Shown here: one piece after another, positions 1 through 64,000 of the stretch
Numbering within the stretch: the stretch's first letter is position 1
Layout of the letters: the number at the start of each line of letters is the position of its first letter
NCBI RefSeq assembly: GCF_026684035.1
Contig: NZ_CP113361.1
Location: forward strand, 930,001-994,000
Length of the DNA stretch: 64,000 bases
Reading direction: 5' to 3'
Origin: Methanogenium organophilum
GTDB lineage: Archaea; Halobacteriota; Methanomicrobia; Methanomicrobiales; Methanomicrobiaceae
The notes under the pieces: model-generated
Databases searched by the model: none
Seen by the model: only the letters and a program-made list of their open reading frames with translations
Told to the model about the DNA's origin: nothing
Made by a program: the position numbers and the translations under genes

Positions 1-2
1 CC

Positions 3-629
3 ATCCAGATAAACGATCTGCCCCCCTGGGTATTGATACTCCTGGGCATTATTGCAGTAACGCCGGGTGTTGCCTTTCTGGGCAAATACCTGTCAGCAAC
101 CAATCTACCCATCATCGGGGGATTCAAAAGAGTATCCCGGAACAATATTCTCGATAATTCTTCCCGCAGGATGATCTATTCCTGTGTAACAGAGAACCCC
201 GGAATCCAGCTCTCGGACCTGAAACGCTCCACCGGGTTTAGCTACAAGAACCTGAGCTACCACCTCAATCTCCTCACGAATTATCACATGATTACCGCTG
301 AAGAATGCAAGAATACAACCCGGTATTTTGAGAATTCAGGCAAATATTCACAGGAAGAGCGGGCGATGATGATGCATCTCATCCGCCCGAGTGACAGAAA
401 AATAATAGAGACCGTCCTGCACCACCCCGGAATATCCCGCCGTGAGATCAGCAGTCATGTCGGAATCTCCGGTCCCTCGGTGAGCTGGCACATGCATTTC
501 CTGATGGAAAACCATATTATCGAACAGAGAAAGGAGGGAAGAGTTTCTCGTCACTACCTCACAGGTGAGATGATGAACGTGTATGAGAATGTTTCAGGAC
601 GGCTTGGTTCGTCCGTTCATTCGATATAG
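3..629 (+). CDS. Membrane-anchored double winged-helix transcriptional regulator, 5' partial
   Basis: The reading frame is open to the left window edge, so the start lies outside. The first visible residues form a hydrophobic stretch (PPWVLILLGIIAVTPGVAF), which looks like the end of a membrane anchor. Two winged helix-turn-helix domains follow, at roughly residues 45-105 and 125-185 of the visible part. Each has the pattern of MarR/ArsR-like archaeal regulators: a GIQLSDL or GISRREI first helix, then a recognition helix (SYKNLSYHLNLL, SGPSVSWHMHFL). Tandem winged helices behind a membrane segment are a common archaeal layout for membrane-tethered regulators. The ligand and target genes cannot be told from the sequence. 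Confidence 0.7.
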   Translation: MQINDLPPWVLILLGIIAVTPGVAFLGKYLSATNLPIIGGFKRVSRNNILDNSSRRMIYSCVTENPGIQLSDLKRSTGFSYKNLSYHLNLLTNYHMITAEECKNTTRYFENSGKYSQEERAMMMHLIRPSDRKIIETVLHHPGISRREISSHVGISGPSVSWHMHFLMENHIIEQRKEGRVSRHYLTGEMMNVYENVSGRLGSSVHSI

Positions 630-748
630 CATCCCTGCTCAATCTTCCCGGAGAATATCCCATACCACCACTATCTGGTTTTTTCAGACAGCTGTAGATC
701 ATACAAATAAAGAAGATATTCGTAATTTGATAGATATCTGATTTAAAT

Positions 749-769
749 TGGATATTACCACAATATCCA
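749..769. other. Inverted repeat between convergent gene ends
   Basis: TGGATATT and AATATCCA are perfect 8-bp arms around the 5-nt spacer ACCAC. The site lies in an AT-rich stretch (about 690-820) rich in GATAT words, between the 3' ends of the regulator and of the acetyltransferase. It may be a hairpin ending transcripts or a protein-binding site; no U-tract follows. Confidence 0.35.
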
Positions 770-891
770 GATATAACAAGATATTACCGATAACCGGATC
801 AATAAAATATTGGATCAAATAGGTTGGTTCTGAAGACTTGTCTGAATGTGCACCCTCATAGAAATGGATCGATACGCGGTCGGAACCGCTC

Positions 892-1575
892 TCATCTATC
901 CCGGAACCGGGCGTGCATCACCTCGTCCATCAGAACCCCGTTCTTCGTGATGGCATTGCGGAGCACCGCCTCGCGGACGAACCCGCACTTTTCGAGCACC
1001 CGCATCGAGGCCGGATTATTCGCAAACACCCCTGCCTGTATCCGGACGATATCAAGGCGAACAAATGCCACCGGCACGACGGCAGCGATGGCATCGGTCA
1101 TAATCCCCCTCCCCCAGAAGGGTTCTCCCAGCCAGTAGCCGATCTCGGCGGTCCGGCAGTAGACATCGTCGAGGAGGGTGACGGCAATTCCCCCGGCGGC
1201 AACGCCGTCCACCTCGATTGCGAGGAGGAGATCGGTCGGCGTCCGGCATGATGAACCGGCGGGTGAGCCGGGCGAGGAGGATGGGAACGGGGATGGTTCG
1301 GATGAAGATGTACCCGACGGACCGGATAAACTCCCGGGGGACGGAAAAAAGGGAAATCCGGGGAACGGCCCGGACCCTGCACCGGATGACAACCACCGTG
1401 CATAAGCGATGAACCGGTTTGCGTCCTCCAGTGTGTACGGGGAGGGAAAGGAGTCCCTGAGGGCAGCGGCGACACACGGGTTGTCGGCATACGTCGCAAG
1501 CGAGGGGGCATCTTCCTCTCTCCACGGGCGAAGGAGAGATGTGGGTGTCCGGATATGGGGGAGATTCTCTATCAA
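892..1575 (-). CDS. GNAT-family N-acetyltransferase (RimJ/RimL-like) with a Pro/Ser/Gly-rich insert
   Basis: The N-terminus (TSLLRPWREEDAPSLATYA) and the C-terminal half match the RimJ/RimL branch of GNAT acetyltransferases: IGYWLGEPFWGRGIMTDAI holds the acetyl-CoA-binding loop, and NPASMRVLEKCGFVREAVLR is the typical end of the fold. Residues about 62-112 are a low-complexity Pro/Ser/Gly run between the first helices and the strand starting LLLAIEVDG; this is not part of the usual fold and looks like an expansion. No ATG lies upstream before an in-frame stop, so the start appears to be TTG at 1575. That codon lies inside a dispersed repeat (1566-1628), so the native start may have been altered. 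The substrate is unknown. Confidence 0.8.
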   Translation of the reverse strand: MIENLPHIRTPTSLLRPWREEDAPSLATYADNPCVAAALRDSFPSPYTLEDANRFIAYARWLSSGAGSGPFPGFPFFPSPGSLSGPSGTSSSEPSPFPSSSPGSPAGSSCRTPTDLLLAIEVDGVAAGGIAVTLLDDVYCRTAEIGYWLGEPFWGRGIMTDAIAAVVPVAFVRLDIVRIQAGVFANNPASMRVLEKCGFVREAVLRNAITKNGVLMDEVMHARFRDR

Positions 1576-1628
1576 GTAGACCTGACACTCTCGGCTATGA
1601 TCAGCTCTATGTCAGGCGAACCTGACAC
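1566..1628. repeat. Diverged 63-bp dispersed repeat, copy A
   Basis: This segment aligns without gaps to 29380-29442, with 46 of 63 positions identical by hand count. It holds two units of an inverted repeat of the form TATGTCA-N8-TGACAY: a weak unit at 1568-1588 and a strong unit at 1608-1628, exactly 40 bp apart. The second unit contains a perfect hairpin, GTCAGG-CGAA-CCTGAC, at 1611-1626. It covers the start codon of the GNAT gene. Confidence 0.55.
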
Positions 1629-1672
1629 TCCCGGGCGCAACGGGCTATCTCTCCGGCTGACAATCAGCCGGA

Positions 1673-2209
1673 CTACACTGCAGGTGGTGTGATCGGCGGC
1701 TCTGAAGCTGGGCCGGTCGACGTTCCCGCAGACAAAGCCGTAGATTTGACCGCCGAAATCAGTGCATCAACCTTCCCTTTGTCCTGCACATCATTCTTGT
1801 CGAGCACAATCTTTACTCTGACATCCACGCCCTTTGCGGCGAGAGCCTCCGCGAGATGCGTGAGCGTGTCTTTCGCCTGTCCCCCGCAGGTGGCAAAAAG
1901 AACGGCTGTTTTTCCCTCGCATCCGGTAATAGCCTGCACTGCCCCGTTTACCGGCGGAGCAGCCCGGAGTGTCCAGACGGGTGTGCCGATCACAATCAGG
2001 TCGGATGCAGATACATCAATGGACGACGGTTCAATTGCATCCGCCTCGCCCTTCATTGCCCGGTAGCACCCCTTTGAGTATGCCGTTAACACCGAATATG
2101 GTTTCACGGCCGTCACCTCAATAAGCTCCCCGCCGCATTCAGCCTGAATCTTCTCCGCAATGCCCCGGGTCACCCCGGAATAGGAATAGAATATGGTTGT
2201 TATGGTCAT
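1673..2209 (-). CDS. Flavodoxin-like protein
   Basis: This is a single-domain flavodoxin of 178 residues. The FMN phosphate-binding loop is at the N-terminus (FYSYSGVTRGIAEKI), followed by the second loop IGTPVWTLRAAPPVNGA and the strand-loop KTAVLFATCGGQAKDTL, all in the usual order for the family. The last 20 residues are a Ser/Thr/Pro-rich tail absent from most flavodoxins. It is probably a cytoplasmic electron carrier or an NADPH-dependent FMN-reductase-like protein. It stands alone, with the GNAT gene downstream and the MFS gene upstream on the same strand. Confidence 0.85.
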   Translation of the reverse strand: MTITTIFYSYSGVTRGIAEKIQAECGGELIEVTAVKPYSVLTAYSKGCYRAMKGEADAIEPSSIDVSASDLIVIGTPVWTLRAAPPVNGAVQAITGCEGKTAVLFATCGGQAKDTLTHLAEALAAKGVDVRVKIVLDKNDVQDKGKVDALISAVKSTALSAGTSTGPASEPPITPPAV

Positions 2210-2340
2210 GGTTTCATCCTCTTCGCCGTTGATGAGATCGAGGGGTGATCATATGTCCCCTCCGCCTCTCCGGTAAGGGGGTTATTTGTTGCCGGGGAAA
2301 TAAATGCTCCGGGGGATTCCGGGGGGTATGCAGGCAGCCC

Positions 2341-3795
2341 TCAGTCCCGGATATCAAAGTCAGCCGGTTCACAGTGTTCCTTCCCCTCCCGTATCAGGAG
2401 GGTCAGGATAATCATCACGATTACAAAGATGACCCCGATCATAAACGCCGTATCAAACGCGGCCTCAACCGTTGCGATAGGGGACACCAGATGAACGGCG
2501 CCGGCGGTCCCGGGCGCCACATCCTTTCGTATCCAGTGATCGAAGATCATCTCGAAGATAACGATACCGATGGTGGAGGACAGATAGCGTGAGAAATACC
2601 AGAGTGACGCTGCCGAACCCTGATCGTCCTCCGGCGTGGATGAAAGGACGAGTCTGAGATTCGGTGCGGAAAAGAGCCCCATAGAGATTCCGCGAAAGGC
2701 AAGCGCGGTAAGGATCGCCACAAGTGCGATGGTATTGTCAAAAATAACGAAGATACCGACGGATAGAAAGAGGAAGAGTCCTGCAAGAACACAGAGACGC
2801 CGTGAGCCGATCCGGTCTGAAAGTGCACCGGACGTGGGGCCGGTGAAGATGATGAGCAGAGAAGGAGCAAGGAGCAGAAGACCGGTAAAGCCTGTTGAAT
2901 ACCCCTTCACAATTTCAAGATAGATCGGTATCAGGAACGTCATTCCGGAGAGGACAAGCCGGTTGAACATTGCTGCGCCGATTCCTGCCGAAATTCCAGG
3001 ATTTTTCAGCATTCCTAACTGAAGCAGCGGGGAGGGAGTATGCTTCTCCCACGTGATGAATAAGAGCGAACATATTCCTGAGAGAATGATTGCTCCGATG
3101 ATGGGAACGGAGTGCCACCCCATCTCTTCGCCCAGCGAAAGGGCATACGTAAAGAGACCCGCCGAGAGGATGACAAGCAGTGCTCCGGCGAAATCAAAGG
3201 CAGGGGGTTGTGTTCGCTGGACGGTATCTCCGGGAATAAATATGCAGGCGATGATGAGCGCGAACAGTCCGACGGGAACATTCATGAAAAAGATCCATTG
3301 CCATGAGAGGAAATGAACGATAATACCGCCGATACCAAATCCAGCGGCAAGACCCAGACCATTTGCAAGAGACAGATACCCCAGTCCCCTGCCACGGGTC
3401 TGCGCAGGCAGGGAGACGGAGAGTATGGCAGATCCTGTGGCGATGATCATCGCACCCCCGATTCCCTGAACCGCACGGAAGAGGATCAGTTCGGGAAGAC
3501 TTCCGGACGCACCACAAAAAAACGAACCGGCGGTAAAGATTGCAAATCCTGCCACGAATATTTTCTTTCTGCCCCATACATCGCCCAGACGGCCAAAGGG
3601 TATCAGAAAGCCGGTAATTACCAGCAGGTAGATGATGAGAACCCAGGATGCCGCACTCGTCCCCACGTCAAAATACCGTGATATCGAAGTAAGGGCGATG
3701 ATAACGATGCTTGAGTCCGTTGCTCCCATAAATGAACCGAGAACAACGGCAGCAACGATCATGCGTCTCACGAAGCGTTCATCTGTCCTGTACAT
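2341..3795 (-). CDS. Major facilitator superfamily exporter, DHA2 (14-helix) type
   Basis: The 484-residue integral membrane protein opens with the DHA motif region (LGSFMGATDSSIVIIALTSI). It carries the loop 2-3 motif A, GRLGDVWGRKKIF, near residue 70 and a second copy, GALSDRIGSRRL, near residue 325. The hydrophobic profile fits 14 helices. VQGIGGAMIIATGSAIL is motif B and FGIGGIIVHFLSWQWIFFMNVPVG is typical of helix 5-6 of drug:H+ antiporters. The likely role is proton-driven export of drugs or other amphiphiles across the cytoplasmic membrane. The substrate cannot be predicted. Confidence 0.9.
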   Translation of the reverse strand: MYRTDERFVRRMIVAAVVLGSFMGATDSSIVIIALTSISRYFDVGTSAASWVLIIYLLVITGFLIPFGRLGDVWGRKKIFVAGFAIFTAGSFFCGASGSLPELILFRAVQGIGGAMIIATGSAILSVSLPAQTRGRGLGYLSLANGLGLAAGFGIGGIIVHFLSWQWIFFMNVPVGLFALIIACIFIPGDTVQRTQPPAFDFAGALLVILSAGLFTYALSLGEEMGWHSVPIIGAIILSGICSLLFITWEKHTPSPLLQLGMLKNPGISAGIGAAMFNRLVLSGMTFLIPIYLEIVKGYSTGFTGLLLLAPSLLIIFTGPTSGALSDRIGSRRLCVLAGLFLFLSVGIFVIFDNTIALVAILTALAFRGISMGLFSAPNLRLVLSSTPEDDQGSAASLWYFSRYLSSTIGIVIFEMIFDHWIRKDVAPGTAGAVHLVSPIATVEAAFDTAFMIGVIFVIVMIILTLLIREGKEHCEPADFDIRD

Positions 3796-4087
3796 TGGGG
3801 GGGCCTTCCTGCGTTGGTAGTCTATCGTTGTCGGTCAAATGAAAAGTGATTTCCGCATTCTCCGGGACGGACCACTATGCGGGTCACAACCGGATGAACG
3901 GATGACAAACAAAATGAATCGTATTTTCCGGCTTTGATATCGGAAAAACACAGCCATACGGCAGGAAAATCACGGACGCCGCCCCTCACCGGTATGAGAG
4001 AAGAGGCTGCCCCTGCAGAAAAGAATAGCAATATATCCCACAATGCCATAAAAAACAGTATTACCGAGATTTGGGAGATTTAGACAG

Positions 4088-5038
4088 ATGAATTCGCAGA
4101 TATCAGAAAACCAGAGTGATACCGAAGAAAAACAGGAAGTCATGGAGGGAGTCTTCATCTCCCCGCAGATCATCCACACAAAATTGGGCGACGTGGAAGT
4201 GGACATCACCGAAGGGGACGGGCCGGTGCTCTTAGGCAGCCACGGCGGTCTCGGCGGTGTGGACCAGTGCCGGGTGGCAATTGACTTTGCCGGCTCTGAT
4301 TTCCGGCTTCTGTCCCTCTCCCGGCCGGGGTATCTCGGGACACCGCTTGAAAGCGGGAAGACGCTTGACGAACAGGCGGATCTCTTCGCGGCTGTCCTCG
4401 ACGAGTTGGGCATTGAGAAGGTTGCGGTCTTCTCCATCTCAGCGGGCGGCCCGTTTGCCTACACCTTTGCGATCCGCCACCCGGACCGTATCTGGGCGCT
4501 CGTTACCGCAGACTCCGTGAGCGGGTTCTATGATATGCCGGAGAAGGCGGGCGCCCTGACGCAGATGTTCTTCCTGTCCGACACCGGCCAGGCACTCCTC
4601 CGGAAGATGACGAAGGCAAAACCGGACGCGTTCATTAAGGAGATCTTCAAGAGCGAGGCATACTTCACCAAAGAGCAGATGCAGGAGCACCTGGACTTTG
4701 TTCTCTCCGACCCCGAGGCGCATAAATTTGTCACCGCATTCATGAACACGATGTACCCCTATCGCCCGCGGAAGGCAGGGACGGAGAACGACATGGTGAT
4801 CACGCGGGAGCTGTACCACCTCGCGGTGGAAGAGATCACCTGCCCGACGCTCGTCATCCACGGCACCCATGATGCGGACGTGAAATTCTACGACGGCGTC
4901 TATGTCTATGAGCATGTTCCGAACGCGGAACGATTCTGGATTGAAGAGGGGTCACATCTCGCGTTCTGGATCAACCCGCATGCAAAAGAGGCGCAGGCGT
5001 ATGCGCTGGACTTCCTGAAACGGCACCTGCCGGAGTAA
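4088..5038 (+). CDS. Alpha/beta hydrolase
   Basis: The protein is an alpha/beta-fold hydrolase of 316 residues. The oxyanion region is LLGSHGGLGG (residues 48-57). The nucleophile elbow FSISAGGPFA puts the serine at 118; the usual first Gly of G-x-S-x-G is a Ser here, which the fold tolerates. The acid is probably in HGTHDADVKF, and EGSHLAFW supplies the catalytic His at 290. The first 30 residues are polar and may include a false start. The gene is monocistronic and divergent from the MFS gene across about 290 bp. The substrate is unknown. Confidence 0.85.
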   Translation: MNSQISENQSDTEEKQEVMEGVFISPQIIHTKLGDVEVDITEGDGPVLLGSHGGLGGVDQCRVAIDFAGSDFRLLSLSRPGYLGTPLESGKTLDEQADLFAAVLDELGIEKVAVFSISAGGPFAYTFAIRHPDRIWALVTADSVSGFYDMPEKAGALTQMFFLSDTGQALLRKMTKAKPDAFIKEIFKSEAYFTKEQMQEHLDFVLSDPEAHKFVTAFMNTMYPYRPRKAGTENDMVITRELYHLAVEEITCPTLVIHGTHDADVKFYDGVYVYEHVPNAERFWIEEGSHLAFWINPHAKEAQAYALDFLKRHLPE

Positions 5039-5054
5039 CGCTCCCGGAACCGGG

Positions 5055-5690
5055 TTACCCGTTGAAGTGATGGAATTCATACGTGTTCCGTATGAACTCC
5101 TGCTTCCGGTGCGTACTGCCCTTCACCGGCGGCTTCAGGTATCCCACCTCAGGTGTCTGGTGGGCCGGACAGAACGGGCAGAGGGCGGAATCGACGTCAT
5201 TCGCCTTTGTCCGGACCGGGCAGTAATAGGTGCCCTCGATGAGCTGGACCGTGTCGCCGCCCGGAAACGGCATCCCGACAGGGTGCGGCGGGATAGTCCG
5301 GACGAACATGCAGAAGCCTGCGAGAAGGAACTTAAGAAACCGCAGCCGGTCCTTTTCGCCCTCACCTGAGGAACAGTTTTCCGCCACCATCGTCCAGTAT
5401 TCTCCGGTGGTCTCCGGCACCGGTTCCCGCATTGCTGCAAATGCCCCCTGCTGGTTCATGAGCCGGATATCCTCCCATGTTGCAAGCAGGTGACCGGTGA
5501 CGAGCTTCTCGAGCTTTTTCCGGTAAATGGGATCAATTTTCCGGATTTTTCCAGAGAAATTCCATTGCATCTTCTTCAGATCACGCGGGGAGTACCGCAG
5601 CACGATTGCGGCGATTTCCCTCCCGAGATCCCCGCGGGTCTGCTGTAATGCAAGCCTGCTGCAGTCGGTGTCCACTCCCTCTTCCGTCAT
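5055..5690 (-). CDS. DUF2115 (UPF0305) family protein
   Basis: The protein of 211 residues matches the methanogen family DUF2115. The recognisable part is the C-terminal third: GTYYCPVRTKANDVD, then ALCPFCPAHQTPEVGYLK and a conserved end in EFIRNTYEFHHFNG. The Cys residues in YCP and CPFCP could bind a metal, but this is inference. The function is not known. It is convergent with the upstream hydrolase gene, only 16 bp apart. Confidence 0.85.
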   Translation of the reverse strand: MTEEGVDTDCSRLALQQTRGDLGREIAAIVLRYSPRDLKKMQWNFSGKIRKIDPIYRKKLEKLVTGHLLATWEDIRLMNQQGAFAAMREPVPETTGEYWTMVAENCSSGEGEKDRLRFLKFLLAGFCMFVRTIPPHPVGMPFPGGDTVQLIEGTYYCPVRTKANDVDSALCPFCPAHQTPEVGYLKPPVKGSTHRKQEFIRNTYEFHHFNG

Positions 5691-5958
5691 CGTACTCTCG
5701 TATTTTTTTGCACCGGTGCATAATTATTCCATCCTTCCCTGCACCCCTGCTCCTGCCGGTCCCGGATATCCGGATGATAAGATAAAATGATGCTATGCAA
5801 CCACGTATGTCAGGTACGCATGGATGATAAGACCCGACTCGAACCGACCGCAGCGGACCGGCAGAAACGAGTACTTCCCCACCGTTGCCGACGGGTGGAT
5901 TGGTATTGCGGAAGGATGGATGTGAGGAATGGTGTGCGGGATTCTCAGCCAGTTCGGC

Positions 5959-6756
5959 CTATTCTGACCCGGTTATGGGTGTAATCACAAAGGAGCAGTG
6001 GTCATCGCCCGATGAGTAGCATTGCACCTCCACGACCGTAACCGGGCACCGGAGATGATGGGAGAAGATTGCCGTGAGGACACCAATATCAAACGCACAG
6101 GCCCCGTGCCCCGTGACCGGCAGTTCCATGCATTCGAAGCAGTCGCGAACCTCAAGCCGCAGCGGGTCGGCACTGACAAGCTGAACTGAACCGAGACCGT
6201 GTGCCTGCCAGAAGGAGTCCATCTGTCTCACCACGTCTTCGACAGAACGGCCCGCCACCTTCGGGGCGAGGACGGTTCCGACCTCCGCACCCGTTTGCCG
6301 GAGCACCGGATCGATATTGATTCCCATGGCCATGGCCTGCGACCGGAATACCCGCACGCAGTAGCGGAAGAACGAAACGAGATCATCGTCGTCGAACGGC
6401 TCGTCATGGTCGCCGTTCCGGTGAAGATAAGGAGAGGGTTCTGCATGGCGATCGGTGTTGGTCAGCCGCCCGATCACAGATGAGGAGAGCGCGATGATAC
6501 GGCGCCTGCTGTCATGGGGGTCCGGAACCGAGGTAATAAGCCCGGCACGTTCAAGGTCGCGGAGATGCACCGATATCGTCGACTTTGCCTTCCCGGTCTC
6601 CTCGACAATCCGGTCGAACGCTACCGGACCGTCACTGATAATCTCAAGAATCCGGACCTTGATCGGGCTGTCGACCGCCACAACCGTATCAGGGGTGGAG
6701 AAGAGCCGGACGTCCCCGGGGTGCCTGTCCTGATCTCCGGCCTGCCGTGCGTGCAT
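5959..6756 (-). CDS. msvR: MsvR-type V4R-domain redox regulator
   Basis: An ArsR-like winged helix (residues about 20-85, SPIKVRILEIISDGPVAF then KSTISVHLRDLERAGLI) is joined to a C-terminal V4R domain (about 110-265) with cysteines in CFECMELP, HGACAFD and VEVQCYSSGDDHCSF. MsvR is a methanogen regulator with this layout; its V4R cysteines sense redox state and it controls the divergent F420H2 oxidase gene. The gene order here is the same. I start it at the ATG at 6756; a TTG two codons upstream is also open. There is no clear ribosome site, but a TTTAAG box about 30 bp upstream suggests a leaderless mRNA. Confidence 0.85.
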   Translation of the reverse strand: MHARQAGDQDRHPGDVRLFSTPDTVVAVDSPIKVRILEIISDGPVAFDRIVEETGKAKSTISVHLRDLERAGLITSVPDPHDSRRRIIALSSSVIGRLTNTDRHAEPSPYLHRNGDHDEPFDDDDLVSFFRYCVRVFRSQAMAMGINIDPVLRQTGAEVGTVLAPKVAGRSVEDVVRQMDSFWQAHGLGSVQLVSADPLRLEVRDCFECMELPVTGHGACAFDIGVLTAIFSHHLRCPVTVVEVQCYSSGDDHCSFVITPITGSE

Positions 6757-6763
6757 AAACAAA

Positions 6764-6825
6764 TTCGTACCGCAATGTTCTTAAAGTTTGTTCGCACACC
6801 ATAGAATGTTCGCAACAATACGAAC
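6764..6825. promoter_or_regulatory. Divergent msvR/fpaA control region with MsvR-like boxes
   Basis: GTTCG-CAACAATA-CGAAC is a perfect inverted repeat at 6808-6825 and fits the published MsvR box TTCGTA-N4-TACGAA with one change. Half-sites lie at 6764-6769 (TTCGTA) and 6790-6795 (GTTCGC). The box next to fpaA would overlap its transcription start and the other the msvR start, so repression of both genes is plausible. Confidence 0.65.
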
Positions 6826-6831
6826 GATGTG

Positions 6832-8055
6832 ATGACCATGAAAGCAGAATCATATAAGATTGCTGACGGTGTGTACTGGGTCGGAACTCTCGACTGGGAC
6901 CTTCGGAGCTATCACGGCTATACCCTTGACGGAACGTCCTACAACTGCTACCTTGTCTTTGGGGAAAAGACGGCACTCATCGACAACGTGTACCCGGGCC
7001 AATCCGCCCAGATGTGGGCCAGAATCAGAGATGCATGTGCAAAAGAAGGGAAGACGGAACACATAGACATCATCGTCCAGAACCACGTCGAGAAGGATCA
7101 TTCGGGAGCGCTTGTCGAGATTCACAAGAAGTATCCCGATGCGCCGATCTACTGCACCGCGGTTGCAGAGAAGGGTCTCCTCCGGCACTTCCCGGCTCTT
7201 GCGGGCGCCACCTTCCACCAGGTAACAACCGGCGAAAGCCTCGATCTCGGCGGAAAAACGCTTGCATTCGTCGAGGCCCCGCTTCTCCACTGGCCTGATT
7301 CGATGTTCACCCTCTACGCTGAAGACGGAATCCTCTTCCCGAACGATGCCTTCGGCCAGCACCTCTGCTGTGCAGACCGGCTGGATACCGACATTCCCGA
7401 ATATGTCCTGATGGATGCGGCGCAGAAGTTCTATGCCAACCTGATCGTTCCGCTCACCCCGTTATTCGTCAGAAAGGCAGAAGAGCTCACCGGCCTCGGC
7501 CTGATAGAAAAGGTAAGGATGATTGCCCCGTCGCACGGCCAGATCTGGACTGACCCCGGCAAGGTACTCGGTGCATACGTGGGATGGGCAACCGGTTCGT
7601 TACGCAAAGACAAGGTGACGATAATCTACGACACCATGCACGGTTCGACAAAGATGCTTGCCCACGGTCTCGCAGAAGGCGTCATCGCCGGCGGATGCGA
7701 TGTGAAGCTCTTCAACCTGCATGAGGACGAGCGTTCCGAGATTGTCAAGCATATCCTCGACTCAAAAGCGGTCATGGTCGGTGTCCCGACCATCAACGAC
7801 ATGCCCTACCCGAGTATCGGGGATCTCCTGTATTATCTCAGGGGGCTCCACTTCAACCGTACGGGAGAGCGTCTCGCCCTCGCCTTCGGTTCGATGGGCG
7901 GTACGGGAGGCGCCGTCAAGATTGTCGCCGACGAGCTCACGGAAGCGGGGTTCACGGTTGTCGGAACACAGGAGGTCCTGTACGTCCCTGACGGGTCCGA
8001 GATGGACCAGGCATTTGAAATCGGAAAGGAGATGGCCGACCGGATACGGGAATAA
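6832..8055 (+). CDS. fpaA: F420H2 oxidase, FprA-type flavodiiron protein
   Basis: This is a flavodiiron protein: an N-terminal beta-lactamase-like diiron domain followed by a flavodoxin domain. The metal ligands H-x-E-x-D-H are in [11 protein letters not shown] (about residues 85-90), with further ligands in [18 protein letters not shown] and APSHGQIW. The flavodoxin domain begins at [14 protein letters not shown] (about 260). In methanogens these proteins reduce O2 to water with F420H2 as donor. Residue ~407 total is the usual length. GTG 6829, ATG 6832 and ATG 6838 are all in frame; ATG 6832 is chosen. The divergent msvR gene is the expected regulator. Confidence 0.93.
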
Positions 8056-8058
8056 CCG

Positions 8059-8079
8059 TCCTCCCTCCTTTTGGGAGGA
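8059..8079. terminator. Hairpin between convergent genes
   Basis: TCCTCCC and GGGAGGA pair across a 7-nt loop just after the fpaA stop codon. No long T-run follows, so it is only a possible 3' end structure. Confidence 0.35.
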
Positions 8080-8206
8080 TTCGGATATGCTGCACCGGGC
8101 GGGCCAGCCGCCCGGCCAAATCTCCTTTCCCATGATCCAATAAAAATGATACCAATCCAAACAATCGGTCCGGGTGAAGACAGAGCCCGGCTACCGACAT
8201 CCGGAT

Positions 8207-8920
8207 TTACCAGTCCTTCTTCATTACCTCCGCACGCAGCTCCTTCGGCATCAGCTCGATTGCATAGCGCAGTGCCGTCCGGGGCATATCCTTCTTTTTT
8301 GCCATGACAAAGGAGAAGATCTCATCCGTGTGCTCTCTGCTCTCCTCCTTTAAAAGCCACCCGTAGCCTTTCTGCACCATGTCGTCCGCGTCCGTCAGGA
8401 GAAGGTCTGCAATCGCCATTGCCTCTGCAAGAAATTTCCCGTGTTTCGCGGGAACGATGAGAGATACTGCTGCCGCACGCCGCATCCAGCGGTTCTCCGA
8501 CTGCGTCCAGTCCCGGAGTTCTGCGATGCACTCCGGGTACTGCTCCATGAAATCCCCCACGGTATGGTTGCAGAAGGTGTCGCAGGCGGCCCAGGTGGTG
8601 ATGCAGGTGTCAATCCAGCGCCGGAAGATAGCGAGGTCTGCCCGGTCATAGGTGCCCGAGAGGGCATAGGTCCAGTTCGAGGCGATGCCCGCCTCCTCCA
8701 GGTAGCCGGAGGAGAAGAGTTCCTCACAGAGGGCATAGATCTCTGCTTTTGGCAGTGTTTTCGCCTCTTTCCAGTATCTTTTTGCGATGCCGGTCGCGGT
8801 TTTGGTCTTCATCCCGTAGCAGCGTACGCCCTCCTTAAAGAACCGCTGCGAACCCGCCCGTATATCCGGGTCGGCGTTCTTGCTGAGGTCTTCGCGAATG
8901 CGGGCGATGAGAGGGTCCAT
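8207..8920 (-). CDS. DNA alkylation repair protein, AlkD family
   Basis: A protein of 237 helical residues made of HEAT-like repeats, with the AlkD-family signatures YGMKTKTATGIAKRYWKE, FSSGYLEEAGIASNWTYAL, WIDTCITTWAACDTFCNHT and SENRWMRRAAAVSLIVPAK. AlkD enzymes excise 3- and 7-alkylpurines by tracking along DNA without base flipping. The conserved Trp and Asp residues expected around the active site are present (W-ACD). Start ATG at 8920. It is convergent with fpaA and lies downstream of a hydrolase gene on the same strand. Confidence 0.88.
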   Translation of the reverse strand: MDPLIARIREDLSKNADPDIRAGSQRFFKEGVRCYGMKTKTATGIAKRYWKEAKTLPKAEIYALCEELFSSGYLEEAGIASNWTYALSGTYDRADLAIFRRWIDTCITTWAACDTFCNHTVGDFMEQYPECIAELRDWTQSENRWMRRAAAVSLIVPAKHGKFLAEAMAIADLLLTDADDMVQKGYGWLLKEESREHTDEIFSFVMAKKKDMPRTALRYAIELMPKELRAEVMKKDW

Positions 8921-9037
8921 GGTGAGACGTATGCCGTTCGGCGGTAAAGACGTTGGCGGTGCGGGGTGACGGTGAATGTAGTGGTGGCGGGGATGAAGAA
9001 AACAGGAATGAGAAGAGGTGCGTACCGGGATTGAATC

Positions 9038-9715
9038 TTACGACGGCGACTCGTGCTCTCCGGCAGCCTCCAGCAGTATCCTGAACAGTTCCTCAGGCAT
9101 ATCGGCCATCGGGACATGCGAGGCGGGGAGTTCATGATAGGTCCACCGGGTCCGGTCGGCCGCGATCTTCTCTCGGGCTCCGGCGGTGACCTGCACAAAA
9201 TCGCTCTTCGTGCAGCGGATATAGGTCTTTTGCAGCGGCCGTAATACGGCCGGGTCGAAGAAGAGAGGTTCCACGTACGGCGGTGCGGGGTCAAGACCGG
9301 AGACTGCGGCGGGACGGATGCCTGCACCTGCAATGATATCAAAGAGCGACTGGCCGGAGTCAGGCAGTGCGGCATCCACATAGACCAGACGGCCAATCCG
9401 CTCCGGGAGTGCTGCTGCAACGCCTGTTGTGATCATCCCGCCGTAGCTGTGCCCGACAAGGACGACATTCTGCAGGGTATGCTCGGTGATGAGTCTCCTG
9501 ACCTCCCCGATATGGCCGGTCAGGGTGGCGGTGTATTCGTCTGCGAGGGTCGGGGCGAACGCACGGTGGCCGTGCTCCCGGAGGCGGGCGACGGTCCCGT
9601 CCCAGATCCTGCCGCCCATTTTCCCGTCTGCGGTATCAACCGGTTCACCTATCGTGAGCCGGTTCCATGTCTCCGTGTCCATGTTTCCGCCGTGGACCAG
9701 CACATATGTTGCCAC
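9038..9715 (-). CDS. Alpha/beta hydrolase (esterase-like)
   Basis: A 225-residue alpha/beta hydrolase with the oxyanion motif VLVHGGNMDTETW at the N-terminus, the nucleophile elbow VGHSYGGM with Ser90, and ASHVPMADMPEEL with the catalytic His200. It resembles the small plant-esterase/salicylate-esterase-like hydrolases found widely in bacteria. The region after the first strand (about 21-35) holds an insertion. It could have come by transfer from bacteria. It shares its strand with alkD, 117 bp away, and may be cotranscribed. The substrate is unknown. Confidence 0.85.
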   Translation of the reverse strand: MATYVLVHGGNMDTETWNRLTIGEPVDTADGKMGGRIWDGTVARLREHGHRAFAPTLADEYTATLTGHIGEVRRLITEHTLQNVVLVGHSYGGMITTGVAAALPERIGRLVYVDAALPDSGQSLFDIIAGAGIRPAAVSGLDPAPPYVEPLFFDPAVLRPLQKTYIRCTKSDFVQVTAGAREKIAADRTRWTYHELPASHVPMADMPEELFRILLEAAGEHESPS

Positions 9716-10408
9716 TCTGAATTCCCTTCCTTCCGGTATACTTCTGCTCCGGGATTTCTCCGGCTTTTACGTGCCGGGGACGGGTGCCCCCGGACAGTTA
9801 CCCGTTAGACACCATTGAAAACAGCAGGGCATTAAGTGTTCTGTTGCAATGGTCACATATGCGGGAGGAGACCGCAAAGATACGATGGAATACGGCAGTC
9901 CCGGTGAGGGGCCGGCCGGCAAGGGTGTCGAATTCCATTGACTGCAGTCACGCACCCACCTGCACCGCTGCAGTTCCTGCGTTCCCGAAGTGGATTCAAA
10001 TGCAGATTCAATGGTTTTTAACGCCCGGATTCAAACCCGATTATTTCCAATGGAATTCAGTATTTTGGGCAGATTATCTGCATATTTGCCCCATTAAATT
10101 ATTATAATTTACTCTGTTTACACAAAAACAGATGAATAATTATTTATATCATACATAGATTCAAAATACGGCAGAATAGGGATTTTTGTTCGGTAATACT
10201 GCGTTCTCTTTTGCTCATATTTTTCGTTTTTCCAGTGGAAATCGAGGTTTGTCTCCGGATCCGGCCACCGTTTTGAGTTCAGTTCTTTCCTGCCGAAATG
10301 AACCAGGGCTCTCTCCTCCCGTACGCGGTGCTGAAATGGTGATTTCCAGTCCCTCTCTCTCTCCATCTTTCTGCCGGAATAAAAGGGGAGATAATTGATC
10401 AACCGGAG
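9716..10408. other. Long intergenic region, no supported gene
   Basis: About 690 bp between the hydrolase start and the antiporter stop. The sequence becomes AT-rich from about 10000. A minus-strand reading frame of 94 codons (10118-10402) has odd composition and no recognisable motif, and I do not call it. The left part should hold the hydrolase promoter. Confidence 0.5.
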
Positions 10409-12223
10409 TCAATACGTATCTTTTTTTGGCAGATCGTGTTTTTTTGTGATGATAATAAGGGATTCTCCGTCTTCAAGACGGGAATCACTTCCGGGTACGG
10501 CAAGCGTTCCGTCACGATTCACCCTGAGAAAGGCCCGTGTCCCTTCCGGGGTTCCGCCATCCTGTGGCTGTTCCCTGTTGTCGATGGCCCGGAAACTGTA
10601 TCCGTTTTCCAGCATGTCCAGCAGTTCATCCTCGTTACGACCAAAAAGGCCGTACGGCGTTTTCGCGAGAATATCGATTTTTCCTCCAAAAACTCTCCTG
10701 TCCTGCAGGTCCCGATCCGATCCGAATATGATCATATTCTCAGGCCCGATTGAATCGATAAATGCATCCTCAGCTGACCCGATGCTGTCTCTGTTGGAAG
10801 ACGCAATCAGGAGCCACGCAACTTTCATCTTAAAAAAATGGGCATCGTTCAGAACCTCTTCATCCGCCAGGTCCGCGAGAGATCCGGTATACGCTTCAAA
10901 CGGTATCTTTCCGGAGTCTGCAACACTCCGAAGTATCCTGCTGCCCGGTGCCAGCACCATAACCGTTGCTCCTGCCGTATGCAGGGCTGCTGCCAGATCG
11001 AGAGCCCAGTGCTGTTCCCCGTAGACCGCAATACCGGTGGGTTCCGGGTCTGCAATCTTCAGCACACGGGAGAGGACAGGAGTTCCCAGTCCGTAGATAA
11101 TGACGGTCGCCAGTATCACCGTGAAAACAACCGGGACCATCTCGGGAAAATCAACCCCGAATTCGGCTAAATTCAGGGCGAATAATGAGGCGGTGGCTGC
11201 AGCAACAATGCCCCGCGGGTGCAGGGCCCCGATAAATATCCGTTGTGCATTGCTGTACCCCAGACCATGCGTGGCGAGAAAGCCTGCCAGCGGGCGGGCG
11301 ACGAGCACATATATCGCCACCAGAACGAGAGCGGGTACCAGGTACTGAACCATGGCGCCAAGATCAACCATTGCAGCCAGCATGATGAACAGAATGCCGA
11401 TGATGAGTGGTTCCAGTGTTTCCGTGAGGACGCGTATACTGCCAAACGGTGTCAGGCGCTGGTTTGCGATGACAAACCCCATGGTTAACGCGGCGAAGAG
11501 ACCTGCCTCCGAAAATATCAGTTCTCCCACGGTGACAACCACAATCCCCAGCATCAGGGCAATGAGGCCGCCGAGCCCCCTGGGTATATTGCGTGTACGG
11601 TCGGCGTACGTGTAGATCAGCGCTGCTGCAATACCAAGCATCACGCCCACTGCCATGGTCAAAAATATATCCAGAAACGGGTTCGGGTTTTCCGCCGTAA
11701 TGAAGCTGATCGCAGCCACTGCAAGAGCAGCGCCAATCGGGTCAATAATAATACCTTCCCATTGCAAAACGGTCCCTACCGGTTCCTTTGGACGGGCAAA
11801 ACTGAGGATTGGCCCGACCACGGTGGGGCCGGAGACCACTAAGAGAGCGGAGAGGAGAAATGCCAAAACAGGAGGGATATGGAAGAGGAACAGTGCAGCC
11901 ACCGTTCCGATAAAGAGTGTCAAAATCACCCCGACCGTTACGAGACGCCAGACAGAGCGGCTCATACCGGGCTGCAGGTTCTTCAGACGAAGTTCTAATC
12001 CACCTTTTAAGAGGAGAATTCCCACGCCAATGGTCACCAGGGGGAATAAGGTATCTCCAAAGATTTCCTGTGGCCGCACGAGCCCGAGTACCGGGCCGAC
12101 AATCATACCGGCCGGTAACAGGAGGATAATCCCCGGAATTCTGAAGATCTTTGCGAGCCACTGCATTGAGATGCCAAGACCGATGATAAGGCCCAGCCCG
12201 ATATAGATCAATTCACTGCTCAT
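10409..12223 (-). CDS. Cation:proton antiporter (CPA/KefB-NhaP type) with C-terminal TrkA_N/RCK-like domain
   Basis: The first ~390 residues form a 12-13 helix Na_H_Exchanger domain, beginning SSELIYIGLGLIIGLG and including ALLVVSGPTVVGPILSFARP, the ion-binding helix region of CPA proteins, and GALHPRGIVAAATASLFAL. A cytoplasmic Rossmann-like domain follows (about 405-510, YGEQHWALDLAAALHTAGATV) and then a short RCK_C/TrkA_C-like end (FLRVNRDGTLAVPGSD). The probable role is Na+ or K+ efflux in exchange for H+, gated by a nucleotide. I chose ATG 12223 because it opens directly on the membrane domain; a longer frame adds ten unlike residues. Confidence 0.88.
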   Translation of the reverse strand: MSSELIYIGLGLIIGLGISMQWLAKIFRIPGIILLLPAGMIVGPVLGLVRPQEIFGDTLFPLVTIGVGILLLKGGLELRLKNLQPGMSRSVWRLVTVGVILTLFIGTVAALFLFHIPPVLAFLLSALLVVSGPTVVGPILSFARPKEPVGTVLQWEGIIIDPIGAALAVAAISFITAENPNPFLDIFLTMAVGVMLGIAAALIYTYADRTRNIPRGLGGLIALMLGIVVVTVGELIFSEAGLFAALTMGFVIANQRLTPFGSIRVLTETLEPLIIGILFIMLAAMVDLGAMVQYLVPALVLVAIYVLVARPLAGFLATHGLGYSNAQRIFIGALHPRGIVAAATASLFALNLAEFGVDFPEMVPVVFTVILATVIIYGLGTPVLSRVLKIADPEPTGIAVYGEQHWALDLAAALHTAGATVMVLAPGSRILRSVADSGKIPFEAYTGSLADLADEEVLNDAHFFKMKVAWLLIASSNRDSIGSAEDAFIDSIGPENMIIFGSDRDLQDRRVFGGKIDILAKTPYGLFGRNEDELLDMLENGYSFRAIDNREQPQDGGTPEGTRAFLRVNRDGTLAVPGSDSRLEDGESLIIITKKHDLPKKDTY

Positions 12224-12704
12224 GCAGACCGCCCACGGTTGACAGCCGCACACCCGCTGCCCATACCGGAAAATATTGGTTTATTCAATCCCGTTCGGTA
12301 TGAAACCATCACCATCCGCCGTGCACCTGCCTGTTGTATTTTTGGTACGAATATCATCTCTTCTCCGGTTCCTGCTTCTTTTCACGGTCACCGTCTGTAT
12401 ATACTGCTGCTGCCGTCGCGACAGGGGTCGTTACGGCACCGTTTTGTGAATCGTTTTGCATCCTGACAATACCCGGTATGATGGGCTACTGGTATTTTCC
12501 GTCGTGTTTCATCGACCAAAACAGATACAACACTCAGAACTACTGAGATTGAGCCGAATCTACATTTATTATTTCCGATTGGCACGATTGATACGAATAG
12601 GGGAATTTTAGAATCACCAGCACCTCCCCTCGAATACGGGAGAATACGCCCAAACCGGGAAACCGGGATGCTCGCAAAAAATAAGGGAAAATCAGGGAAA
12701 ATGA
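12224..12704. other. Intergenic region, no supported gene
   Basis: 480 bp upstream of the antiporter and downstream of the lipoprotein gene. A short inverted repeat CTCAG-AACTA-CTGAG lies at 12533-12547. The antiporter promoter should lie near the left end. No coding frame is convincing. Confidence 0.45.
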
Positions 12705-13484
12705 TCACGCCTCTGCAACAGAGACCGTCCAGTCTCCGTCGCAGACGACGTTCAGGAGATAATTATTGCTCTCGTTCACGGCGACCGTCACCACATCATC
12801 ATATGTTCCCTCATGGAAGGACAGAGGCATCTGGCGGTCTTTTTTCTCGACGTCATTTCCGGAAAAGTCCATCAGATGGACTTCCACCATGTCATTGTTC
12901 GATGCCTGAATAGAGAAATCGTATGTTCCCTCGTTTATCTGGAAGAAGGGCGTTGCGGTGGTCCCGATTCCCTTAAAGTTCTGTGGGACGATGCCATTGA
13001 TCTGCTGGGGGAAGGAGAAATAAAGCGTCCAGTTCCCGGTGGCCTCAACCTGAACGGTCGCCTCTGCGTCTTCTTCAAGCATGAAGGCATAGCTCCAGGT
13101 GTATTTGCCGTCCTTCATCGCCTCGTCTGTGACAGCCTCATTGAGCGTACCCTCCGCGTTGACGTAGTCCTTTTCGGTTGATATGGAAACGGTGGTTTTT
13201 GCGGGGCTGTCCTGCGTGACGGTCAGGAGGTGCACGCCCCCTGCGAGGGAGACGGTGAAGTTCCCGGTGCCGGTACCGTCGAAAGTGGTTGCAGGAGCTT
13301 CCGGCGCTGCGGTGGTCGGGGCGGGGGTCGCTTCGGTCGCGGTCTCTGCGGGCGGTGCCTCCGGTGTCGGGGTGGCGGTTGCAGGAGCGGTCGTATCGGT
13401 GGTGCCCGTGCATCCTGCCGAAATCACGGCTGCTGCCACAAGAATGACAAGGAGGGCAGCGGAAAGGATGAAATCTTTTCTCAT
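12705..13484 (-). CDS. Exported lipoprotein, paralogue of the gene at 22058-22837
   Basis: The start MRKDFILSAALLVILVAAAVISAGC is a signal peptide with a lipobox ending in Cys25. A Thr/Pro/Ala-rich linker (to about residue 70) is typical of archaeal surface lipoproteins and is likely glycosylated. The folded part (70-259) is rich in beta strands with NWTLYFSFPQQINGIVPQ near the middle, and it ends in VVCDGDWTVSVAEA. A second copy with the same architecture lies nine kilobases away. The repeated patterns NFTVSLAGGVHLLTV and YDFSIQASNNDM suggest two or three copies of one beta-sandwich motif. The function is unknown. Confidence 0.8.
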   Translation of the reverse strand: MRKDFILSAALLVILVAAAVISAGCTGTTDTTAPATATPTPEAPPAETATEATPAPTTAAPEAPATTFDGTGTGNFTVSLAGGVHLLTVTQDSPAKTTVSISTEKDYVNAEGTLNEAVTDEAMKDGKYTWSYAFMLEEDAEATVQVEATGNWTLYFSFPQQINGIVPQNFKGIGTTATPFFQINEGTYDFSIQASNNDMVEVHLMDFSGNDVEKKDRQMPLSFHEGTYDDVVTVAVNESNNYLLNVVCDGDWTVSVAEA

Positions 13485-13699
13485 GGGAAACTATTCGTTA
13501 ACGAACGTTATGAAATGTTATTCTGGAATCCGTGAAACGGGCGAGAAAATCGCTTCGATAAACCAGAATACTCCTTTTTTCCGGAGAAATCGCCGACAGG
13601 CAGGGATGTCTCCGGCATGACCGGAGGGTCTGCCCCGGTATGACAGAGAGATACTTTCATTCAGAAAACCTCTTTCATTAACAGGTGCAATCTCACCGT

Positions 13700-14116
13700 A
13701 TGTCAGCATCCGACGATCTCAGGAGAGCGAAGGAGTTCTTCGCCGCCGATTCATTCTCACAGGAAACCGGGCTGGAACTCGTCTCGGTTTCACCCGGCCG
13801 AGCTACGGTCTCTATGCAGATCTGCGATCGCCACAAAAACAGCCACGGGACGGTGCACGGCGGGGCACTGTTTACGCTTGCGGACACTGCATTTGCGCTT
13901 GCCTCAAACTCCCACGGGATCCCTGCGGCAGGCATCAACGCCTCCATATCGTATCTCACCGCCGCACGGGACGGCATTCTCACAGCGGAAGCGGAGGAGT
14001 TTACCGGGAACCCGAAGCTCGCCTCCTATACGGTTGTCATAACGGACGACAAAGAGAGAAAGATCGCGATCTTCCAGGGGATGGTCTACCGGAAGACGCC
14101 GAAAAGGGATATCTGA
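13700..14116 (+). CDS. PaaI-family hotdog-fold thioesterase
   Basis: A hotdog protein with the PaaI signature NSHGTVHGGALFTLADTAFA (about residues 53-72), where the HGG and the following Asp carry the catalysis, and ISYLTAARDGILTAEAEE downstream. PaaI enzymes hydrolyse acyl-CoA thioesters, classically hydroxyphenylacetyl-CoA, or act as proofreading esterases. ATG 13700 opens at MSASDDLRRAKEFFAADSF; an upstream GTG adds five residues. It is divergent from the lipoprotein gene and followed at 93 bp by the DUF6790 gene on the same strand. Confidence 0.88.
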   Translation: MSASDDLRRAKEFFAADSFSQETGLELVSVSPGRATVSMQICDRHKNSHGTVHGGALFTLADTAFALASNSHGIPAAGINASISYLTAARDGILTAEAEEFTGNPKLASYTVVITDDKERKIAIFQGMVYRKTPKRDI

Positions 14117-14209
14117 TTCGGGGACAACGGATGGATACAAGACCGGACCACGGGCATCCGCCGGTCGCGTATCAATTTCCTTATTACCCATTCCACCCCA
14201 TCCTTCGTC

Positions 14210-14722
14210 ATGGACCTCGTCGCATATCTCTGGCCGCTCGTCTTCCCGCTCCTCGGTGTCGCAATCGCCCTCATCCATATCCGGGTGAAGGGGCACGAGG
14301 GGGCAAAGCGGCTGGAGACCGTGCTCATGTGGCAGCTTGCCATCGGTCTCGGCCTGAACATGGCCTACTCGGGGTTCGGCCACCTCGTCATCCCCGACCA
14401 GGTCGCAGAATCCATTGGCTGGCCCCCGGGGAGCCCGTTCCAGCGTGAGGTGGGGATGTGGGACGTTGCGATGGGGATCGTCGGCCTCCTCTGCCTGAAG
14501 TTTAAGAGCGAAGGCTACTGGACCGCGACCATCATCGGCACCGGGATCTTTCTCATCGGTGCGGGGCTGGGGCATGTCTACGAGATGGTCGCAGGCGGCA
14601 ACTTCGCCCCCAATAACGCCGGAGCGATGATGTATATGGATTTGTTCTATCCACTGGTGCTGGCGGGGCTTTTGATCTGGCTTCATAGGAAAAGGGAAGA
14701 AGAGGCAGGATTGCTTCCTTAA
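14210..14722 (+). CDS. DUF6790-like membrane protein
   Basis: A 170-residue protein with four predicted membrane helices (about 5-22, 40-60, 88-125, 142-162). The signature region reads YSGFGHLVIPDQVAESIGWP followed by GSPFQREVG, as in the DUF6790 family of methanogens and bacteria. A near-identical second copy lies at 26966-27472, where Gln64 is replaced by a stop. It ends overlapping the convergent CGGC gene by 4 bp. The function is unknown. Confidence 0.8.
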   Translation: MDLVAYLWPLVFPLLGVAIALIHIRVKGHEGAKRLETVLMWQLAIGLGLNMAYSGFGHLVIPDQVAESIGWPPGSPFQREVGMWDVAMGIVGLLCLKFKSEGYWTATIIGTGIFLIGAGLGHVYEMVAGGNFAPNNAGAMMYMDLFYPLVLAGLLIWLHRKREEEAGLLP

Positions 14723-15168
14723 TCATACGACTGACGTGTTTTTTCATCTGACAGGGTCGGTGCGATTAATGGTTCCCACAATTTTGAATCCCATGTTTTC
14801 AGATTCGTATGGGTTTTGTAGTATTTTTCCGGAATCGGGTGTGTTCCCACAACTACTTCCAGACCGAATTTTTCCATAATAAAATTTGAAAAATAGTTCA
14901 CTCTTGTACAGGGCGGATAACCCACAATCATACCCGTTGCAAGGTGAATAACTTCTGCGCCATTTTTTTTCATTTCTTCAGGTGCATACTCGATATTCCC
15001 TCCCGGACACCCTCCACAGGTTGCATAACCAACGAGTTCGACTTCTTTACCATCATATCTGCTAAAAGCACCCTCACGGTTATGGAGAGATCGCATGCAT
15101 TTCCCTCCTGCGCACGTATGATATCTGTCACAAATTATTATGCCAATTTTAACTGGTTCTTCCATCAT
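14719..15168 (-). CDS. CGGC-domain protein
   Basis: The 149-residue protein carries the CGGC-domain pattern: ICDRYHTCAGGKCMRSL near the N-terminus and YATCGGCPGGNIEYAPEEM at about residues 47-65, then HLATGMIVGYPPCTRVNYF. These conserved Cys suggest metal or Fe-S binding. The family occurs across methanogens and anaerobes, function unproven. The start lies 10 bp after the cofH stop, so the two are cotranscribed. A damaged copy of part of this gene and of cofH lies at 18191-18290. Confidence 0.82.
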   Translation of the reverse strand: MMEEPVKIGIIICDRYHTCAGGKCMRSLHNREGAFSRYDGKEVELVGYATCGGCPGGNIEYAPEEMKKNGAEVIHLATGMIVGYPPCTRVNYFSNFIMEKFGLEVVVGTHPIPEKYYKTHTNLKTWDSKLWEPLIAPTLSDEKTRQSYD

Positions 15169-15178
15169 CTCACCTCCT

Positions 15179-16306
15179 CTACATTACCTGATAAAGCGTT
15201 GACCTCTGTGCAAGTTTCCGGCCGGTATTTTCGGCCATTCGTCTCATCTCCAAAGGATCAAGGAAATCTGTATCCCTTGCCCCTGCCTCTCTGGATATGC
15301 TCTCCTCAAATATCGTCCCGCCCAGATCATTTCCTCCGGCCATTAATCCGAGCTGGGCAAGTTTTTTTCCGTATTTAACCCAGGACACCTGAATATTGTC
15401 AAAATTGTCAAGGAATAGTCTCGAAACGGCTATCATGAGAATATCCTCCCGCCCTGTGGCTCCGGGCCGTACTCTTCCCTCAAGATAGAGAGGAGTGTTA
15501 TTGTGGATGAATGAAAGAGGCACAAATTCGAGAAAACCACCGGTATCATCCTGGATCTCTCTCAGTAGTTTCAGGTGCATTATCCTGTCTGCCAGGGTCT
15601 CGACGTGACCATACATAATCGTAGCAGTTGTGGGTATGCCAAGACCATGAGTCTCCCTGATAATCCTCTCCCATGTACCGGTGTCAATCTTGCCCGGGCA
15701 GATAACTTCTCTTACATCATCAACAAGAATCTCAGCCGCAGTCCCACACAAAGAGCCAAGTCCTGCTTCTTTCATGTGTTCAAGCATCTCAATAGTTGGT
15801 ATTCCACTCTTTTTTGCTCCGTACCAGACCTCCATCGGGTTATTTGCATGGATGTGAATCTCCGGGGCGGTATGGTGTATAAGGGAAATGATCTCAATAT
15901 AATTCTCTGCGGTAAAATCCGGGTGAAGTCCACCAACACTGCAGATTTCAGTTACGTTGCGATTTTTTGCCTGATTTACCTTCTCAATGATTTCTTCCCT
16001 GTTAAAGCAGAAGGTATCCGGTTGGCCGGTCTTCCGGCAGAAACTGCAGAATCCACAGGAATTAATACAGTTGTTTGTAAAATTGAGATTCTGGTTTCTG
16101 ACATACGTTATAATATCCCCATTTTTTCGCTCTCTTATTATATCGGCTGCTGCTGCAATTTCAAAGACATCCCTCCCTTTTGCGGTCAGCAAATTCAGTG
16201 CCTCGGCTTCAGTGAGACGGTGCCCTTCAATTACATCATCAAGAATCGTTCCAATACCTGAACTGCTGCTGCACCAGTGTCGGCGACCATTTGGTTCAAG
16301 AGCCAT
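15179..16306 (-). CDS. cofH: CofH, FO synthase subunit 2 (radical SAM)
   Basis: A radical SAM enzyme of 375 residues. The cluster motif C-x3-C-x2-C is in NNCINSCGFCSFC (about residues 78-90). EICSVGGLHPDFTAENY, HIHANNPMEVWYGAK, GLGSLCGTAAEILVDDVR and THGLGIPTTATIMYGHVE are the hallmarks of CofH/MqnC-type enzymes, and CofH is favoured in a methanogen. CofH couples tyrosine to 5-amino-6-ribitylaminouracil; CofG then closes the ring to the F420 chromophore FO. cofG is not in the window. An alternative is a CofH paralogue; identity between family members should decide. Confidence 0.85.
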   Translation of the reverse strand: MALEPNGRRHWCSSSSGIGTILDDVIEGHRLTEAEALNLLTAKGRDVFEIAAAADIIRERKNGDIITYVRNQNLNFTNNCINSCGFCSFCRKTGQPDTFCFNREEIIEKVNQAKNRNVTEICSVGGLHPDFTAENYIEIISLIHHTAPEIHIHANNPMEVWYGAKKSGIPTIEMLEHMKEAGLGSLCGTAAEILVDDVREVICPGKIDTGTWERIIRETHGLGIPTTATIMYGHVETLADRIMHLKLLREIQDDTGGFLEFVPLSFIHNNTPLYLEGRVRPGATGREDILMIAVSRLFLDNFDNIQVSWVKYGKKLAQLGLMAGGNDLGGTIFEESISREAGARDTDFLDPLEMRRMAENTGRKLAQRSTLYQVM

Positions 16307-16687
16307 CAGATCACATTTATCACACGGGGGTTAAAATAACTATTGTATCCACCCGAAATCATAATCAAACACCAATAGCCTCATAAAAACCAATGTCGGA
16401 ACCCTGATTGCCGGTCTGCTTTCATTCGTCATTATTTGGTCTCCACAGAATTTTTGGTGCACCGAAGGAATGATTTGTAAAAATGATGGTGCGCACATTA
16501 CTCAGTTGCCCGTTAAAATGTATGTCCATAATGATCACAGGGATTTATGCACCACACCCAGGGGATTTGTGGTGCACAGCTCACGGGGCGTGGGATGACA
16601 TCAGGACCTGGCCAAATCCATACCCTGAGTATGAGAATCTGAATTATCCGGGATCATCCGTAATTTTTCAAAATAACTCAAAAAAAC
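16307..16687. other. cofH upstream region with a long inverted repeat
   Basis: The 380-bp gap lies upstream of cofH and downstream of the ferredoxin-like gene. TGCACCACA (16548-16556) and TGTGGTGCA (16568-16576) form a perfect 9-bp inverted repeat with an 11-nt spacer. The word GGTGCACC recurs near 16457. A plus-strand frame at 16483-16776 overlaps the next gene and is rejected. The repeat may be an operator or an RNA hairpin. Confidence 0.4.
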
Positions 16688-17467
16688 TCAAAACCTCAAA
16701 CACCCCGTCACACATTCACTGCACGGCATCGTCGCAAACCGTGCAAAACGCGGGGCGAGGGGAGCGGCACATCTGAGGAGAAACGATCGTCCCAAAAGCC
16801 ACTTCGCAACCGGAACCGCCACGGGAGGCACCCACGGGCGGATGGTCATGCACCGGAATGCATCCACTCTTCCGTCGGGCCCGAATGCGTTACCGGGGCA
16901 GTTTTTGATGCAGAGCCCGCAGCCGGTGCAGAGCGGGGGAACGGGAGATGCAGGAGATTCCGGTTCTGATGCTCCCGCCGGAACAGAGCAATACTTTTGT
17001 CCTGATTCAGAAATTCCCCGGCCGGTCACCACCCCGCTTAAAAAAACCCGTGGGCCATAGTGCGGGGTGATGAGAAGAGAACTTTTGCCAATCACCCCAA
17101 GCCCTCCGGCAGCGGCAGTCTGCTTTAACCGGACAAGCCCCCGGACCGTTCCATCGGTTATCGTTACGGGAAGATAGAGGGGGACCCGCTTTGCAGGGAT
17201 GCCTGCTTCGTTTAACAGGTGAGATAAACGGATGGAAGTTGTGTCCAGCGCCTCGGCAATCTTCAGCATCTCCCTCGTCTTCTCTTTCGGCGGCATCCGG
17301 TAGACCGGATCAGGAATTTCCTGTGCAAAGACAATAACCGAGCCTGCTCCGGGGAAAAATTCACGGATATAATCCCGGTCGGGAGCGGGAATATCTGCAA
17401 TACCAACCTCCGCGAAAACCTCTATTCTCTCACAGTGGAAAAATGCAGCAATGTCCGGATTGGTCAT
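16688..17467 (-). CDS. QueG-like ferredoxin-domain protein
   Basis: A 259-residue protein related to epoxyqueuosine reductase-like 4Fe-4S proteins. The N-terminal half shows the family fold (VGIADIPAPDRDYIREF, GSVIVFAQEIPDPVYRMPP, RLKQTAAAGGLGVIGKSSLL). One complete 4Fe-4S motif is at about 180: LCTGCGLCIKNCPGNAF. The second cluster is incomplete: C-RCMTIRP and MPCSECVTGC leave the spacing unclear. QueG uses cobalamin to reduce epoxyqueuosine, but many archaeal relatives are of unknown role, so I do not give a symbol. A shorter relative is at 25961-26653. It follows the HTH gene by 53 bp. Confidence 0.75.
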   Translation of the reverse strand: MTNPDIAAFFHCERIEVFAEVGIADIPAPDRDYIREFFPGAGSVIVFAQEIPDPVYRMPPKEKTREMLKIAEALDTTSIRLSHLLNEAGIPAKRVPLYLPVTITDGTVRGLVRLKQTAAAGGLGVIGKSSLLITPHYGPRVFLSGVVTGRGISESGQKYCSVPAGASEPESPASPVPPLCTGCGLCIKNCPGNAFGPDGRVDAFRCMTIRPWVPPVAVPVAKWLLGRSFLLRCAAPLAPRFARFATMPCSECVTGCLRF

Positions 17468-17520
17468 GTACAGATCCTTTTTCAGCAGATTCAGGTATAA
17501 AGGAATGGGAGAGGAGAAAA

Positions 17521-17727
17521 TCAGGGTTTATCTTCTTCACTGAATACGAAGACCTGCTCAATGGCACACTCAAAAATGAATGCCAGTTTATAGGCAAGGA
17601 GGACCGACGGGTTGTACTGCCCTTTTTCAAGGGAAATGATGGTGCGGGAGGAGACATTCACGAGCTCTGCAAGCCGCTGCTGGGTCAATCCCCGCTCATT
17701 CCTCAGCTCCCGGATGCGATTATCCAT
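17521..17727 (-). CDS. XRE-family HTH regulator (small, YozG-like)
   Basis: A 68-residue protein made of one Cro/C1-type HTH: IRELRNERGLTQQRLAELVNVS with recognition helix SRTIISLEKGQYNPSVLLAY. Such short regulators usually pair with a membrane protein. Here the membrane-protein gene ends at 17728, so stop and start are adjacent and the two are probably one operon. The tandem palindromes at 18162-18193 are the likely operator. Confidence 0.9.
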   Translation of the reverse strand: MDNRIRELRNERGLTQQRLAELVNVSSRTIISLEKGQYNPSVLLAYKLAFIFECAIEQVFVFSEEDKP

Positions 17728-18153
17728 TCACATCCTCTTCTCGTAATATACCAGGGAACCTGCCGTCAGTGAAAACTCCATGATAATCAGGAATACGAAT
17801 GAGAGAGTGACATACAGTCCCAGATTCATCAGTGCTGAAGCAAGTGCGAGGAAACACAGGACATAGTTTGTGATACGGGCGGTATTCCACCCTGCTCTTT
17901 CCCGAACACGAATATTTCGCTCATCATTCTCTTCCCGGAGGGAAGCCTTCTGAATTTCAGGTGTTTCAACAGCACGGGTAACATATTTTCCGGCAAGATT
18001 CCCGATTCCCAGAACGGCAAGAGCCGCACCAACTCCAATACAGATACCATTTATCTGATTGCTGTCTGTTATGCCGGTTTGGGAAAAAACCATCAGGGCA
18101 GTTCCAAGAATCATCATACCCCACATGAGAGGAAGATATTTCGTATTCATCAT
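17728..18153 (-). CDS. Four-helix membrane protein paired with the XRE regulator (DUF2178-like)
   Basis: A 141-residue protein with four predicted membrane helices (about 7-25, 33-52, 92-108, 112-132) around a central cytoplasmic loop carrying EENDERNIRVRERAG. This DER motif is characteristic of DUF2178-like proteins that sit beside small XRE regulators. The pair may sense a membrane stress or ligand, but the function is not known. First gene of a probable three-gene operon with the XRE gene and the ferredoxin-like gene. Confidence 0.68.
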   Translation of the reverse strand: MMNTKYLPLMWGMMILGTALMVFSQTGITDSNQINGICIGVGAALAVLGIGNLAGKYVTRAVETPEIQKASLREENDERNIRVRERAGWNTARITNYVLCFLALASALMNLGLYVTLSFVFLIIMEFSLTAGSLVYYEKRM

Positions 18154-18161
18154 ATTCTGAT

Positions 18162-18193
18162 ATGAAGTTTATTTCATATGAAGTTTGCTTCAT
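18162..18193. promoter_or_regulatory. Two adjacent 16-bp palindromes, likely XRE operator
   Basis: ATGAAGTTTATTTCAT (18162-18177) and ATGAAGTTTGCTTCAT (18178-18193) lie head to tail, 8 bp upstream of the membrane-protein start. Each has ATGAA/TTCAT arms. Position and symmetry suggest autoregulation by the XRE protein. Confidence 0.65.
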
Positions 18194-18290
18194 GTTTTTT
18201 ATTTCTTCAGGTGCATACCCGGTATTTTCGGCCATTCATCTCATCTCCAAAGGATCAAGGAAATCTGTATCCTTTGCCCCTCGCTCTCCG
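18191..18290 (-). pseudogene. Remnant of a CGGC-cofH locus copy
   Basis: 18191-18218 resembles the middle of the CGGC gene (about 14961-14988), and 18219-18290 matches the 3' end of cofH (about 15221-15295) almost base for base. The intervening ~230 bp of the parent are missing. No open frame remains. The region to 18495 shows nothing else. Confidence 0.6.
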
Positions 18291-18495
18291 GTAACGGAGG
18301 CATCTATGGCCAGGGAATAACTACACCGGGAGAAATCGATGCGGATGTCATACCGGGAGAGACTGCAGAATGATTTTTTCAAAAAAACGGGACCATAGTA
18401 TTTTCGTACTGTCGTAATGGTATTCGTATATCCCTCGTAGGAAAGATGGTTTCATATTCCGTCTCCGGCCTGCCCGTCAGGCGGCAAAAAGGATT

Positions 18496-19641
18496 CTACA
18501 GCAGGCCATGCAGGTTATTCTGTGACTTTGCCGCACATTTCCCGCATTTTTTTCCGCATCCGGAATGACTGCAATGCCACGAGGTCAGATCCCCCTCCCG
18601 CGGGAAGATATGGATGGCAGATTCAGGAAGGGTGAGAGAAACCGTATCCCCTTCTGCAAGTCCCATACGCAGAATATACTGAGGGGTAAGGGCGCAGATG
18701 AACCGGATCCCGGTATCCACCATAACCCGGGAGAACATGCCGTTCTGCCTGATCTCCGTAATGGTCCCGGTGAACGTGTTTACTGCACCACCACTGACCG
18801 TTTCACGGGAAAGAACCACATCTTCCGGCCGGATTCCGACATAGACATCTCCCTCGATTCCGGTGTCCGCCCGGATTGTGCCCGGACCGAGATCGATCTG
18901 CATCTCCCCTTCCACACTCAACGACTGCCCGGGAAATATATTCTCCATGCCGGTGAATGCAGCAACAAACCCGGAAGCAGGATGCTGGAATATCTCCTCC
19001 GGCGTCCCTGTCTGCACCACCCGGCCGTTTTCCATGATAGCCACCCTGTCCGCGAGAGAGTAGATATCTTCAAAATGGTGTGTGATGTGGAGGATCGTGG
19101 TCTTCAGTTCCCTGTGGAGTGTCTGCAGTTCACTGCGTAACCGTTCCCGTGTGGAGGCATCCAGTGCACTGAGCGGTTCATCAAGGAGGAGGAGCCGGGG
19201 CCGGGTGATGATGGCCCGGGCGATGGCGGCACGCTGCTGCTCACCGCCGGAGAGGGTCCCCGGATACCGGTCCAGGAGATGTTCTATATGCAGCATCTCT
19301 GCCGCCTTCGTCACCTCTTCGTGGATGGACTGTGGATCGGTCTTCCTCTGCTTCAGACCGAATCCGATATTCTCCTCCACGGTCAGGTGCGGGAAGAGCA
19401 TATAGTCCTGGTACACCATTGCCACTCCACGCTCCTTCGGGTCAATGCGGGAGATATCTTCCCCGGCTATTTCGATACTGCCCGTATCGGGAGAGTAGAT
19501 GCCCGCAATCGTTTCGAGGAGAATGGTCTTGCCTGCCCCGGTCGGCCCGACGATGATGAAATATTCTCCCTCTTCAATTCTCAGGGAAATGTCTCTCAGG
19601 GAGAAATCGCCGAGGTTTTTTGACAGGTTCGTTATCTGCAT
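18496..19641 (-). CDS. Molybdate/tungstate ABC transporter ATP-binding protein
   Basis: The ATPase of a ModABC/WtpABC-type importer. Walker A is VGPTGAGKTILL (about residue 36), Q-loop VYQDYMLF, signature LSGGEQQRAAIARAI, Walker B RLLLLDEPLSALD, H-loop ITHHFED. Residues 240-355 form a TOBE-like domain (GIRPEDVVLS), where ModC-type proteins bind oxyanion. The last ~30 residues are unusual: a Cys-rich tail with CSHSGCGKKCGKC. The start is ATG 19641, which has AGGAG upstream; the open frame runs 32 codons further with no homology. The gene follows the permease by 10 bp. Confidence 0.88.
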   Translation of the reverse strand: MQITNLSKNLGDFSLRDISLRIEEGEYFIIVGPTGAGKTILLETIAGIYSPDTGSIEIAGEDISRIDPKERGVAMVYQDYMLFPHLTVEENIGFGLKQRKTDPQSIHEEVTKAAEMLHIEHLLDRYPGTLSGGEQQRAAIARAIITRPRLLLLDEPLSALDASTRERLRSELQTLHRELKTTILHITHHFEDIYSLADRVAIMENGRVVQTGTPEEIFQHPASGFVAAFTGMENIFPGQSLSVEGEMQIDLGPGTIRADTGIEGDVYVGIRPEDVVLSRETVSGGAVNTFTGTITEIRQNGMFSRVMVDTGIRFICALTPQYILRMGLAEGDTVSLTLPESAIHIFPREGDLTSWHCSHSGCGKKCGKCAAKSQNNLHGLL

Positions 19642-19651
19642 ATCGTGTCTC

Positions 19652-20464
19652 CTATAGGACCCGTGTTCCTTCGCCGTATCGTTCGAATACCAGGAGCGAT
19701 ACGATTGCGATGCCGATGAGTATGACTGAGGCGGCAATGGCTTCGTTCAGTTCACCGGTGGATATGTTGATATAGACTGCTATCGGCAGGGTTTCTGTCT
19801 TCATCATCGTTGCCCCTGCGAGAAGGAGAACGGCGCCGAACTCTCCGATGGATTTCGACCAGGTGATCACCAGGCCTGCAAGGAGCCCTTTCTTTGCCAG
19901 GGGAAGTGTCACCTGCCGGAATGCCTCCCATTCCGAGCACCCGAGTGTCCGGGCAACATTTTCATAGCGGGGATTGATCATCTCGAAGGCGGAGCGTGTA
20001 ACACGGATCATGTAGGGGACGTTTACAAAGAACTTGGCTACGATGATTGCAATGCCGGTATACACGACGTCAATACCCGCATCCTTCAGGAACGTGCCGA
20101 CCAGAGACGGGCCGAAGAAGATCAAGAGGGCAATACCTGCCACGAGAGGCGGGAGGGAGAGGGGCAGGTTTATGATGAGGTTGGCATAGGATTTTCCCGG
20201 AAAGGAGAACCGTGCCATTGCATAGGCGACCGGGATGGCGACGATGATACAGAGTGCGGTCGATATCGCCGAGGTGACCAGTGAGAGCCGTACCGCGAAG
20301 AGGATCTCCGGAGAGGTGATACTCGCAATGAGATCGGTGAACGACGGGTAGAAGATGAGGCCCCCGATAACTGCCGTCATAAATATGACGAGCACTGCCA
20401 GTACCGCCAGAAATGTCGCCGAAAATACGGTTGAATTCAGGAATATCCTTCGCTTGCCACTCAC
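19652..20464 (-). CDS. Molybdate/tungstate ABC transporter permease
   Basis: A 270-residue permease with six predicted helices and the EAA loop EAFRQVTLPLAKKGLLAGLVITW at about 185-207, which contacts the ATPase. SIGEFGAVLLLAGAT and LPLSLPPLVAGIALL are typical of ModB/WtpB. It lies between tsaA (10 bp upstream) and the ATPase gene, so it forms the transmembrane channel of this importer. No gene for a second permease is present, so a homodimer is expected. Confidence 0.9.
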   Translation of the reverse strand: MSGKRRIFLNSTVFSATFLAVLAVLVIFMTAVIGGLIFYPSFTDLIASITSPEILFAVRLSLVTSAISTALCIIVAIPVAYAMARFSFPGKSYANLIINLPLSLPPLVAGIALLIFFGPSLVGTFLKDAGIDVVYTGIAIIVAKFFVNVPYMIRVTRSAFEMINPRYENVARTLGCSEWEAFRQVTLPLAKKGLLAGLVITWSKSIGEFGAVLLLAGATMMKTETLPIAVYINISTGELNEAIAASVILIGIAIVSLLVFERYGEGTRVL

Positions 20465-20474
20465 AGCTGACCAC

Positions 20475-21005
20475 TCACAGATTTGTTCTCCGACGGTCCC
20501 TCAGCTGTTTCGGGGTTGCGTTCCATTCCTGGATATCATCGATGTGCGTCGAGTCCACCCACCCGCTCTTCACTTCGTCGCGGTGGTCGAACTGGTAGAC
20601 GTAGGGTTTGATGTCCAGGAGAGGAGTGCCGTCGAGGATGTCACATGCGCTGATCTCGAGGATATTGCCCCTGACTGCCTTCAGGTCGACGATCGAGATG
20701 CCGATGGGGTTCGGACGGTTGAAGTGGCGAATAGAGAAGATACCGCGTGCCTTCTCCCCGTCGAGGAACGGCGCCTGGACGAGGGAGTCGCCCGTTGCCC
20801 GGTGGAAGTGGTAGAGGAGGAAGAGGTGGGTGAAGGACTCGATGTCCTGCAACCCCTCTGCGAACTCCTCGAATACCTCGATGGTGCCAGGTGCCGGGTT
20901 GAAGATCCCCTGGATGGGGGTGTCCTCGTGTCGGGTGTGTTCTGAGTGGATAATGCCGATTGGTTTATACGTGATATTCATCGCTTTGACATCTGATTCT
21001 GTCAT
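20475..21005 (-). CDS. tsaA: TsaA/TrmO-like (UPF0066) protein inside the mod operon
   Basis: A UPF0066 protein: YKPIGIIHSEHTR at the start, GLQDIESFTHLFLLYHFHR, GIFSIRHFNRPNPIGISIVDL and a C-terminal region with LDIKPYV. In bacteria TrmO N6-methylates t6A37 of tRNA. Its stop-start coupling (ATGA overlap at 21002-21005) to the binding-protein gene and its place between modA and modB suggest an archaeal role linked to oxyanion uptake or an accidental operon. The function here is inferred, not shown. Confidence 0.82.
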   Translation of the reverse strand: MTESDVKAMNITYKPIGIIHSEHTRHEDTPIQGIFNPAPGTIEVFEEFAEGLQDIESFTHLFLLYHFHRATGDSLVQAPFLDGEKARGIFSIRHFNRPNPIGISIVDLKAVRGNILEISACDILDGTPLLDIKPYVYQFDHRDEVKSGWVDSTHIDDIQEWNATPKQLRDRRRTNL

Positions 21006-21823
21006 AATTCATACACCTCATCAGGATAGGTGGGGAAGCCGTGCTTGGCAAAGATGGCCTTTCCTTCTTCTGAAGAGACGAAATCAATGTACTCCCGGGC
21101 AAGGTCCGGGTCTTCGGTGAAGGTGGTCATCCCGATGGGGATGATGAGCGCCATATTGTCCTCCAGCGGGAGCTGGATAGCCTCCATCGTGTCGCGGTTC
21201 ATCTTATCGATGGTGATGAGCGTGGCGTCAACGGTACCCATGTTCATTGCAACGACAAGTTCGTTGATGGTGGGAGCGCGAATAACGACGTTCTCTTCAA
21301 CAGCGCTCTTGATGCCGTGGGCAGTGAAGAGCTTGTCACCGGCCTTCCCGATGGCAGTTTCGTTTATCCCGCCAAGGGCAATCTTCACCCCGGGCCGGGT
21401 TAAGTCTTCGACAGAAGTGATGTTGAGCGGATTGCCCTTCTGGACAGCGATTACGGGTACATGGTACGCGACGTACTCCGGTGCATCGCTCACCAGGCCC
21501 TTGTCCACGGCAATTGCATAATCCGGGGTGCCTCCGGGAATGAAGATGTCCCCCTTCTGTGAGATTTCCATCTGCGTAATGAGCGCTCCCGAACCTGCAT
21601 AGGTGTTATCGACGGTCACATGATGTTGTTCCCCGAACTGAGCACTGATCTCCTGCATCGGGGCCTTCAGGCCTGCTCCTGAATAGACGAAGAGTGTGTC
21701 TCCGGTCGTCTGGTCCGGAGAACTCCCTGCCGATTCTGTTGTCTGAGTGCTTGTACATCCTGCCATCAGAATGCATCCAAGCAGGATAACTGTGGTAATA
21801 ATAAGGGCATTTCGTCCTTGCAT
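21002..21823 (-). CDS. Molybdate/tungstate-binding lipoprotein
   Basis: The mature protein is a ModA-type periplasmic-binding fold: FVYSGAGLKAPMQEISAQF, AGSGALITQMEISQKGDIFI, ALGGINETAIGKAG and DATLITIDKM are in family order. The signal peptide RNALIITTVILLGCILMAGC ends in a lipobox Cys. The frame is open 63 codons further upstream, but a TATA element and GGTGA ribosome site favour ATG 21823. The tag of Mo versus W cannot be read from sequence. Its stop overlaps the tsaA start. Confidence 0.87.
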   Translation of the reverse strand: MQGRNALIITTVILLGCILMAGCTSTQTTESAGSSPDQTTGDTLFVYSGAGLKAPMQEISAQFGEQHHVTVDNTYAGSGALITQMEISQKGDIFIPGGTPDYAIAVDKGLVSDAPEYVAYHVPVIAVQKGNPLNITSVEDLTRPGVKIALGGINETAIGKAGDKLFTAHGIKSAVEENVVIRAPTINELVVAMNMGTVDATLITIDKMNRDTMEAIQLPLEDNMALIIPIGMTTFTEDPDLAREYIDFVSSEEGKAIFAKHGFPTYPDEVYEL

Positions 21824-21845
21824 GGTCACCATATTTGTCACACGA

Positions 21846-21856
21846 CTATTTATACA
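21846..21856 (-). promoter_or_regulatory. TATA element of the mod operon
   Basis: TGTATAAATAG on the minus strand, centred 27 bp upstream of ATG 21823, is a good archaeal TATA box and predicts a nearly leaderless start. A second AT-rich element, TTTATATATT, lies about 35 bp further upstream. Confidence 0.55.
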
Positions 21857-22057
21857 AACCGGAAGGTTACTTCCACCACACAATATATAAATATATTTGT
21901 CATAGACAGAATACAACCCGATCATACCATTCACATAACCTGAACAGCTCCCGAGGAACGGCCGAAATCGAACCAGACAGCAGGAAACCGATAATAAAGC
22001 CAATACGGATACAAACGGCATGATTCTGCCGGAAAAAAGAAGATAGGATGAATAGGA

Positions 22058-22837
22058 TCAGGCTTCTGCAACAGAAACCGTCCAGTTTCCGTCGCACATG
22101 ACATTGAAGAGATAATTGCTGCTCTCGTTTATCTGCACCGTAACCACACCATCATAGGCGCCCCGGTGGAATGCGAGGGGCATCTGGCTGTCTTTCTTCA
22201 GAATGTCATTTCCGGAGAAATCCATCAGGTGGACGGCGATAACGTCGTTATTCTCTGCTTTTATTGAGAAATTATACGTCCCCGCGTTGATCTGGAAGAA
22301 GGGCGTTGCCTTGTTGGCGGCTCCCGTAAATGTCTGCGGCACGATGCCGTTTATTTGCTGCGGGAATGAGAAGTCAAGCGTCCAGTTTCCGGTGGTCGTG
22401 ACCTGAACGTCAGCGGTTGCATCTTCCTGAACCATAAATGCCTGGGTCCAGTAGTATGCGCCGTCCTTCATGGACTGTTCGGCAACGGTTGCATTGTAGG
22501 CATTCGGGATCATGATGGCGTCCGTTTCGGTCATGACCGAGACGGTGCTCTTTTCAGGGGTGTCCTGTGTGAACGTCAGGAGATGGACACCCTTTGCAAG
22601 CGCCACGGTGGTATTCACATCGCCGTTCCCGGAGAGGGCCGGGGAATTCTCTGCCGGTGTCTGGGAAGGTGCTGCGTCGGTTGGTGCAGGTGTCACGTCG
22701 GCGGTGGCCGCCGGGGTCGGGGTAACGGTTTCGGGGCCGGTTGTGTCGGTATTCCCGGTGCATCCTGCTGAAATTACTGCTGCCGCCACAAGGAGAACGA
22801 GGAGGGCAGCGGAGATGATGCTGATATCTTTTCTCAT
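22058..22837 (-). CDS. Exported lipoprotein, paralogue of the gene at 12705-13484
   Basis: The signal peptide and lipobox (VLLVAAAVISAGC) match the first copy, as do the Thr/Pro-rich linker, NWTLDFSFPQQINGIVPQ and the C-terminus VMCDGNWTVSVAEA. Length is the same, 259 residues. Divergence is spread over the whole protein, so this is an old duplication that both copies have kept. The protein is probably anchored in the membrane with the beta-rich domain outside. Function unknown. Confidence 0.8.
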   Translation of the reverse strand: MRKDISIISAALLVLLVAAAVISAGCTGNTDTTGPETVTPTPAATADVTPAPTDAAPSQTPAENSPALSGNGDVNTTVALAKGVHLLTFTQDTPEKSTVSVMTETDAIMIPNAYNATVAEQSMKDGAYYWTQAFMVQEDATADVQVTTTGNWTLDFSFPQQINGIVPQTFTGAANKATPFFQINAGTYNFSIKAENNDVIAVHLMDFSGNDILKKDSQMPLAFHRGAYDGVVTVQINESSNYLFNVMCDGNWTVSVAEA

Positions 22838-22947
22838 GGGAAACGGTTCGTCACCTACCCATATGTATTTTTATTCTGGGAACGGCCGGGATGCCCGGAA
22901 CGGGGAGGATAGGCACAGACCATCGAGGTCCATTCCTTTCCGTCCCG

Positions 22948-23529
22948 TTATTCGCCGATGGGAATACCGTCTCCCAAATCGATCTTGCCGGGGAGTTCGA
23001 CGCTCTCCGTCTCTTTGCCGGGAAGCACGACGTCCTCGCAGGAGATGGTGCATGTCCCCTTGCACGACCCGGTTTTGATGCTGATGATCTTCGCGTCTTT
23101 TATCTCCAGGACCGCTCCCTCGAAGACCAGGGCGATATCCACCGTGAAATCGACATAGTCAAGGTGCCCCCCATTCAGGAGGACCTCGATTCTGGGGTTT
23201 TGCGTTGAATGTATCGTATACCCCCCGACGGTCACCACATGCACCTCATCCGGGGGATATGTCTCCCGGTCCCGGTATTTCTGAAGGCGCTCTGCCGTCT
23301 TCCAGGCATGGATGATGATATCTTTTACACTGCTTTTCAGGAGCTCCCTCGTCTCTTCGCGGACTCCATCGGAGATCATCGACCGGGGTATCAACCGGCT
23401 CTTTGACGCTACCGTTTTCTGCAGTGAATTCATCTCCCTGCTCTTTTTTGGATCTGACAATCTCTTCAGAAACGATTCTTTCTCCTGTTCTGAAAAGAAC
23501 TGCCCCATTGTCATATCAGCATGGTTCAT
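22948..23529 (-). CDS. Unrecognised cytoplasmic protein coupled to the PKD-PASTA gene
   Basis: A 193-residue soluble protein with no signal peptide. The first 75 residues are charged and helical; the second half looks beta-rich, with VHVVTVGGYTIHSTQ, LDYVDFTVDIALVFEG and a CKGTCTISCED Cys cluster. I do not recognise a family. Its start overlaps the stop of the surface-protein gene by 4 bp (ATGA), so it is translated with it and may bind that protein's cytoplasmic tail. Confidence 0.7.
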   Translation of the reverse strand: MNHADMTMGQFFSEQEKESFLKRLSDPKKSREMNSLQKTVASKSRLIPRSMISDGVREETRELLKSSVKDIIIHAWKTAERLQKYRDRETYPPDEVHVVTVGGYTIHSTQNPRIEVLLNGGHLDYVDFTVDIALVFEGAVLEIKDAKIISIKTGSCKGTCTISCEDVVLPGKETESVELPGKIDLGDGIPIGE

Positions 23530-25112
23530 TCTTCGTCACCTCCTTTCGTCTTGTCCTCCATCACTACCGACGCTTCATCTTCGATGACCTGTTTCCCGGC
23601 GTCCCTGACCGGCCGCAATGTGATCTCATCTTCACAGAGAACCGAATTACATGGTTCGATAACCTGTTTCCCCGGAGTAATTTCCGGTTTAAATGAAATA
23701 CTCGGCCTGAAAACCCGGTATGCCGTATAGCCACCACCCAATGCGACACCGCCAATGACAATAATCGGCCACCACGGCCACCCTTCCTCTTCGGCAACCC
23801 GGAGGTCAACAGCACTCCCGCGGGATACCCGGCTGCCGGCCGCCGGTTTCTGGCCAAAGATAGTGCCCTCATCAAGAGAAGAGGACTCTTCATAGACGTT
23901 CCCCTCAGAGAGTCCGGATTCTTCAAGAATTTCCAGGATCTCATCTTCTTCTTCATAGAGATTCCATCCGGTGAGGTCCGGGACCGTCACGAGGGTATAC
24001 TGTCCCGTTGAAACAATAAGGTCCACGGCACTCCCGCGGGGCACCATGCTGCCGGGTCCGGGGTTCTGGCGGACGATGATGCCCTCCTCCCTGTTTGAAT
24101 CATCCTCAGAGAACCCGCCTGCATCCAACCCGGATTCTCCCAGAATCCGGACAACAACACTCTCTTCCGAGTACAGATTATACCCGCGGACATCGGGAAC
24201 CTCGACAAAAGTCGTTTGTCCATCCACGCGGATGTAGTCTGTCTTCCAGGTCTCATCGTCAGAGCCGGAATTCCAGACCGTAAGCCCCACGGTATACGTG
24301 CCTGTCGAATAGGTGTGGGACGGGTTCTGTTCACTGGATATCGCACCGTCCCCGAAATCCCAGCGCCAGCCGGTGGGGTCGCCGGTCGAGAGATCACGGA
24401 ACCCGACGGTCAGGGGCTCCTCGCCATAGGTGATATTTGCAGAGAAGTCTGCCGTGAGCGGGGTCGCCGTTTCGCCCTCAAACCGGAAATCATCGACATT
24501 GATGTGCCCCCACGCCCTGGAAGATTCGTCAACGACACGGATCTGTCCAATCTGCCCGGCATACGGAGTAAGATCCCAGCTCACTCTCCGCATTGTTTCA
24601 CTGTTGAGTCCGGTGGCATGAAAGAGTCTCCTCTTCCCCCCATCGGTGACAAGCTCTACGCGGGTATCAAAACTACTCCCGCCGCTGACCAAAAAACTGA
24701 GCATTCCCTCGGGGATGGTAAATGATCCGGAGTACATGATACCCTGAGGAGAATCACCCGACCAATCCTCTGGAGGAGGAGTGGCATATATCATAGGGTA
24801 ATAATACGTTCCCACCCAGTAGTTTCCCTCATGTCCTGACGTCTGCCCCAATGCAAGAGCTCTTGGATTGTCCCCATAGGTTGGCTGACCGGAAAAGGCA
24901 GCACCAGATGGGTCCCACCCACTCAGGTCCCCGTCCTCAAAGTCCAGCGTGAAATCCACCGTTTGTGCCGATGCAAAAAACGAGAGAGATGGCGGAGAAA
25001 GAATGCCGTACATCACCACCACTACCATACAGGCCCCGACAAGAGCGGGTCTGTGGCAACGGGGAAATTGTGCAGACAGGGGGACAGGCAGAGAACCACC
25101 ATACCGCCTCAT
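23526..25112 (-). CDS. Surface protein with PKD and two PASTA domains, membrane-anchored
   Basis: A 528-residue modular protein. A signal-like hydrophobic segment (about 25-50) is followed by a jelly-roll-like domain (FDFEDGDLSGWDP to DDFRFEG, about 53-210), a PKD domain (ADFSANITYGEEPLTVGFRD to TDYIRV, about 217-297), and two PASTA repeats beginning VEVPDVRGYNLYSEE and VTVPDLTGWNLYEEE. A transmembrane helix near 445-465 (WPIIVIGGVALGGGY) leaves about 60 cytoplasmic residues with two KQVIE repeats. PASTA domains bind cell-wall muropeptides in bacteria; archaea of this group lack murein, so the ligand must differ. Confidence 0.82.
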   Translation of the reverse strand: MRRYGGSLPVPLSAQFPRCHRPALVGACMVVVVMYGILSPPSLSFFASAQTVDFTLDFEDGDLSGWDPSGAAFSGQPTYGDNPRALALGQTSGHEGNYWVGTYYYPMIYATPPPEDWSGDSPQGIMYSGSFTIPEGMLSFLVSGGSSFDTRVELVTDGGKRRLFHATGLNSETMRRVSWDLTPYAGQIGQIRVVDESSRAWGHINVDDFRFEGETATPLTADFSANITYGEEPLTVGFRDLSTGDPTGWRWDFGDGAISSEQNPSHTYSTGTYTVGLTVWNSGSDDETWKTDYIRVDGQTTFVEVPDVRGYNLYSEESVVVRILGESGLDAGGFSEDDSNREEGIIVRQNPGPGSMVPRGSAVDLIVSTGQYTLVTVPDLTGWNLYEEEDEILEILEESGLSEGNVYEESSSLDEGTIFGQKPAAGSRVSRGSAVDLRVAEEEGWPWWPIIVIGGVALGGGYTAYRVFRPSISFKPEITPGKQVIEPCNSVLCEDEITLRPVRDAGKQVIEDEASVVMEDKTKGGDEE

Positions 25113-25345
25113 GGTGCCTCAGGTAACGGTATGAAAGTAATTAAAGATAATTGCACCAATATTTTGGCAAAACGAGAGTATAAACCCGATATCCGGCGTA
25201 CAATTCAATACCTCCGTCAAATATTTCTGAAACGGCTTAATATAGGGCAAATCGTTCCCATTTGATGAATTATCACATGGAAAGGCCGGATTATTCCCCA
25301 TACCAATGTGAGGGTCTGGCGGTGGTGCTGTGGTGGCGCATTCTT

Positions 25346-25618
25346 TCAACACTTCCGGTATAGGTGCCTCCGGTGCCCGACTTCAATCACATGGATGACC
25401 ATCTCATCGTCGACGATGGACATCACCGCCCGGTACTGCCCGATGCGAAGGGAATAGAACGGGGGATTATCCGGGCCCCTGAGTTCTTTCAGAGAGATTC
25501 GTGGATTCTCGACATCCGCCAGTGTATGGAATGCGTTGATAAATTTCAGCATAATCTCCCGGGGGAGCCGTTTGAGCGAATGACGTGCAGATGAAGAGTA
25601 TATCAGCCGGTAGTGCAT
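25346..25618 (-). CDS. RelE-family toxin
   Basis: A 90-residue RelE/ParE-fold protein: MHYRLIYSSSARHSLKRLP at the start, LKELRGPDNPPFYSLRIGQYRAVMS in the middle and VIHVIEVGHRRHLYRKC at the end. RelE toxins cut mRNA in the ribosome; the basic C-terminal HRRHLY residues are those expected. I choose ATG 25618 because the fold begins there; the open frame runs 52 codons further with no homology. The antitoxin expected upstream is broken (25737-25964), so a functional toxin would be left without its partner. Confidence 0.75.
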   Translation of the reverse strand: MHYRLIYSSSARHSLKRLPREIMLKFINAFHTLADVENPRISLKELRGPDNPPFYSLRIGQYRAVMSIVDDEMVIHVIEVGHRRHLYRKC

Positions 25619-25736
25619 CAGGCATCCGACTCTGGGTTTGCACAGGTTCCGGTGCTCTTCCCCCTCTGGGAATCGTGGCGGGACTCGCGAAATTCCGGGG
25701 ATTATCCGATACATCGACGATCTCTGACGTTCCCGG

Positions 25737-25964
25737 GTCTTCTGCCACACCGAGTTCGCGAAAGATCTCTTCATGAGTATAGTAGATTCCCTCCCGGTAT
25801 TCCTTCAGGGACCGCTCGATGGTCGCGAGCGTCTCTTAACTGAGGGGTTCCTCATCTATCGTGGTACCGAGAAGCCTTGTTATCACGGCATCAAACGATT
25901 CACGGGGATGGTTTTTCAGCCGTTCCAAACGGTCCCGGGTGGCGGCCCGGATACGACCGACTAC
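25737..25964 (-). pseudogene. Decayed antitoxin of the DUF7557/VapB-like type
   Basis: The frame reads RIRAATRDRLERLKNHPRES then FDAVITRLL, EEPLS, stop, ETLATIERSLKEYREGIYYT and HEEIFRELG. This is an antitoxin for a RelE-type toxin, with an in-frame TAA at 25836-25838 where a Glu (GAA) would be expected. No ATG, GTG or TTG opens the N-terminus; it runs directly out of the stop of the ferredoxin-like gene at 25961. Both defects suggest decay. Confidence 0.6.
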
Positions 25965-26653
25965 TCCCTGACGTTCCGGCGAATGCCAGTGGCATTCGGA
26001 CAGGCCTTCCTGCATTCCCAACATTTCTGGAGGACAAATCCCATCTCCGTTTTGTAGTTGGAGAGTGGCCTGCACCGTTTTTGATCAACCGTCCTCCCGT
26101 CGAGAGCAGAGACCGGGCAGCGTTTCAGGCAGAGATTGCATTTTTCCGGACAGGCTTCATAGGTGGCGATTGGGTCGGGAGTCACCTCCGCTGCGAGAAG
26201 AAGGGCGCCGAGGTAGATCATGTTTCCGAACCTGTCGTTGATGAGAAGATTGTTCTTTCCCAGGCGACCCAGTCCCGCAAGGTATCCTGCATGACGAAGG
26301 GAAAGGACACCGTTCCCGTGACAGGTTTTGGGGTCCCACGATTCAAACGGGTCATCGGATGGAACGATGACATTTGGTATGCCCAGATCTTCGAGGGCGA
26401 GCGAGAGGGCCAGCCCGAGCCTGTCCGTCTCCTGCATCAGGATGTTGTTCACCGTTGTGTACGGAATGCAGCTTTCCGCATCCAGAACGGTCGTGGGAAT
26501 TCTCCTGGCATACACCAGGACCGACCGGGTCCGGCTGAATATATCATGGGGGTGAAACCCTTTGGGGGCCTCCCGGAATCTCCCGACCGGCGCAATCCCG
26601 CAGAGATCCGCACCGAGTCCGGCGGCTGTTTTCTTAATAATCCCGGAGTCCAT
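25961..26653 (-). CDS. Epoxyqueuosine-reductase-like 4Fe-4S protein
   Basis: A 230-residue relative of QueG-like proteins and of the gene at 16688-17467. The N-terminal half (ADLCGIAPVGRFREAPKGF, SVLVYARRIPTTVLDAE, AGLGRLGKNNLLI) is of the same fold, and two clusters are complete: CPEKCNLCLKRCPVSAL at about 168 and KCWECRKACP at about 210. It thus has the two-cluster set that the first paralogue lacks. The substrate is unknown. Its stop sits at the edge of the antitoxin remnant, which suggests a rearrangement junction. Confidence 0.78.
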   Translation of the reverse strand: MDSGIIKKTAAGLGADLCGIAPVGRFREAPKGFHPHDIFSRTRSVLVYARRIPTTVLDAESCIPYTTVNNILMQETDRLGLALSLALEDLGIPNVIVPSDDPFESWDPKTCHGNGVLSLRHAGYLAGLGRLGKNNLLINDRFGNMIYLGALLLAAEVTPDPIATYEACPEKCNLCLKRCPVSALDGRTVDQKRCRPLSNYKTEMGFVLQKCWECRKACPNATGIRRNVRE

Positions 26654-26965
26654 AGTTATCCTCGCAATGTCTCCGGAAGCGTTCTTCCGGTTCTTCTTTC
26701 CGGCTCATGGTGATCGATATGTCCGTATGACTATTGCCGTCGATGATTGATAGGTCTTCAGGACGGCGGGAGTATTCCGGGATGGCGTCCCGCATGGCCG
26801 GATCGAATGCTGTATATGCATCCGCCACCGGTGCCCGAACGAAGTCACGACAACAGAGGAGGGGAGAGCGGAGTCGGGAGCAGAATCCCGGATATTCTCC
26901 GGTCACACATCATTCGCCGGTCCCGTATCAATTTCCCTATTACCCATTCCACCCCATCCTTCGTC
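26654..26965. other. Intergenic region without a supported gene
   Basis: 310 bp lies between the ferredoxin-like gene and the DUF6790 pseudogene. The last ~45 bp (26921-26965) match the sequence upstream of the intact DUF6790 gene (14165-14209), so the duplication includes its leader. A minus-strand frame (26634-26906) has no recognisable motif. Confidence 0.5.
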
Positions 26966-27472
26966 ATGGACCTCGTCGCATATCTCTGGCCGCTCGTCTT
27001 CCCGCTCCTCGGTGCCGTAATCGCCCTCATCCATATCCGGGTGAAGGGCCACGAGGGGGTGAAGCGGCTGGAGACCGTTCTGATGTGGCAGATTGCCATC
27101 GGTCTCGGCCTGAACATGGCCTACTCGGGGTTCGGCCACCTCGTCATTCCCGACTAGGTCGCAGAATCCATCGGCTGGCCCCCGGGGAGCCCGTTCCAGC
27201 GCGAGGTGGGGATGTGGGACGTTGCGATGGGAATCGTCGGTCTCCTCTGCCTGAAGTTTAAGAGCGAAGGCTACTGGACCGCGACCATCATCGGCACCGG
27301 GATCTTTCTCATCGGTGCGGGCCTCGGGCATGTCTACGAGATGGTCGCAAACGGCAACTTCGCCCCGAACAACGCGGGAGCGGTGATGTATATAGATCTG
27401 TTCTATCCGCTGGTGCTCGCGGGGCTTCTTGTGTGGTTGCACCGGCACCGCAGTGAACCTGTTCCACAGTGA
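26966..27472 (+). pseudogene. Second DUF6790-like gene with an in-frame amber codon
   Basis: The sequence is nearly identical to 14210-14722. Codon 64 is TAG (27155-27157) where the intact copy has CAG (Gln in IPDQVAES). The reading frame is otherwise unbroken to the stop at 27470-27472. Either the gene is dead by one point mutation, or the codon is read through; pyrrolysine use is known in Methanosarcinales and a few other methanogens, but I see no pyl genes here. Confidence 0.8.
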
Positions 27473-27683
27473 AGGAATCAGGGGGGCCATGCCGGCACCT
27501 CCCGCCGGTGAGACAGGGAGGGGATCGTTTCATGGGAATCCCGCCGGACATCCGGGTGGCGTGCAGGAATCCTCCCGGAAAATACTCCCGTTTTTGTGTC
27601 TCCGGTTCATCCGGCAGGGAGCGGGGGAGCGCAATAGAGAAATGCCGGGAATGCCACAATGAACATAGAAAGGAGTTTATCCA

Positions 27684-29282
27684 ATGTTCCCACGATTCCC
27701 TGCTGTAATCACCCTTGTATGTCTCTTTTGCCTCATCCTTCTCTCAGGATGCGTGGATTCTGCGCAGAACCCGGCATATACTGCACCGAATGCAAACGTC
27801 CCCGCCGGAGAGACCGATGCGGGGGATATTGGTCCGGTCATCGAAGACTTCGATGCCTATTCCGAACAGATCTTTGAAAAAAGCGGTGTTCCGGGAATGG
27901 CCGTTGCGGTGGTGAAGGATGACGCGGTGATATATCTCCGCTGTTTCGGTGTGAAAAACATCACGACCCGCGAGCCGGTTACCCCGCATACCCGGTTCCA
28001 GCTGGCGTCCGTTTCGAAGTCGTTCACCTCGGCAACGATTGCGTCGCTCGTCGGGGAGGGGGAACTCTCCTGGGATGATGAGGTCACATCCCTCAATCCC
28101 GCGTTCCAACTCTCGGACCCCTGGGTCTCCGAACAGGTCACCATCCGCGACCTTCTCTCCCACCGGACAGGCCTCCCGGAATATGGCGGCGATGACCTCC
28201 AGCATCTCGGGTTCAACCGCTCAGAGATCATTCACCAGCTCCGGTATGTGCCGCTCACAGGGGAGTTCCGCTCATCCTACGGCTATTCGAATATCGGCAT
28301 CACCTCTGCTGCTGAGGCGGCCGCGGCAAAGACGGGAACACAATGGGAGGATTTGATCGCGGAGAGGATCTTCATCCCCGCAGGCATGACGAACACGAGC
28401 GCCCGGTTCATCGATTTTGAGACCGCAGCGGACCGGGTCGATACCTATCCCGTGACGAACGGGACCCCAACCCCCGGACCGTTCTTCAACGACGATGTGA
28501 ACACGGCGGCCGGAGGGGTGAGTTCGACCATCACCGACATGACCCGGTACCTTCGGCTCCAGTTGGGCGGGGGGAGTATCGACGGGGTGCAGGTGATAGA
28601 CGCCCGTGCCCTGCAGGAGACCCACAGCCCCCAGAACATCAAGAGGTTCGGGAATGACAGCATCGATATGTATGCCCTCGGGTGGGAGTTCATCGCAGAG
28701 GACGGGAGGGTCCGGGTCGAACACGGCGGCGACCTCACCAGCGGTGTCTCTACCTACGTCACGCTCTGGCCCGACGAGAATATGGGAATCGTTGTCCTGA
28801 CAAACGGTTTCCCCGGCGGATTCATCCTGAAAAAGGGTGTCATCAGCGCATGGGATGATCTCTACTTCACGGGAGCAATCCAGACAGACGGGTATGCAGA
28901 AGCAGAGGCGGCAATCAACGCTGCGATGCAGCCGGGAGCATCACAAATAAGCCCCTTCGACGTGCTCCCCTCCGCCCCTGCGGGCGCAGACGCAGCACCG
29001 GCCCGGCCGCTTGATGCCTACACCGGATCATACACCCAGGACTACTTCGGCACCGTCCGGGTGGAGACGAATGATACGGGAGACGGACTCCTCCTCTATG
29101 CAGGACACCTGACGGAACCCTTTGTCCTCGCCCCGTATGACGGCGACACCTTCGTCGAAACGGAGAGCAGGACTGCGGTGGAATTTATTGCGGACGAGAG
29201 CGGGGGGGCGATTGAACGCCTGCACGTTGCGATGCTCGATGAGCCGTGGATGGATGCGGTGTTTGTGCGGATACCATCCTGA
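27684..29282 (+). CDS. Exported serine hydrolase (class C beta-lactamase-like)
   Basis: A 532-residue lipoprotein-type hydrolase. Signal peptide LVCLFCLILLSGC ends in a lipobox Cys23. The catalytic domain has S-x-x-K as SVSK (Ser109, Lys112), Y-x-N as YSN (201-203) and HGG (347-349), in the order of class C beta-lactamases and DD-peptidases. A C-terminal lipocalin-like domain (about 430-530, YTGSYTQDYFGTVRVE) is found in several of these enzymes. As there is no murein in this group, an esterase or peptidase role is more likely than wall cleavage. AGGAG lies upstream of ATG 27684. Confidence 0.87.
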   Translation: MFPRFPAVITLVCLFCLILLSGCVDSAQNPAYTAPNANVPAGETDAGDIGPVIEDFDAYSEQIFEKSGVPGMAVAVVKDDAVIYLRCFGVKNITTREPVTPHTRFQLASVSKSFTSATIASLVGEGELSWDDEVTSLNPAFQLSDPWVSEQVTIRDLLSHRTGLPEYGGDDLQHLGFNRSEIIHQLRYVPLTGEFRSSYGYSNIGITSAAEAAAAKTGTQWEDLIAERIFIPAGMTNTSARFIDFETAADRVDTYPVTNGTPTPGPFFNDDVNTAAGGVSSTITDMTRYLRLQLGGGSIDGVQVIDARALQETHSPQNIKRFGNDSIDMYALGWEFIAEDGRVRVEHGGDLTSGVSTYVTLWPDENMGIVVLTNGFPGGFILKKGVISAWDDLYFTGAIQTDGYAEAEAAINAAMQPGASQISPFDVLPSAPAGADAAPARPLDAYTGSYTQDYFGTVRVETNDTGDGLLLYAGHLTEPFVLAPYDGDTFVETESRTAVEFIADESGGAIERLHVAMLDEPWMDAVFVRIPS

Positions 29283-29379
29283 ATCTTTTCTTTTCGGGAG
29301 CTCACGGCCGTCCCAACAGCCACCCGAAGACCGGGGAATTCTGTAGCTTCAAACCTCCCGATACAAGTGGTGATCCCCA

Positions 29380-29442
29380 TCTATGTCAAGTGCACTTTAC
29401 ACTCTCCGGTATGTTTCGCTGTATGTCAAACAGACCTGACAT
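29380..29442. repeat. Diverged 63-bp dispersed repeat, copy B
   Basis: This copy matches 1566-1628 at 46 of 63 positions without gaps. It contains two TATGTCA-N8-T(G/T)ACAY inverted repeats, at 29382-29402 and 29422-29442, 40 bp apart as in copy A. The second unit is perfect (TATGTCA to TGACATA if one base is added). It lies between the 3' ends of the hydrolase and the primase, which is the left edge of the accessory island. Confidence 0.55.
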
Positions 29443-29464
29443 AAACCGTTGAAAAAATCATTTC

Positions 29465-32400
29465 TTATTGCACCCCCTCTCCCCTGTTCCACTCCCGGAC
29501 AAGCCGTGCATAGCACGTTTCACAGATACTCGCCCGCTGTGCTTTTGACTGGTAGACTGCAGGTCCTTCGCCGCAGATGGTGCAGCGCCCGAGAGAGACA
29601 GACGAACGGCAAAAGTCCCGGTGGTCAAGGATGCCGGGGAGAGGAGGGGTGCGGCCGGTTTTTGGTCCCTGTCTTCCACACGTTTCCCCGGTGTTCCACT
29701 TTGTCTTCCACTCGTTTTGAGCCGTTTCTGATGATGAACCTGAATTTCGTGGACGAACAGGCGTAGAAACCGTTTGTGTTCCACTTTCTCCCGGATCAGA
29801 GATACCCCCATCCCCCTCCGTACCGGAACCCGGATCGCTGAATGATACCGGAAATGAGTGGAAGACTCCTGTACTATCTGTACATATATCTCTATTACTC
29901 TCCTCTTTATCGAAACGATTGTCAGTATGCGCAGTATTCAGAGTTCCACTTTTTGGCGGATGTGAGTGGAACACGGGTGGAAGAGTGGAACTCTCCGGGT
30001 CACTGTCACCTCCGGTATGCCTGTTATCATCTGCACTGTCATCCCCATCATCGGGTTTTAGCCAGACATCTGACCGGGCCGCCCATGTCTGATACATGAC
30101 ACGGTCAAAGGAGAAGAAATGTTTGTGCCGGCGGATATCAATTCCATAGAGGTCTTCAGCCACCGATGCTGAAATGAGGCTTATTGCAGGGCACTTGTCA
30201 AGGATACCGGCATAGCTTGCCTTCGTGTTGGTGTATCCATGGAGCAGGCGGTACGCCTGTTTATAGGAGAAGCCAAGGGCGTCCTGAAGCGTCCGGGTTG
30301 TGAAGACCTCCAGGTCCATCGCTGCGATAGAGGCAAGTGCGGCCGCTTCGTTTTTGGTCAGCTTCGTCTCCTGTCCGCCGGCGCTCCCGTTAATTGAACC
30401 ATAGAGCTGCTCTGCATAGCGGAAGTCCTCATCTGTTGCGATGAGTGTCCCGTCCGCATCCGTCTCCCGCTGGAGGAAGTGCATCAGGGCGTGGCACTTG
30501 ATGAGGTCAAAGAGCATCGCCGGGTTGCGCCGGTTGTGTGTCGCAGAGAAACAGATCCGTTTTGCATAGGGGATTTTTACCCGGCGCACCGCACCCTTGA
30601 GGACCTCCCAGACTGCCCGGCAGACCGGGATGTCCGCATCGTCATCAAACGAGGGGGAAACGCCTGTTTCAGACTCCTTCAGGTGTTCAAGAACCGCGAG
30701 GTCCTGTGTGGCTGAATCGTCAATCCAGACGGTGAGCATCCGGTTCATCACCTGGTCGTCGCCGATTGCCTCGACTTTTGCGAGCCACCAGACACAGCGC
30801 TCGGGGATGGTGCAGACCTTCAGCTGGCGTTCACGGGAGAGGGTCCGGTGAACGATGGGCTGCCGGAAGTTCGCGGTCGCGGACTTCAGGAGTTCCTGCA
30901 TGTCGTCGGAGAGGGTGACATCATCGAAGAGGAGGACGGTCCCCGCCCGGAGGTCATCGTAATAGAAGAGTGCCTTGTCAGATACCGTGCCTGTCAGCCG
31001 GTATTCCTCCGGGAGCAGCCGGACCATCGTATTGCAGGCATGGGTCTTTCCCTTGCCGGAGTTCCCGGAGATGGCGACGTGCAGGCCGGAGGTGTTCTCG
31101 ACGGACTGGGAGGCAACGGACATGATGAGGCATTCAGCCACCGTCCGGTCGCCGACGTGTTCACGGTGGAAGACGTCGAGGAGGAAGGAAAGCGGGTCGC
31201 CCGTCGTGAGGAGTTCGAGGGCCCGTTTCCGGTGCTCCTGGCCCTCGGCAGGCGTCTCCGCGGGAGGTGAGACCGGCGGGGCGGCTCCCGGCGGTGCAGG
31301 GGAGGGGCCATCCGGGGTACCTCCTTCCCCGGCGGCGACCTCCGTCTCCGCCTGTGGCCGTCCGGCGGTCTGCTTCCCGCCCGCTCTCCCGGCATCTCTC
31401 CTAGCATCTCTCCCGGTATCTCTCTCCCGCTCATACATCGCCCGGAGTTCCGGCCACCGCTGCGTCCCGCCGCCGCAGGAGTCGTGATGGCACCCGGCGA
31501 AAACCGCACCGTTCGAAAACTGGATGGCAAACGCCCCGTCGGTGTGTGCCGAAGAGAAGGGGCAGCGGGCGAGCGAGAAGAGCGTCCCCCCGTGCCACGG
31601 TTTTTCGGCGGCGACCGGGATGTTGTGGTAGTCCAGCCACCAGCGGAGCTCAAGGGAACTCCGCCTGCGGCCCCGGTCCTCTGCGGGAGGTGCCGTGGGG
31701 AGGAGGTCTGCGAGGCGGCGAAGGTCGCCCTCCGCGACAACCCCAACCTCACCCTCTTCCGGGACAGACAAAATGCGGGCCATACGGTGAGGCCGCTCCG
31801 GCGTGCTGTCGCCCTTGCAGGCGGTGGTGCCGTAGAGCTTCCATATCCGCCCGGCGTTGAAGTTCGCCGTGTCGCAGTGGACGGCATCGTCCGAGAAGAA
31901 CCCGTCGAGGACACCGAGACAGCCCTTCACGAGCCGGGTGGCATCATCATCGTTCGGGAGGTCAATCCGATAGAGCAGGTGGGCGCCGTTCCCCGAATCG
32001 GCCCGCACCGGGTCCGGGAAGCCCTGTTTCGCGAGCCAGGCGGCGATCTCTTCCGCACGCCGGAGGGCCGCCGCATGCTCCGCATCGGTCGCGGAGACGC
32101 CCGAGGGACGGACCGGGTCGAGGTCGATGGGGAGCCACCGGCGGCGTATGATGTCCGCATCCGCGGTCGTCGCATCACTGCGAGACAAACGGTGCTTCAC
32201 CCGGTTCGCCCGCCGCGAGAGGAGCGCCGGGTCCACCGTGTTCAGGGTGACATACACCCCGGTCACATCAGAGAATGCGTCCAGCGTCCGTGCACGGTCC
32301 GCAAGCATTTCAAAGTCCGTGAAGTAGCCGCTCTTCACCCCGCCGTCCCCCAGGGCACGGAGTTCGACGACGGAGCCTGAGGGGAAGAGGAGGGAGAGGG

Positions 32401-32593
32401 CGTGGGGGATGGAAGAGTGCAGGTTGGAAGTGGCCGGGTCGGGCCCGGCGGCGGTTCCGGTTACAGTTTCGGTTCCATCAGACACAATGGTGGCGCAGGG
32501 TCGTGTGGTGGGGCTGCCGGTTTCAGGTTCCGGCCCGGATTTAGGTTCTGATTTTTTTGTTTTGGTTTCGTTTTCGTTCACATTTTCGTTCAT
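29465..32593 (-). CDS. Primase-polymerase/helicase-like replication protein of a mobile element
   Basis: About 1,043 residues. After an acidic, low-complexity N-terminus, an archaeo-eukaryotic primase-like domain carries WLPIDLDP (a DxD pair near 157-159), DSGNGAHLLYRI and IWKLYGTTACKG. A central P-loop ATPase has ISGNSGKGKTHACN and VLLFDDVTLSDDM, of superfamily 3/AAA-like helicase style. The last ~30 residues contain a zinc finger (CTICGEGPAVY, ICETCYAR). Fusions of primase and helicase are typical of replicons of plasmids and proviruses. The ribosome site GAGGAG favours ATG 32593. The 5' third is duplicated, degraded, at 39880-40214. Confidence 0.78.
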   Translation of the reverse strand: MNENVNENETKTKKSEPKSGPEPETGSPTTRPCATIVSDGTETVTGTAAGPDPATSNLHSSIPHALSLLFPSGSVVELRALGDGGVKSGYFTDFEMLADRARTLDAFSDVTGVYVTLNTVDPALLSRRANRVKHRLSRSDATTADADIIRRRWLPIDLDPVRPSGVSATDAEHAAALRRAEEIAAWLAKQGFPDPVRADSGNGAHLLYRIDLPNDDDATRLVKGCLGVLDGFFSDDAVHCDTANFNAGRIWKLYGTTACKGDSTPERPHRMARILSVPEEGEVGVVAEGDLRRLADLLPTAPPAEDRGRRRSSLELRWWLDYHNIPVAAEKPWHGGTLFSLARCPFSSAHTDGAFAIQFSNGAVFAGCHHDSCGGGTQRWPELRAMYERERDTGRDARRDAGRAGGKQTAGRPQAETEVAAGEGGTPDGPSPAPPGAAPPVSPPAETPAEGQEHRKRALELLTTGDPLSFLLDVFHREHVGDRTVAECLIMSVASQSVENTSGLHVAISGNSGKGKTHACNTMVRLLPEEYRLTGTVSDKALFYYDDLRAGTVLLFDDVTLSDDMQELLKSATANFRQPIVHRTLSRERQLKVCTIPERCVWWLAKVEAIGDDQVMNRMLTVWIDDSATQDLAVLEHLKESETGVSPSFDDDADIPVCRAVWEVLKGAVRRVKIPYAKRICFSATHNRRNPAMLFDLIKCHALMHFLQRETDADGTLIATDEDFRYAEQLYGSINGSAGGQETKLTKNEAAALASIAAMDLEVFTTRTLQDALGFSYKQAYRLLHGYTNTKASYAGILDKCPAISLISASVAEDLYGIDIRRHKHFFSFDRVMYQTWAARSDVWLKPDDGDDSADDNRHTGGDSDPESSTLPPVFHSHPPKSGTLNTAHTDNRFDKEESNRDICTDSTGVFHSFPVSFSDPGSGTEGDGGISDPGESGTQTVSTPVRPRNSGSSSETAQNEWKTKWNTGETCGRQGPKTGRTPPLPGILDHRDFCRSSVSLGRCTICGEGPAVYQSKAQRASICETCYARLVREWNRGEGVQ

Positions 32594-32729
32594 AATTTTC
32601 ATCTCCTCTGTTCGAGACAGAGAGTGTCCACTATTCACAGAGTATGAGTGTGATAGCAGCGGGGCCTGAGGGAGAAGTCAGTGGTGGTATCGCACACCTG
32701 TGCACATGCACACATGTACGCACTTCTGT

Positions 32730-32780
32730 CAGCCGGTTCCCCGGTGGCGGCTGGCATATGAACGTATTACTTCGGGTAAT
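32730..32780. promoter_or_regulatory. Conserved palindromes upstream of the primase (copy 1)
   Basis: CAGCCG/CGGCTG arms (32730-32735 and 32748-32753) flank CCCCGG, and ATTAC-TTCGG-GTAAT follows at 32766-32780, next to ATATAAG. Both palindromes are kept in copy 2 (40361-40384, 40397-40411), where the second is ATTACC-TTG-GGTAAT. They may be an operator or part of a replication origin. Confidence 0.5.
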
Positions 32781-32927
32781 ATAAGTCTGACTTAACCGGG
32801 GATGGGAAGTTCCAATTCTTTCAATAAAAGAGGGAAGTAAGAGGAATTAACTCCGCGAATTCTTCAGGTGAACTTTGATATACCCTCCCGGTATATTCAG
32901 CCCCAAACACACGGGAGGTGAAAATCT

Positions 32928-33089
32928 ATGGGAAAAGGCAGAGGCGGCGGACGCAGCCCGAATGATGACCGGTCCGATTCAATGAATCCGAACAACCCTG
33001 CATACGATGCTGCAAGGGATAATCGTTCAGACCAATTGAACCCCAACAATGAACGATACCAGGGGGATGAGGAAGAAGATGAGGATTGA
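32928..33089 (+). CDS. Small charged protein (53 residues) of the mobile element
   Basis: The ATG at 32928 follows GGGAGGTG by 7 bp. The product, opening MGKGRGGGRSPNDDRSDSMN, contains two NPNN motifs (MNPNNPAY, LNPNNERY) and an acidic end. Proteins with the same Gly/Arg start and repeated NPNNPAY motifs occur in many archaea and bacteria, function unknown. A frameshifted copy lies at 40594-40736. It is probably expressed separately from the divergent primase gene. Confidence 0.7.
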   Translation: MGKGRGGGRSPNDDRSDSMNPNNPAYDAARDNRSDQLNPNNERYQGDEEEDED

Positions 33090-33272
33090 AGTTCTCATCT
33101 GATTTTTGTCATATTTTCATCATGATCTCAATCAGGAGATTGGTAAAAAATACTATTTTCGTGTGTTCATTTTACAAAATATGATTTTATGGAAAGCAGG
33201 ATTATTGTGAGTGAGATGTGTGGCGTGCTATGATTTTCCCATTTGCAGATTATTTTTGGAAGTAATTTAATA

Positions 33273-34525
33273 GCCCCCTCCATTTTCCCCTGTTCAAATA
33301 CGCCAAAACCATACTTCAACCGGAAATCTCATTGTCGATCAATTCCCCCCTTCTAAAAGTACACCACCAGATTATTACATTCCAGAATCAGAGAGAATTT
33401 TGACCGCAAAATTGATCGTACAGGAAGGGGATGTCATATTTGGTGAATCAAATGAAATCCCCTTTGATAGTGGATCGTACTGACTCAAAATGGTTGCTCC
33501 TGGAACAGATCATTGGTGCCACAACTTCCCGTCGAGCTAAACAGGAAATGGCAAAACAGGGAATAACACCTGTCAATAATGCCGACTCAATGCTGCGAAT
33601 CCTGATCCTTTCAATGTTTTTCTCTGTTGAAGTAACCTATGTCATCGGAGAACTCAGAAAACGGCGAGAATTACAATTATTCCTCCGCGTAGAGGTTATT
33701 CCGGAAGCAGATGATGTCTATCGTTTTTTCAGTAGGACCGATGAGGATCATTTCATTGCTATGATCAACGGCCTCATCCGGAACCTAAGCAGACCTTCCC
33801 GGAAACGGAAAGAGAAAACAATCATCATCGACGGTTCTGCGATTACCCTTGATATCAAACTCTTTAAAAAACGTCTCACTAAGAAAGAACTTGAGAAAAA
33901 TGATTAAAAATGGGGATTCTCAAATACAGCTGGATATTATCCCGGTTTCAAGCTGACTCTGGCCATTGAATATCCTTCACTTGTTCCTCTGGCTTTTCTC
34001 ATTCATCCTGGATCACCACATGATTCCCGTCTTTTCAATGATATTATGGACGAACTTAAACGGCGGAGAATAATCCAAACAGGAGATGTTGTCGTATTTG
34101 ACCGGGGATACTATTCCTATGAGAACTACGTGAACGGCATACGGGATTATCGAATCGTGCCGGTAATCTTCCCAAAGAAAAAGTTTGATATCAATAAAGT
34201 GATGAGGAAAATGAACTATCCCCTCAATATTTTTTCAAGTCATGAATATCGGAAAATACAGACAATGTATCAGAAGCTTGTTCACAAAATGATGGATCTG
34301 AGAGAACGGTGGCACGAATTTCCTGCTGTACGATCGCTCATTGAAGATCTGTTCAAATTGGCAAAAGATGCGTTCTCATTACGACATTTGCACCGGTATT
34401 CTGCCGTATCTGTGAAAAAATTCGTTGCTATTAATGTACTTTTAGTAGGGGTGGCAATGGCTGCGGGGAATAACGAAAAGAAGCTCATTCAGAGGATGTC
34501 TGAATGGTGAATTTTGGAGGGGGGG
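33273..34525. mobile_element. ISH3-like insertion sequence
   Basis: The element is 1,253 bp. The left end opens GCCCCCTCCATTTTC, and the right end reads TTTTGGAGGGGGGG, giving a 9-bp core inverted repeat (CCCCCTCCA, 33274-33282 and 34515-34523). The 5-bp word TAATA occurs directly outside both ends (33268-33272, 34526-34530) as a target duplication. Length, 5-bp duplication and archaeal host fit the ISH3 family. The transposase is broken by one stop. Confidence 0.8.
33431..34510 (+). pseudogene. DDE transposase with an in-frame stop (ISH3/IS4-like)
   Basis: Both halves are in the same frame and separated by a single TAA at 33905-33907 (codon 159). The catalytic triad is still readable: D134 in IIIDGSAITLD, D224 in VVVFDRGYY and E305 in RSLIEDLFKLAKDAF. 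The C-terminal half starts with KWGFSNTAGYYPGF, in frame. Apart from the stop, the protein is of normal length (about 359 residues). It is inactive unless the stop is suppressed. Confidence 0.8.
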
Positions 34526-34654
34526 TAATACTTAATGTATGACAGTCTAATGAAAAGTTAATGTGCATATCCATTTGGACTAATTTGAATAGATTTACAT
34601 AATTGTTTAGCTTAAGATTCGTTTAATAAATAAGTTGAATAGGGAGGAATTGTT

Positions 34655-37600
34655 ATTAACCAAAAGAAGAAGTTTTTTGATTCGATAAGTAAGGGGCCAG
34701 CTTTACTTTTTATCGGTCAAAACCATTTAAAAATACAAACCGGAGAAGATCCATACCTACTTGAAATATTACGGAAGTACGGAAAAGGTCAATTACCCGA
34801 TCAGCCAACATACTATTCGATTTTCGATTCTTTGTCTATAGAAATTACAGACAATGAAATGGCATGGATGCATAACCTCTCCCAAAAAATAGCAATCCCA
34901 CATTGGATGGAATTTGTTGCAAAGTTCGATTGGAGTAGTATTTATACATCAACAATAGATGAAACAATATCAAGAGCATTCCAAAATGATTGGAGGACTG
35001 TACCTAGAATTTCATCAACAAATAATAATCCAAGTGATCAAACTAATCGAAGAAAATTGCATTGTACATACTTATTTGGCTCAATCGTCGATACATCAGA
35101 AAATGAAATTCCCCCTTTTAATGAAGAAGACTACGAGAGCAGATTAGAAGATGAAGCATATCCTCTTTTATCACGAATTCGTCAAACCATTACTCCCCTT
35201 GGAACTTTAGTAATAGATACTTATGATCCAGACAATGACTGGCTTAAGCCAAAACAATTGCGATTGATAATAAAAAAGTTAATCAAGGGACAAACTTTTT
35301 TGTTTAGTGCCACAGATAGCATCAAAGAAATCTTTTCTAAAGAGATTCGAGAAGGAAAAATTATTGTTTTTGATGAACCGCTCTATCACGTACTAAAAGA
35401 AGGAGAGAAACTTGGTAAAGTTAGCTTAGAAAATATTCCCAGTGAAGAATTAAGTCAAATTTATATAGATATTGGCGAAAATACAATAAACGTACCCTCA
35501 AATTTATGGAAGACAATTTCACAATTTGCAGAAATAATTGATTGCAGTTTATTTTTTGAAACAAAGCAAATTACAAAACTTGAGAATGAGATAGAATTTC
35601 AGCAATTTATTGCAAGTTCATCGAATTTTCCAATATGGTCGGGATATATTAGAAATTATCCATTTGAGAGGGATTATGAAAAAGAATTACAAAGTTTAGT
35701 ATTGTCGTGTCTGAAAAAAAAATCAATTGACGAATGCCCAATAATTCTTCACGGTCAAACAGGTAGCGGAAAGACAATTGCATTACAACATTTAGCATTT
35801 AATGTTAGCAAGCTAAAACATCCTGTTTTATTCATTAGGAATGGCATTCAAACAGATTTTGCAACTATTCGGTCTGGCATTGAGGATTTTTGTGAATGGA
35901 CACAAAAAATAGGTGCAAATAAATTATTGGTTGTATGGGATGGAATGTTTCAGCCAAATGTATATCAAAAACAATTTAATATTCTAAGCAATCGGGGAAA
36001 AAAAACTGTTTTTGTTGGAAGTTCATATCATTTAGAAGAAGAAAAGGAATACAAATATTCATCCAACAATGAATGTATTCCCATTGAAGCACCTGTGATA
36101 TTAACTGAATGTGAAATTAATAATCTCATATTACATTTTTCAACTATTTATCCTGATTTCAGTAAAATCCTTAAAACCAATCGCGGAAAATTATCTAGCG
36201 ATAATTTTTTGGTTTATCTATATCGTCTTTTACCACCATCGAGAAGTAATATTCATCTAGGTATTGTCTCAGAAACTGATAGAGCTAAATCAAATATTCG
36301 ATTAGCTACAGCAAGGAAAAAAATTACATTTGGAACAAGTATTTTTAAGTCAAAACTTGTTGAGGCCGGTTTTTCATTACCCGATGACTATATAGAGGAT
36401 GAGAAAATTAATTATTTTAATTCTTCAGATGTATTTACAACACTTTTTCATTATGTTATGGTCCCTGGAAGATTAGGGCAAAAAGTACCATTTGATTTAA
36501 TTCAGAGAACAATAAAATCAAATGGTTACTATGAATTGCTAGAAATACTTGAAAATGAGGACCTTTTTGTTGTTATTGAAGAGAATGATGGCAATTTATT
36601 TATTTCACCAAGGCATACCCTTGAAGCAAAAATTATTTGCAACTGGGATTTTGGAGGGCCAGAAAATGAAGTAGGATATTGTCTAAAATTAATGGACAGT
36701 GTCCACATTATCAATTATGGTCTATCTCATATTTCAGATGAAGATATTGAATTAAAATTTATTTTAGAACTTGTAAAAAATTTAGGGCCTAATGGCCCCG
36801 AAAAAGAAAGATACAAAGAATATTATTATAAAATATCACAAAAATTGGCAGAATTAAGAAAAGAGAAATCAATTATAATCCCTAGCCTAATTTTACAAGA
36901 GGCAAATCTTTCAAGGGAATATATACGGACAAAATCACAATCTGGTTTTGACCTCCCAGAAGATACAGAAAAAATATTAAATAATTCTATTGAATTGCTA
37001 ACTAATGCAATCTTTAATCTTGGAAGAACCAGGAGCTCTCAAAGTAAAAATAATCTAATTGAACAGATGACAGTTGAATTAGCTTCAATAAAATCTACCA
37101 AAATTATTCACTGTTTACAAAATAATATTGAATTTGATATTTCTAATGAATACAAATCATTATTTTCTGATCTCGATAAAATTCTTAATAAATCAACAAA
37201 TGATGAACATGCGCTTGATGTTTATGGTTGGAGTACAATAAACATTATTAAGAATTCTTCGTTGCCTGAAATTGAAAAAACTAAAATGTTGACTCAGGCA
37301 CTTAATGTAATTGAGGTAGGTGAAACCAGTGCTTTTGGAATAAATGAGAGAATCATTACGAGAAAAATGAGTTTGTTTAAGTTAATGGGTGAGGAAGAAT
37401 TATCAAAAGATCTTTTCGATAAATTAAGGGATAATGGCTCTAGAATTGGATATTTATGGCGAGTATTTGAAAATACTTCAGAAATCTCGAATAAAAAATC
37501 ACAATATACAGACAATGAAGTAGAAAAATTTAAAGAAAATTGTCAGTTTTTAGAAAAAAATAGAAGTTTTATCAAAGAAGATAGTGGATGTTTATTTCAA

Positions 37601-38128
37601 CTATTAAAGAGCTGGTGGATAATGAAAACAACTCGACCTATCTTTAATAAAGAAAATGAAAGGCAAACCTTACCTTTTTCAGATGACGATTGGTCCTATT
37701 GCCTAGGTATTTTGGAGGATCTACATCAACTGAGTAAACTGAGAGACAATGCCTCTTTGATGTATATCTATGGAATAGTAAATTTTCACCTAAAAAAATA
37801 TGAGACTTCAAGAAATGCGTTTAAATCAATTGCACACCTAGATTTTGAATATGGAGGAGGTGGAGGTCGCCGCATTATTCGGTACTATTTAGCAAGTACA
37901 GAGGATGGCAGTCCAAAATTATATAATGGGAGAATTAAGTCAGTTTCTGAAGATAATAAGGGATTAATTCAGGTTGACGAAACCCGGAAAGATATTATAT
38001 TTTTCCCACGTGATTTCAGAGAATCCTCTTTAAATGAAGGAGATCAGATGGAACCATTCCATATTGCATTTAATTTCATAAGTCCTGTTGCAGATCCAGT
38101 TCGTCACTACGAATTAAAACATAATTAA
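34655..38128 (+). CDS. SIR2-like domain/P-loop NTPase with a helical C-terminus, putative defence protein
   Basis: The N-terminal ~250 residues look SIR2-like: GPALLFIGQNHLK, KFDWSSIYTSTIDETISRAF, HCTYLFGSIVD. A P-loop domain follows: LHGQTGSGKTIALQH (about 365-379) and KLLVVWDGM (about 422-430). The last 600 residues are helical with TPR-like segments (IYGIVNFHLKKYETSRNAF). This SIR2-STAND layout is known in antiphage NAD-depleting systems. The SIR2 start is open upstream of the first TTG (34832) by 59 codons and contains no ATG/GTG/TTG; GGGAGGA lies 7 bp before ATT 34655, which I take as the start. Very AT-rich, so likely transferred. Confidence 0.7.
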   Translation: MNQKKKFFDSISKGPALLFIGQNHLKIQTGEDPYLLEILRKYGKGQLPDQPTYYSIFDSLSIEITDNEMAWMHNLSQKIAIPHWMEFVAKFDWSSIYTSTIDETISRAFQNDWRTVPRISSTNNNPSDQTNRRKLHCTYLFGSIVDTSENEIPPFNEEDYESRLEDEAYPLLSRIRQTITPLGTLVIDTYDPDNDWLKPKQLRLIIKKLIKGQTFLFSATDSIKEIFSKEIREGKIIVFDEPLYHVLKEGEKLGKVSLENIPSEELSQIYIDIGENTINVPSNLWKTISQFAEIIDCSLFFETKQITKLENEIEFQQFIASSSNFPIWSGYIRNYPFERDYEKELQSLVLSCLKKKSIDECPIILHGQTGSGKTIALQHLAFNVSKLKHPVLFIRNGIQTDFATIRSGIEDFCEWTQKIGANKLLVVWDGMFQPNVYQKQFNILSNRGKKTVFVGSSYHLEEEKEYKYSSNNECIPIEAPVILTECEINNLILHFSTIYPDFSKILKTNRGKLSSDNFLVYLYRLLPPSRSNIHLGIVSETDRAKSNIRLATARKKITFGTSIFKSKLVEAGFSLPDDYIEDEKINYFNSSDVFTTLFHYVMVPGRLGQKVPFDLIQRTIKSNGYYELLEILENEDLFVVIEENDGNLFISPRHTLEAKIICNWDFGGPENEVGYCLKLMDSVHIINYGLSHISDEDIELKFILELVKNLGPNGPEKERYKEYYYKISQKLAELRKEKSIIIPSLILQEANLSREYIRTKSQSGFDLPEDTEKILNNSIELLTNAIFNLGRTRSSQSKNNLIEQMTVELASIKSTKIIHCLQNNIEFDISNEYKSLFSDLDKILNKSTNDEHALDVYGWSTINIIKNSSLPEIEKTKMLTQALNVIEVGETSAFGINERIITRKMSLFKLMGEEELSKDLFDKLRDNGSRIGYLWRVFENTSEISNKKSQYTDNEVEKFKENCQFLEKNRSFIKEDSGCLFQLLKSWWIMKTTRPIFNKENERQTLPFSDDDWSYCLGILEDLHQLSKLRDNASLMYIYGIVNFHLKKYETSRNAFKSIAHLDFEYGGGGGRRIIRYYLASTEDGSPKLYNGRIKSVSEDNKGLIQVDETRKDIIFFPRDFRESSLNEGDQMEPFHIAFNFISPVADPVRHYELKHN

Positions 38129-38142
38129 GGTAAAGTTGAAAT

Positions 38143-38889
38143 ATGTTTTCTAAGACATATGCTAAAATCTCTTCAATAAATAGTATTGTTGATGAAATAA
38201 ACAAAAAAGGCAATAGTTTTTTTGATGATGAAATGCTGATTGTTTATCCCGAAAATCTTAAATGTATCAACTTTACATGTTTTGAAGGTGCTTTTTTCCA
38301 CGTTATTAGCGGTTTATATTTAAAATACATTGATAATAAAAAAAGTCAGGAAAATTTGAAATATTTACTTGAAAAAACTGATATCTATGGTATTTCTCCA
38401 GACATAAACTTAAGGAGCCATATTAAAACAATTCAAACATTAAGAACATTTTTTCAGCATGATATACTTAAGGAAAATAAGAATAACCGGAGTACCAAGA
38501 GAAAAACATACGAATGGTTTCAAAATCAATGTGGAAATGATTTACCAATTACAGAAAATGATTGGAAATTATCTTTAAATTCAATTTTAGATGAATCATC
38601 TCAGTTTTTTTTAGCAATATTAGATTGCGTTATGCAAATATCTAACGATGAAGAAAAGAAATTCATATTAGAAAATTGGACTACTTCACTATTCCCCTTT
38701 TCAGTACATGATGTTTCTGAAATTGTAAGTGAAATATTTGAAGAAAAAGGGATTGAAGGAGTGAATTCATTTAATTATACAAAGAAAAATTATCAAAAAT
38801 TTATTAGGGAACTAAAAATATATGAAGAACCTTCTTCTGAAAATTTAAAACGAATAATAAATAGCGCAACGGCAGATCTAATAATGTAG
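38143..38889 (+). CDS. Unknown partner of the SIR2-like NTPase
   Basis: A 248-residue mostly helical protein, Lys- and Asn-rich, with no recognised domain. Segments such as RSHIKTIQTLRTFFQHDIL and WKLSLNSILDESSQFFLAIL recall HEPN-like all-alpha folds, but the R-x4-6-H motif is not clear, so I make no call. It starts 14 bp after the NTPase stop and shares its AT-rich base use. It is probably the second subunit or a regulator of the same system. Confidence 0.65.
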   Translation: MFSKTYAKISSINSIVDEINKKGNSFFDDEMLIVYPENLKCINFTCFEGAFFHVISGLYLKYIDNKKSQENLKYLLEKTDIYGISPDINLRSHIKTIQTLRTFFQHDILKENKNNRSTKRKTYEWFQNQCGNDLPITENDWKLSLNSILDESSQFFLAILDCVMQISNDEEKKFILENWTTSLFPFSVHDVSEIVSEIFEEKGIEGVNSFNYTKKNYQKFIRELKIYEEPSSENLKRIINSATADLIM

Positions 38890-39475
38890 TTCAAGTTTAT
38901 TTTTTAATATTTGATGATTACTTTTATCCCCTTTTTTCGAACATCCATCACACAAATTTCCTAAATCAGGGACTATTTGTCACTGCTGCCTTAAAAATCC
39001 CCAAGTGTGCCAGTTTAAAAATCCACAAAAAACAAACCTCGGTTAACCACCTCAGAGGTTTTGTAAACGCTCATTAAAAATAGATCCACTTTTCGCGAAA
39101 ACGCTCACTAAAAAATGATCCACCTCGGTAACACTGGCAGCAAGTGAAACTGCCTGCAACAACATAATCTCGGAGGTGAAAACAATGGAAGATGTTGACC
39201 GTATTCGTCAGATATATCCTATATTCCCGCTCACTCATAACGAGGTGGGCGGGAATATAGGTTGTAATGAACTGAATTCATAAGGACACCATGAAGAGGT
39301 GATTTGAAATCCAAATACAGGAGATTCACACTATTTATCCTTGAAGGAACGCTTCTTTTCAGAGCAAATGATGCCACAGAAGAGGACGGATCTCAATATT
39401 GAATTCCTCGTTTGAATTCTATGAATTCGATGGCTTAACAAGAATGGTAATTTTTTTCGCCAAGGACTGCATCAT
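38890..39475. mobile_element. IS21-like end remnant and short leftover reading frame
   Basis: TTAAAAATCCAC, ACGCTCATTAAAAATAGATCCAC (39067-39089, given in two parts: ACGCTCATTAAAAAT, AGATCCAC) and a near copy at 39101-39123 are direct repeats as at IS21 ends. GGAGGTG at about 39173 precedes ATG 39185, which opens a 32-codon frame (to 39283) starting MEDVDRIRQIYP. It may be the start of an istA gene cut away. Nothing else in the region is recognisable. Confidence 0.4.
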
Positions 39476-39907
39476 TTGCGGGTGCACCATCAGCAATTGC
39501 CCGGCTACAGCAACAATTATTGCGCATCAGACATATTACAAAAAAATGTTTCCATGAAATGGGGGAAATGTGTGACTGAGAATGCATCTGATTCTGAAAC
39601 AAATAGAACCGGAAAAATCATAGTAAACTCAATACCTGATGGAGTATCTGTTAAGCTTGACGGAAAGGATACAGGAAAAACTCCTGCAACTCTTGAAAAC
39701 ATAACAGCAGGGTTTCATAAAGTAGAAGTAAATCTGCCAGATAATCGTCAGATATCAAGAAATATTTCTGTAAGTGCCGGCAATACTTCAACAATTTGCC
39801 TTAATAAATATACTGAAAAAGAAGTCAATATAATAAAAGCTATTGGGATATATATCGCATTGACCTCCATCATGTGTACAGCGCCGGGTCCACCGCGTTC
39901 AGGGTGA
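39476..39907 (+). pseudogene. PEGA-domain protein fragment
   Basis: Residues about 45-115 form a PEGA domain (GKIIVNSIPDGVSVKLDGK, TPATLENITAGFHKVEV, YTEKEVNIIKA). PEGA domains are beta-rich surface modules. No signal peptide is visible, and the last ~15 residues are read from the repeat sequence that starts at 39880, so the 3' end has been replaced. This is a truncated, chimeric frame rather than an intact gene. Confidence 0.6.
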
Positions 39908-40214
39908 CATACACCCCGGTCACATCAGAGAATGCGTCCAGCGTCCGTGCACGGTCCGCAAGCATTTCAAAGTCCGTGAAGTAGCCGCTCTTCACCCCGC
40001 CGTCCCCCAGGGCACGGAGTTCGACGACGGAGCCTGAGGGGAAGAGGAGGGAGAGGGCGTGGGGGATGGCGGTTGTTTCGGTTTCGGTTCCTTCAGACAC
40101 AATGTTGGCGCAGGGTTGTGTGGTGGGGCTGCCGGTTTCGGGTTTTGGCCCGGATTCTGTTTCGGTTCTTGTGGTTTCTGTTTCAATTTTGGTTTCGTTT
40201 TCGGTTTCGTTCAT
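39880..40214 (-). pseudogene. 5' fragment of a second primase-helicase gene
   Basis: The frame matches the first ~120 codons of the gene at 29465-32593 (HALSLLFPSGSVVELRALGD, KSGYFTDFEMLADRARTLDA) and then ends at the junction with the PEGA fragment. The acidic N-terminal linker has lost blocks relative to copy 1. It cannot encode an active protein. Confidence 0.8.
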
Positions 40215-40360
40215 AATTTTCATCTCCTCTGTTCGAGACAGACAGTGTCCACTATTCACAGAGTATGAGTGTGATAGCAGCGGGGCCTGAGTGAGAAGTC
40301 AGAAGTCTGTGGTGGTGTTGTCACCTGCGTGCGTGTTTGTGTGTTTGCACGCCCTTCTGC

Positions 40361-40411
40361 CAGCCGGTTCCCCGGTGGCGGCTGGCATATGAAGGTATTA
40401 CCTTGGGTAAT
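40361..40411. promoter_or_regulatory. Conserved palindromes (copy 2)
   Basis: CAGCCG (40361-40366) with CGGCTG (40379-40384), then ATTACC-TTG-GGTAAT (40397-40411). The stem of the second palindrome differs from copy 1 at paired positions, so symmetry has been kept while sequence changed. Confidence 0.45.
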
Positions 40412-40593
40412 ATAAGTCTGACTTTACCGGGGAGATGGGATGGGGTTGGAGGAGAGGTAGAAATTATTGGGGACGCAGGAGGACGCATCTCAAAAGAGAG
40501 AATGGAACGATTCGGGAAAGGGCATTAAACAGGAACAGGGGTTTCTTTCGACACAGAGAGATAAGGATAACGGTAGTATGGTGGTGAAAATCT

Positions 40594-40736
40594 ATGGGAA
40601 GAGGCGAAGGTGGTGGACGCAGCCCAAATGATAACGGTCCATGAATCCAAACAACGAAACATACCATGCGGCGATGGATAAACATGCGGACCAGTTGAAC
40701 CCCAATAATGAGAGATACCAAGGGGATGAGGACTGA
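40594..40736 (+). pseudogene. Frameshifted copy of the small MGKGRGGG protein
   Basis: ATG 40594 opens MGRGEGGGRSPNDNGP and then meets a stop, because one base is lost near the NDD/NDN codons and the GATTCA codons are missing. The rest (NPNNERYQGDED) is still readable in another frame to 40736. Confidence 0.7.
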
Positions 40737-40993
40737 AGTTCTCATTCTTTTTTCGTGTGATGATTTTTATTTTTACACACATAATTCACCGAAAAACCAA
40801 GCCCATTTTATTACCCTTCATGCTTGTCATCATCCCCTAATTTGTGAACGGCGTGATCTCTTGAAATATAACCTAGATAACTCCCAAGACGAAATTGTTG
40901 ATAGGTGTTTGCAAACAGATACCATATTTCGACATCACGATCCTGCCAGGGCTTATTGTAAATCGAAGAATTAATGATATAATTAAGGGATAT

Positions 40994-43129
40994 TTAATCA
41001 TCTAAGTGGATATAATATCGAGGATCTGGATTGTTAATATCACCCCAACGTGAATCAGCTGACCAAGCCCCATCCGGTTCTTCTTTTTTTCGAGTTTCTA
41101 CAGTAATACATTGTAAAGTTGGATCATATCTTAATAAATTATATTGAAGAGGTATGCCAGGGATTTGTTCTTTAACAGGAGCACCAAATGTCCCAGCACC
41201 AATAAAAGTAATATTTCTATTACCCCGATTGCGAAAATTATAACTTGCTTTATGAATATGCCCATGTAAACAAATTTTGAAACCGTTATCTGCTAATAGT
41301 TCTTGAATCTCTTCATTTTCAATCATCTCCCTGCCTGTAAGAGGATGATGCAATACTCCAATTTTCAGCCAACCATCATATTTTGGACCAATAATTTGAG
41401 AGATGGCCTTTGATAATGCATCCGTGTTTACATGTGATCTATTTCTATGTGGTTCATAATGATCAATATTCCAAGATGAATTAAGAGCCAGGAAAAGAAT
41501 ATTATTATCCGGAAATGTGCTTATAACACCTTGATCAATATATTCCAGAGGGTAATACGTATCATAAATTGGAAAATGGAAATGGTTGCTAAAATTATCA
41601 AATCTATTCTTGTAACAGTTTTCATCTTTTAATAAAACTCCATTGCTATCCCCAGGAATGAATGAACCCCGTTCTAAATTAGGGGGGCAACTCTCATATT
41701 TGGTATATTTATACGCTTTTTCCGAAATACCCCAATTTAGATCATGGTTACCAGGAACAACGATAATCTGTTTGCGGTTCAGATCAATTATTTCCATCAA
41801 TTCTTCTATTAAAAAAATGGCTGCCTCATATTCTTCTTGAGTCGAATATGTACCAATATCCCCTGAAATAATTAAAAAATCAATTTTTTGAATTTTAAGA
41901 TTATTTAGTAAATCAGTCACAAGTTGAACAGAATATTTTCGAGAATCACTTTTTGTTCCAAGATGGATATCTGATAAATGAAGAATATGAATTAGTTCTG
42001 AGTTGTCTTTTTCTATTTTTTGTTTTAATTGGGTTACCTGATATTTATTATATTTTTCAAGTTTTTTTACAAAATCAGAATAATTGCAGAATTCCAAATG
42101 CCAGATCTTCGTATACCCTTCAGAATAGTCCTCCGCAAATTTTTTAACAATTGGATATACTAATTGAATTTCTGGATGCATTCGATTAAAAACAAAAACT
42201 CCAATTGTCTGCAATTTACTTCCCGTAGGGGATATTACACACTTGTGTGAATACTTATAGTCATTATAAATACCCTCCAATATTTTTACTAATTCAATAT
42301 ACTCAAAAGTTCTTGCCTCTTTATGATGTATGTGTTTAATATTGCCAATTAATGATTTCTCAATTCTTTCATTAACCCAGCGAATAGCATCCGATCGCCA
42401 TTCATTCACACTATTGTGCGGGACACCCTCAATTTCAATTAAGTATTGAGGATTCATTTCATTCAACAATGCCCCTAATTCTTGATGATTAAATGTTGGA
42501 AAAGCGATCATCAATAGAGGACTGCCTGCCATAGTAATACTAGACAATTCGTTTATACAAACCAATTTATAAATGTCCTTGGTTAGGAAAGTCGGAAGAG
42601 GTAATGGATAGTTATGATTTTCTTTTTCACTTAGAAATTTTTCTTGGGTCGGGTGATAAATTTCAGCTTCGGAGTAAATAATATGAATATTTCCTTGAAA
42701 ATTCGATAGTAAATTTAAAAGAAAGATGATTAAAAACTTTGAAAAACTACTAACATCGATTATTATATCATTTGTGCTATTGATCACTTTTTGAATTTTA
42801 TTAAATTCACTATAAAATGTATCAGGGTTTACTCTATTATAATTCAACCATTCCATTTTATTTATTGTGAGTGTATTGGCCAAATCACCAAATTCAGTCT
42901 CTCGATTTTTGGGGTTATATGGTTCATATTTAATGCCAAAAACATATGCAAATTTTTTATTCCTTAATGCCATTTTATTGAGAAATGCAAAACCTCTATC
43001 TTCAAAACCTGCAGCTCCAATAAAAATAGCATCCGTAGGAATATTGCTGGTTCTTAATTCATTTATTGATGGTAAAACCTCATCGAAATATCGACTAGCT
43101 TGTTCAGAAATTTCTCCAAATTCAGTCAT
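40994..43129 (-). CDS. Two-domain protein: Rossmann-like N-terminus and calcineurin-like metallophosphoesterase
   Basis: The C-terminal half (from about 380) is a metallophosphoesterase with all signature blocks: LHLSDIHLG (Asp387, His389), IISGDIG (Asp424), VVPGNHDLNWG (Asn461, His462), VLHHPLTGRE and ICLHGHIHKAS. The N-terminal ~350 residues are a separate alpha/beta unit (IFIGAAGFEDRGFAFL, IIDVSSFSKFLIIFL, PQYLIEIEGVPHNS, CVISPTGSKLQTIGVFVFNR) that resembles the CARF/Rossmann-like sensor folds but is not assigned. Its start overlaps the kinase-ATPase stop by 4 bp. It likely cuts a nucleic acid or cyclic nucleotide on demand. Confidence 0.72.
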   Translation of the reverse strand: MTEFGEISEQASRYFDEVLPSINELRTSNIPTDAIFIGAAGFEDRGFAFLNKMALRNKKFAYVFGIKYEPYNPKNRETEFGDLANTLTINKMEWLNYNRVNPDTFYSEFNKIQKVINSTNDIIIDVSSFSKFLIIFLLNLLSNFQGNIHIIYSEAEIYHPTQEKFLSEKENHNYPLPLPTFLTKDIYKLVCINELSSITMAGSPLLMIAFPTFNHQELGALLNEMNPQYLIEIEGVPHNSVNEWRSDAIRWVNERIEKSLIGNIKHIHHKEARTFEYIELVKILEGIYNDYKYSHKCVISPTGSKLQTIGVFVFNRMHPEIQLVYPIVKKFAEDYSEGYTKIWHLEFCNYSDFVKKLEKYNKYQVTQLKQKIEKDNSELIHILHLSDIHLGTKSDSRKYSVQLVTDLLNNLKIQKIDFLIISGDIGTYSTQEEYEAAIFLIEELMEIIDLNRKQIIVVPGNHDLNWGISEKAYKYTKYESCPPNLERGSFIPGDSNGVLLKDENCYKNRFDNFSNHFHFPIYDTYYPLEYIDQGVISTFPDNNILFLALNSSWNIDHYEPHRNRSHVNTDALSKAISQIIGPKYDGWLKIGVLHHPLTGREMIENEEIQELLADNGFKICLHGHIHKASYNFRNRGNRNITFIGAGTFGAPVKEQIPGIPLQYNLLRYDPTLQCITVETRKKEEPDGAWSADSRWGDINNPDPRYYIHLDD

Positions 43130-45588
43130 AGATATTTACTCAACTTATTACTGCCAATCCCTTTTTTGCATCTATCACTTTCCATATATGATTCAAACTC
43201 ACTTGGATTATTTAACAAAAGATTTAATTCTTCAGTATCGAGGCCAATATTATCTCTTTTAGACGGTGATAATCTAAATGTGGGAATCAACAATTTTCTC
43301 AAATAGAGCCTCGGCGCAACAACACCCCGTTGGCTTTTCCCCCTAGAATCCTTAATAAAAATCGAGTAACGTAAAAGCCCATCATATATTTTTTGAGACT
43401 TTTCGTCTAGGGTAGGACGTTCACGCATCTCTATTCTATATGCTTGCCAAGGAGGGCTTTTTGTTTGATTTTTAGAATCCTTATGAACTAAGTACCAATG
43501 TGCAACATTACCAAAGGCCTCAGTAACTTCTCTTAAATCTTGCCCAATATCTGGAACCATTTCAATTTTATCTAAAAATTCATTACCCATTTCTTTAACT
43601 ACTTTATTTTGTTTTGCTGCATCGATTGGCAATTTAACATCTGGAGTCATAAAAGCTTTTAATCCCCCATTTGATTCAAAAATACGTTTAATTAGCGATA
43701 AAATTTGAGCAACATCACCCGAGCATAATCCCATAATTACTTGATGCCCAGAATAAATTTCATGTTTTCCTTCTCTAATTTGTTCTGCCATATGGACATA
43801 TATTTTCAGAGGGCTATCTCCTAATATCTGTTCAATATTGTGATATTTCTCGTGGATCTCAGAATTTTTTAATCGGTTATTAACAACTTCATATAAGAAA
43901 TCTTTTCCAGCTTCCTCATTACCAAGGAATATATCTCCAAAATCAACTGTCAGATACTCTCGACCTTCTTCCAATAATTTCTTTTTTGAGTTATATGGAT
44001 GGAAAGATATGAAACTCTCTGTTGACACTTTAAAGAAATATTCTGAGCCTGCGCTTGGGAAAAAGATGAAATCATGCAATGTTTCTTGCAAATCTATTGA
44101 AATGCTGGGTGAAGAATAATCATCTAAAAAGAAATAAATAACCCGCCCCTTCATCCAATGGATTTCATTCTGTAAAAGTTTACATACATTTTTTAAAAAA
44201 TCCATTGGTAATAGATCTGGTTGGTTATTTTTATTATCACCAAACCATTGTCTTAATATTACTTTTTCTCCTAAAACAAAGGCGATTAAATGTTCAATTA
44301 CATTTGTTCCGCAGGGAGGGACTGTATATGAAGAAACATATTTCGAGAACAATTTTTGCAATGTATATATTGTATTTTGATCTAATTCAAATCCCTCAAT
44401 ATCCTTTGCGACATTAAGTAGATCTAAAATCTCAGAAAAAATTGATAAATTAAAATAATGAATAATACCCCTTCTTTCATCATCTGCAATATAACCATTC
44501 AAATATGGAAATGCAAAATATAAATCATTGCAATGGTAATAAATACCGATATAATCATCTGAAAAATCATCTAATTTTTTCACTTTATTTCCTAAAATTT
44601 GTGTTTTTAGGCTAATATTTCTAAATATTGTTGTTTTTCCACAACCCCTCGGACCAGTCAAAACGGTATTATTTTTTGAAAGAAGAGATGAATAGATTGG
44701 GAAATTTTTTGAATATAATAACTGCAAAAGTTCAAAAGAATCACCAATATCTTCGCACCTTAAATAATCAAAAGGATCCGTAAGTTTTTGCATCGTTGAG
44801 ATATTTTTTTCTTTATATTTTTCAGGAATATGGTAAAGAAGTGAAAGTAATTTCAAAGGTTTCCGGACATAGTCACCTTCAACAGTAGGATCTGTTTCTA
44901 ATACTTTTTTTGTGAGAAAATCCTCAATAAAGACATCATAAAAATATCTGTCTTTCCCATCCAATATGGAGTAGTCAATAACTTCAAGTAGCGATTGGCA
45001 AATCAAGGCAAATTGGCTATAATCATCCTTTAAGACTAAATTATCTAGGTGTCCCAATTTAAAATCAAAATCAGTTACTTTAAGTGTGGGAATATCCGGA
45101 TTAATCGTAAATGGATCATGTAATATTAAAATATTGTTTCCATTCAAGAAACCATGACTATTTATCCCAATTTTTTCTATTGCAACAAATAATTGTAACA
45201 TCTGGTCAGCAAACAATTTTATAAATGGTATCGTAATATTTTTATTATTGCCACTGACATATTCCAAAAGAGATTTGCCTTCAAGGTATTGAGAAAATAC
45301 ACAAATTATAGATTTATTTTCTAACTTTATTTCTATTGGATCATTATAATATAATATTTGAGAGATTCCTTCTAATTTTCGGGCATTTATTTTTATTTTG
45401 GAATTACAATCGTTTTTTAATAAGTCTTTGGGGATCAATTTACACAGTACGTAAATATTTTCAGTTTTGTTATATGCCCTATATACAACTCCTAACAATT
45501 CTCTTCGAATCTCACTTTCAAGGGTATATCCATCAATTTCTACCCCCACATATTCATTTTTTAAGGGATGCCACTCATTTGTCATCAT
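43126..45588 (-). CDS. Pseudokinase-AAA ATPase fusion, putative defence NTPase
   Basis: An 820-residue protein. Residues 15-240 follow the protein-kinase fold (GYTLESEIRRELLGVVYRA, Lys50 in VLCKLIPK), but the catalytic loop is SHGFLNGNNIL (144-154) instead of HRD-x-K-x-x-N, and DFG is DFD (173-175). It is probably a pseudokinase. A P-loop ATPase follows: VLTGPRGCGKTTIFRN (Walker A 312-319) and VIYFFLDDYSS (Walker B 483-490), like ORC/STAND-type ATPases. The rest (500-820) is a helical and winged-helix-like tail. AAGGTGA lies upstream. Very AT-rich. Confidence 0.7.
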   Translation of the reverse strand: MMTNEWHPLKNEYVGVEIDGYTLESEIRRELLGVVYRAYNKTENIYVLCKLIPKDLLKNDCNSKIKINARKLEGISQILYYNDPIEIKLENKSIICVFSQYLEGKSLLEYVSGNNKNITIPFIKLFADQMLQLFVAIEKIGINSHGFLNGNNILILHDPFTINPDIPTLKVTDFDFKLGHLDNLVLKDDYSQFALICQSLLEVIDYSILDGKDRYFYDVFIEDFLTKKVLETDPTVEGDYVRKPLKLLSLLYHIPEKYKEKNISTMQKLTDPFDYLRCEDIGDSFELLQLLYSKNFPIYSSLLSKNNTVLTGPRGCGKTTIFRNISLKTQILGNKVKKLDDFSDDYIGIYYHCNDLYFAFPYLNGYIADDERRGIIHYFNLSIFSEILDLLNVAKDIEGFELDQNTIYTLQKLFSKYVSSYTVPPCGTNVIEHLIAFVLGEKVILRQWFGDNKNNQPDLLPMDFLKNVCKLLQNEIHWMKGRVIYFFLDDYSSPSISIDLQETLHDFIFFPSAGSEYFFKVSTESFISFHPYNSKKKLLEEGREYLTVDFGDIFLGNEEAGKDFLYEVVNNRLKNSEIHEKYHNIEQILGDSPLKIYVHMAEQIREGKHEIYSGHQVIMGLCSGDVAQILSLIKRIFESNGGLKAFMTPDVKLPIDAAKQNKVVKEMGNEFLDKIEMVPDIGQDLREVTEAFGNVAHWYLVHKDSKNQTKSPPWQAYRIEMRERPTLDEKSQKIYDGLLRYSIFIKDSRGKSQRGVVAPRLYLRKLLIPTFRLSPSKRDNIGLDTEELNLLLNNPSEFESYMESDRCKKGIGSNKLSKYL

Positions 45589-45945
45589 TTTTCACCTTTT
45601 AATTTTTTGACCATCTCCACTTTGAAGTGTTCTTTGATATTCTGAAAATAATTATCCAAAGAGAACAATGAGCAATATTTTTAATTTTTATGATTACTTA
45701 TTTATACCACTATTTTCAATTATGATTATTTCCACATATGAGTCTTTCTAATTGAATCCTCATTATCACATGAGCGGATCCACTCAAAAATCCCAAATAT
45801 CACAATAAGTAACGGAATATTCCAACAACAGCTCTCTTTTTATTTTTTTATGTGCAACCCATTTTTCCACAGTCTATTTCTTTACAAATAATGTACTCCA
45901 CAATTCTTACTCCTTAGAATAGATTCATAGGAATTTTTAATATCA
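45589..45945. other. AT-rich gap upstream of the pseudokinase-ATPase gene
   Basis: 357 bp separates the methyltransferase stop from the start of the kinase-ATPase gene. The segment is very AT-rich and probably holds the promoter of the two-gene unit. No coding frame is convincing. Confidence 0.5.
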
Positions 45946-47076
45946 TCATCTTACCTTCCGAATTACCACAATCCATTCTTTTTTTGTACAATTACATTCC
46001 TTCCGAACCCTACGAATGTCTGGAACTATATCTTCAACGGCATCACAAATTTCCAAGTTTCCAATTTGATCTGTTACTTCTACTAACGCTTGTGCAGTGC
46101 TGTATGAATGCTTCGTCCTTTTCACATTCCCAACAACAAATACAAAATATCCATTTTTTTTAATTGCTGGATAAAGATTACTCAGAGCATCCTTCATTAA
46201 AATTTTAAATTCTCCAATATTTCGTGGATTGGATTGATCGATTTCTTTAAATTGACTAATACCTAAAAACCATAATCTTAGACGATTATCTCGTGCATAA
46301 TCTAATGCGTTCATATATGGGGGGCTTGTTATCACGGCATCGATAGATTCATCTTCCAAGTTAATTTTTTGAGCAGATTCTAATAAACAAGCTCTATTTA
46401 ATGAAAAATCCAGTTCGGGAAATTTACGATATGATCGAACAATTTTCTTAATAATCCTTGATTCAAGATCCCTATATTCATATAATTCAGGGAATTGATC
46501 TTTTGGAAATTTTTTTGTACGCAGATATGGAACCATATGACTTGCAGGGTAAGAAAGGAACCCAGGTCGTTGATGATGGATAATGCCAAGAAGATTCGCC
46601 CTTATAAAATATTCATTTGATGTTCGCAATAACGTGTTAAAGGCGATGCATTCCTTCAGTGTGTCTGGATGATAGAAATCTTTCACCCAATCAGGAATAT
46701 TAGATAACGAAGTATTATTTGAGAGTATTTTCATCGACGATAAATAATCCCATGTTTTTTCTAAAGCCTCTTCAAGTGATTTATATGGATGCAATTTTGC
46801 ACATGTTAATGTATAGGCGTATGGATTTATATCACAAGAAACAACATTTCTGCCCAAAATCCAGCTTTCTAAAGGGATAGTTCCAGATCCTGAAAACGGA
46901 TCCAAAATCGTATCCTTTGGTTTCGAGAAGGTTTGAACCAATTTTTTTGCAAAAGCTGGTTTAATCTTACCAATGTAAGGTGAGATTTGATGGATATTAC
47001 AATCTTGATTTTGTGTATATCCTGACCATTCAATCGGATTTAACCCAAAATTATTCTGATCAGTAATCATTGTCAA
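45946..47076 (-). CDS. N4/N6 DNA methyltransferase
   Basis: A 376-residue amino-methyltransferase. Motif I is TILDPFSGSGTIPLE (59-66 core), the SAM-binding neighbour is VVSCDINPYAYTL, and motif IV is VITSPPYMNALDY (SPPY 251-254). SPPY is typical of N4-cytosine enzymes and DPPY of N6-adenine, so N4-cytosine is favoured. No restriction endonuclease gene is adjacent; the next genes are the pseudokinase-ATPase and the phosphoesterase, which suggests a modification function marking self DNA in a defence system, or a solitary methyltransferase. Confidence 0.85.
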   Translation of the reverse strand: MTMITDQNNFGLNPIEWSGYTQNQDCNIHQISPYIGKIKPAFAKKLVQTFSKPKDTILDPFSGSGTIPLESWILGRNVVSCDINPYAYTLTCAKLHPYKSLEEALEKTWDYLSSMKILSNNTSLSNIPDWVKDFYHPDTLKECIAFNTLLRTSNEYFIRANLLGIIHHQRPGFLSYPASHMVPYLRTKKFPKDQFPELYEYRDLESRIIKKIVRSYRKFPELDFSLNRACLLESAQKINLEDESIDAVITSPPYMNALDYARDNRLRLWFLGISQFKEIDQSNPRNIGEFKILMKDALSNLYPAIKKNGYFVFVVGNVKRTKHSYSTAQALVEVTDQIGNLEICDAVEDIVPDIRRVRKECNCTKKEWIVVIRKVR

Positions 47077-47293
47077 ATTCTCACTACCTGTATCACAAGT
47101 TAGATGATATTCATTTGAGTTAACACTACAATGTAGTTGTCATTCTTAATTATAAAAAAAGAGTGGCAAATTATATTCCAACGAAAGTGGGATGAATAAA
47201 ACCATCATTGTCAATCAGCCAGCTACGAGTCAATCCAAAAATCAAGTCAGATATTTCTCACGACAATTGTTATTCCCGATTAAACAACCAAAA

Positions 47294-47446
47294 TTAACGG
47301 GAATTCGGCTCGCTCTTCACTAACCGCAATGCTTCCCTGATGAGCTCACGACCGGCTTCGGTATCATCAGGATTCTCCATGTATTCATGGAATGCACGTG
47401 CGTTATCCCCTTCCAGGGACAGACCAAATTCAATTTTTGTTGCCAT
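47294..47446 (-). CDS. Small unknown protein (50 residues)
   Basis: ATG 47446 opens MATKIEFGLSLEGDNARAFH, and the frame ends at 47294 in KSEPNSR. The protein is acidic, and its second half (ELIREALRLV) is a helix. It begins 9 bp after the preceding small membrane-protein gene stops and is probably cotranscribed. Short, but in a codon-like pattern. I do not recognise a family. Confidence 0.5.
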   Translation of the reverse strand: MATKIEFGLSLEGDNARAFHEYMENPDDTEAGRELIREALRLVKSEPNSR

Positions 47447-47454
47447 TTCACGCC

Positions 47455-47745
47455 TCATATAATTGAAAATACAGTTTTTAGCATTTTTATAATGACTATG
47501 GCAAAACCCAGATATACCAATGAACCTGCAAAATCGCCCAAAGCCTGAGTAAATGCAATTAATCCATGCAGTAATTCAAATATTTCTTGAAGATCAGAAT
47601 TCCCCGATACAATATTCTCAAATAATGATTCAATCAGGGAAAAATGCAGATCATCAAAGACGCCGGTGATTTGATCCAAAACCTCTGAAAACAGAGAAGA
47701 CAACAACCCTTCCAGCCAATTCCAAATTACCTGACCATATCCCAT
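47455..47745 (-). CDS. Small membrane-associated protein (96 residues)
   Basis: Predicted amphipathic helices over the first 50 residues (WNWLEGLLSSLFSEVLDQI) and a C-terminal hydrophobic segment (GDFAGSLVYLGFAIVIIKML). It could be a membrane-pore protein or holin-like, but there is no family match that I recognise. Nearby genes are small and probably mobile. Its stop is close to the start of the 50-residue gene. Confidence 0.45.
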   Translation of the reverse strand: MGYGQVIWNWLEGLLSSLFSEVLDQITGVFDDLHFSLIESLFENIVSGNSDLQEIFELLHGLIAFTQALGDFAGSLVYLGFAIVIIKMLKTVFSII

Positions 47746-47807
47746 GATCGATAAAATAGCAACCTTCAGTTAATATCCTTCCCGTCGCAGGGTGAAAGTA
47801 ATACAAT

Positions 47808-48091
47808 CAAAAAAAAAGAAATCAGGCCTTACTCTTCGCCTTGATCTTCTTCAGGCAAACGTTTTCGTCCCGTTCCATTTCGCGGGGCCACATTTTGATG
47901 AATGCAGAGGCCTCCTTGAGCTCCGGGATAACCGTGAACCAGAAGTGCGTTGACACGGCGTTTCGTGCTCTCGATTTCGTTTAAGAGACGCTTCATCGTC
48001 GTCTCAATCCCAGCCGCCCGGATGATCTCGTCGACCAGTTCCTCGAAGGCACTCGCGGTCTCATCAATGACTGCGGAGGTGCCGAGCACGC
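47808..48091 (-). pseudogene. atpD 3'-end fragment, copy 1
   Basis: This segment matches the last ~270 bp of atpD (49780-50056), from the stop region to CCGAGCACGCCA, with scattered changes and one frame change. It starts in the middle of the gene ([20 protein letters not shown]) and has no promoter. It is one of three copies of the atpD 3' end in 2.2 kb. Confidence 0.8.
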
Positions 48092-48161
48092 CAAGAATGC
48101 AGACTCGTCAAAGAGATATACTGAAACCTTATCATCTAAAAAATGCAGATACCAACTACCA

Positions 48162-48326
48162 ATGACTCAGTTCAGTGTCATCGTTGAAAAAGACGAAGAC
48201 GGCTATTATGCTCATGTGCCCGCACTTCAAGGGTGTTATGCTCAGGGTGACACCTATGAAGAAGCCATTGAAAATATCAAAGATGTAACAAAATTGCATC
48301 TCGAAGATTTGACTGAATCAGGATAG
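48162..48326 (+). CDS. HicB-like antitoxin
   Basis: A 54-residue protein with the HicB fold: TQFSVIVEKDEDGYYAHVP, LQGCYAQGDTYEEAIENIKD and a short helical tail. The typical HicB partner HicA is not seen on either side, so it is an orphan. Some HicB-only genes are regulators. It lies in a cassette between two atpD 3'-end copies. Confidence 0.75.
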   Translation: MTQFSVIVEKDEDGYYAHVPALQGCYAQGDTYEEAIENIKDVTKLHLEDLTESG

Positions 48327-48484
48327 GAAATCCAAAAAAGATCAGATTATTCTTACAACAACAGGAATTTCCGAATTGAACCACCATATATATCCATACC
48401 AAACGCATCCCCACCGGGTTTCGGATTGGATTATTGCAGATCACCTTTCGCATAAGCCGCCCCTTTCCTATATTCGATTTTGTA

Positions 48485-48823
48485 TCAGATTGTGCTGTTA
48501 CCGAATTCTGCATCAGGCTGTACAGTTCCGTTTTCATACGGATTCACATACGGATTCAAATACCGGATTAAATACCTATCTAAATCAGGTCCTCGGGCTC
48601 CCTCAACGGTGAAAACATCAGAACCATTAACCCATATCCTGGCATCATATTTCGATTCAAATAATTCGAATACGTATTTATGCTCGACAATTAAAGCCCC
48701 GGTACGATTATTTCCGAACTGATGTAACTCAGTACCGGTCTCTAAATAACTATAGCTACACAAAAAAACGATTACAACTAAAATCACCAGTATATAAGGC
48801 GGCAACCTTGGTTTAATAATCAT
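48485..48823 (-). CDS. Membrane-anchored exported small protein
   Basis: A 112-residue protein with an N-terminal hydrophobic helix (YILVILVVIVFLCSYSYL) and an outside part (WVNGSDVFTVEGARGPDLD) rich in Tyr/Asn at the end. It could be a lipoprotein-like surface protein. No family is recognised. It lies in the same cassette as the HicB gene. Confidence 0.5.
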   Translation of the reverse strand: MIIKPRLPPYILVILVVIVFLCSYSYLETGTELHQFGNNRTGALIVEHKYVFELFESKYDARIWVNGSDVFTVEGARGPDLDRYLIRYLNPYVNPYENGTVQPDAEFGNSTI

Positions 48824-48879
48824 ACAATGAAAAATCCATTTCTCACCTGATATATCTTGCTAATTAAATAATGAATTAA

Positions 48880-48956
48880 AAAAAAGAAAATCAGGCCTTA
48901 CTCTTCGCCTTGATCTTCTTCAGGAGAACAAACTTCCCGTTCCATTTCATCAGGCC
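48880..48956 (-). pseudogene. atpD 3'-end fragment, copy 2 (short)
   Basis: About 75 bp match the end of atpD (GGCCTTACTCTTCGCC to CCCGTTCCATTTC), together with ~15 bp of A-rich sequence before the stop. It ends at the start of unrelated sequence at about 48956. Same orientation as the intact gene. Confidence 0.7.
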
Positions 48957-49081
48957 AGATTCCTGATCCAGCGTCATATGCACACACGTTGAAAAAATTT
49001 GATTTATAATCCGATACCCCGGACACTAAATCCGGATACCGGCAACAGATCAAACAGATACGGGAGACTGACCATATTTAT

Positions 49082-49723
49082 CTATTGATCTGAAGGCATC
49101 GGGACGATCCCCTGTATTTCGAACGGCAACCCTGTTGATGGACTGAGTTCAAGTTTGAATTCGGTATCCGGGGTCAGGGGATGGGGAGGCTTCACGTATA
49201 CGATAAACCTGTCGCCATCTTCAAGAAGCAGATCATCGTGACCGGTATCAGGGGCATGCGTATCAAATGCAGTCCATTCTCCTGGAGATATCATTAATTC
49301 TGAATAGACAGATGCTGCTGAATAATCCAGCACTTCAACAGAATCTGATGTACTAAGCGTGCACTGAACAGAACGGAAATCTACGGGTTCTTTTCCGATG
49401 GAGAGTCTAAATATACATACAATAATCGAGACATTCCCCTCATCGTTACTGTCATACATGCCATATACATCCCCGGAACCATCCAATGCTGATACTTCCC
49501 CGACAACACCGGTAACAATGGCATTTTCATTTTTAGCGAGGACGACCGAGGTAGGTTGAGCTATTGTCTGATCAGTCGATTGAGCCGTGACAGGTTCACC
49601 CGACACAGTATTTCCTGCCTGATCCCCCTCAGAGCCTATTTCAGTACACCCACAGCCCGTTGAAACAACAATCCCAAGAAAAAGCAATGACAAGACAAGC
49701 AGCGATATTCTATTATCAGCCAT
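49082..49723 (-). CDS. Exported protein with an archaellin-like outer domain
   Basis: A 213-residue protein with signal peptide LLVLSLLFLGIVVSTGCGC (lipobox or Cys pair). The domain (about 70-210) has the pattern of archaellin outer domains: VTGVVGEVSALDGSGDV, PVDFRSVQCTLSTSDSVEV, DLLLEDGDRFIVYVKPP, FEIQGIVPMPSDQ. It shares this with the archaellin-like gene at 59599. It lacks the archaellin N-terminal polymerisation helix. It is probably a surface lipoprotein of unknown role, in a cassette between atpD copies. Confidence 0.6.
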   Translation of the reverse strand: MADNRISLLVLSLLFLGIVVSTGCGCTEIGSEGDQAGNTVSGEPVTAQSTDQTIAQPTSVVLAKNENAIVTGVVGEVSALDGSGDVYGMYDSNDEGNVSIIVCIFRLSIGKEPVDFRSVQCTLSTSDSVEVLDYSAASVYSELMISPGEWTAFDTHAPDTGHDDLLLEDGDRFIVYVKPPHPLTPDTEFKLELSPSTGLPFEIQGIVPMPSDQ

Positions 49724-49786
49724 ACAGTGAGAGATTCATTTCCCACCCGATATATCTTGCCAATTGAATAATCAAAAAAAAGAGAA

Positions 49787-50416
49787 TCAGGCCTTACTCT
49801 TCGCCTTGATCTTCTTCAGGCGAACGAGTTCGTCCCGTTCCATTTCGTCAAGCCGCATTTTGATGAATGCAGAGGCTTCCTTGAGCTCCGGAATAACCTT
49901 GAACTCAAGTGCGTTGACACGGCGTTTCGTGCTCTCGATTTCGTTTAAGAGACGCTTCATCGTCGTCTCAATCTCAGCGGCCCGAATGATCTCGTCGACC
50001 AGTTCCTCAAAGGCACTCGCAGTCTCATCAATGACTGCGGATGTCCCGAGCACGCCATAGCCGCGCTCGGCAAGGTTCTTCTGGACCTTGGACGACTCGA
50101 TCTCAGGGACCACAACGCCCATGATGTTCTTCTGTTTCAAGGTGAGCTGGGGTTTCTCGCGGACAGACATTGCCGCCGCTTTGACCCCGATTGCTCCCTC
50201 AATAGTGTTTGCAAGGGCGATCATCTGCTGGGCACGCTCGTACTTATCGCCGACAGCGTCCCGGCTTCCCTTCGCCTCTTCCAGCACCTTGAAGAACTCA
50301 AGGATCAGCCCGTCGCGCTTCATTTTAAGGATGTTATATCCACGCTCCGAGAGCTTGACCCTTCTCTTGAGGTTAATAAGCTCGGACCGTGTTGGTTTCA
50401 CATCTTTCAGCGCCAT
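49787..50416 (-). CDS. atpD: A-type ATP synthase subunit D
   Basis: Central-stalk rotor subunit, the V/A-type counterpart of F-type gamma. The 209-residue coiled-coil protein has KPTRSELINLKRRVKLSERG, GYNILKMKRDGLILEF and [20 protein letters not shown], as in the family. It is the last gene of the operon, 6 bp after atpB. Its 3' end is repeated twice more downstream, at 48880 and 47808, so this is the intact original. Confidence 0.95.
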   Translation of the reverse strand: MALKDVKPTRSELINLKRRVKLSERGYNILKMKRDGLILEFFKVLEEAKGSRDAVGDKYERAQQMIALANTIEGAIGVKAAAMSVREKPQLTLKQKNIMGVVVPEIESSKVQKNLAERGYGVLGTSAVIDETASAFEELVDEIIRAAEIETTMKRLLNEIESTKRRVNALEFKVIPELKEASAFIKMRLDEMERDELVRLKKIKAKSKA

Positions 50417-50422
50417 GGGTGA

Positions 50423-51805
50423 TTATGCCCCCTGTTTGCGGTACTTCGGGTGGTATTTCTGAATCAGGTCGCGGTCGATACGGACCAGGAGCTCTTCCGG
50501 CAGCGTGGACAGGAGTTCCCATCCAAGGTCGAGTGAGTCCTCAATCGTCCGGTTCTCGTCATGGCCCTGGCGGACAAAGCGGTTCTCGAAGTGGTCAGCG
50601 AACTCAAGGAGCAGCTGGTCACGTTCTGATAACGCATCCTTACCGACAATCGCCACAAGTCCACGGAGATCCTGTCCTTCCGCATAGCCTGCATACATCT
50701 GGTCAGATACCTTCTTGTGGTCGTCACGGGTCTTCCCTTCGCCGATACCGGCGTTCATCAGCCGTGAGAGGGACGGAAGAACGTTGATTGGCGGGTAGAT
50801 ACCCTTGCGGTGGAGTTCACGGTTAACCACAATCTGGCCTTCCGTAATATATCCGGACAGGTCAGGAATCGGGTGGGTGATATCGTCACCGGGCATCGTC
50901 AGGATGGAGAGCTGGGTCACAGACCCCTTCTCGCCCTTAATAAGACCGGCACGCTCATAGAGCGATGCAAGATCGGTATACATGTAACCCGGATATCCAC
51001 GACGTCCGGGCACTTCCTCACGGGCCGCTCCGATCTGACGGAGAGCCTCACAATAATTGGTCATATCGGTGAGGATAACAAGCACATGGTAGCCAAGCTC
51101 GAATGCAAGGTACTCAGCGGTTGTCAGTGCAAGACGCGGGGTGATGATACGCTCGACTGCAGGGTCATCTGCAAGGTTCAGGAACACCACAGCGTGTTCG
51201 AGAGCACCGGTGCGCTCGAAGTCAGCCATGAACTGGTTCTCTTCTTCCTTCGTGATACCCATTGCAGCGAATACCACCGCAAACTCTTCAGTTGAGCCGG
51301 GCACACGTGCCTGACGGGCAATCTGCAGAGCGATTTCGTTGTGGGGCAGACCGGATCCCGAGAAGATCGGGAGCTTCTGGCCGCGCACCAGCGTGTTGGT
51401 CGCGTCAATCGTGGAGATACCGGTCTGGATGAAATCCGCAGGTGACTGGCGTGCGTACGGGTTAATTGCCGCACCGCCGATGTCGAGGCGCTTCTCCGGA
51501 ACAATCTCCGGGCCGCCGTCCTTTGGCTTACCTGCACCGGAAAGGATACGTCCGAGCATGTCACGGCCGACAGGCATCTTGATGGTCTCGCCGGTGAAGC
51601 GGACACCAGAGTCCTTACCGATACCGGCAGTAGACTCGAAGACCTGAACAACCACGAATTCGTCAGACGAATCGAGTACCTGACCACGCTTCACTGTACC
51701 ATCTGACTGGACAATGTTCACGAGCTCTTCGTACCCGACCGGCTCGGTCTTCTCGACAAAGACAAGCGGGCCTGCGATCTTGTTGATCGTGCGGTATTCT
51801 TTCAT
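50423..51805 (-). CDS. atpB: A-type ATP synthase subunit B
   Basis: The regulatory/non-catalytic hexamer subunit. It has the A/B fold without a proper P-loop and the conserved core [37 protein letters not shown], and a C-terminal helical domain. Its start overlaps the atpA stop by 4 bp. The length (460) is standard. Confidence 0.96.
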
Positions 51806-53559
51806 CTCTGGTATGCCTCCTTGAGTTTCGCCACTTCAGCTTCCATCGCCGTGTTAATCTTGGCGATGTCAGCCTTGTAGTCCTTCGTGAACTTGATCTG
51901 CGGCAGGTCGTTCTTCGACGTGATCGTGATGACCTTTGCAGGCGGCACGCCAAGCTTCTGGGCGCCGTATGCGAGATCTGCGTAGATCTTGATGGACTTC
52001 ATGATGTCGTACTGCTTTTCAGTCGAACAGTAGGTGTCCACCGGGTCGAATGCGTTCTGCTGCAGGAAGATCTCACGAAGCATACGTGCGATTTCAATCG
52101 TGACCTGCTCTTCGTCAGGCAGTGCGTCTGAACCGACGAGCTGCACAATCTCCTGGAGTTCTGCTTCCTTCTGGAGGACTTCCATCGCCCAGACACGCAG
52201 ACCGTTCCACTCCGGCGACACATTCTCATCATACCATCCGGACAGGGTGTCCAGGTAGAGTGAGTATGAGTTCAGCCAGTTGATTGCCGGGAAGTGACGG
52301 CGCTGGGACAGCTTTGCGTCCAGTGCCCAGAAACACTTCACGATACGCAGCGTGTTCTGTGTAACCGGTTCTGAGAAGTCACCACCGGGCGGGGAAACCG
52401 CACCGATAACGGTAACAGATCCGGACTCCATGTTGAGGGTATCGACACGACCGGCACGCTCATAGAACTCGGAGAGACGGGCTGCAAGGTATGCAGGGTA
52501 TCCCTCTTCACCGGGCATCTCTTCAAGACGGGAAGAAATTTCACGCATTGCTTCTGCCCAGCGTGAGGTTGAGTCTGCCATCAGTGAGACATCGAATCCC
52601 ATATCACGGAAGTACTCTGCGATGGTGATACCGGTGTATACACTTGCTTCACGTGCGGCAACAGGCATGTTGGACGTGTTTGCAATCAGCACCGTTCTCT
52701 CCATCAGAGGCTTTCCGGACTTCGGGTCCTCAAGCTCAGGGAACTCGGTCAGAACTTCGGTCATCTCGTTGCCACGTTCACCGCAGCCGATGTAGACCAC
52801 AATCTGTGCGTCAGACCACTTTGCCAGTGCCTGCTGGGTAACCGTCTTTCCTGATCCGAACGGACCCGGAATTGCGGCGGTACCGCCCTTTGCAATCGGG
52901 AAGAGACCGTCGAGGATACGCTGACCGGTAACGAGTGGAATGTCCGGGTTCTTCTTTTCCGTAACCGGACGGGGCACACGCACAGGCCAGACCTGCATCA
53001 TCTTAATCTCTTCACCATTGTCGAGGGTACAGACCACTTCATCAATGGTGTACTCACCGGACTTGATCTCAGTTACCACACCGCCCTTGAAGTTCGGGGG
53101 TACCATGATCTTGGTGAGAATGTTTGTCTCCTGTACTTCACCGATGACCGCACCCGGCCCAACGGTGTCGCCCTTCTTGACGGTAGGGACAAATTCCCAG
53201 AGCTTCTCATGTGAGAGACCTGGTGCTGACACACCACGCTCAATGAAGTTGCCCATCTTGTCAACAAGGACCTCCAGCGGACGCTGGATACCATCATAAA
53301 TACTTGTCAGAAGGCCCGGTCCGAGCTCGACAGCGAGAGAGAGGCCGGTGTTCGAGACAGGTTCACCTGGTCTGATACCTGAGGTGTTCTCGTACACCTG
53401 GATGATGGTTTTGTCGCCCTCAATCCTGATGACCTCGCCCATAAGCTGCTCGTCTCCGACCTGCACCACATCATACATGTGTGCCTCAAGACCGACTGCG
53501 GTGACAACCGGCCCGGAGATGCGCTTAAGTATTCCGTTTGAATTTCCTTTCACTTCCAC
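51802..53559 (-). CDS. atpA: A-type ATP synthase catalytic subunit A
   Basis: The 585-residue catalytic subunit with the A-type P-loop [16 protein letters not shown] (about 232-247), preceded by the non-homologous insertion typical of A/V-type A subunits (residues about 115-190), and [16 protein letters not shown]. Start [19 protein letters not shown] is in frame with the family. It overlaps atpF by 10 bp. Membership in the A3B3 head is clear. Confidence 0.97.
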
Positions 53560-53852
53560 AAATCTACACCCACTGCTCTCTTAATTTTCTCACGCATCGA
53601 CACCCCGCCGACCTCTCCGCCGATTGACACGACGGTCGGCCTGACAGACTCGCCAAGCTCTGCCTGCAGGCGCTCGGGAAGGCGTCCCATATCGCTGCCG
53701 CGGATGACCAGTATTGCCACTGTCTCATCTGCCATCAGCCGGGTAACGGCATCCGTGAATGAAGCGTCATCCTCGGCGGCCACGGTCTTTTCAACGCCCG
53801 CGAGCCTGAACCCAAGAATGAAATCGCTGTTTCCGACTACTGCTATCTCCAT
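53550..53852 (-). CDS. atpF: A-type ATP synthase subunit F
   Basis: Small 100-residue central-stalk protein: [18 protein letters not shown] and [17 protein letters not shown]. Its Rossmann-like fold regulates ATPase rotation with subunit D. Order C-F-A-B-D fits the canonical archaeal operon. Confidence 0.94.
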
Positions 53853-53857
53853 TGCTA

Positions 53858-54916
53858 CTACACCACCAGGAACTCGGCAATCGTCTCTCCGGGAAGCCCG
53901 GATTCCTTGCCACGGGCAATCGCCCGGAGGTTTGCAACCTCATAGCGCTTGCGCTTCAGGTAGACAAGTGTCGGGCAGATGGAGAACGGATATCTCTTTG
54001 AGATGCGGTCCATCTGGTCGAGCATCACCCGTGTGAGTGCATTCTCCATCTCATGAAGCGGCATCGACTTGTCAGCCGCGTCCATCAGCTCACCGATGGG
54101 GCCTTCGGGATACCGCTTCTTGATACCTTCAAGGATCTCCTCGATACTCTCTGAAGCGGCAAGGCGCACCAGTTCATCAACAGAGAAACTGCCGCCTGTG
54201 ACCATCAGCTCACGGACATCCTGCCGGACACCGCCCTTGTAGAGGCGAATCACGGTCTTGATGTTCATGAGATCGATTTCAAGCCTCAGATAGTCGCGGA
54301 ACGGCTTACCGCCCCGGACACCGCTTGCCGTCTGCTTGAAGACATAGCGGTAGAACTCCTTGAAAAGCTCATTTTCGAGATCGCCAAATGTACCCTTCTC
54401 CATTGCGGCAGGGAATTCACGCTCGAGAACCGGGTAGAGGGACCACGAAGAGAGGGCCTCTACAATACGCTCGGGGGAATCCTCTGCGAGGAGACGGTCG
54501 AGAACGACACGGTCAAGACTGCCTGCAGGGATAAGGACCTCTTTGATCTTCCCCGGACGGACCCCCTGGGTCTTTCCGCGAAGGATCGTGAGGACATTAT
54601 AGATATCCCAGTGCTGCAGGTAACTTGCCGTGAACTTCTTGATCACGCCGGGCATGATACCGAGGACATTCTGGAACTCTTTTGCAAGATTCCAGGAGAG
54701 TGCCACCTCAATGAGGTCCAGACCGGAGAACGATGAGGCAAGCTCATCAATCTCTGCCTTGTACTCCGTCTCCTCGATAGCACGGGTGATCTCGGGCAGG
54801 CTCATATTGAGCATCCGCATGTATTCGTCGTGGCCGATCAGCTTTGATTTGCGCACACGCATACGGGTGCTCGAGTAGATGTAGGGAGCAGGGCCAGTTG
54901 TGCTAACTGAACTCAT
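53858..54916 (-). CDS. atpC: A-type ATP synthase subunit C
   Basis: A 352-residue helical subunit, equivalent of V-type d, which links the membrane ring to the rotor. Helical repeats read [50 protein letters not shown] and [16 protein letters not shown]. Confidence 0.94.
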
Positions 54917-54934
54917 GTTTATATCCCCCCATAC

Positions 54935-55513
54935 CTACCCAAACAGGATATCTGATGCATCCTTTAATCCGGATTCCCATACTTCAGAGACGTAGGTGGA
55001 GTAACTGTAGTCAAGCTGCAGCGCTCCGTCAGCACTCTCTGCGATGATACCGCCGGTGATGTCTTTTGTTCCTGCCAGTGAGAACCCGGACAGGGTCTTC
55101 AGGCTCGAGAGCGCGTCCTCGACTGCACGAACATCACGTTCGTTGCAGTAGTAGACACCTTCGCCAAGCTCCTTTGCCGCTGCCTTACAGAGTTCGCGGA
55201 TGGCCTTCCGGTGGAATTCATCCGGCAGTGCCGCAATATCTGCGACAACCCGGTTGTAAACCTCGTCGAGGACATCCTTCTGGGCATTGAGAGTTTCACG
55301 CTTCACGGACAGATTGGCGGCGGCGACCTCCTGGGCCATGATATAGCCCTGCTGGCGGTTCGCTTCCTCCTCTGCTGCCGTCTTGATAGCGATGACCTTC
55401 TCCTGTGCCTCTGCAAGGATTGCGTCAACTTCTGCCTTGGCTTCGCTCTTTATTGCTTCGGACTCCCTGATGCCCTTGTCCCTGATCTCACCGACTACAG
55501 CATCCAATGCCAT
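54935..55513 (-). CDS. atpE: A-type ATP synthase subunit E
   Basis: Peripheral-stalk subunit of 192 residues: a coiled coil in the first 70 residues (IRESEAIKSEAKAEVDAIL) and a globular C-terminus (DVRAVEDALSSLKTL, TKDITGGIIAESADGALQL). Pairs with AtpH as the stator stalk. Confidence 0.93.
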   Translation of the reverse strand: MALDAVVGEIRDKGIRESEAIKSEAKAEVDAILAEAQEKVIAIKTAAEEEANRQQGYIMAQEVAAANLSVKRETLNAQKDVLDEVYNRVVADIAALPDEFHRKAIRELCKAAAKELGEGVYYCNERDVRAVEDALSSLKTLSGFSLAGTKDITGGIIAESADGALQLDYSYSTYVSEVWESGLKDASDILFG

Positions 55514-55525
55514 ATTCGTCAGTCC

Positions 55526-55774
55526 TCAGAATAAGAGCAGGAGTGCGATAACAAGACCGAAGATAACGACTGTCTCAGGGATAACCGTAAAGAGCAGTGC
55601 GAGACCGAACATCTCTTTATTCTCTGCGGTTGCTCCGACTGCTGCACCACCAATACCAAGCTGTGCAAGACCGGTACCCATACCGGCAAGGCCTACTGCG
55701 AGACCTGCACCAATTGCCTTGAATCCAACTGCCGATGCTTCTGCTACTTCGATGGTCATAGTTTCAACTACCAT
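55526..55774 (-). CDS. atpK: A-type ATP synthase membrane ring subunit K (c subunit)
   Basis: Two-helix proteolipid of 82 residues. The ion-binding Glu is in VIPETVVIFGLV; Gln in GTGLAQLGIGG on the first helix, together with Glu-Thr, is the pattern found in Na+-binding rings. ATG 55774 begins MVVETMTIEVAEASAVGF; a later ATG is possible. Cytosolic loop between the helices is ATAENKEM. Confidence 0.93.
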   Translation of the reverse strand: MVVETMTIEVAEASAVGFKAIGAGLAVGLAGMGTGLAQLGIGGAAVGATAENKEMFGLALLFTVIPETVVIFGLVIALLLLF

Positions 55775-55777
55775 ATT

Positions 55778-57754
55778 TTAATCCTCCGTAAATTTGCGTA
55801 ATTTTCCAAATGGTTTGTATTTTCTGCCTCCACCCTTGTAGAACTTGGTGAAGAATTCGACATAGTGTAGACGAATTGAGTGTAACCCGCCACCCAGAAT
55901 ACCAAGAGCGGTATTGAGCGTGTGGCCGATCAAAAATACCACAATTCCAACTAAGATAAGAATGACTCCGACAACACTCAGGTTTGCCAGCTGCGGATCG
56001 ATGATCAGTTCGATTGCGATATAGTTTGTAACCATTGCAATCGCAACAGAGGAAAGACCTACTGCGGCAAGACGGGTGTATGACAGCACGTGGCTGACAA
56101 TGGTCGGAAGCTCCATTAACTCAAGCACTGAATCCTGCCCGATACCAATCACTCCTATGACAATAAGAATGGCACCAGCCATACCGAACCCGTTGAATCC
56201 CATAAAGACAGCAGGGTATCCGGCGAGAACAGGCATTAACGGCATCTCAAAGAGAGACCACAGAATCAGGAGTATACCCCACATTGCAAGAATCCAGCCA
56301 AACTGGCCGAAGATAACTTTACTCCGGTGTTTGCCGGGCTTAATCATCCGTGAAGCATTGTACATGTGGAGTGCGCGTCCAAGTGTGATGTGAAGAATAC
56401 CGATCCAGGCGGTAAGAACGAGCATAAGCACTGCATCCGGCCCATGGCCGCTTGCATGACTGCCGATATTTAAGTGACGGTTGATACCGATCGGGTCCCA
56501 CGGAAGGGCAAACCCTAAGAACTCACTATATAGCAGACCAAAGATGATACTCGAAATACTTGCGTTTCTAAACACATCGAGGAGCTGTTTTCCTGCACCT
56601 TCTTTCAGGTATCTCCGGAGATAATACCCGAGTGCAAGGAGAATAATACCGTATCCGACATCACCAAGGATAAAACCAAAGAATATCGGGAAGACGATAG
56701 AGACCAGAATGGTCGGATCAAATTCATTGTACTGAGGACGTGAATAGATATCCATCAGCATTTCTGTCGGCTTCGAGAAATCAGGGTTATGATACTCGAC
56801 CGGCACTGCATCTTCAATGGGGTCATACTCGACCTCTGAAATGAAGATCTTACCGCCGGTTGCCGACTGCAGATCTGACGTGAGTGCCGCTACGGTGTCC
56901 GTAGGAACCCACCCTTCTGCTACAAACGTTTCTTCTGTGGTGGCGAACCGAAGCGGTGCTTCCGCACGCTCCACTTCTGCCGTGAGCAGCTCATCGCATG
57001 CCACCAGAAACGCTGCGTTTTTCTCTTTCTGGGCGGAAATGCGCCCGGAAACCGCCTCAAGTTCCTTCTCAAGACGGGTAATCTCATGAGTATACCACAC
57101 TGTCCGCTCCCCGGCGGTGCCATCCTCGTCCGGAATCGAAAGGGGCTGGTACCCTGCGTCGAAGAGTTCGCGTTCGGCCTCTTCTGCCGCGTCACGGGGA
57201 ACAACTGCTATCAGCAGATTGCTCTTGTCATAGGCAACAGAGAACGTCTCATTCGGAACACCAAGACTGACGGGTGCGGGAACAAGTCCTGCATAAACTA
57301 CAAAATTCTCGAAACCCCTCAGGTCGGCAAGATTCGCCGGAAATGCGGTAAATGGTTTCAGTTCTGCAACCCGTGTCTCGTAATCACGAATCGTGTTCTC
57401 AAGAGAGAGCCGTTCCTCGGAAAGTTTCGCCGCTTCCTCTTCAACAGCCTGCAGCTCACGCTCAATGCGCTGCTGGACCTGGGATGCCGGCACCTTCGTT
57501 TCACTCGAATCCATACCCTGGGGAGAAACACCATAGATGTTCTCAATCGACCGGATACGGACGAGTTCTGATGAGGATTCACTCGCTCCGGGAAGAGGCA
57601 TGCCAATTTTACATCCCTCAAGACCCTGTGCATCTGATTCGACAAAATCTTCGATATCGAAGACATTGTGGCGGTACAACTCACGTACTACGGCTTCAAG
57701 CTGATCTTTTGACGCTGCTATGAGCAGCCGGCTCATTGTCTGTGTGTCAAACAT
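55778..57754 (-). CDS. atpI: A-type ATP synthase subunit I (a subunit)
   Basis: A 658-residue protein: soluble N-terminal domain (to about 320) with paired helices, then seven or eight membrane helices that carry the ion channel. GDVGYGIILLALGYYLRR, GRALHMYNASRMIKPGK and SYTRLAAVGLSSVAIAM are family signatures; the last contains the conserved Arg facing the c ring. Its start overlaps atpH by 8 bp if ATG 57754 is used. Confidence 0.94.
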   Translation of the reverse strand: MFDTQTMSRLLIAASKDQLEAVVRELYRHNVFDIEDFVESDAQGLEGCKIGMPLPGASESSSELVRIRSIENIYGVSPQGMDSSETKVPASQVQQRIERELQAVEEEAAKLSEERLSLENTIRDYETRVAELKPFTAFPANLADLRGFENFVVYAGLVPAPVSLGVPNETFSVAYDKSNLLIAVVPRDAAEEAERELFDAGYQPLSIPDEDGTAGERTVWYTHEITRLEKELEAVSGRISAQKEKNAAFLVACDELLTAEVERAEAPLRFATTEETFVAEGWVPTDTVAALTSDLQSATGGKIFISEVEYDPIEDAVPVEYHNPDFSKPTEMLMDIYSRPQYNEFDPTILVSIVFPIFFGFILGDVGYGIILLALGYYLRRYLKEGAGKQLLDVFRNASISSIIFGLLYSEFLGFALPWDPIGINRHLNIGSHASGHGPDAVLMLVLTAWIGILHITLGRALHMYNASRMIKPGKHRSKVIFGQFGWILAMWGILLILWSLFEMPLMPVLAGYPAVFMGFNGFGMAGAILIVIGVIGIGQDSVLELMELPTIVSHVLSYTRLAAVGLSSVAIAMVTNYIAIELIIDPQLANLSVVGVILILVGIVVFLIGHTLNTALGILGGGLHSIRLHYVEFFTKFYKGGGRKYKPFGKLRKFTED

Positions 57755-58070
57755 TGAGCTTCACCTTGAACTGGTTCACGAGCAGCTCGACCGCCCCTTC
57801 AAGGTTCTTTTTTGATTCTGCCCGCACCGATGCAGCCTGTTTTTCACCATCTGCGATGATAACAGCCGCTTTTTTCTCGGCGTCAGCGTGTGCGTCGCTA
57901 ATCCGCTTAGCTTTGTACTCTTCAGCACCTTCAGTCTCTTTCGCAATCAGATTTTCAGCTTCAACCCGCGCATCGGCAAGCATTTTTGCCTTCTCTGCAC
58001 GAGCAGCCTGAATCATGGATCTGCTTTCTTCTTCTGTCTTTTTGATGCTCTGTAAGACCTCAGTCTTCAT
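57747..58070 (-). CDS. atpH: A-type ATP synthase subunit H (stator)
   Basis: The 107-residue first gene of the operon is a coiled-coil stator protein: long alternating Ala/Glu/Lys helix with IQAARAEKAKMLADARVEAE and KQAASVRAESKKNLEGA. A TTG stands one codon upstream; ATG 58070 is better placed behind the ribosome site. Confidence 0.88.
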   Translation of the reverse strand: MKTEVLQSIKKTEEESRSMIQAARAEKAKMLADARVEAENLIAKETEGAEEYKAKRISDAHADAEKKAAVIIADGEKQAASVRAESKKNLEGAVELLVNQFKVKLNV

Positions 58071-58074
58071 CAAT

Positions 58075-58084
58075 CCCTCCTCTC
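58075..58084 (-). promoter_or_regulatory. Ribosome binding site of the atp operon
   Basis: GAGAGGAGGG on the minus strand lies about 6 bp from ATG 58070. An AT-rich stretch upstream (58110-58140) probably contains the promoter; no single TATA box stands out. Confidence 0.6.
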
Positions 58085-58303
58085 ACGGCAATACAATAAC
58101 TCATGAAAAGGAAATGTATTAATGGTTGTTATTTTCAGCCCGTATCAGACACAATTTCCTTTTTCAGATAACTGGTATTTCGGCATCTGTTTAAGAAACA
58201 AAAAGAGAATCAGGAATTTTAACGAACACCTCACCGGATGAGGTGTGCTACCGGAAGGGGAGGGACTTCCCTTCCGGAGTATTCAGGCGTGCATACCGCC
58301 ACA

Positions 58304-58795
58304 TCATTCGTGATACCAGATATTCACAGCGGTTGTCACCGGACGGTTCTCCGAATTCAGCAGAGCGATCGTGAGGTCGCGGTCACCCACATACGTGTAG
58401 GTGCCGGATGTAACATCCTCATAGGTTGCAACCGCATAATAGTCACCGGAATTTGTCATCATTTTGGTCTTAAAATTCACCAGCTCATCCGGCGTCAAAA
58501 AGAACAGCGTAAGAGGGCCCGATGCATCAACCTCTACCCGCAGGGCCTGGAAATACTCCCCGTTTTTGTTGGGTTTATAGGACTGAAACTCCCCCAGTCT
58601 CCCAATTGAGACACTGCCTTCACGCCAGATTGTCCAGCCCTCGTTCCCCTCTGCAATATCAGGTGTCGGCGTCGGATCCGGAGTGATCACCACAACCGAC
58701 ATATCAGTACCTTCCCCCGTATCCGTACAGCCGCATGCCACACAAAAAGCGCATATGACTGCCGCTGCACAGAATCCACCTATGATCCTCTTCAT
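58304..58795 (-). CDS. Exported lipoprotein of unknown function
   Basis: A 163-residue protein. Signal peptide GGFCAAAVICAFCVACGC ends in a lipobox. A short Thr/Pro linker is followed by a beta-rich domain (SVSIGRLGEFQSYKPNKN, LTLFFLTPDELVNFK, SGTYTYVGDRDLTIALL). The pattern recalls beta-sandwich domains of other lipoproteins of the genome (12705, 22058), without clear homology. No family name. Confidence 0.65.
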   Translation of the reverse strand: MKRIIGGFCAAAVICAFCVACGCTDTGEGTDMSVVVITPDPTPTPDIAEGNEGWTIWREGSVSIGRLGEFQSYKPNKNGEYFQALRVEVDASGPLTLFFLTPDELVNFKTKMMTNSGDYYAVATYEDVTSGTYTYVGDRDLTIALLNSENRPVTTAVNIWYHE

Positions 58796-58921
58796 CTGTT
58801 CACCACTTCACAGAATCTGGGTTAATATCCGGGTTAATTAAGTATACGCATCAGTGCAAACAGACCGCGCCCACGCCTTCGGAGTCACCGGCACCGAATT
58901 ATTGCCGAAATCCGCGCCGTA

Positions 58922-59392
58922 CTACAGGGACAGGGGCCCCGGTGGAAAGAGAAGATACTCCATTCGGTTTGGATCAAATCCCTCGATGCAGACACACTCC
59001 CCGTCTGCTGCCATCCCCAGTCCGGAGAGCTCTCCTGACGAACAGATCACATCCTGGTCCGGGTGGGTGCCGCGGATAATATCCGCCTTCGGCATAATGG
59101 CAGGAGCAACCGAGATCACCATCCGCAGACGGGATGAGCCGGGATGCCCTTTGGGAAGCACCACCATCGGCTGACGATAGGTCCGCACCAGTTCACACAG
59201 CATTCGTGCCTGTTCGGGGTCACCACCCTCCGGGGCGGACACCACGATAAGGTCTCCCCGGTGCACCCCCTGAAACACCTCTGCGTCATTCGTCTCAATG
59301 GGCAGGGCAAAGGTATCAGGCGCTCGGGCAACCAGAAAAAACGATGATTCTCCACGGATGAGAAGATATCCGCAGGAGAGAGGGACCCTCAT
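58922..59392 (-). CDS. Unknown protein coupled to a zinc ribbon gene
   Basis: About 156 residues, mixed alpha/beta: MRVPLSCGYLLIRGESSFFL, VHRGDLIVVSAPEGGDPEQ, QPMVVLPKGHPGSSRLRMVI, and a Cys near the end (GECVCIEGF). I chose ATG 59392 because it overlaps the stop of the zinc-ribbon gene (ATGA), so the two are cotranslated. The family is not recognised. Its neighbours are the archaellin-like gene and the ATP synthase. Confidence 0.6.
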   Translation of the reverse strand: MRVPLSCGYLLIRGESSFFLVARAPDTFALPIETNDAEVFQGVHRGDLIVVSAPEGGDPEQARMLCELVRTYRQPMVVLPKGHPGSSRLRMVISVAPAIMPKADIIRGTHPDQDVICSSGELSGLGMAADGECVCIEGFDPNRMEYLLFPPGPLSL

Positions 59393-59541
59393 ACTTCCGT
59401 CACATTCTCGGACTGGCATGACGGGCAGACCGGATGGCGGCCGACCGCCTCAAACACCGCCCCACAGTCATTGCAACGGTATTTCTTTCCCTTTAACCCT
59501 TCATCCAGTTCTACATCAATTGGTCCGCCGGTTGAACACAT
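59389..59541 (-). CDS. Small zinc ribbon protein
   Basis: A 50-residue protein: YRCNDCGAVFEAVGRHPVCP followed by SCQS forms a four-Cys zinc ribbon (C-x2-C and C-x2-C). It is preceded by an acidic N-terminus (PIDVELDEGLKGKK). Similar short ribbons occur in archaeal information-processing contexts. ATGA overlap with the next gene shows coupling. Confidence 0.75.
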   Translation of the reverse strand: MCSTGGPIDVELDEGLKGKKYRCNDCGAVFEAVGRHPVCPSCQSENVTEV

Positions 59542-59598
59542 GCGTTATCACCATCCATTTTATGCCACGTACGAATATAAGGCTAATGCCCGTGGGCC

Positions 59599-60186
59599 TC
59601 AGACGAGGATCATGACCGGATCAGTCTTGGACGGTGCAACGCCTGCAAACCGCCAGGAACCACTGTCGGGGAGAATGACGGTCAGCACAAATTCACCCTT
59701 CACCGGTATCTCCTGCCCCTCCGGCAGAGAAACTTCAATCGTAAACCGTTCATTATCTTCTAAAAAGAGGTCTTCCTCTGCTGCTGCAGGCATCCTGCGG
59801 ATGATGCCCCAGGTGCCCGCGAGAGGCGCATCCGTTACGAGCGGGTCCGCAGCAGCAATCGCCACAATATTGTCCGGTGTTGCCACACTCACCTGCACGC
59901 GGGAGAAATCAATCATATCACTGCCCGCGGGGATGACAAAGGTCACCCGCAGCGCACCAAGACTCTCTCCCCGTTCCACCCCGTGAATGCTGCCCGTCGT
60001 TACCACAGTTGTGCCCGCTTCGTTGACCCCCTCTTCCGCCACCGAACGGGTCTTTTCCGCAGAAAAATATCCGAGATTTAAGATAACCATGGCAAGGACG
60101 GATGCCGCCACTACCGCGGTAATCAGGATGATGGCCGCCTCAATGCCCATCATACCGTCTTCATCCGTTGTTCTCTGCCACCTCAT
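59599..60186 (-). CDS. Archaellin-like protein
   Basis: The N-terminus has a class III signal peptide: charged leader MRWQRTTDEDG, then the hydrophobic helix MMGIEAAIILITAVVAASVL, cleaved by the FlaK-type peptidase after the Gly. The outer domain (about 60-195) has the archaellin pattern, with DMIDFSRVQVSVATPDNIV and EEDLFLEDNERFTIEVSLPE. Length 195 is within the family. It follows the ArlJ gene by 13 bp. It is either an archaellin or a type IV pilin of an adhesion pilus. Confidence 0.8.
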   Translation of the reverse strand: MRWQRTTDEDGMMGIEAAIILITAVVAASVLAMVILNLGYFSAEKTRSVAEEGVNEAGTTVVTTGSIHGVERGESLGALRVTFVIPAGSDMIDFSRVQVSVATPDNIVAIAAADPLVTDAPLAGTWGIIRRMPAAAEEDLFLEDNERFTIEVSLPEGQEIPVKGEFVLTVILPDSGSWRFAGVAPSKTDPVMILV

Positions 60187-60199
60187 GATATCTTTCGCC

Positions 60200-62137
60200 T
60201 CAGAATGCCAGATTAAATATGACGAGAGTGATGATGAGCATAACCACCGTATGCTTCACCCCCGCCTTCACCGACCCCTCACCCATCTGCCCCGCAATCA
60301 GGCCGGAGAAGAAGGCATTAATCAGGCAGGCATGGAAAAGCAGCCGGGAGATGATGACCAGGGTGCCGGACTCAACGATGGCAAGCATGGAGTCCGGTAC
60401 ATTCTGCATCCCTTCACCTGCTACCAGCTCCTCCAGAATGGAGAGGAAGTTCCAGTCCAGTACGACCACGACAAACACAAATACCGCAAAGGCGAGGTAG
60501 ATGACGATGATGTAGATGATCATGTCAGAGAGACGTTCGCGTTTCAGTGCCTCTGACATCCGTGCATCATTTGCGGCAATCGAGAGCACTTCCGCGATAT
60601 CCCCCGTCATCTCACTCGCTTTGGTGATCAGTGTCACGTTCCGGGCAATCGCGGCCGTCTGGACCCGGTGTTCAAACCGGATGAGAGCATCCGAGAAGAC
60701 ACCGCCCCAGTCAAGGTCGCGTTTAATCCGGCGAATCTCATAGGATATCAGTCCCAGATTCGTCTTTTCCAGGACAGATATGGCCCGTGCCGGTGTCAGA
60801 CCGACACGGTTGATGCCCGAGAGGCGGGAGAGGAATTCCGGAATACTCGCCTCAATCCCGCGGACCTTTCGTCTCCATAATTCATGAATACCGGCATAGG
60901 GCATAAGGACGATAAGAAATGCAATGATCAGGTGATCATCGACCACTCCCAGATACACCTCAATGTCCTGATACTGCGGCACCACGAGGTAGACAAAGGT
61001 GAGATAGATGAGCATCAGGGGAACTGTTACCAGAAATGTCCGGTTCACATCGACCAAAAACCAGTCAAGGGGATGGCGCACAAATTCCCAGACCTTTCTC
61101 CAGCGATCATTGTGATAGAGTGTTTCAAAGAGACCCTCTTCGCCCTCGCGTTTTACAACCCGCACGTCCCTGAACTCACGGAGCACCACCTTCCGTGTCA
61201 CCCGCCGCACATCATCGGTGTGCATGGATATCATATCCACAAAGATGATGAAGATCAGGGAACCGATGGGAATGAGCCCGTAGACAATCACCGTCAGCTG
61301 GACAACGGAAGTCTGCCCCATCAGCCCCACCACCACCATAATGATGATCAAAAAGAGGGGGCCTGCGACAAAGAGCGTCACATATGACTCTGCCACCAGT
61401 TGCAGCGTAGAGAGAAACTGCTTCTGCTGGAACCGGGCATCATCCTGGTACACCCGCACCCGCGACTCCAGAAAACCCGCTACATTCCCTCCCGATTCGA
61501 TGATCGAGACAAAGTCCTCGAGAAAGTCCTTCATCTGCTCTGAAGGGGTGGTTAACGAGAGGGTGCGAATCGCATTGACCACGTCAGACCCGAAATACTC
61601 GGTGTCACGCACCACCTGCCGGCATTCATACGCCACTTCCCCGTAGACATCTGCATTTTCCGAGAGGGATTTAAAAATCGGAAGGATCTCAGAACCCCCG
61701 CGGCGCATCGCATACATATAGCTGACCGCATTGTGCAGGCTCAGGTTGATACGGACGGCCCGGTTATCCTTCATCATTGTGGGATAGCGGAGCAGCAACT
61801 GGTAGATACCGAGTGAAGCAACAGCAAAAAAGACGACCATTACAAGACTGCGCTGCACCATCTCCGGCAGCGTCGGCTGGGTGATGGTGAACGAGGGGAT
61901 GGTTGTACTAAAGATATTGACGATGCCGGTCTGCACCTCGGGGAAGAAGAGCAGCATCGCAACCAAATACCCGAAAATTCCGATGACTGCCCCAAAAGCA
62001 ACAGAGATCAGCACACAGTAGGTGAGATACTGCTCAATAGTAAGCCCGGTGCGTGCGGAGAGGAGGTCTTCACGCACAGAACGATACTTTGCCGGACGGC
62101 GCCCGATGACCCAGTGAGCATACCTGTCGATGATCAT
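60200..62137 (-). CDS. arlJ: ArlJ/FlaJ-family membrane platform protein
   Basis: A 645-residue membrane protein with the T2SSF domain twice: helices grouped in the first and last parts (ISVAFGAVIGIFGYLVAML, VTLFVAGPLFLIIIMVVVG, HLIIAFLIVLMPYAG, IIVIYLAFAVFVFVVVVLD) around cytoplasmic helices carrying ISIIESGGNVAGFLESR-like residues (SIIESGGNVAGFLESRVRVY). It anchors the filament and couples to ArlI. Start overlaps the ArlI stop by 4 bp. Confidence 0.82.
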   Translation of the reverse strand: MIIDRYAHWVIGRRPAKYRSVREDLLSARTGLTIEQYLTYCVLISVAFGAVIGIFGYLVAMLLFFPEVQTGIVNIFSTTIPSFTITQPTLPEMVQRSLVMVVFFAVASLGIYQLLLRYPTMMKDNRAVRINLSLHNAVSYMYAMRRGGSEILPIFKSLSENADVYGEVAYECRQVVRDTEYFGSDVVNAIRTLSLTTPSEQMKDFLEDFVSIIESGGNVAGFLESRVRVYQDDARFQQKQFLSTLQLVAESYVTLFVAGPLFLIIIMVVVGLMGQTSVVQLTVIVYGLIPIGSLIFIIFVDMISMHTDDVRRVTRKVVLREFRDVRVVKREGEEGLFETLYHNDRWRKVWEFVRHPLDWFLVDVNRTFLVTVPLMLIYLTFVYLVVPQYQDIEVYLGVVDDHLIIAFLIVLMPYAGIHELWRRKVRGIEASIPEFLSRLSGINRVGLTPARAISVLEKTNLGLISYEIRRIKRDLDWGGVFSDALIRFEHRVQTAAIARNVTLITKASEMTGDIAEVLSIAANDARMSEALKRERLSDMIIYIIVIYLAFAVFVFVVVVLDWNFLSILEELVAGEGMQNVPDSMLAIVESGTLVIISRLLFHACLINAFFSGLIAGQMGEGSVKAGVKHTVVMLIITLVIFNLAF

Positions 62138-63966
62138 ATCACTGCCTGTTTCAGGTCGTCAATCGAGGATAGTACAGAGTCAGCATCTATATCATAGGCC
62201 CTGAGAATGCGTGAAACCGTGATGTAATTCGTAATATCCTGATCCTTCATTGCATTCAGAACCTGTATCCGGCGGTTCACCTCAGAAGTAAGGTTCTCAT
62301 ACGTCCAGCCACGCTGTTCCATGATTGCCGCATAGACGATAGAACGGCCGCTGAAGCTGAATACATCGGTAACCGGATCATACTCAAAGACCGTATTCAC
62401 CCGGAGATTACCGGTGCCGGAGTCAATGCCCGCGATCTCCACGATCTCTGTTGACCGCCTGACCCGCTCCCGCCCAATGTAGGTGAGTGCCTGGATGCTC
62501 ACGATGTCGAGCGCCTGCACCATATTTCGCGGCACATTGAGCGGCTGGTTTTCCAGCCGGTGAATAGCGGAGTCCACATCATTCGCATGCATCGTCGAGA
62601 AGGTGGTGTGGCCCGTGTTCATTGCCTGGAAAAGTGTCTGCGCTTCATTGCCACGGACCTCCCCCACGATGATATACTCGGGCCGCTGGCGCATGGCAGC
62701 CTTCAGGAGGTCAAACATATCGATTTTCGCCGAGGATGTATCCGTGATCGCGTCCCGGGTGACCGATGCAATCCAGTTCTCGTGATAGAGCGTAATTTCA
62801 CGGGTATCTTCAATGGAGACAACCTTGGATAGTTGGGGGAGGAACAGTGAGACCGCATTAAGGGATGTCGTCTTTCCGGATGCCGTCCCGCCCACAAAAA
62901 GGAGGTTTTTATTATTCTCGATGGCCATCCAGAAGTAGGCAAGGGCCTCCGCAGAGAAGGTGCCGCGGGTCATCAGCTCAACAGGCGAGAACGGCTCTTC
63001 ACGGAATTTGCGTATCGTAAATGACGTACCACGGGTCGTCACCTCACTGCCATAGGTGAGCTGCAGGCGCGACCCGTCCGGGAGGGTGGCGTCCAGTACC
63101 GGATTTGATATGGATACATGCTTCCCGGACCGCTGCGACAGCCGGATGGCAAGCGAGTTCAGGGACTCCTCATCAAACGTGACATTGCTCTTCACATTGC
63201 GATAGGTCCGGTGATAGAGAAAGACCGGGACACCGATACCGTCACAGGAGATATCCTCGAGGTTCGGGTCCATCATCAGCGGTTCAAGACGGGCCCAGCC
63301 GAGGAAGTTCCGGTTCATATAGTACATCACGCGGTAATACGAAGGCAGGGAGAGGACTACCCCGTAGTCATCGAGAAGACCAATTGTCTTTGAACGGAGC
63401 ACCACTTCACGGTCCTGCATCACCTCGTCATCGGTGAGAATCAGCACATCGCGGAGGTCGGCGTGGAGCCGTTCCACGATTTCATACTCAAACTCACTCA
63501 GTTCCGGTTCATTGAGATGATATTCGTGCTGCCGGGTGACGGTGTTGAGGAGGATCATCACCTCCGAACAACCGGGCACAATCCAGTATTGCTCTACCAG
63601 TGTGTAGCCCTGCGGGACATCCGCTGCAACAAGTGACCCGTGAATCTCCATATTATAGGGGTCGGCAGTCTTTTCTCCACGGTGCAGCAGACCTGCAAGA
63701 AGCCCGGTACGCATCTTTTTTTGTTTCGCCTTTCCTTTCTTCGGTATTTCGTCCGGAGCACCGGCTCTGTTCTCATCCGGGAATAGATCCAATGAAGAAT
63801 CTTCCTCCTCTGTATATTCCTTCATTCCCGCTACGGCCTCTTCTGCGGGATCCCCTGCAGCCACGGTTCCGGAAGAACCGGGCATATGTGGCGGAGCGGA
63901 TACCGGTATAACCGGTGCCGTCAGTTTTTTGTCTGCCTGTGCCAGTTCACTGTCCTCTTCTGCCAT
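62134..63966 (-). CDS. arlI: ArlI/FlaI-family secretion ATPase
   Basis: A 610-residue ATPase of the archaeal type II/IV secretion family: ISCDGIGVPVFLYHRTYRNV N-terminal domain, Walker A GGTASGKTTSLNAVSLFL near residue 360, Asp box and Walker B (VSIEDTREITL, PEYIIVGEVRGNEAQTLF), and His-box TTFSTMHANDVDS. The first 100 residues are acidic and Pro-rich. It powers assembly of the archaellum or pilus. Confidence 0.9.
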   Translation of the reverse strand: MAEEDSELAQADKKLTAPVIPVSAPPHMPGSSGTVAAGDPAEEAVAGMKEYTEEEDSSLDLFPDENRAGAPDEIPKKGKAKQKKMRTGLLAGLLHRGEKTADPYNMEIHGSLVAADVPQGYTLVEQYWIVPGCSEVMILLNTVTRQHEYHLNEPELSEFEYEIVERLHADLRDVLILTDDEVMQDREVVLRSKTIGLLDDYGVVLSLPSYYRVMYYMNRNFLGWARLEPLMMDPNLEDISCDGIGVPVFLYHRTYRNVKSNVTFDEESLNSLAIRLSQRSGKHVSISNPVLDATLPDGSRLQLTYGSEVTTRGTSFTIRKFREEPFSPVELMTRGTFSAEALAYFWMAIENNKNLLFVGGTASGKTTSLNAVSLFLPQLSKVVSIEDTREITLYHENWIASVTRDAITDTSSAKIDMFDLLKAAMRQRPEYIIVGEVRGNEAQTLFQAMNTGHTTFSTMHANDVDSAIHRLENQPLNVPRNMVQALDIVSIQALTYIGRERVRRSTEIVEIAGIDSGTGNLRVNTVFEYDPVTDVFSFSGRSIVYAAIMEQRGWTYENLTSEVNRRIQVLNAMKDQDITNYITVSRILRAYDIDADSVLSSIDDLKQAVI

Positions 63967-64000
63967 ATCTAATCCATCTCTTGGGTATTCTCACACAGGA

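Follow-up and report, generated by a model that had tools for sequence, protein, structure and literature searches.

A candidate two-gene conflict system with a SAMD9-like layout and an apparent AUU start codon in Methanogenium organophilum

Within a 64,000-nucleotide window of the Methanogenium organophilum genome (NZ_CP113361.1, positions 930,001 to 994,000), two consecutive genes, ORF A and ORF B (Table 1), may well constitute a rare, horizontally spread conflict system, in which a sensor translated from an AUU codon at 34655 (ORF A) would activate a HEPN-like RNase (ORF B); we advance this reading tentatively. The operon is probably antiviral. The architecture and the two-gene unit are put forward with good confidence, the AUU start with moderate and the target with low confidence.

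Table 1. Features of the operon and its upstream flank (window coordinates)
Feature	Position	Strand	Basis or remark
Broken DDE transposase	33431-34510	+	one in-frame TAA; ends ~145 bp upstream of the proposed start
Shine-Dalgarno GGAGG	34643..34647	+	7 nt before ATT 34655
ATT, proposed AUU start codon	34655..34657	+	in frame, normal Shine-Dalgarno spacing, family-typical N-terminus length
T6 run	34673..34678	+	TTG 34650 would enter the frame through an indel or -1 shift here
ORF A, SIR2-like/STAND NTPase/TPR/OB protein	34655..38128	+	1157 codons plus stop, counted from ATT 34655
Degenerate SIR2-like domain, residues 1-262	34655..35440	+	hhalign to archaeal SIR2_2 proteins
STAND P-loop NTPase, residues 326-480	35630..36094	+	PF25199 in 7/7 members; alignment
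Walker A GQTGSGKT, residues 367-374	35753-35776	+	intact
Helical TPR-like array, residues 590-1065	36422..37849	+	structure model and fold search
OB fold resembling cold-shock domain, residues 1085-1150	37907..38104	+	hhalign; predicted strands
ORF B, conserved partner (248 aa)	38143..38889	+	adjacent relative in 6/6 loci examined
RTFFQH, R-x4-H motif of ORF B, residues 101-106	38443..38460	+	invariant in alignment

Homologues and the start of ORF A

Six homologues of ORF A, 31-32% identical to it, were recovered from five bacterial genomes (two Microcoleus, of which one copy lies split across contigs, one Coleofasciculus, Paenibacillus solanacearum and an Obscuribacterales MAG) and one viral contig. 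The viral-contig homologue, a full-length protein (33% identical), was the first relative found, by a pattern probe whose alignment held two rows, one of them a guessed sequence; the guessed row is not evidence, and only the real loci are treated as such. The real pair of archaeal and viral-contig proteins was used to find the five bacterial homologues, and genome searches added an N-terminal fragment (G1224) and a remote relative (G918). Single-sequence searches of plasmids, viral contigs and the 295 phylum and 232 order genomes yielded no relative. Phage matches were rejected as weak P-loop or chance hits, and an order-genome match to residues 4-57 (G434), which has a stop inside, was spurious.

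The ORF A frame is open from 34643, after an in-frame TAG (34640-34642), and ends at TAA 38126-38128. As originally predicted, its in-frame codons contain no ATG, GTG or TTG before TTG 34832, the first standard start, 59 codons downstream of ATT 34655; near-cognate codons in this stretch include ATT 34649, ATT 34655, ATA 34685, ATC 34712 and a few others. The SIR2-type start that had been read there, GPALLFIGQNHLK, corresponds to residues 14-26. No tested region resembles the homologues more than residues 13-59, with 45% identity and eight invariant columns (A16, L18, G21, Q22, L25, L35, K41 and Y53), and the N-terminus that a standard start would leave out is present in all six homologues, every one of which extends upstream of the residue matching TTG 34832. 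Judged from the alignment, this conservation is beyond chance, and TTG 34832 is not the start; translation must begin upstream. A product from TTG 34832 would be without the first strand of the SIR2-like domain, and in PaAvs5-1 the deletion of residues 2-30 abolished protection (PMC12931631).

The GGAGG element, expected in about 0.5% of 20-nt stretches at the base composition of the cassette, was confirmed at the predicted distance from ATT 34655, and lies 1 nt from ATT 34649 and 2 nt from the out-of-frame TTG 34650; spacings of 4-12 nt are normal within the window, and no Shine-Dalgarno sequence was found ahead of TTG 34832. Counted from ATT 34655, 13 residues precede the G/T-P-A motif, compared with 10-21 in the homologues. 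AUU 34655 is apparently the simplest reading and the best start candidate, with moderate confidence. AUU is a known start in bacteria, and IF3 discriminates against it (PMC4611024); a literature search found no archaeal precedent for AUU initiation.

The best-surviving alternative, which we consider rather unlikely, is an ordinary start hidden by a sequence error or by joined frames: positions 34655-34657 may carry a substitution, the T6 run may have dropped a T whose return would put TTG 34650 in frame, or a -1 ribosomal frameshift may occur, for which the U UUU UUG of the run could serve. This account equally places the true N-terminus upstream, and at 3% conservation residues 1-12 do not let homology decide between AUU 34655 and a TTG 34650 start joined to the frame across T6. 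However, the Shine-Dalgarno spacing (7 versus 2 nt) favours AUU 34655 over TTG 34650, and the genome assembly is a single contig. Pyrrolysine read-through was rejected as the cause of the missing start, given the TAA stops just upstream of TAG 34640; PylB matches within the genome fall below the cut-off.

Distribution and genomic setting

The family was met in 2/340 Cyanobacteriales genomes, 2/296 from the Paenibacillus order (one of them remote) and 2/194 from the Obscuribacterales class, the search-centre genomes themselves being counted, and no second archaeal member was seen among the order and phylum genomes searched. Archaeal ORF A is about equally distant (31-32%) from every bacterial member, and the bacterial members are 38-55% alike. 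In the remote two-gene unit of the Paenibacillus order (L119:3652-8123, in G918), the SIR2-like domain is degenerate in another way, and the partner carries the motif LRSWYCHN.

The operon has a GC content of 26-31%, against 49% for the window, and is flanked by near-duplicate direct repeats of ~890 bp (32223-33109 and 39880-40756; 78-99% identity in blocks), which contain the 5' region of a primase-like ORF of 1057 aa together with its truncated copy. This arrangement suggests that the end of a mobile element was duplicated around the operon. The DDE transposase upstream has no second copy in the genome, and pyrrolysine read-through of it was rejected, its stop being TAA. The broken transposase, the duplicated flanks and the length of ORF B, about 55 residues shorter than the bacterial partners, would also fit a decaying ORF A whose start codon was lost following transfer or IS insertion; we regard this as improbable, as 1157 and 248 codons run without a stop, key motifs are retained and the Shine-Dalgarno sequence is intact.

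Downstream, on the minus strand (40994-47076), lies a low-GC group comprising a CARF-like protein with a metallophosphoesterase, a kinase-like/ORC-CDC6-like ATPase and a DNA methyltransferase. It matches PADLOC CARF6-type models and looks like a second defence system.

Domain architecture of ORF A and its partner

The N-terminal domain of ORF A matched archaeal SIR2_2 proteins in hhalign (P 2e-5 when the remote member is included; the score, 44, compares with a maximum of 22.1 over 40 column shuffles, 16 for the reversed profile and 17-20 for other protein parts), supporting a SIR2-like fold at the level of profile comparison. The SIR2 motifs for NAD binding and catalysis, of which GAGxS and TTNxD are the Avs5/SIR2 NADase motifs (PMC12931631), are replaced in every family member (GAGxS by GQxYL, TTNxD by TSAID or TSTID, and HG by FG), and NAD depletion by a NADase activity of ORF A is therefore unlikely. 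A SIR2-STAND protein from a genome of the same order (L078; G330:C2:361500-369500) has a canonical-looking GAGLS and offers a natural active contrast to the ORF A family.

PF25199 covers the NTPase across the family; the archaeal protein alone falls under the curated cut-off in hmmscan and just over it in the genome search. All seven aligned members have a GKT/S Walker A. Searches with PF25199 brought up other STAND proteins, with no SIR2 fusion among those read. The C-terminus matches cold-shock OB folds in hhalign (P 6e-4; score 23.6 versus 15.0 in shuffles), a domain that the original prediction overlooked along with the nearest solved architecture, human SAMD9. SAMD9, collinear with ORF A from the SIR2-like part through STAND NTPase and TPRs to the OB fold, is the best solved-structure match of the ORF A model (Foldseek E 5e-17; Z 15.9, rmsd 15.6 over 673 residues), and Avs5 the second best. 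The model has a pLDDT of 66, mostly below 50 in the SIR2-like region, and the loose superposition on SAMD9 would reflect a domain arrangement common to both rather than close superposition.

ORF A has the published domain order of the SAMD9/SAMD9L family of animals and some bacteria: a SIR2-like variant, a STAND-like P-loop NTPase, TPRs and a cold-shock-like OB fold (PMC5445408). In contrast to that family, it is without an AlbA/tRNase, SAM or kinase domain and is accompanied by a separate R-x4-H partner gene; AlbA_2, which is lost in some SAMD9 members, has no Pfam match in ORF A and no room before the SIR2-like domain. When PDB sequences were searched with a profile, no SAMD9 chain appeared at E values up to 1. 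As SAMD9 proteins have a Walker A of the GGT/S type (PMC5445408), unlike the canonical GKT/S of the ORF A family, we describe ORF A as laid out like SAMD9 and do not file it as a family member.

No PADLOC family fits ORF A or ORF B. That ORF A is a NAD-depleting SIR2-STAND protein of the Avs5 (AVAST type 5) kind, as originally proposed, is very doubtful: the predicted SIR2, P-loop and TPR-like defence layout holds, with Avs5 sharing the SIR2-like domain, STAND NTPase and helical repeats, but in the ORF A family the NAD motifs are replaced, an OB fold is added and there is a conserved partner gene of a kind that Avs5 does not require; in PaAvs5-1, N110A and D112A abolish immunity (PMC12931631).

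ORF B, which the original prediction had correctly placed downstream and left unrecognised, is a conserved second gene, with relatives directly downstream of ORF A relatives in every locus examined. Seven sequences share invariant R101, T102, Q105 and H106, and the remote G918 partner keeps the R and H. The predicted structure is all-helical (pLDDT 86.8); Pfam gave no HEPN match and fold searches no confident match. An invariant R-x4-H in an all-helical protein recalls the R-x4-6-H type of HEPN RNases in toxin-antitoxin and defence systems, with T/S after the R rather than N/D/H. Bacterial partners carry an additional tail similar to the C-terminal part of CCA-adding enzymes (PF13735 in three members; weak PDB matches), which is missing from archaeal ORF B. 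Given its conservation and invariant R-x4-H, ORF B is the likelier effector.

Proposed mechanism and significance

SAMD9, an antiviral protein, acts as a tRNase and depletes tRNA-Phe through its N-terminal tRNase domain (PMC12331169). By analogy, we infer that ORF A is a STAND-type sensor and switch, comprising a catalytically degenerate SIR2-like domain, P-loop NTPase, TPR array and OB fold, which would be made from the Shine-Dalgarno-led AUU and would sense infection through its TPR/OB region. The NTPase would then assemble and activate the trans-encoded ORF B in an A-B complex, and this predicted R-x4-H HEPN-like RNase would cut RNA, with tRNA as the leading candidate, so that translation stops.

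Speaking for this scheme are the conserved N-terminus and its Shine-Dalgarno sequence, the SIR2-like fold with replaced motifs, the SAMD9 match and OB fold, the constant partner whose R-x4-H persists in the remote pair, the CCA-enzyme-like tail of the bacterial partners, and the defence-like neighbours, duplicated flanks and patchy spread. Against it weigh the fold searches of ORF B, which did not confirm a HEPN fold, the GKT Walker A, the low-pLDDT model with its loose superposition, the resemblance of Avs5, too, to SAMD9 (PMC12931631), the tail-less archaeal partner and the lack of an archaeal AUU precedent in the literature searched. More speculatively, and with a probability that we put low, this could be a prokaryotic SAMD9-like immune system, occurring in bacteria and at least one archaeon, that encodes its tRNA-cutting effector as a HEPN-type gene of its own; it would then be related, in split form, to the animal anti-poxvirus factor and would here be expressed from an AUU start.

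With its two genes, the operon is a tractable microbial counterpart, in domain order, of the human antiviral proteins SAMD9/9L, whose SIR2-like and OB parts have unclear roles. ORF A is also an archaeal candidate for natural AUU initiation, and gene finders would shorten it by 59 residues, cutting the first strand of its N-terminal domain.

Follow-up and report, generated by a model that had tools for sequence, protein, structure and literature searches.

Proteins of the kinase-AAA-CARF family, which carry an arginine in the P-loop of the ATPase, were described in their fused form in 2014 (Makarova 2014, PMC4012209). PADLOC contains the models CARF6 and CARF6--CARF_STK_AAA, and the second of these has the kinase, the AAA ATPase with the arginine P-loop and the CARF6 protein in common with the locus reported here. 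The same ATPase family (PF24389) also occurs in systems with PRTase-CE (PF24390) and HD-CE (PF24391) proteins. ORC-CDC6-like, PRTase-CE and HD-CE systems may have been described together by Burroughs and Aravind in J Bacteriol in 2020. Calcineurin-like metallophosphatases, together with an NTPase or a partner enzyme, are validated anti-phage parts of DS-8 and DS-9 (DefensePredictor), where catalytic mutants lose defence, and the DS-8 enzyme resembles the cGAMP-cleaving SMPDL3A (PMC13092281). A logic of methyltransferase, kinase and ATPase is shared by BREX type 2/Pgl and by MADS, and PADLOC also lists the candidate PDC-S60, a single-gene system by name.

The window, that is, the whole 64,000-nucleotide stretch of the Methanogenium organophilum genome that we analysed, contains a three-gene locus that an earlier note, made from the sequence alone, had presented as a candidate undescribed defence system. 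Its account of three AT-rich minus-strand genes, of which the second and third overlap by 4 bp, agrees with the coordinates and with the base composition, the three genes having a GC content of 0.31 and the remainder of the window one of 0.54-0.55. The word "undescribed" does not hold in full, given the two PADLOC models and the family published in 2014. The host genome is complete, in one contig of 2.65 Mb. The features of the locus are as follows.

45946..47076, minus strand: predicted DNA amino-methyltransferase (N6/N4 type), 376 aa (Pfam N6_N4_Mtase, 1.6e-15)
45589..45945, no strand: AT-rich gap of 357 bp between the methyltransferase and kinase-AAA genes (in relatives mostly a few bases or an overlap)
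43126..45588, minus strand: predicted pseudokinase plus ORC-CDC6-like AAA ATPase, 820 aa (PF24389, 5.6e-39; PADLOC CARF6--CARF_STK_AAA, 7.9e-27)
44782..45588, minus strand: N-terminal pseudokinase domain, about residues 1-269 (Pkinase match of merely 0.0097)
40994..43129, minus strand: predicted CARF6 sensor fused to a calcineurin-like phosphoesterase, 711 aa (ORF and profile matches)
42004..43129, minus strand: CARF6 tandem Rossmann domain, residues 1-375 (PADLOC CARF6, AF2, Foldseek)
41210..41989, minus strand: metallophosphoesterase domain, residues 381-640 (PF00149, 3e-16; metal-ligand motifs)
40994..41209, minus strand: C-terminal tail of the phosphoesterase subfamily, residues 641-711, GAWSADSRWGD... 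(conserved across the subfamily)

With respect to CARF6--CARF_STK_AAA, the window has instead separate genes, a fixed methyltransferase partner, a dead kinase and a CARF6-phosphoesterase fusion. The PRTase-CE and HD-CE systems share the PF24389 ATPase and, in loci L113, L114 and L118, a CARF6-like protein, but their effectors differ from that of the window. The window phosphoesterase matched the DS-9A-type model NF053862 at 4.3e-22 with 78.6 bits, far under the cut-off of 420; moreover, it is joined to CARF6, has no HAD partner and has a kinase-AAA protein and a methyltransferase as neighbours, so that the locus was not assigned to DS-9. The same domain matched the N-terminus of PDLC05051 from PDC-S60 (1e-24), and a TIR protein in the hotspot of a sister species matched the rest of PDLC05050; PDC-S60, however, has neither CARF6 nor a methyltransferase. 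PglZ, PglX and BrxC gave no match in the three cassette genes, which were therefore not placed in BREX or Pgl. Profile searches found no restriction endonuclease partner in the three genes or in the neighbouring two-gene module, so that the locus was not placed in restriction-modification, and no nuclease recurred among the neighbours of the loci. NCBIfam holds no equivalog for CARF6 or for the kinase-AAA protein. The association of CARF6/STK-AAA with a methyltransferase or with DruA was not found in the literature searched, an earlier description being possible.

Relatives were recovered with an alignment of the ATPase, since patterns based on the fusion protein, when run over genome and viral collections, were too specific and returned no match. 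Run against 85,000 species, each represented by one genome, the AAA alignment gave 52 loci, which belong to Myxococcales, Proteobacteria, Verrucomicrobia, Acidobacteria, Clostridia, Bacteroidetes, Bathyarchaeota, methanogens and others; Methanocorpusculum and Methanoregula are among the methanogens. Further loci found in whole genomes, on plasmids and on viral contigs brought the number of ATPase loci assessed to 61, spread over archaea and many bacterial phyla. In 55 of these 61 loci the gene directly downstream of the ATPase, in the same orientation, is CARF6, and the other 6 end at a contig edge; the junction found most often between the two genes is an overlap of 4 bp, which the window has too. 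Upstream of the ATPase, within 1 kb, the methyltransferase is present in 48/61 loci. Both the proposed co-occurrence of the overlapping pair in other genomes and the inclusion of the methyltransferase in the unit were thus borne out. Trees built for the three genes, ATPase, CARF6 and methyltransferase, are congruent, with rho values of 0.86, 0.63 and 0.79, which 0/1000 permutations reached in each case, and the gene order recurs across dozens of unrelated genomes. These results indicate that the cassette is inherited as a unit and that its gene order is beyond chance.

In a branch that has no methyltransferase, the Druantia protein DruA adjoins the pair in six loci (L063, L064, L065, L069, L070 and L075), three of which were identified by Pfam and the other three by clustering with them. 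DruA and thyX (4 loci) were the sole meaningful extra genes that recurred near the loci, and no DruA is present beside the window genes. Given the recurring loci and partner genes, the tree agreement and the DruA neighbours, we judged the cassette to be of defence type, already profiled in part in silico, and not an orphan. We looked for an isolated occurrence of the pair, for housekeeping surroundings and for degenerate metal ligands in the phosphoesterase, and found none of them; the conserved order, the DruA neighbours and a variable hotspot location bear out the earlier view of these genes as a conserved unit in defence-type contexts.

The ATPase of the window is ORC-CDC6-like, with a PF24389 score of 134.7 bits against a cut-off of 27, a Walker A motif containing the arginine (GPRGCGKTT, residues 312-320) and a Walker B motif FFLDD (486-490); the AF2 model of the whole kinase-AAA protein has a pLDDT of 86.5. 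The N-terminal domain had been described as a kinase fold lacking the HRD and DFG residues, which proved to be partly right. The catalytic aspartate of the HxD loop, present in 60/60 related kinases, is replaced by F147, and the window kinase is the only one of 61 without it, so that it was not classed as an active Ser/Thr kinase. Other near-invariant positions are changed as well (H149 to N, E64 to K, DFG to DFD). The metal-binding aspartate of DFG, D173, is instead retained, together with the beta-3 lysine K50 and with N152, and given these residues the pseudokinase may still bind a nucleotide. The PADLOC kinase models mad6 and PD-T4-6 match 31/33 family members; the kinase of the relatives thus resembles that of MADS, whereas the window kinase gave no match to mad6 (at 1e-5) or to PD-T4-6.

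The half of the fusion protein that had been called an unassigned alpha/beta domain joined to a phosphoesterase is indeed an alpha/beta domain so joined, but it is assignable: on profile and model evidence it belongs to the CARF6 clade of the CARF superfamily. It matched the PADLOC CARF6 profiles at 1.4e-20 and, among them, PDLC01917 at 3.4e-21; CARF6 profiles match 33/34 members. The CARF6 signature residues E43, R45, D125, Y152 and K305 are kept, and E43, R45, Y152 and K305 are identical in all 63 aligned CARF6 sequences; K305 is the basic residue expected after strand 4 of a CARF-type Rossmann fold. The AF2 model (pLDDT 92) has two Rossmann lobes, and its informative Foldseek matches in the PDB are the CRISPR nuclease Can1 (6sce, TM 0.46), Csm6, Cam1 and ring nucleases, including Sso2081. 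Unrelated Rossmann-like proteins are among the matches with the lowest E-values, and for this reason the fold match is moderate when taken alone; the profile and motif evidence agrees with it. A solved relative of CARF6 was not found by sequence search.

The nearest CARF6 relatives, in L092 (53% identical) and L093 (49%), end where the window phosphoesterase starts and both lack the phosphoesterase. L093, to which the window is sister in all three gene trees, carries a methyltransferase, a kinase-AAA protein whose catalytic loop, HNDLHEGN, is intact, and CARF6. Since these two relatives are unfused and the L093 kinase loop is intact, both the fusion and the kinase loss in the window are derived. 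In fact, among 63 aligned CARF6 proteins that of the window is the only one fused to a phosphoesterase; no second fusion was found in 393 genomes of the phylum, the plasmid search gave merely half-matches (CARF6 alone or phosphoesterase alone) and phage records gave no match. The phosphoesterase, which the earlier note had made part of a general system, is an addition to that system and was seen in this genome alone.

The position occupied by the kinase is itself variable. A TIR domain takes the kinase slot in L023 (TIR-AAA, CARF6 and methyltransferase), and SIR2 does so in L115 (SIR2-AAA and CARF6); PRTase-CE (L113, L118) and HD-CE (L114) genes precede the AAA and CARF6 genes, with C5-cytosine methyltransferases nearby, and L117 encodes a fused kinase-AAA-CARF6 protein beside a probable C5-methyltransferase gene. 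The effector of most cassette members is probably an active Ser/Thr-type kinase carried on the ATPase. In the cassette, the methyltransferase or DruA, the ORC-CDC6 ATPase and CARF6 can be seen as the constant core, to which one of several interchangeable effectors is added (kinase, TIR, SIR2 or phosphoesterase), and identifying the signal of the core once should hold for every effector version.

The reading that we prefer, with a probability of about 0.6, is that the window carries a defence cassette inherited as a unit, in which the kinase has been inactivated and the phosphoesterase fused to CARF6 probably took over as effector; by analogy with DS-8 and DS-9, the effector of the window is most likely the phosphoesterase. 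It is read as an effector exchange mainly because a fixed core and a changing enzyme are found among the relatives. In its more specific form, in which the kinase would be kept as a pseudokinase regulator and a CARF-controlled phosphoesterase would act without type III CRISPR under the guard of the methyltransferase, we consider the chances to be even. The exchange is represented by one fusion in one genome, and kinase loss and phosphoesterase gain are possibly independent events. A member that is kinase-dead and fused to a phosphoesterase would nevertheless amount to a natural domain-swap experiment, pointing to the output part.

In the mechanism that would follow from such an exchange, the methyltransferase would mark self DNA or otherwise set the resting state. 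Its SAM motif DPFSGSGT (59-66) and catalytic motif TSPPY (250-254) are present, and it is 37-41% identical to methyltransferases in the same position in other archaea and Bradyrhizobium. The AAA and CARF6 pair would detect invasion, either as unmarked DNA or as a nucleotide ligand on CARF6, the pseudokinase might serve as a nucleotide-binding scaffold, and an ATP-bound assembly of AAA and CARF6 would release the phosphoesterase. This last would then hydrolyse a nucleotide or a nucleic acid on which the virus or the cell depends.

The phosphoesterase domain has all five metal-ligand motifs of the calcineurin-like fold (DxH, GD, GNHD, H and GHxH), namely LSDIH (385-389), SGDIG (422-426), GNHD (460-463), HH (594-595) and HGHIH (622-626), and the earlier description of it as complete was correct. 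The same subfamily, with its C-terminal tail, forms the last part of WD40-Roc/Ras proteins and also occurs next to a STAND-TPR protein, and phosphoesterase plus STAND proteins also carry the conserved tail, which suggests that the subfamily is a mobile effector-like module used by other conflict systems. The tail is also found as 62-67% identical remnants in other archaea. The covalent tie between phosphoesterase and ligand-binding domain might instead mean that the enzyme is an off-switch that degrades the CARF6 ligand, following the logic of ring nucleases, which are among the structural neighbours of CARF6; damage would then be done by another part, for example by the ATPase on DNA, and the likeness of the DS-8 enzyme to SMPDL3A would fit. 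We regard this as unlikely, since, given the dead kinase, we see no further enzyme in the operon that could act as effector, the same phosphoesterase takes an effector-like position in other conflict proteins, and DS-8 and DS-9 need their phosphatase activity for defence.

It is improbable that the system is decaying, the kinase having been lost by drift and the fusion being a functionless accident. The kinase is changed at four otherwise near-invariant positions, the 357-bp gap compares with almost none in the relatives and truncated repeats lie around the cassette, all of which would fit decay; all three ORFs are intact, however, as are Walker A and B, the methyltransferase motifs, the CARF6 signature and the phosphoesterase motifs, and the loss is confined to a single domain, unlike decay.

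The cassette sits behind atpD of the A-type ATP synthase, and pieces of the atpD 3'-end recur within the window, at 47822-48093 and 48891-48956, as well as in 4 of the 5 same-genus genomes inspected. The cassette was found in none of six same-genus relatives. The same site in the same-genus genomes with these repeats holds other AT-rich cargo, which matches SIR2/ThsA, TIR/ThsB with PDC-S60 and Stk2/PD-T4-6 kinase models, as well as GmrSD-like Orf5/HEC-06, OLD/GajA and PglZ models, and from these matches we read the site as a genus-level defence hotspot. Such a variable, AT-rich location, the patchy presence of the cassette in 7-8/232 genomes of the class, the DruA partnership and the TIR and SIR2 domains in the kinase slot all argue against a regulatory or epigenetic unit in which methylation is coupled to phospho-signalling unrelated to viruses; this seems quite improbable to us, even if kinases and methyltransferases are also regulatory enzymes and an antiviral assay of any cassette member was not found in the literature searched.

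That the locus is an accessory arm of type III CRISPR, with CARF6 answering cyclic oligoadenylate made by Cas10, is suggested by the CARF fold but is largely refuted, as Cas10 over the cut-off was found neither at the locus nor elsewhere in this complete genome, and in only 4/43 carrier genomes (Csm1 type, 1; Cmr2 type, 3). Being absent here and from 39 of the 43 carriers, Cas10 and therefore type III CRISPR would not be the usual source of the CARF6 ligand, and CARF6 would represent a CARF clade that is not tied to CRISPR. Divergent CARF6 members touch the Pfam Card1 CARF model, with values down to 1.5e-4, under its cut-off.

The ORC-CDC6-like ATPase and CARF6 genes of the cassette were also found as a pair at five loci of other genomes (L-numbers; coordinates are those within each locus), where they occur with a TIR, SIR2, PRTase-CE or HD-CE group:
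L023 8680-13208
L115 7997-11489
L113 1940-7622
L114 4712-9767
L118 724-6977

Most of these pairs are accompanied by C5- or N-type methyltransferases. The pairs form a family whose effector slot is exchangeable. At L092, which holds the closest CARF6 relative, the end of CARF6 is overlapped by an ORF at 8752-9561; its 269-aa product is hydrophobic at the N-terminus, gave no Pfam match and may be a further effector. As for the phosphoesterase of the window cassette, the last 45 residues of its tail are kept alone, with 62-67% identity, in short ORFs of related archaea (L084, L085, L087 and L090), which may be either remnants or a stand-alone tail.

Two genes recur beside the cassette, namely DruA (Druantia), which adjoins kinase-AAA (the ATPase) and CARF6 at six loci of the methyltransferase-less branch, and thyX (FAD-dependent thymidylate synthase), which immediately adjoins the cassette at four:
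DruA: L063 2211-3332; L064 10920-12131; L065 5793-6971; L069 10920-12206; L070 12084-13271; L075 10920-12131
thyX: L016 9184-10107; L037 826-2259; L060 10992-12029; L062 10741-11664

A separate AT-rich stretch of the window contains a putative second defence module:
34832-38889, 1098-aa nSTAND-type ATPase (PF25199 match just under the cut-off) and 248-aa protein (no PADLOC match)

The module is adjoined by transposase-like fragments (33431-34510) and lies between direct repeats of about 750 bp (32223-32969 and 39880-40635), the second being a truncated copy of the 5' end of a 1057-aa gene at 29465-32638.

Downstream of the ATP synthase operon, the window carries repeated copies of atpD 3'-end fragments (47805-48093 and 48874-48956). 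Such repeats were also present in four of the five relatives inspected (L120 to L123), and the defence cargo at this site differs among these genomes and the window. The 3' end of this protein-coding gene is an integration or recombination hotspot. A small hydrophobic ORF (MGYGQVIW...) at the hotspot is common to two genomes (window 47455-47745; L123 2028-2408).
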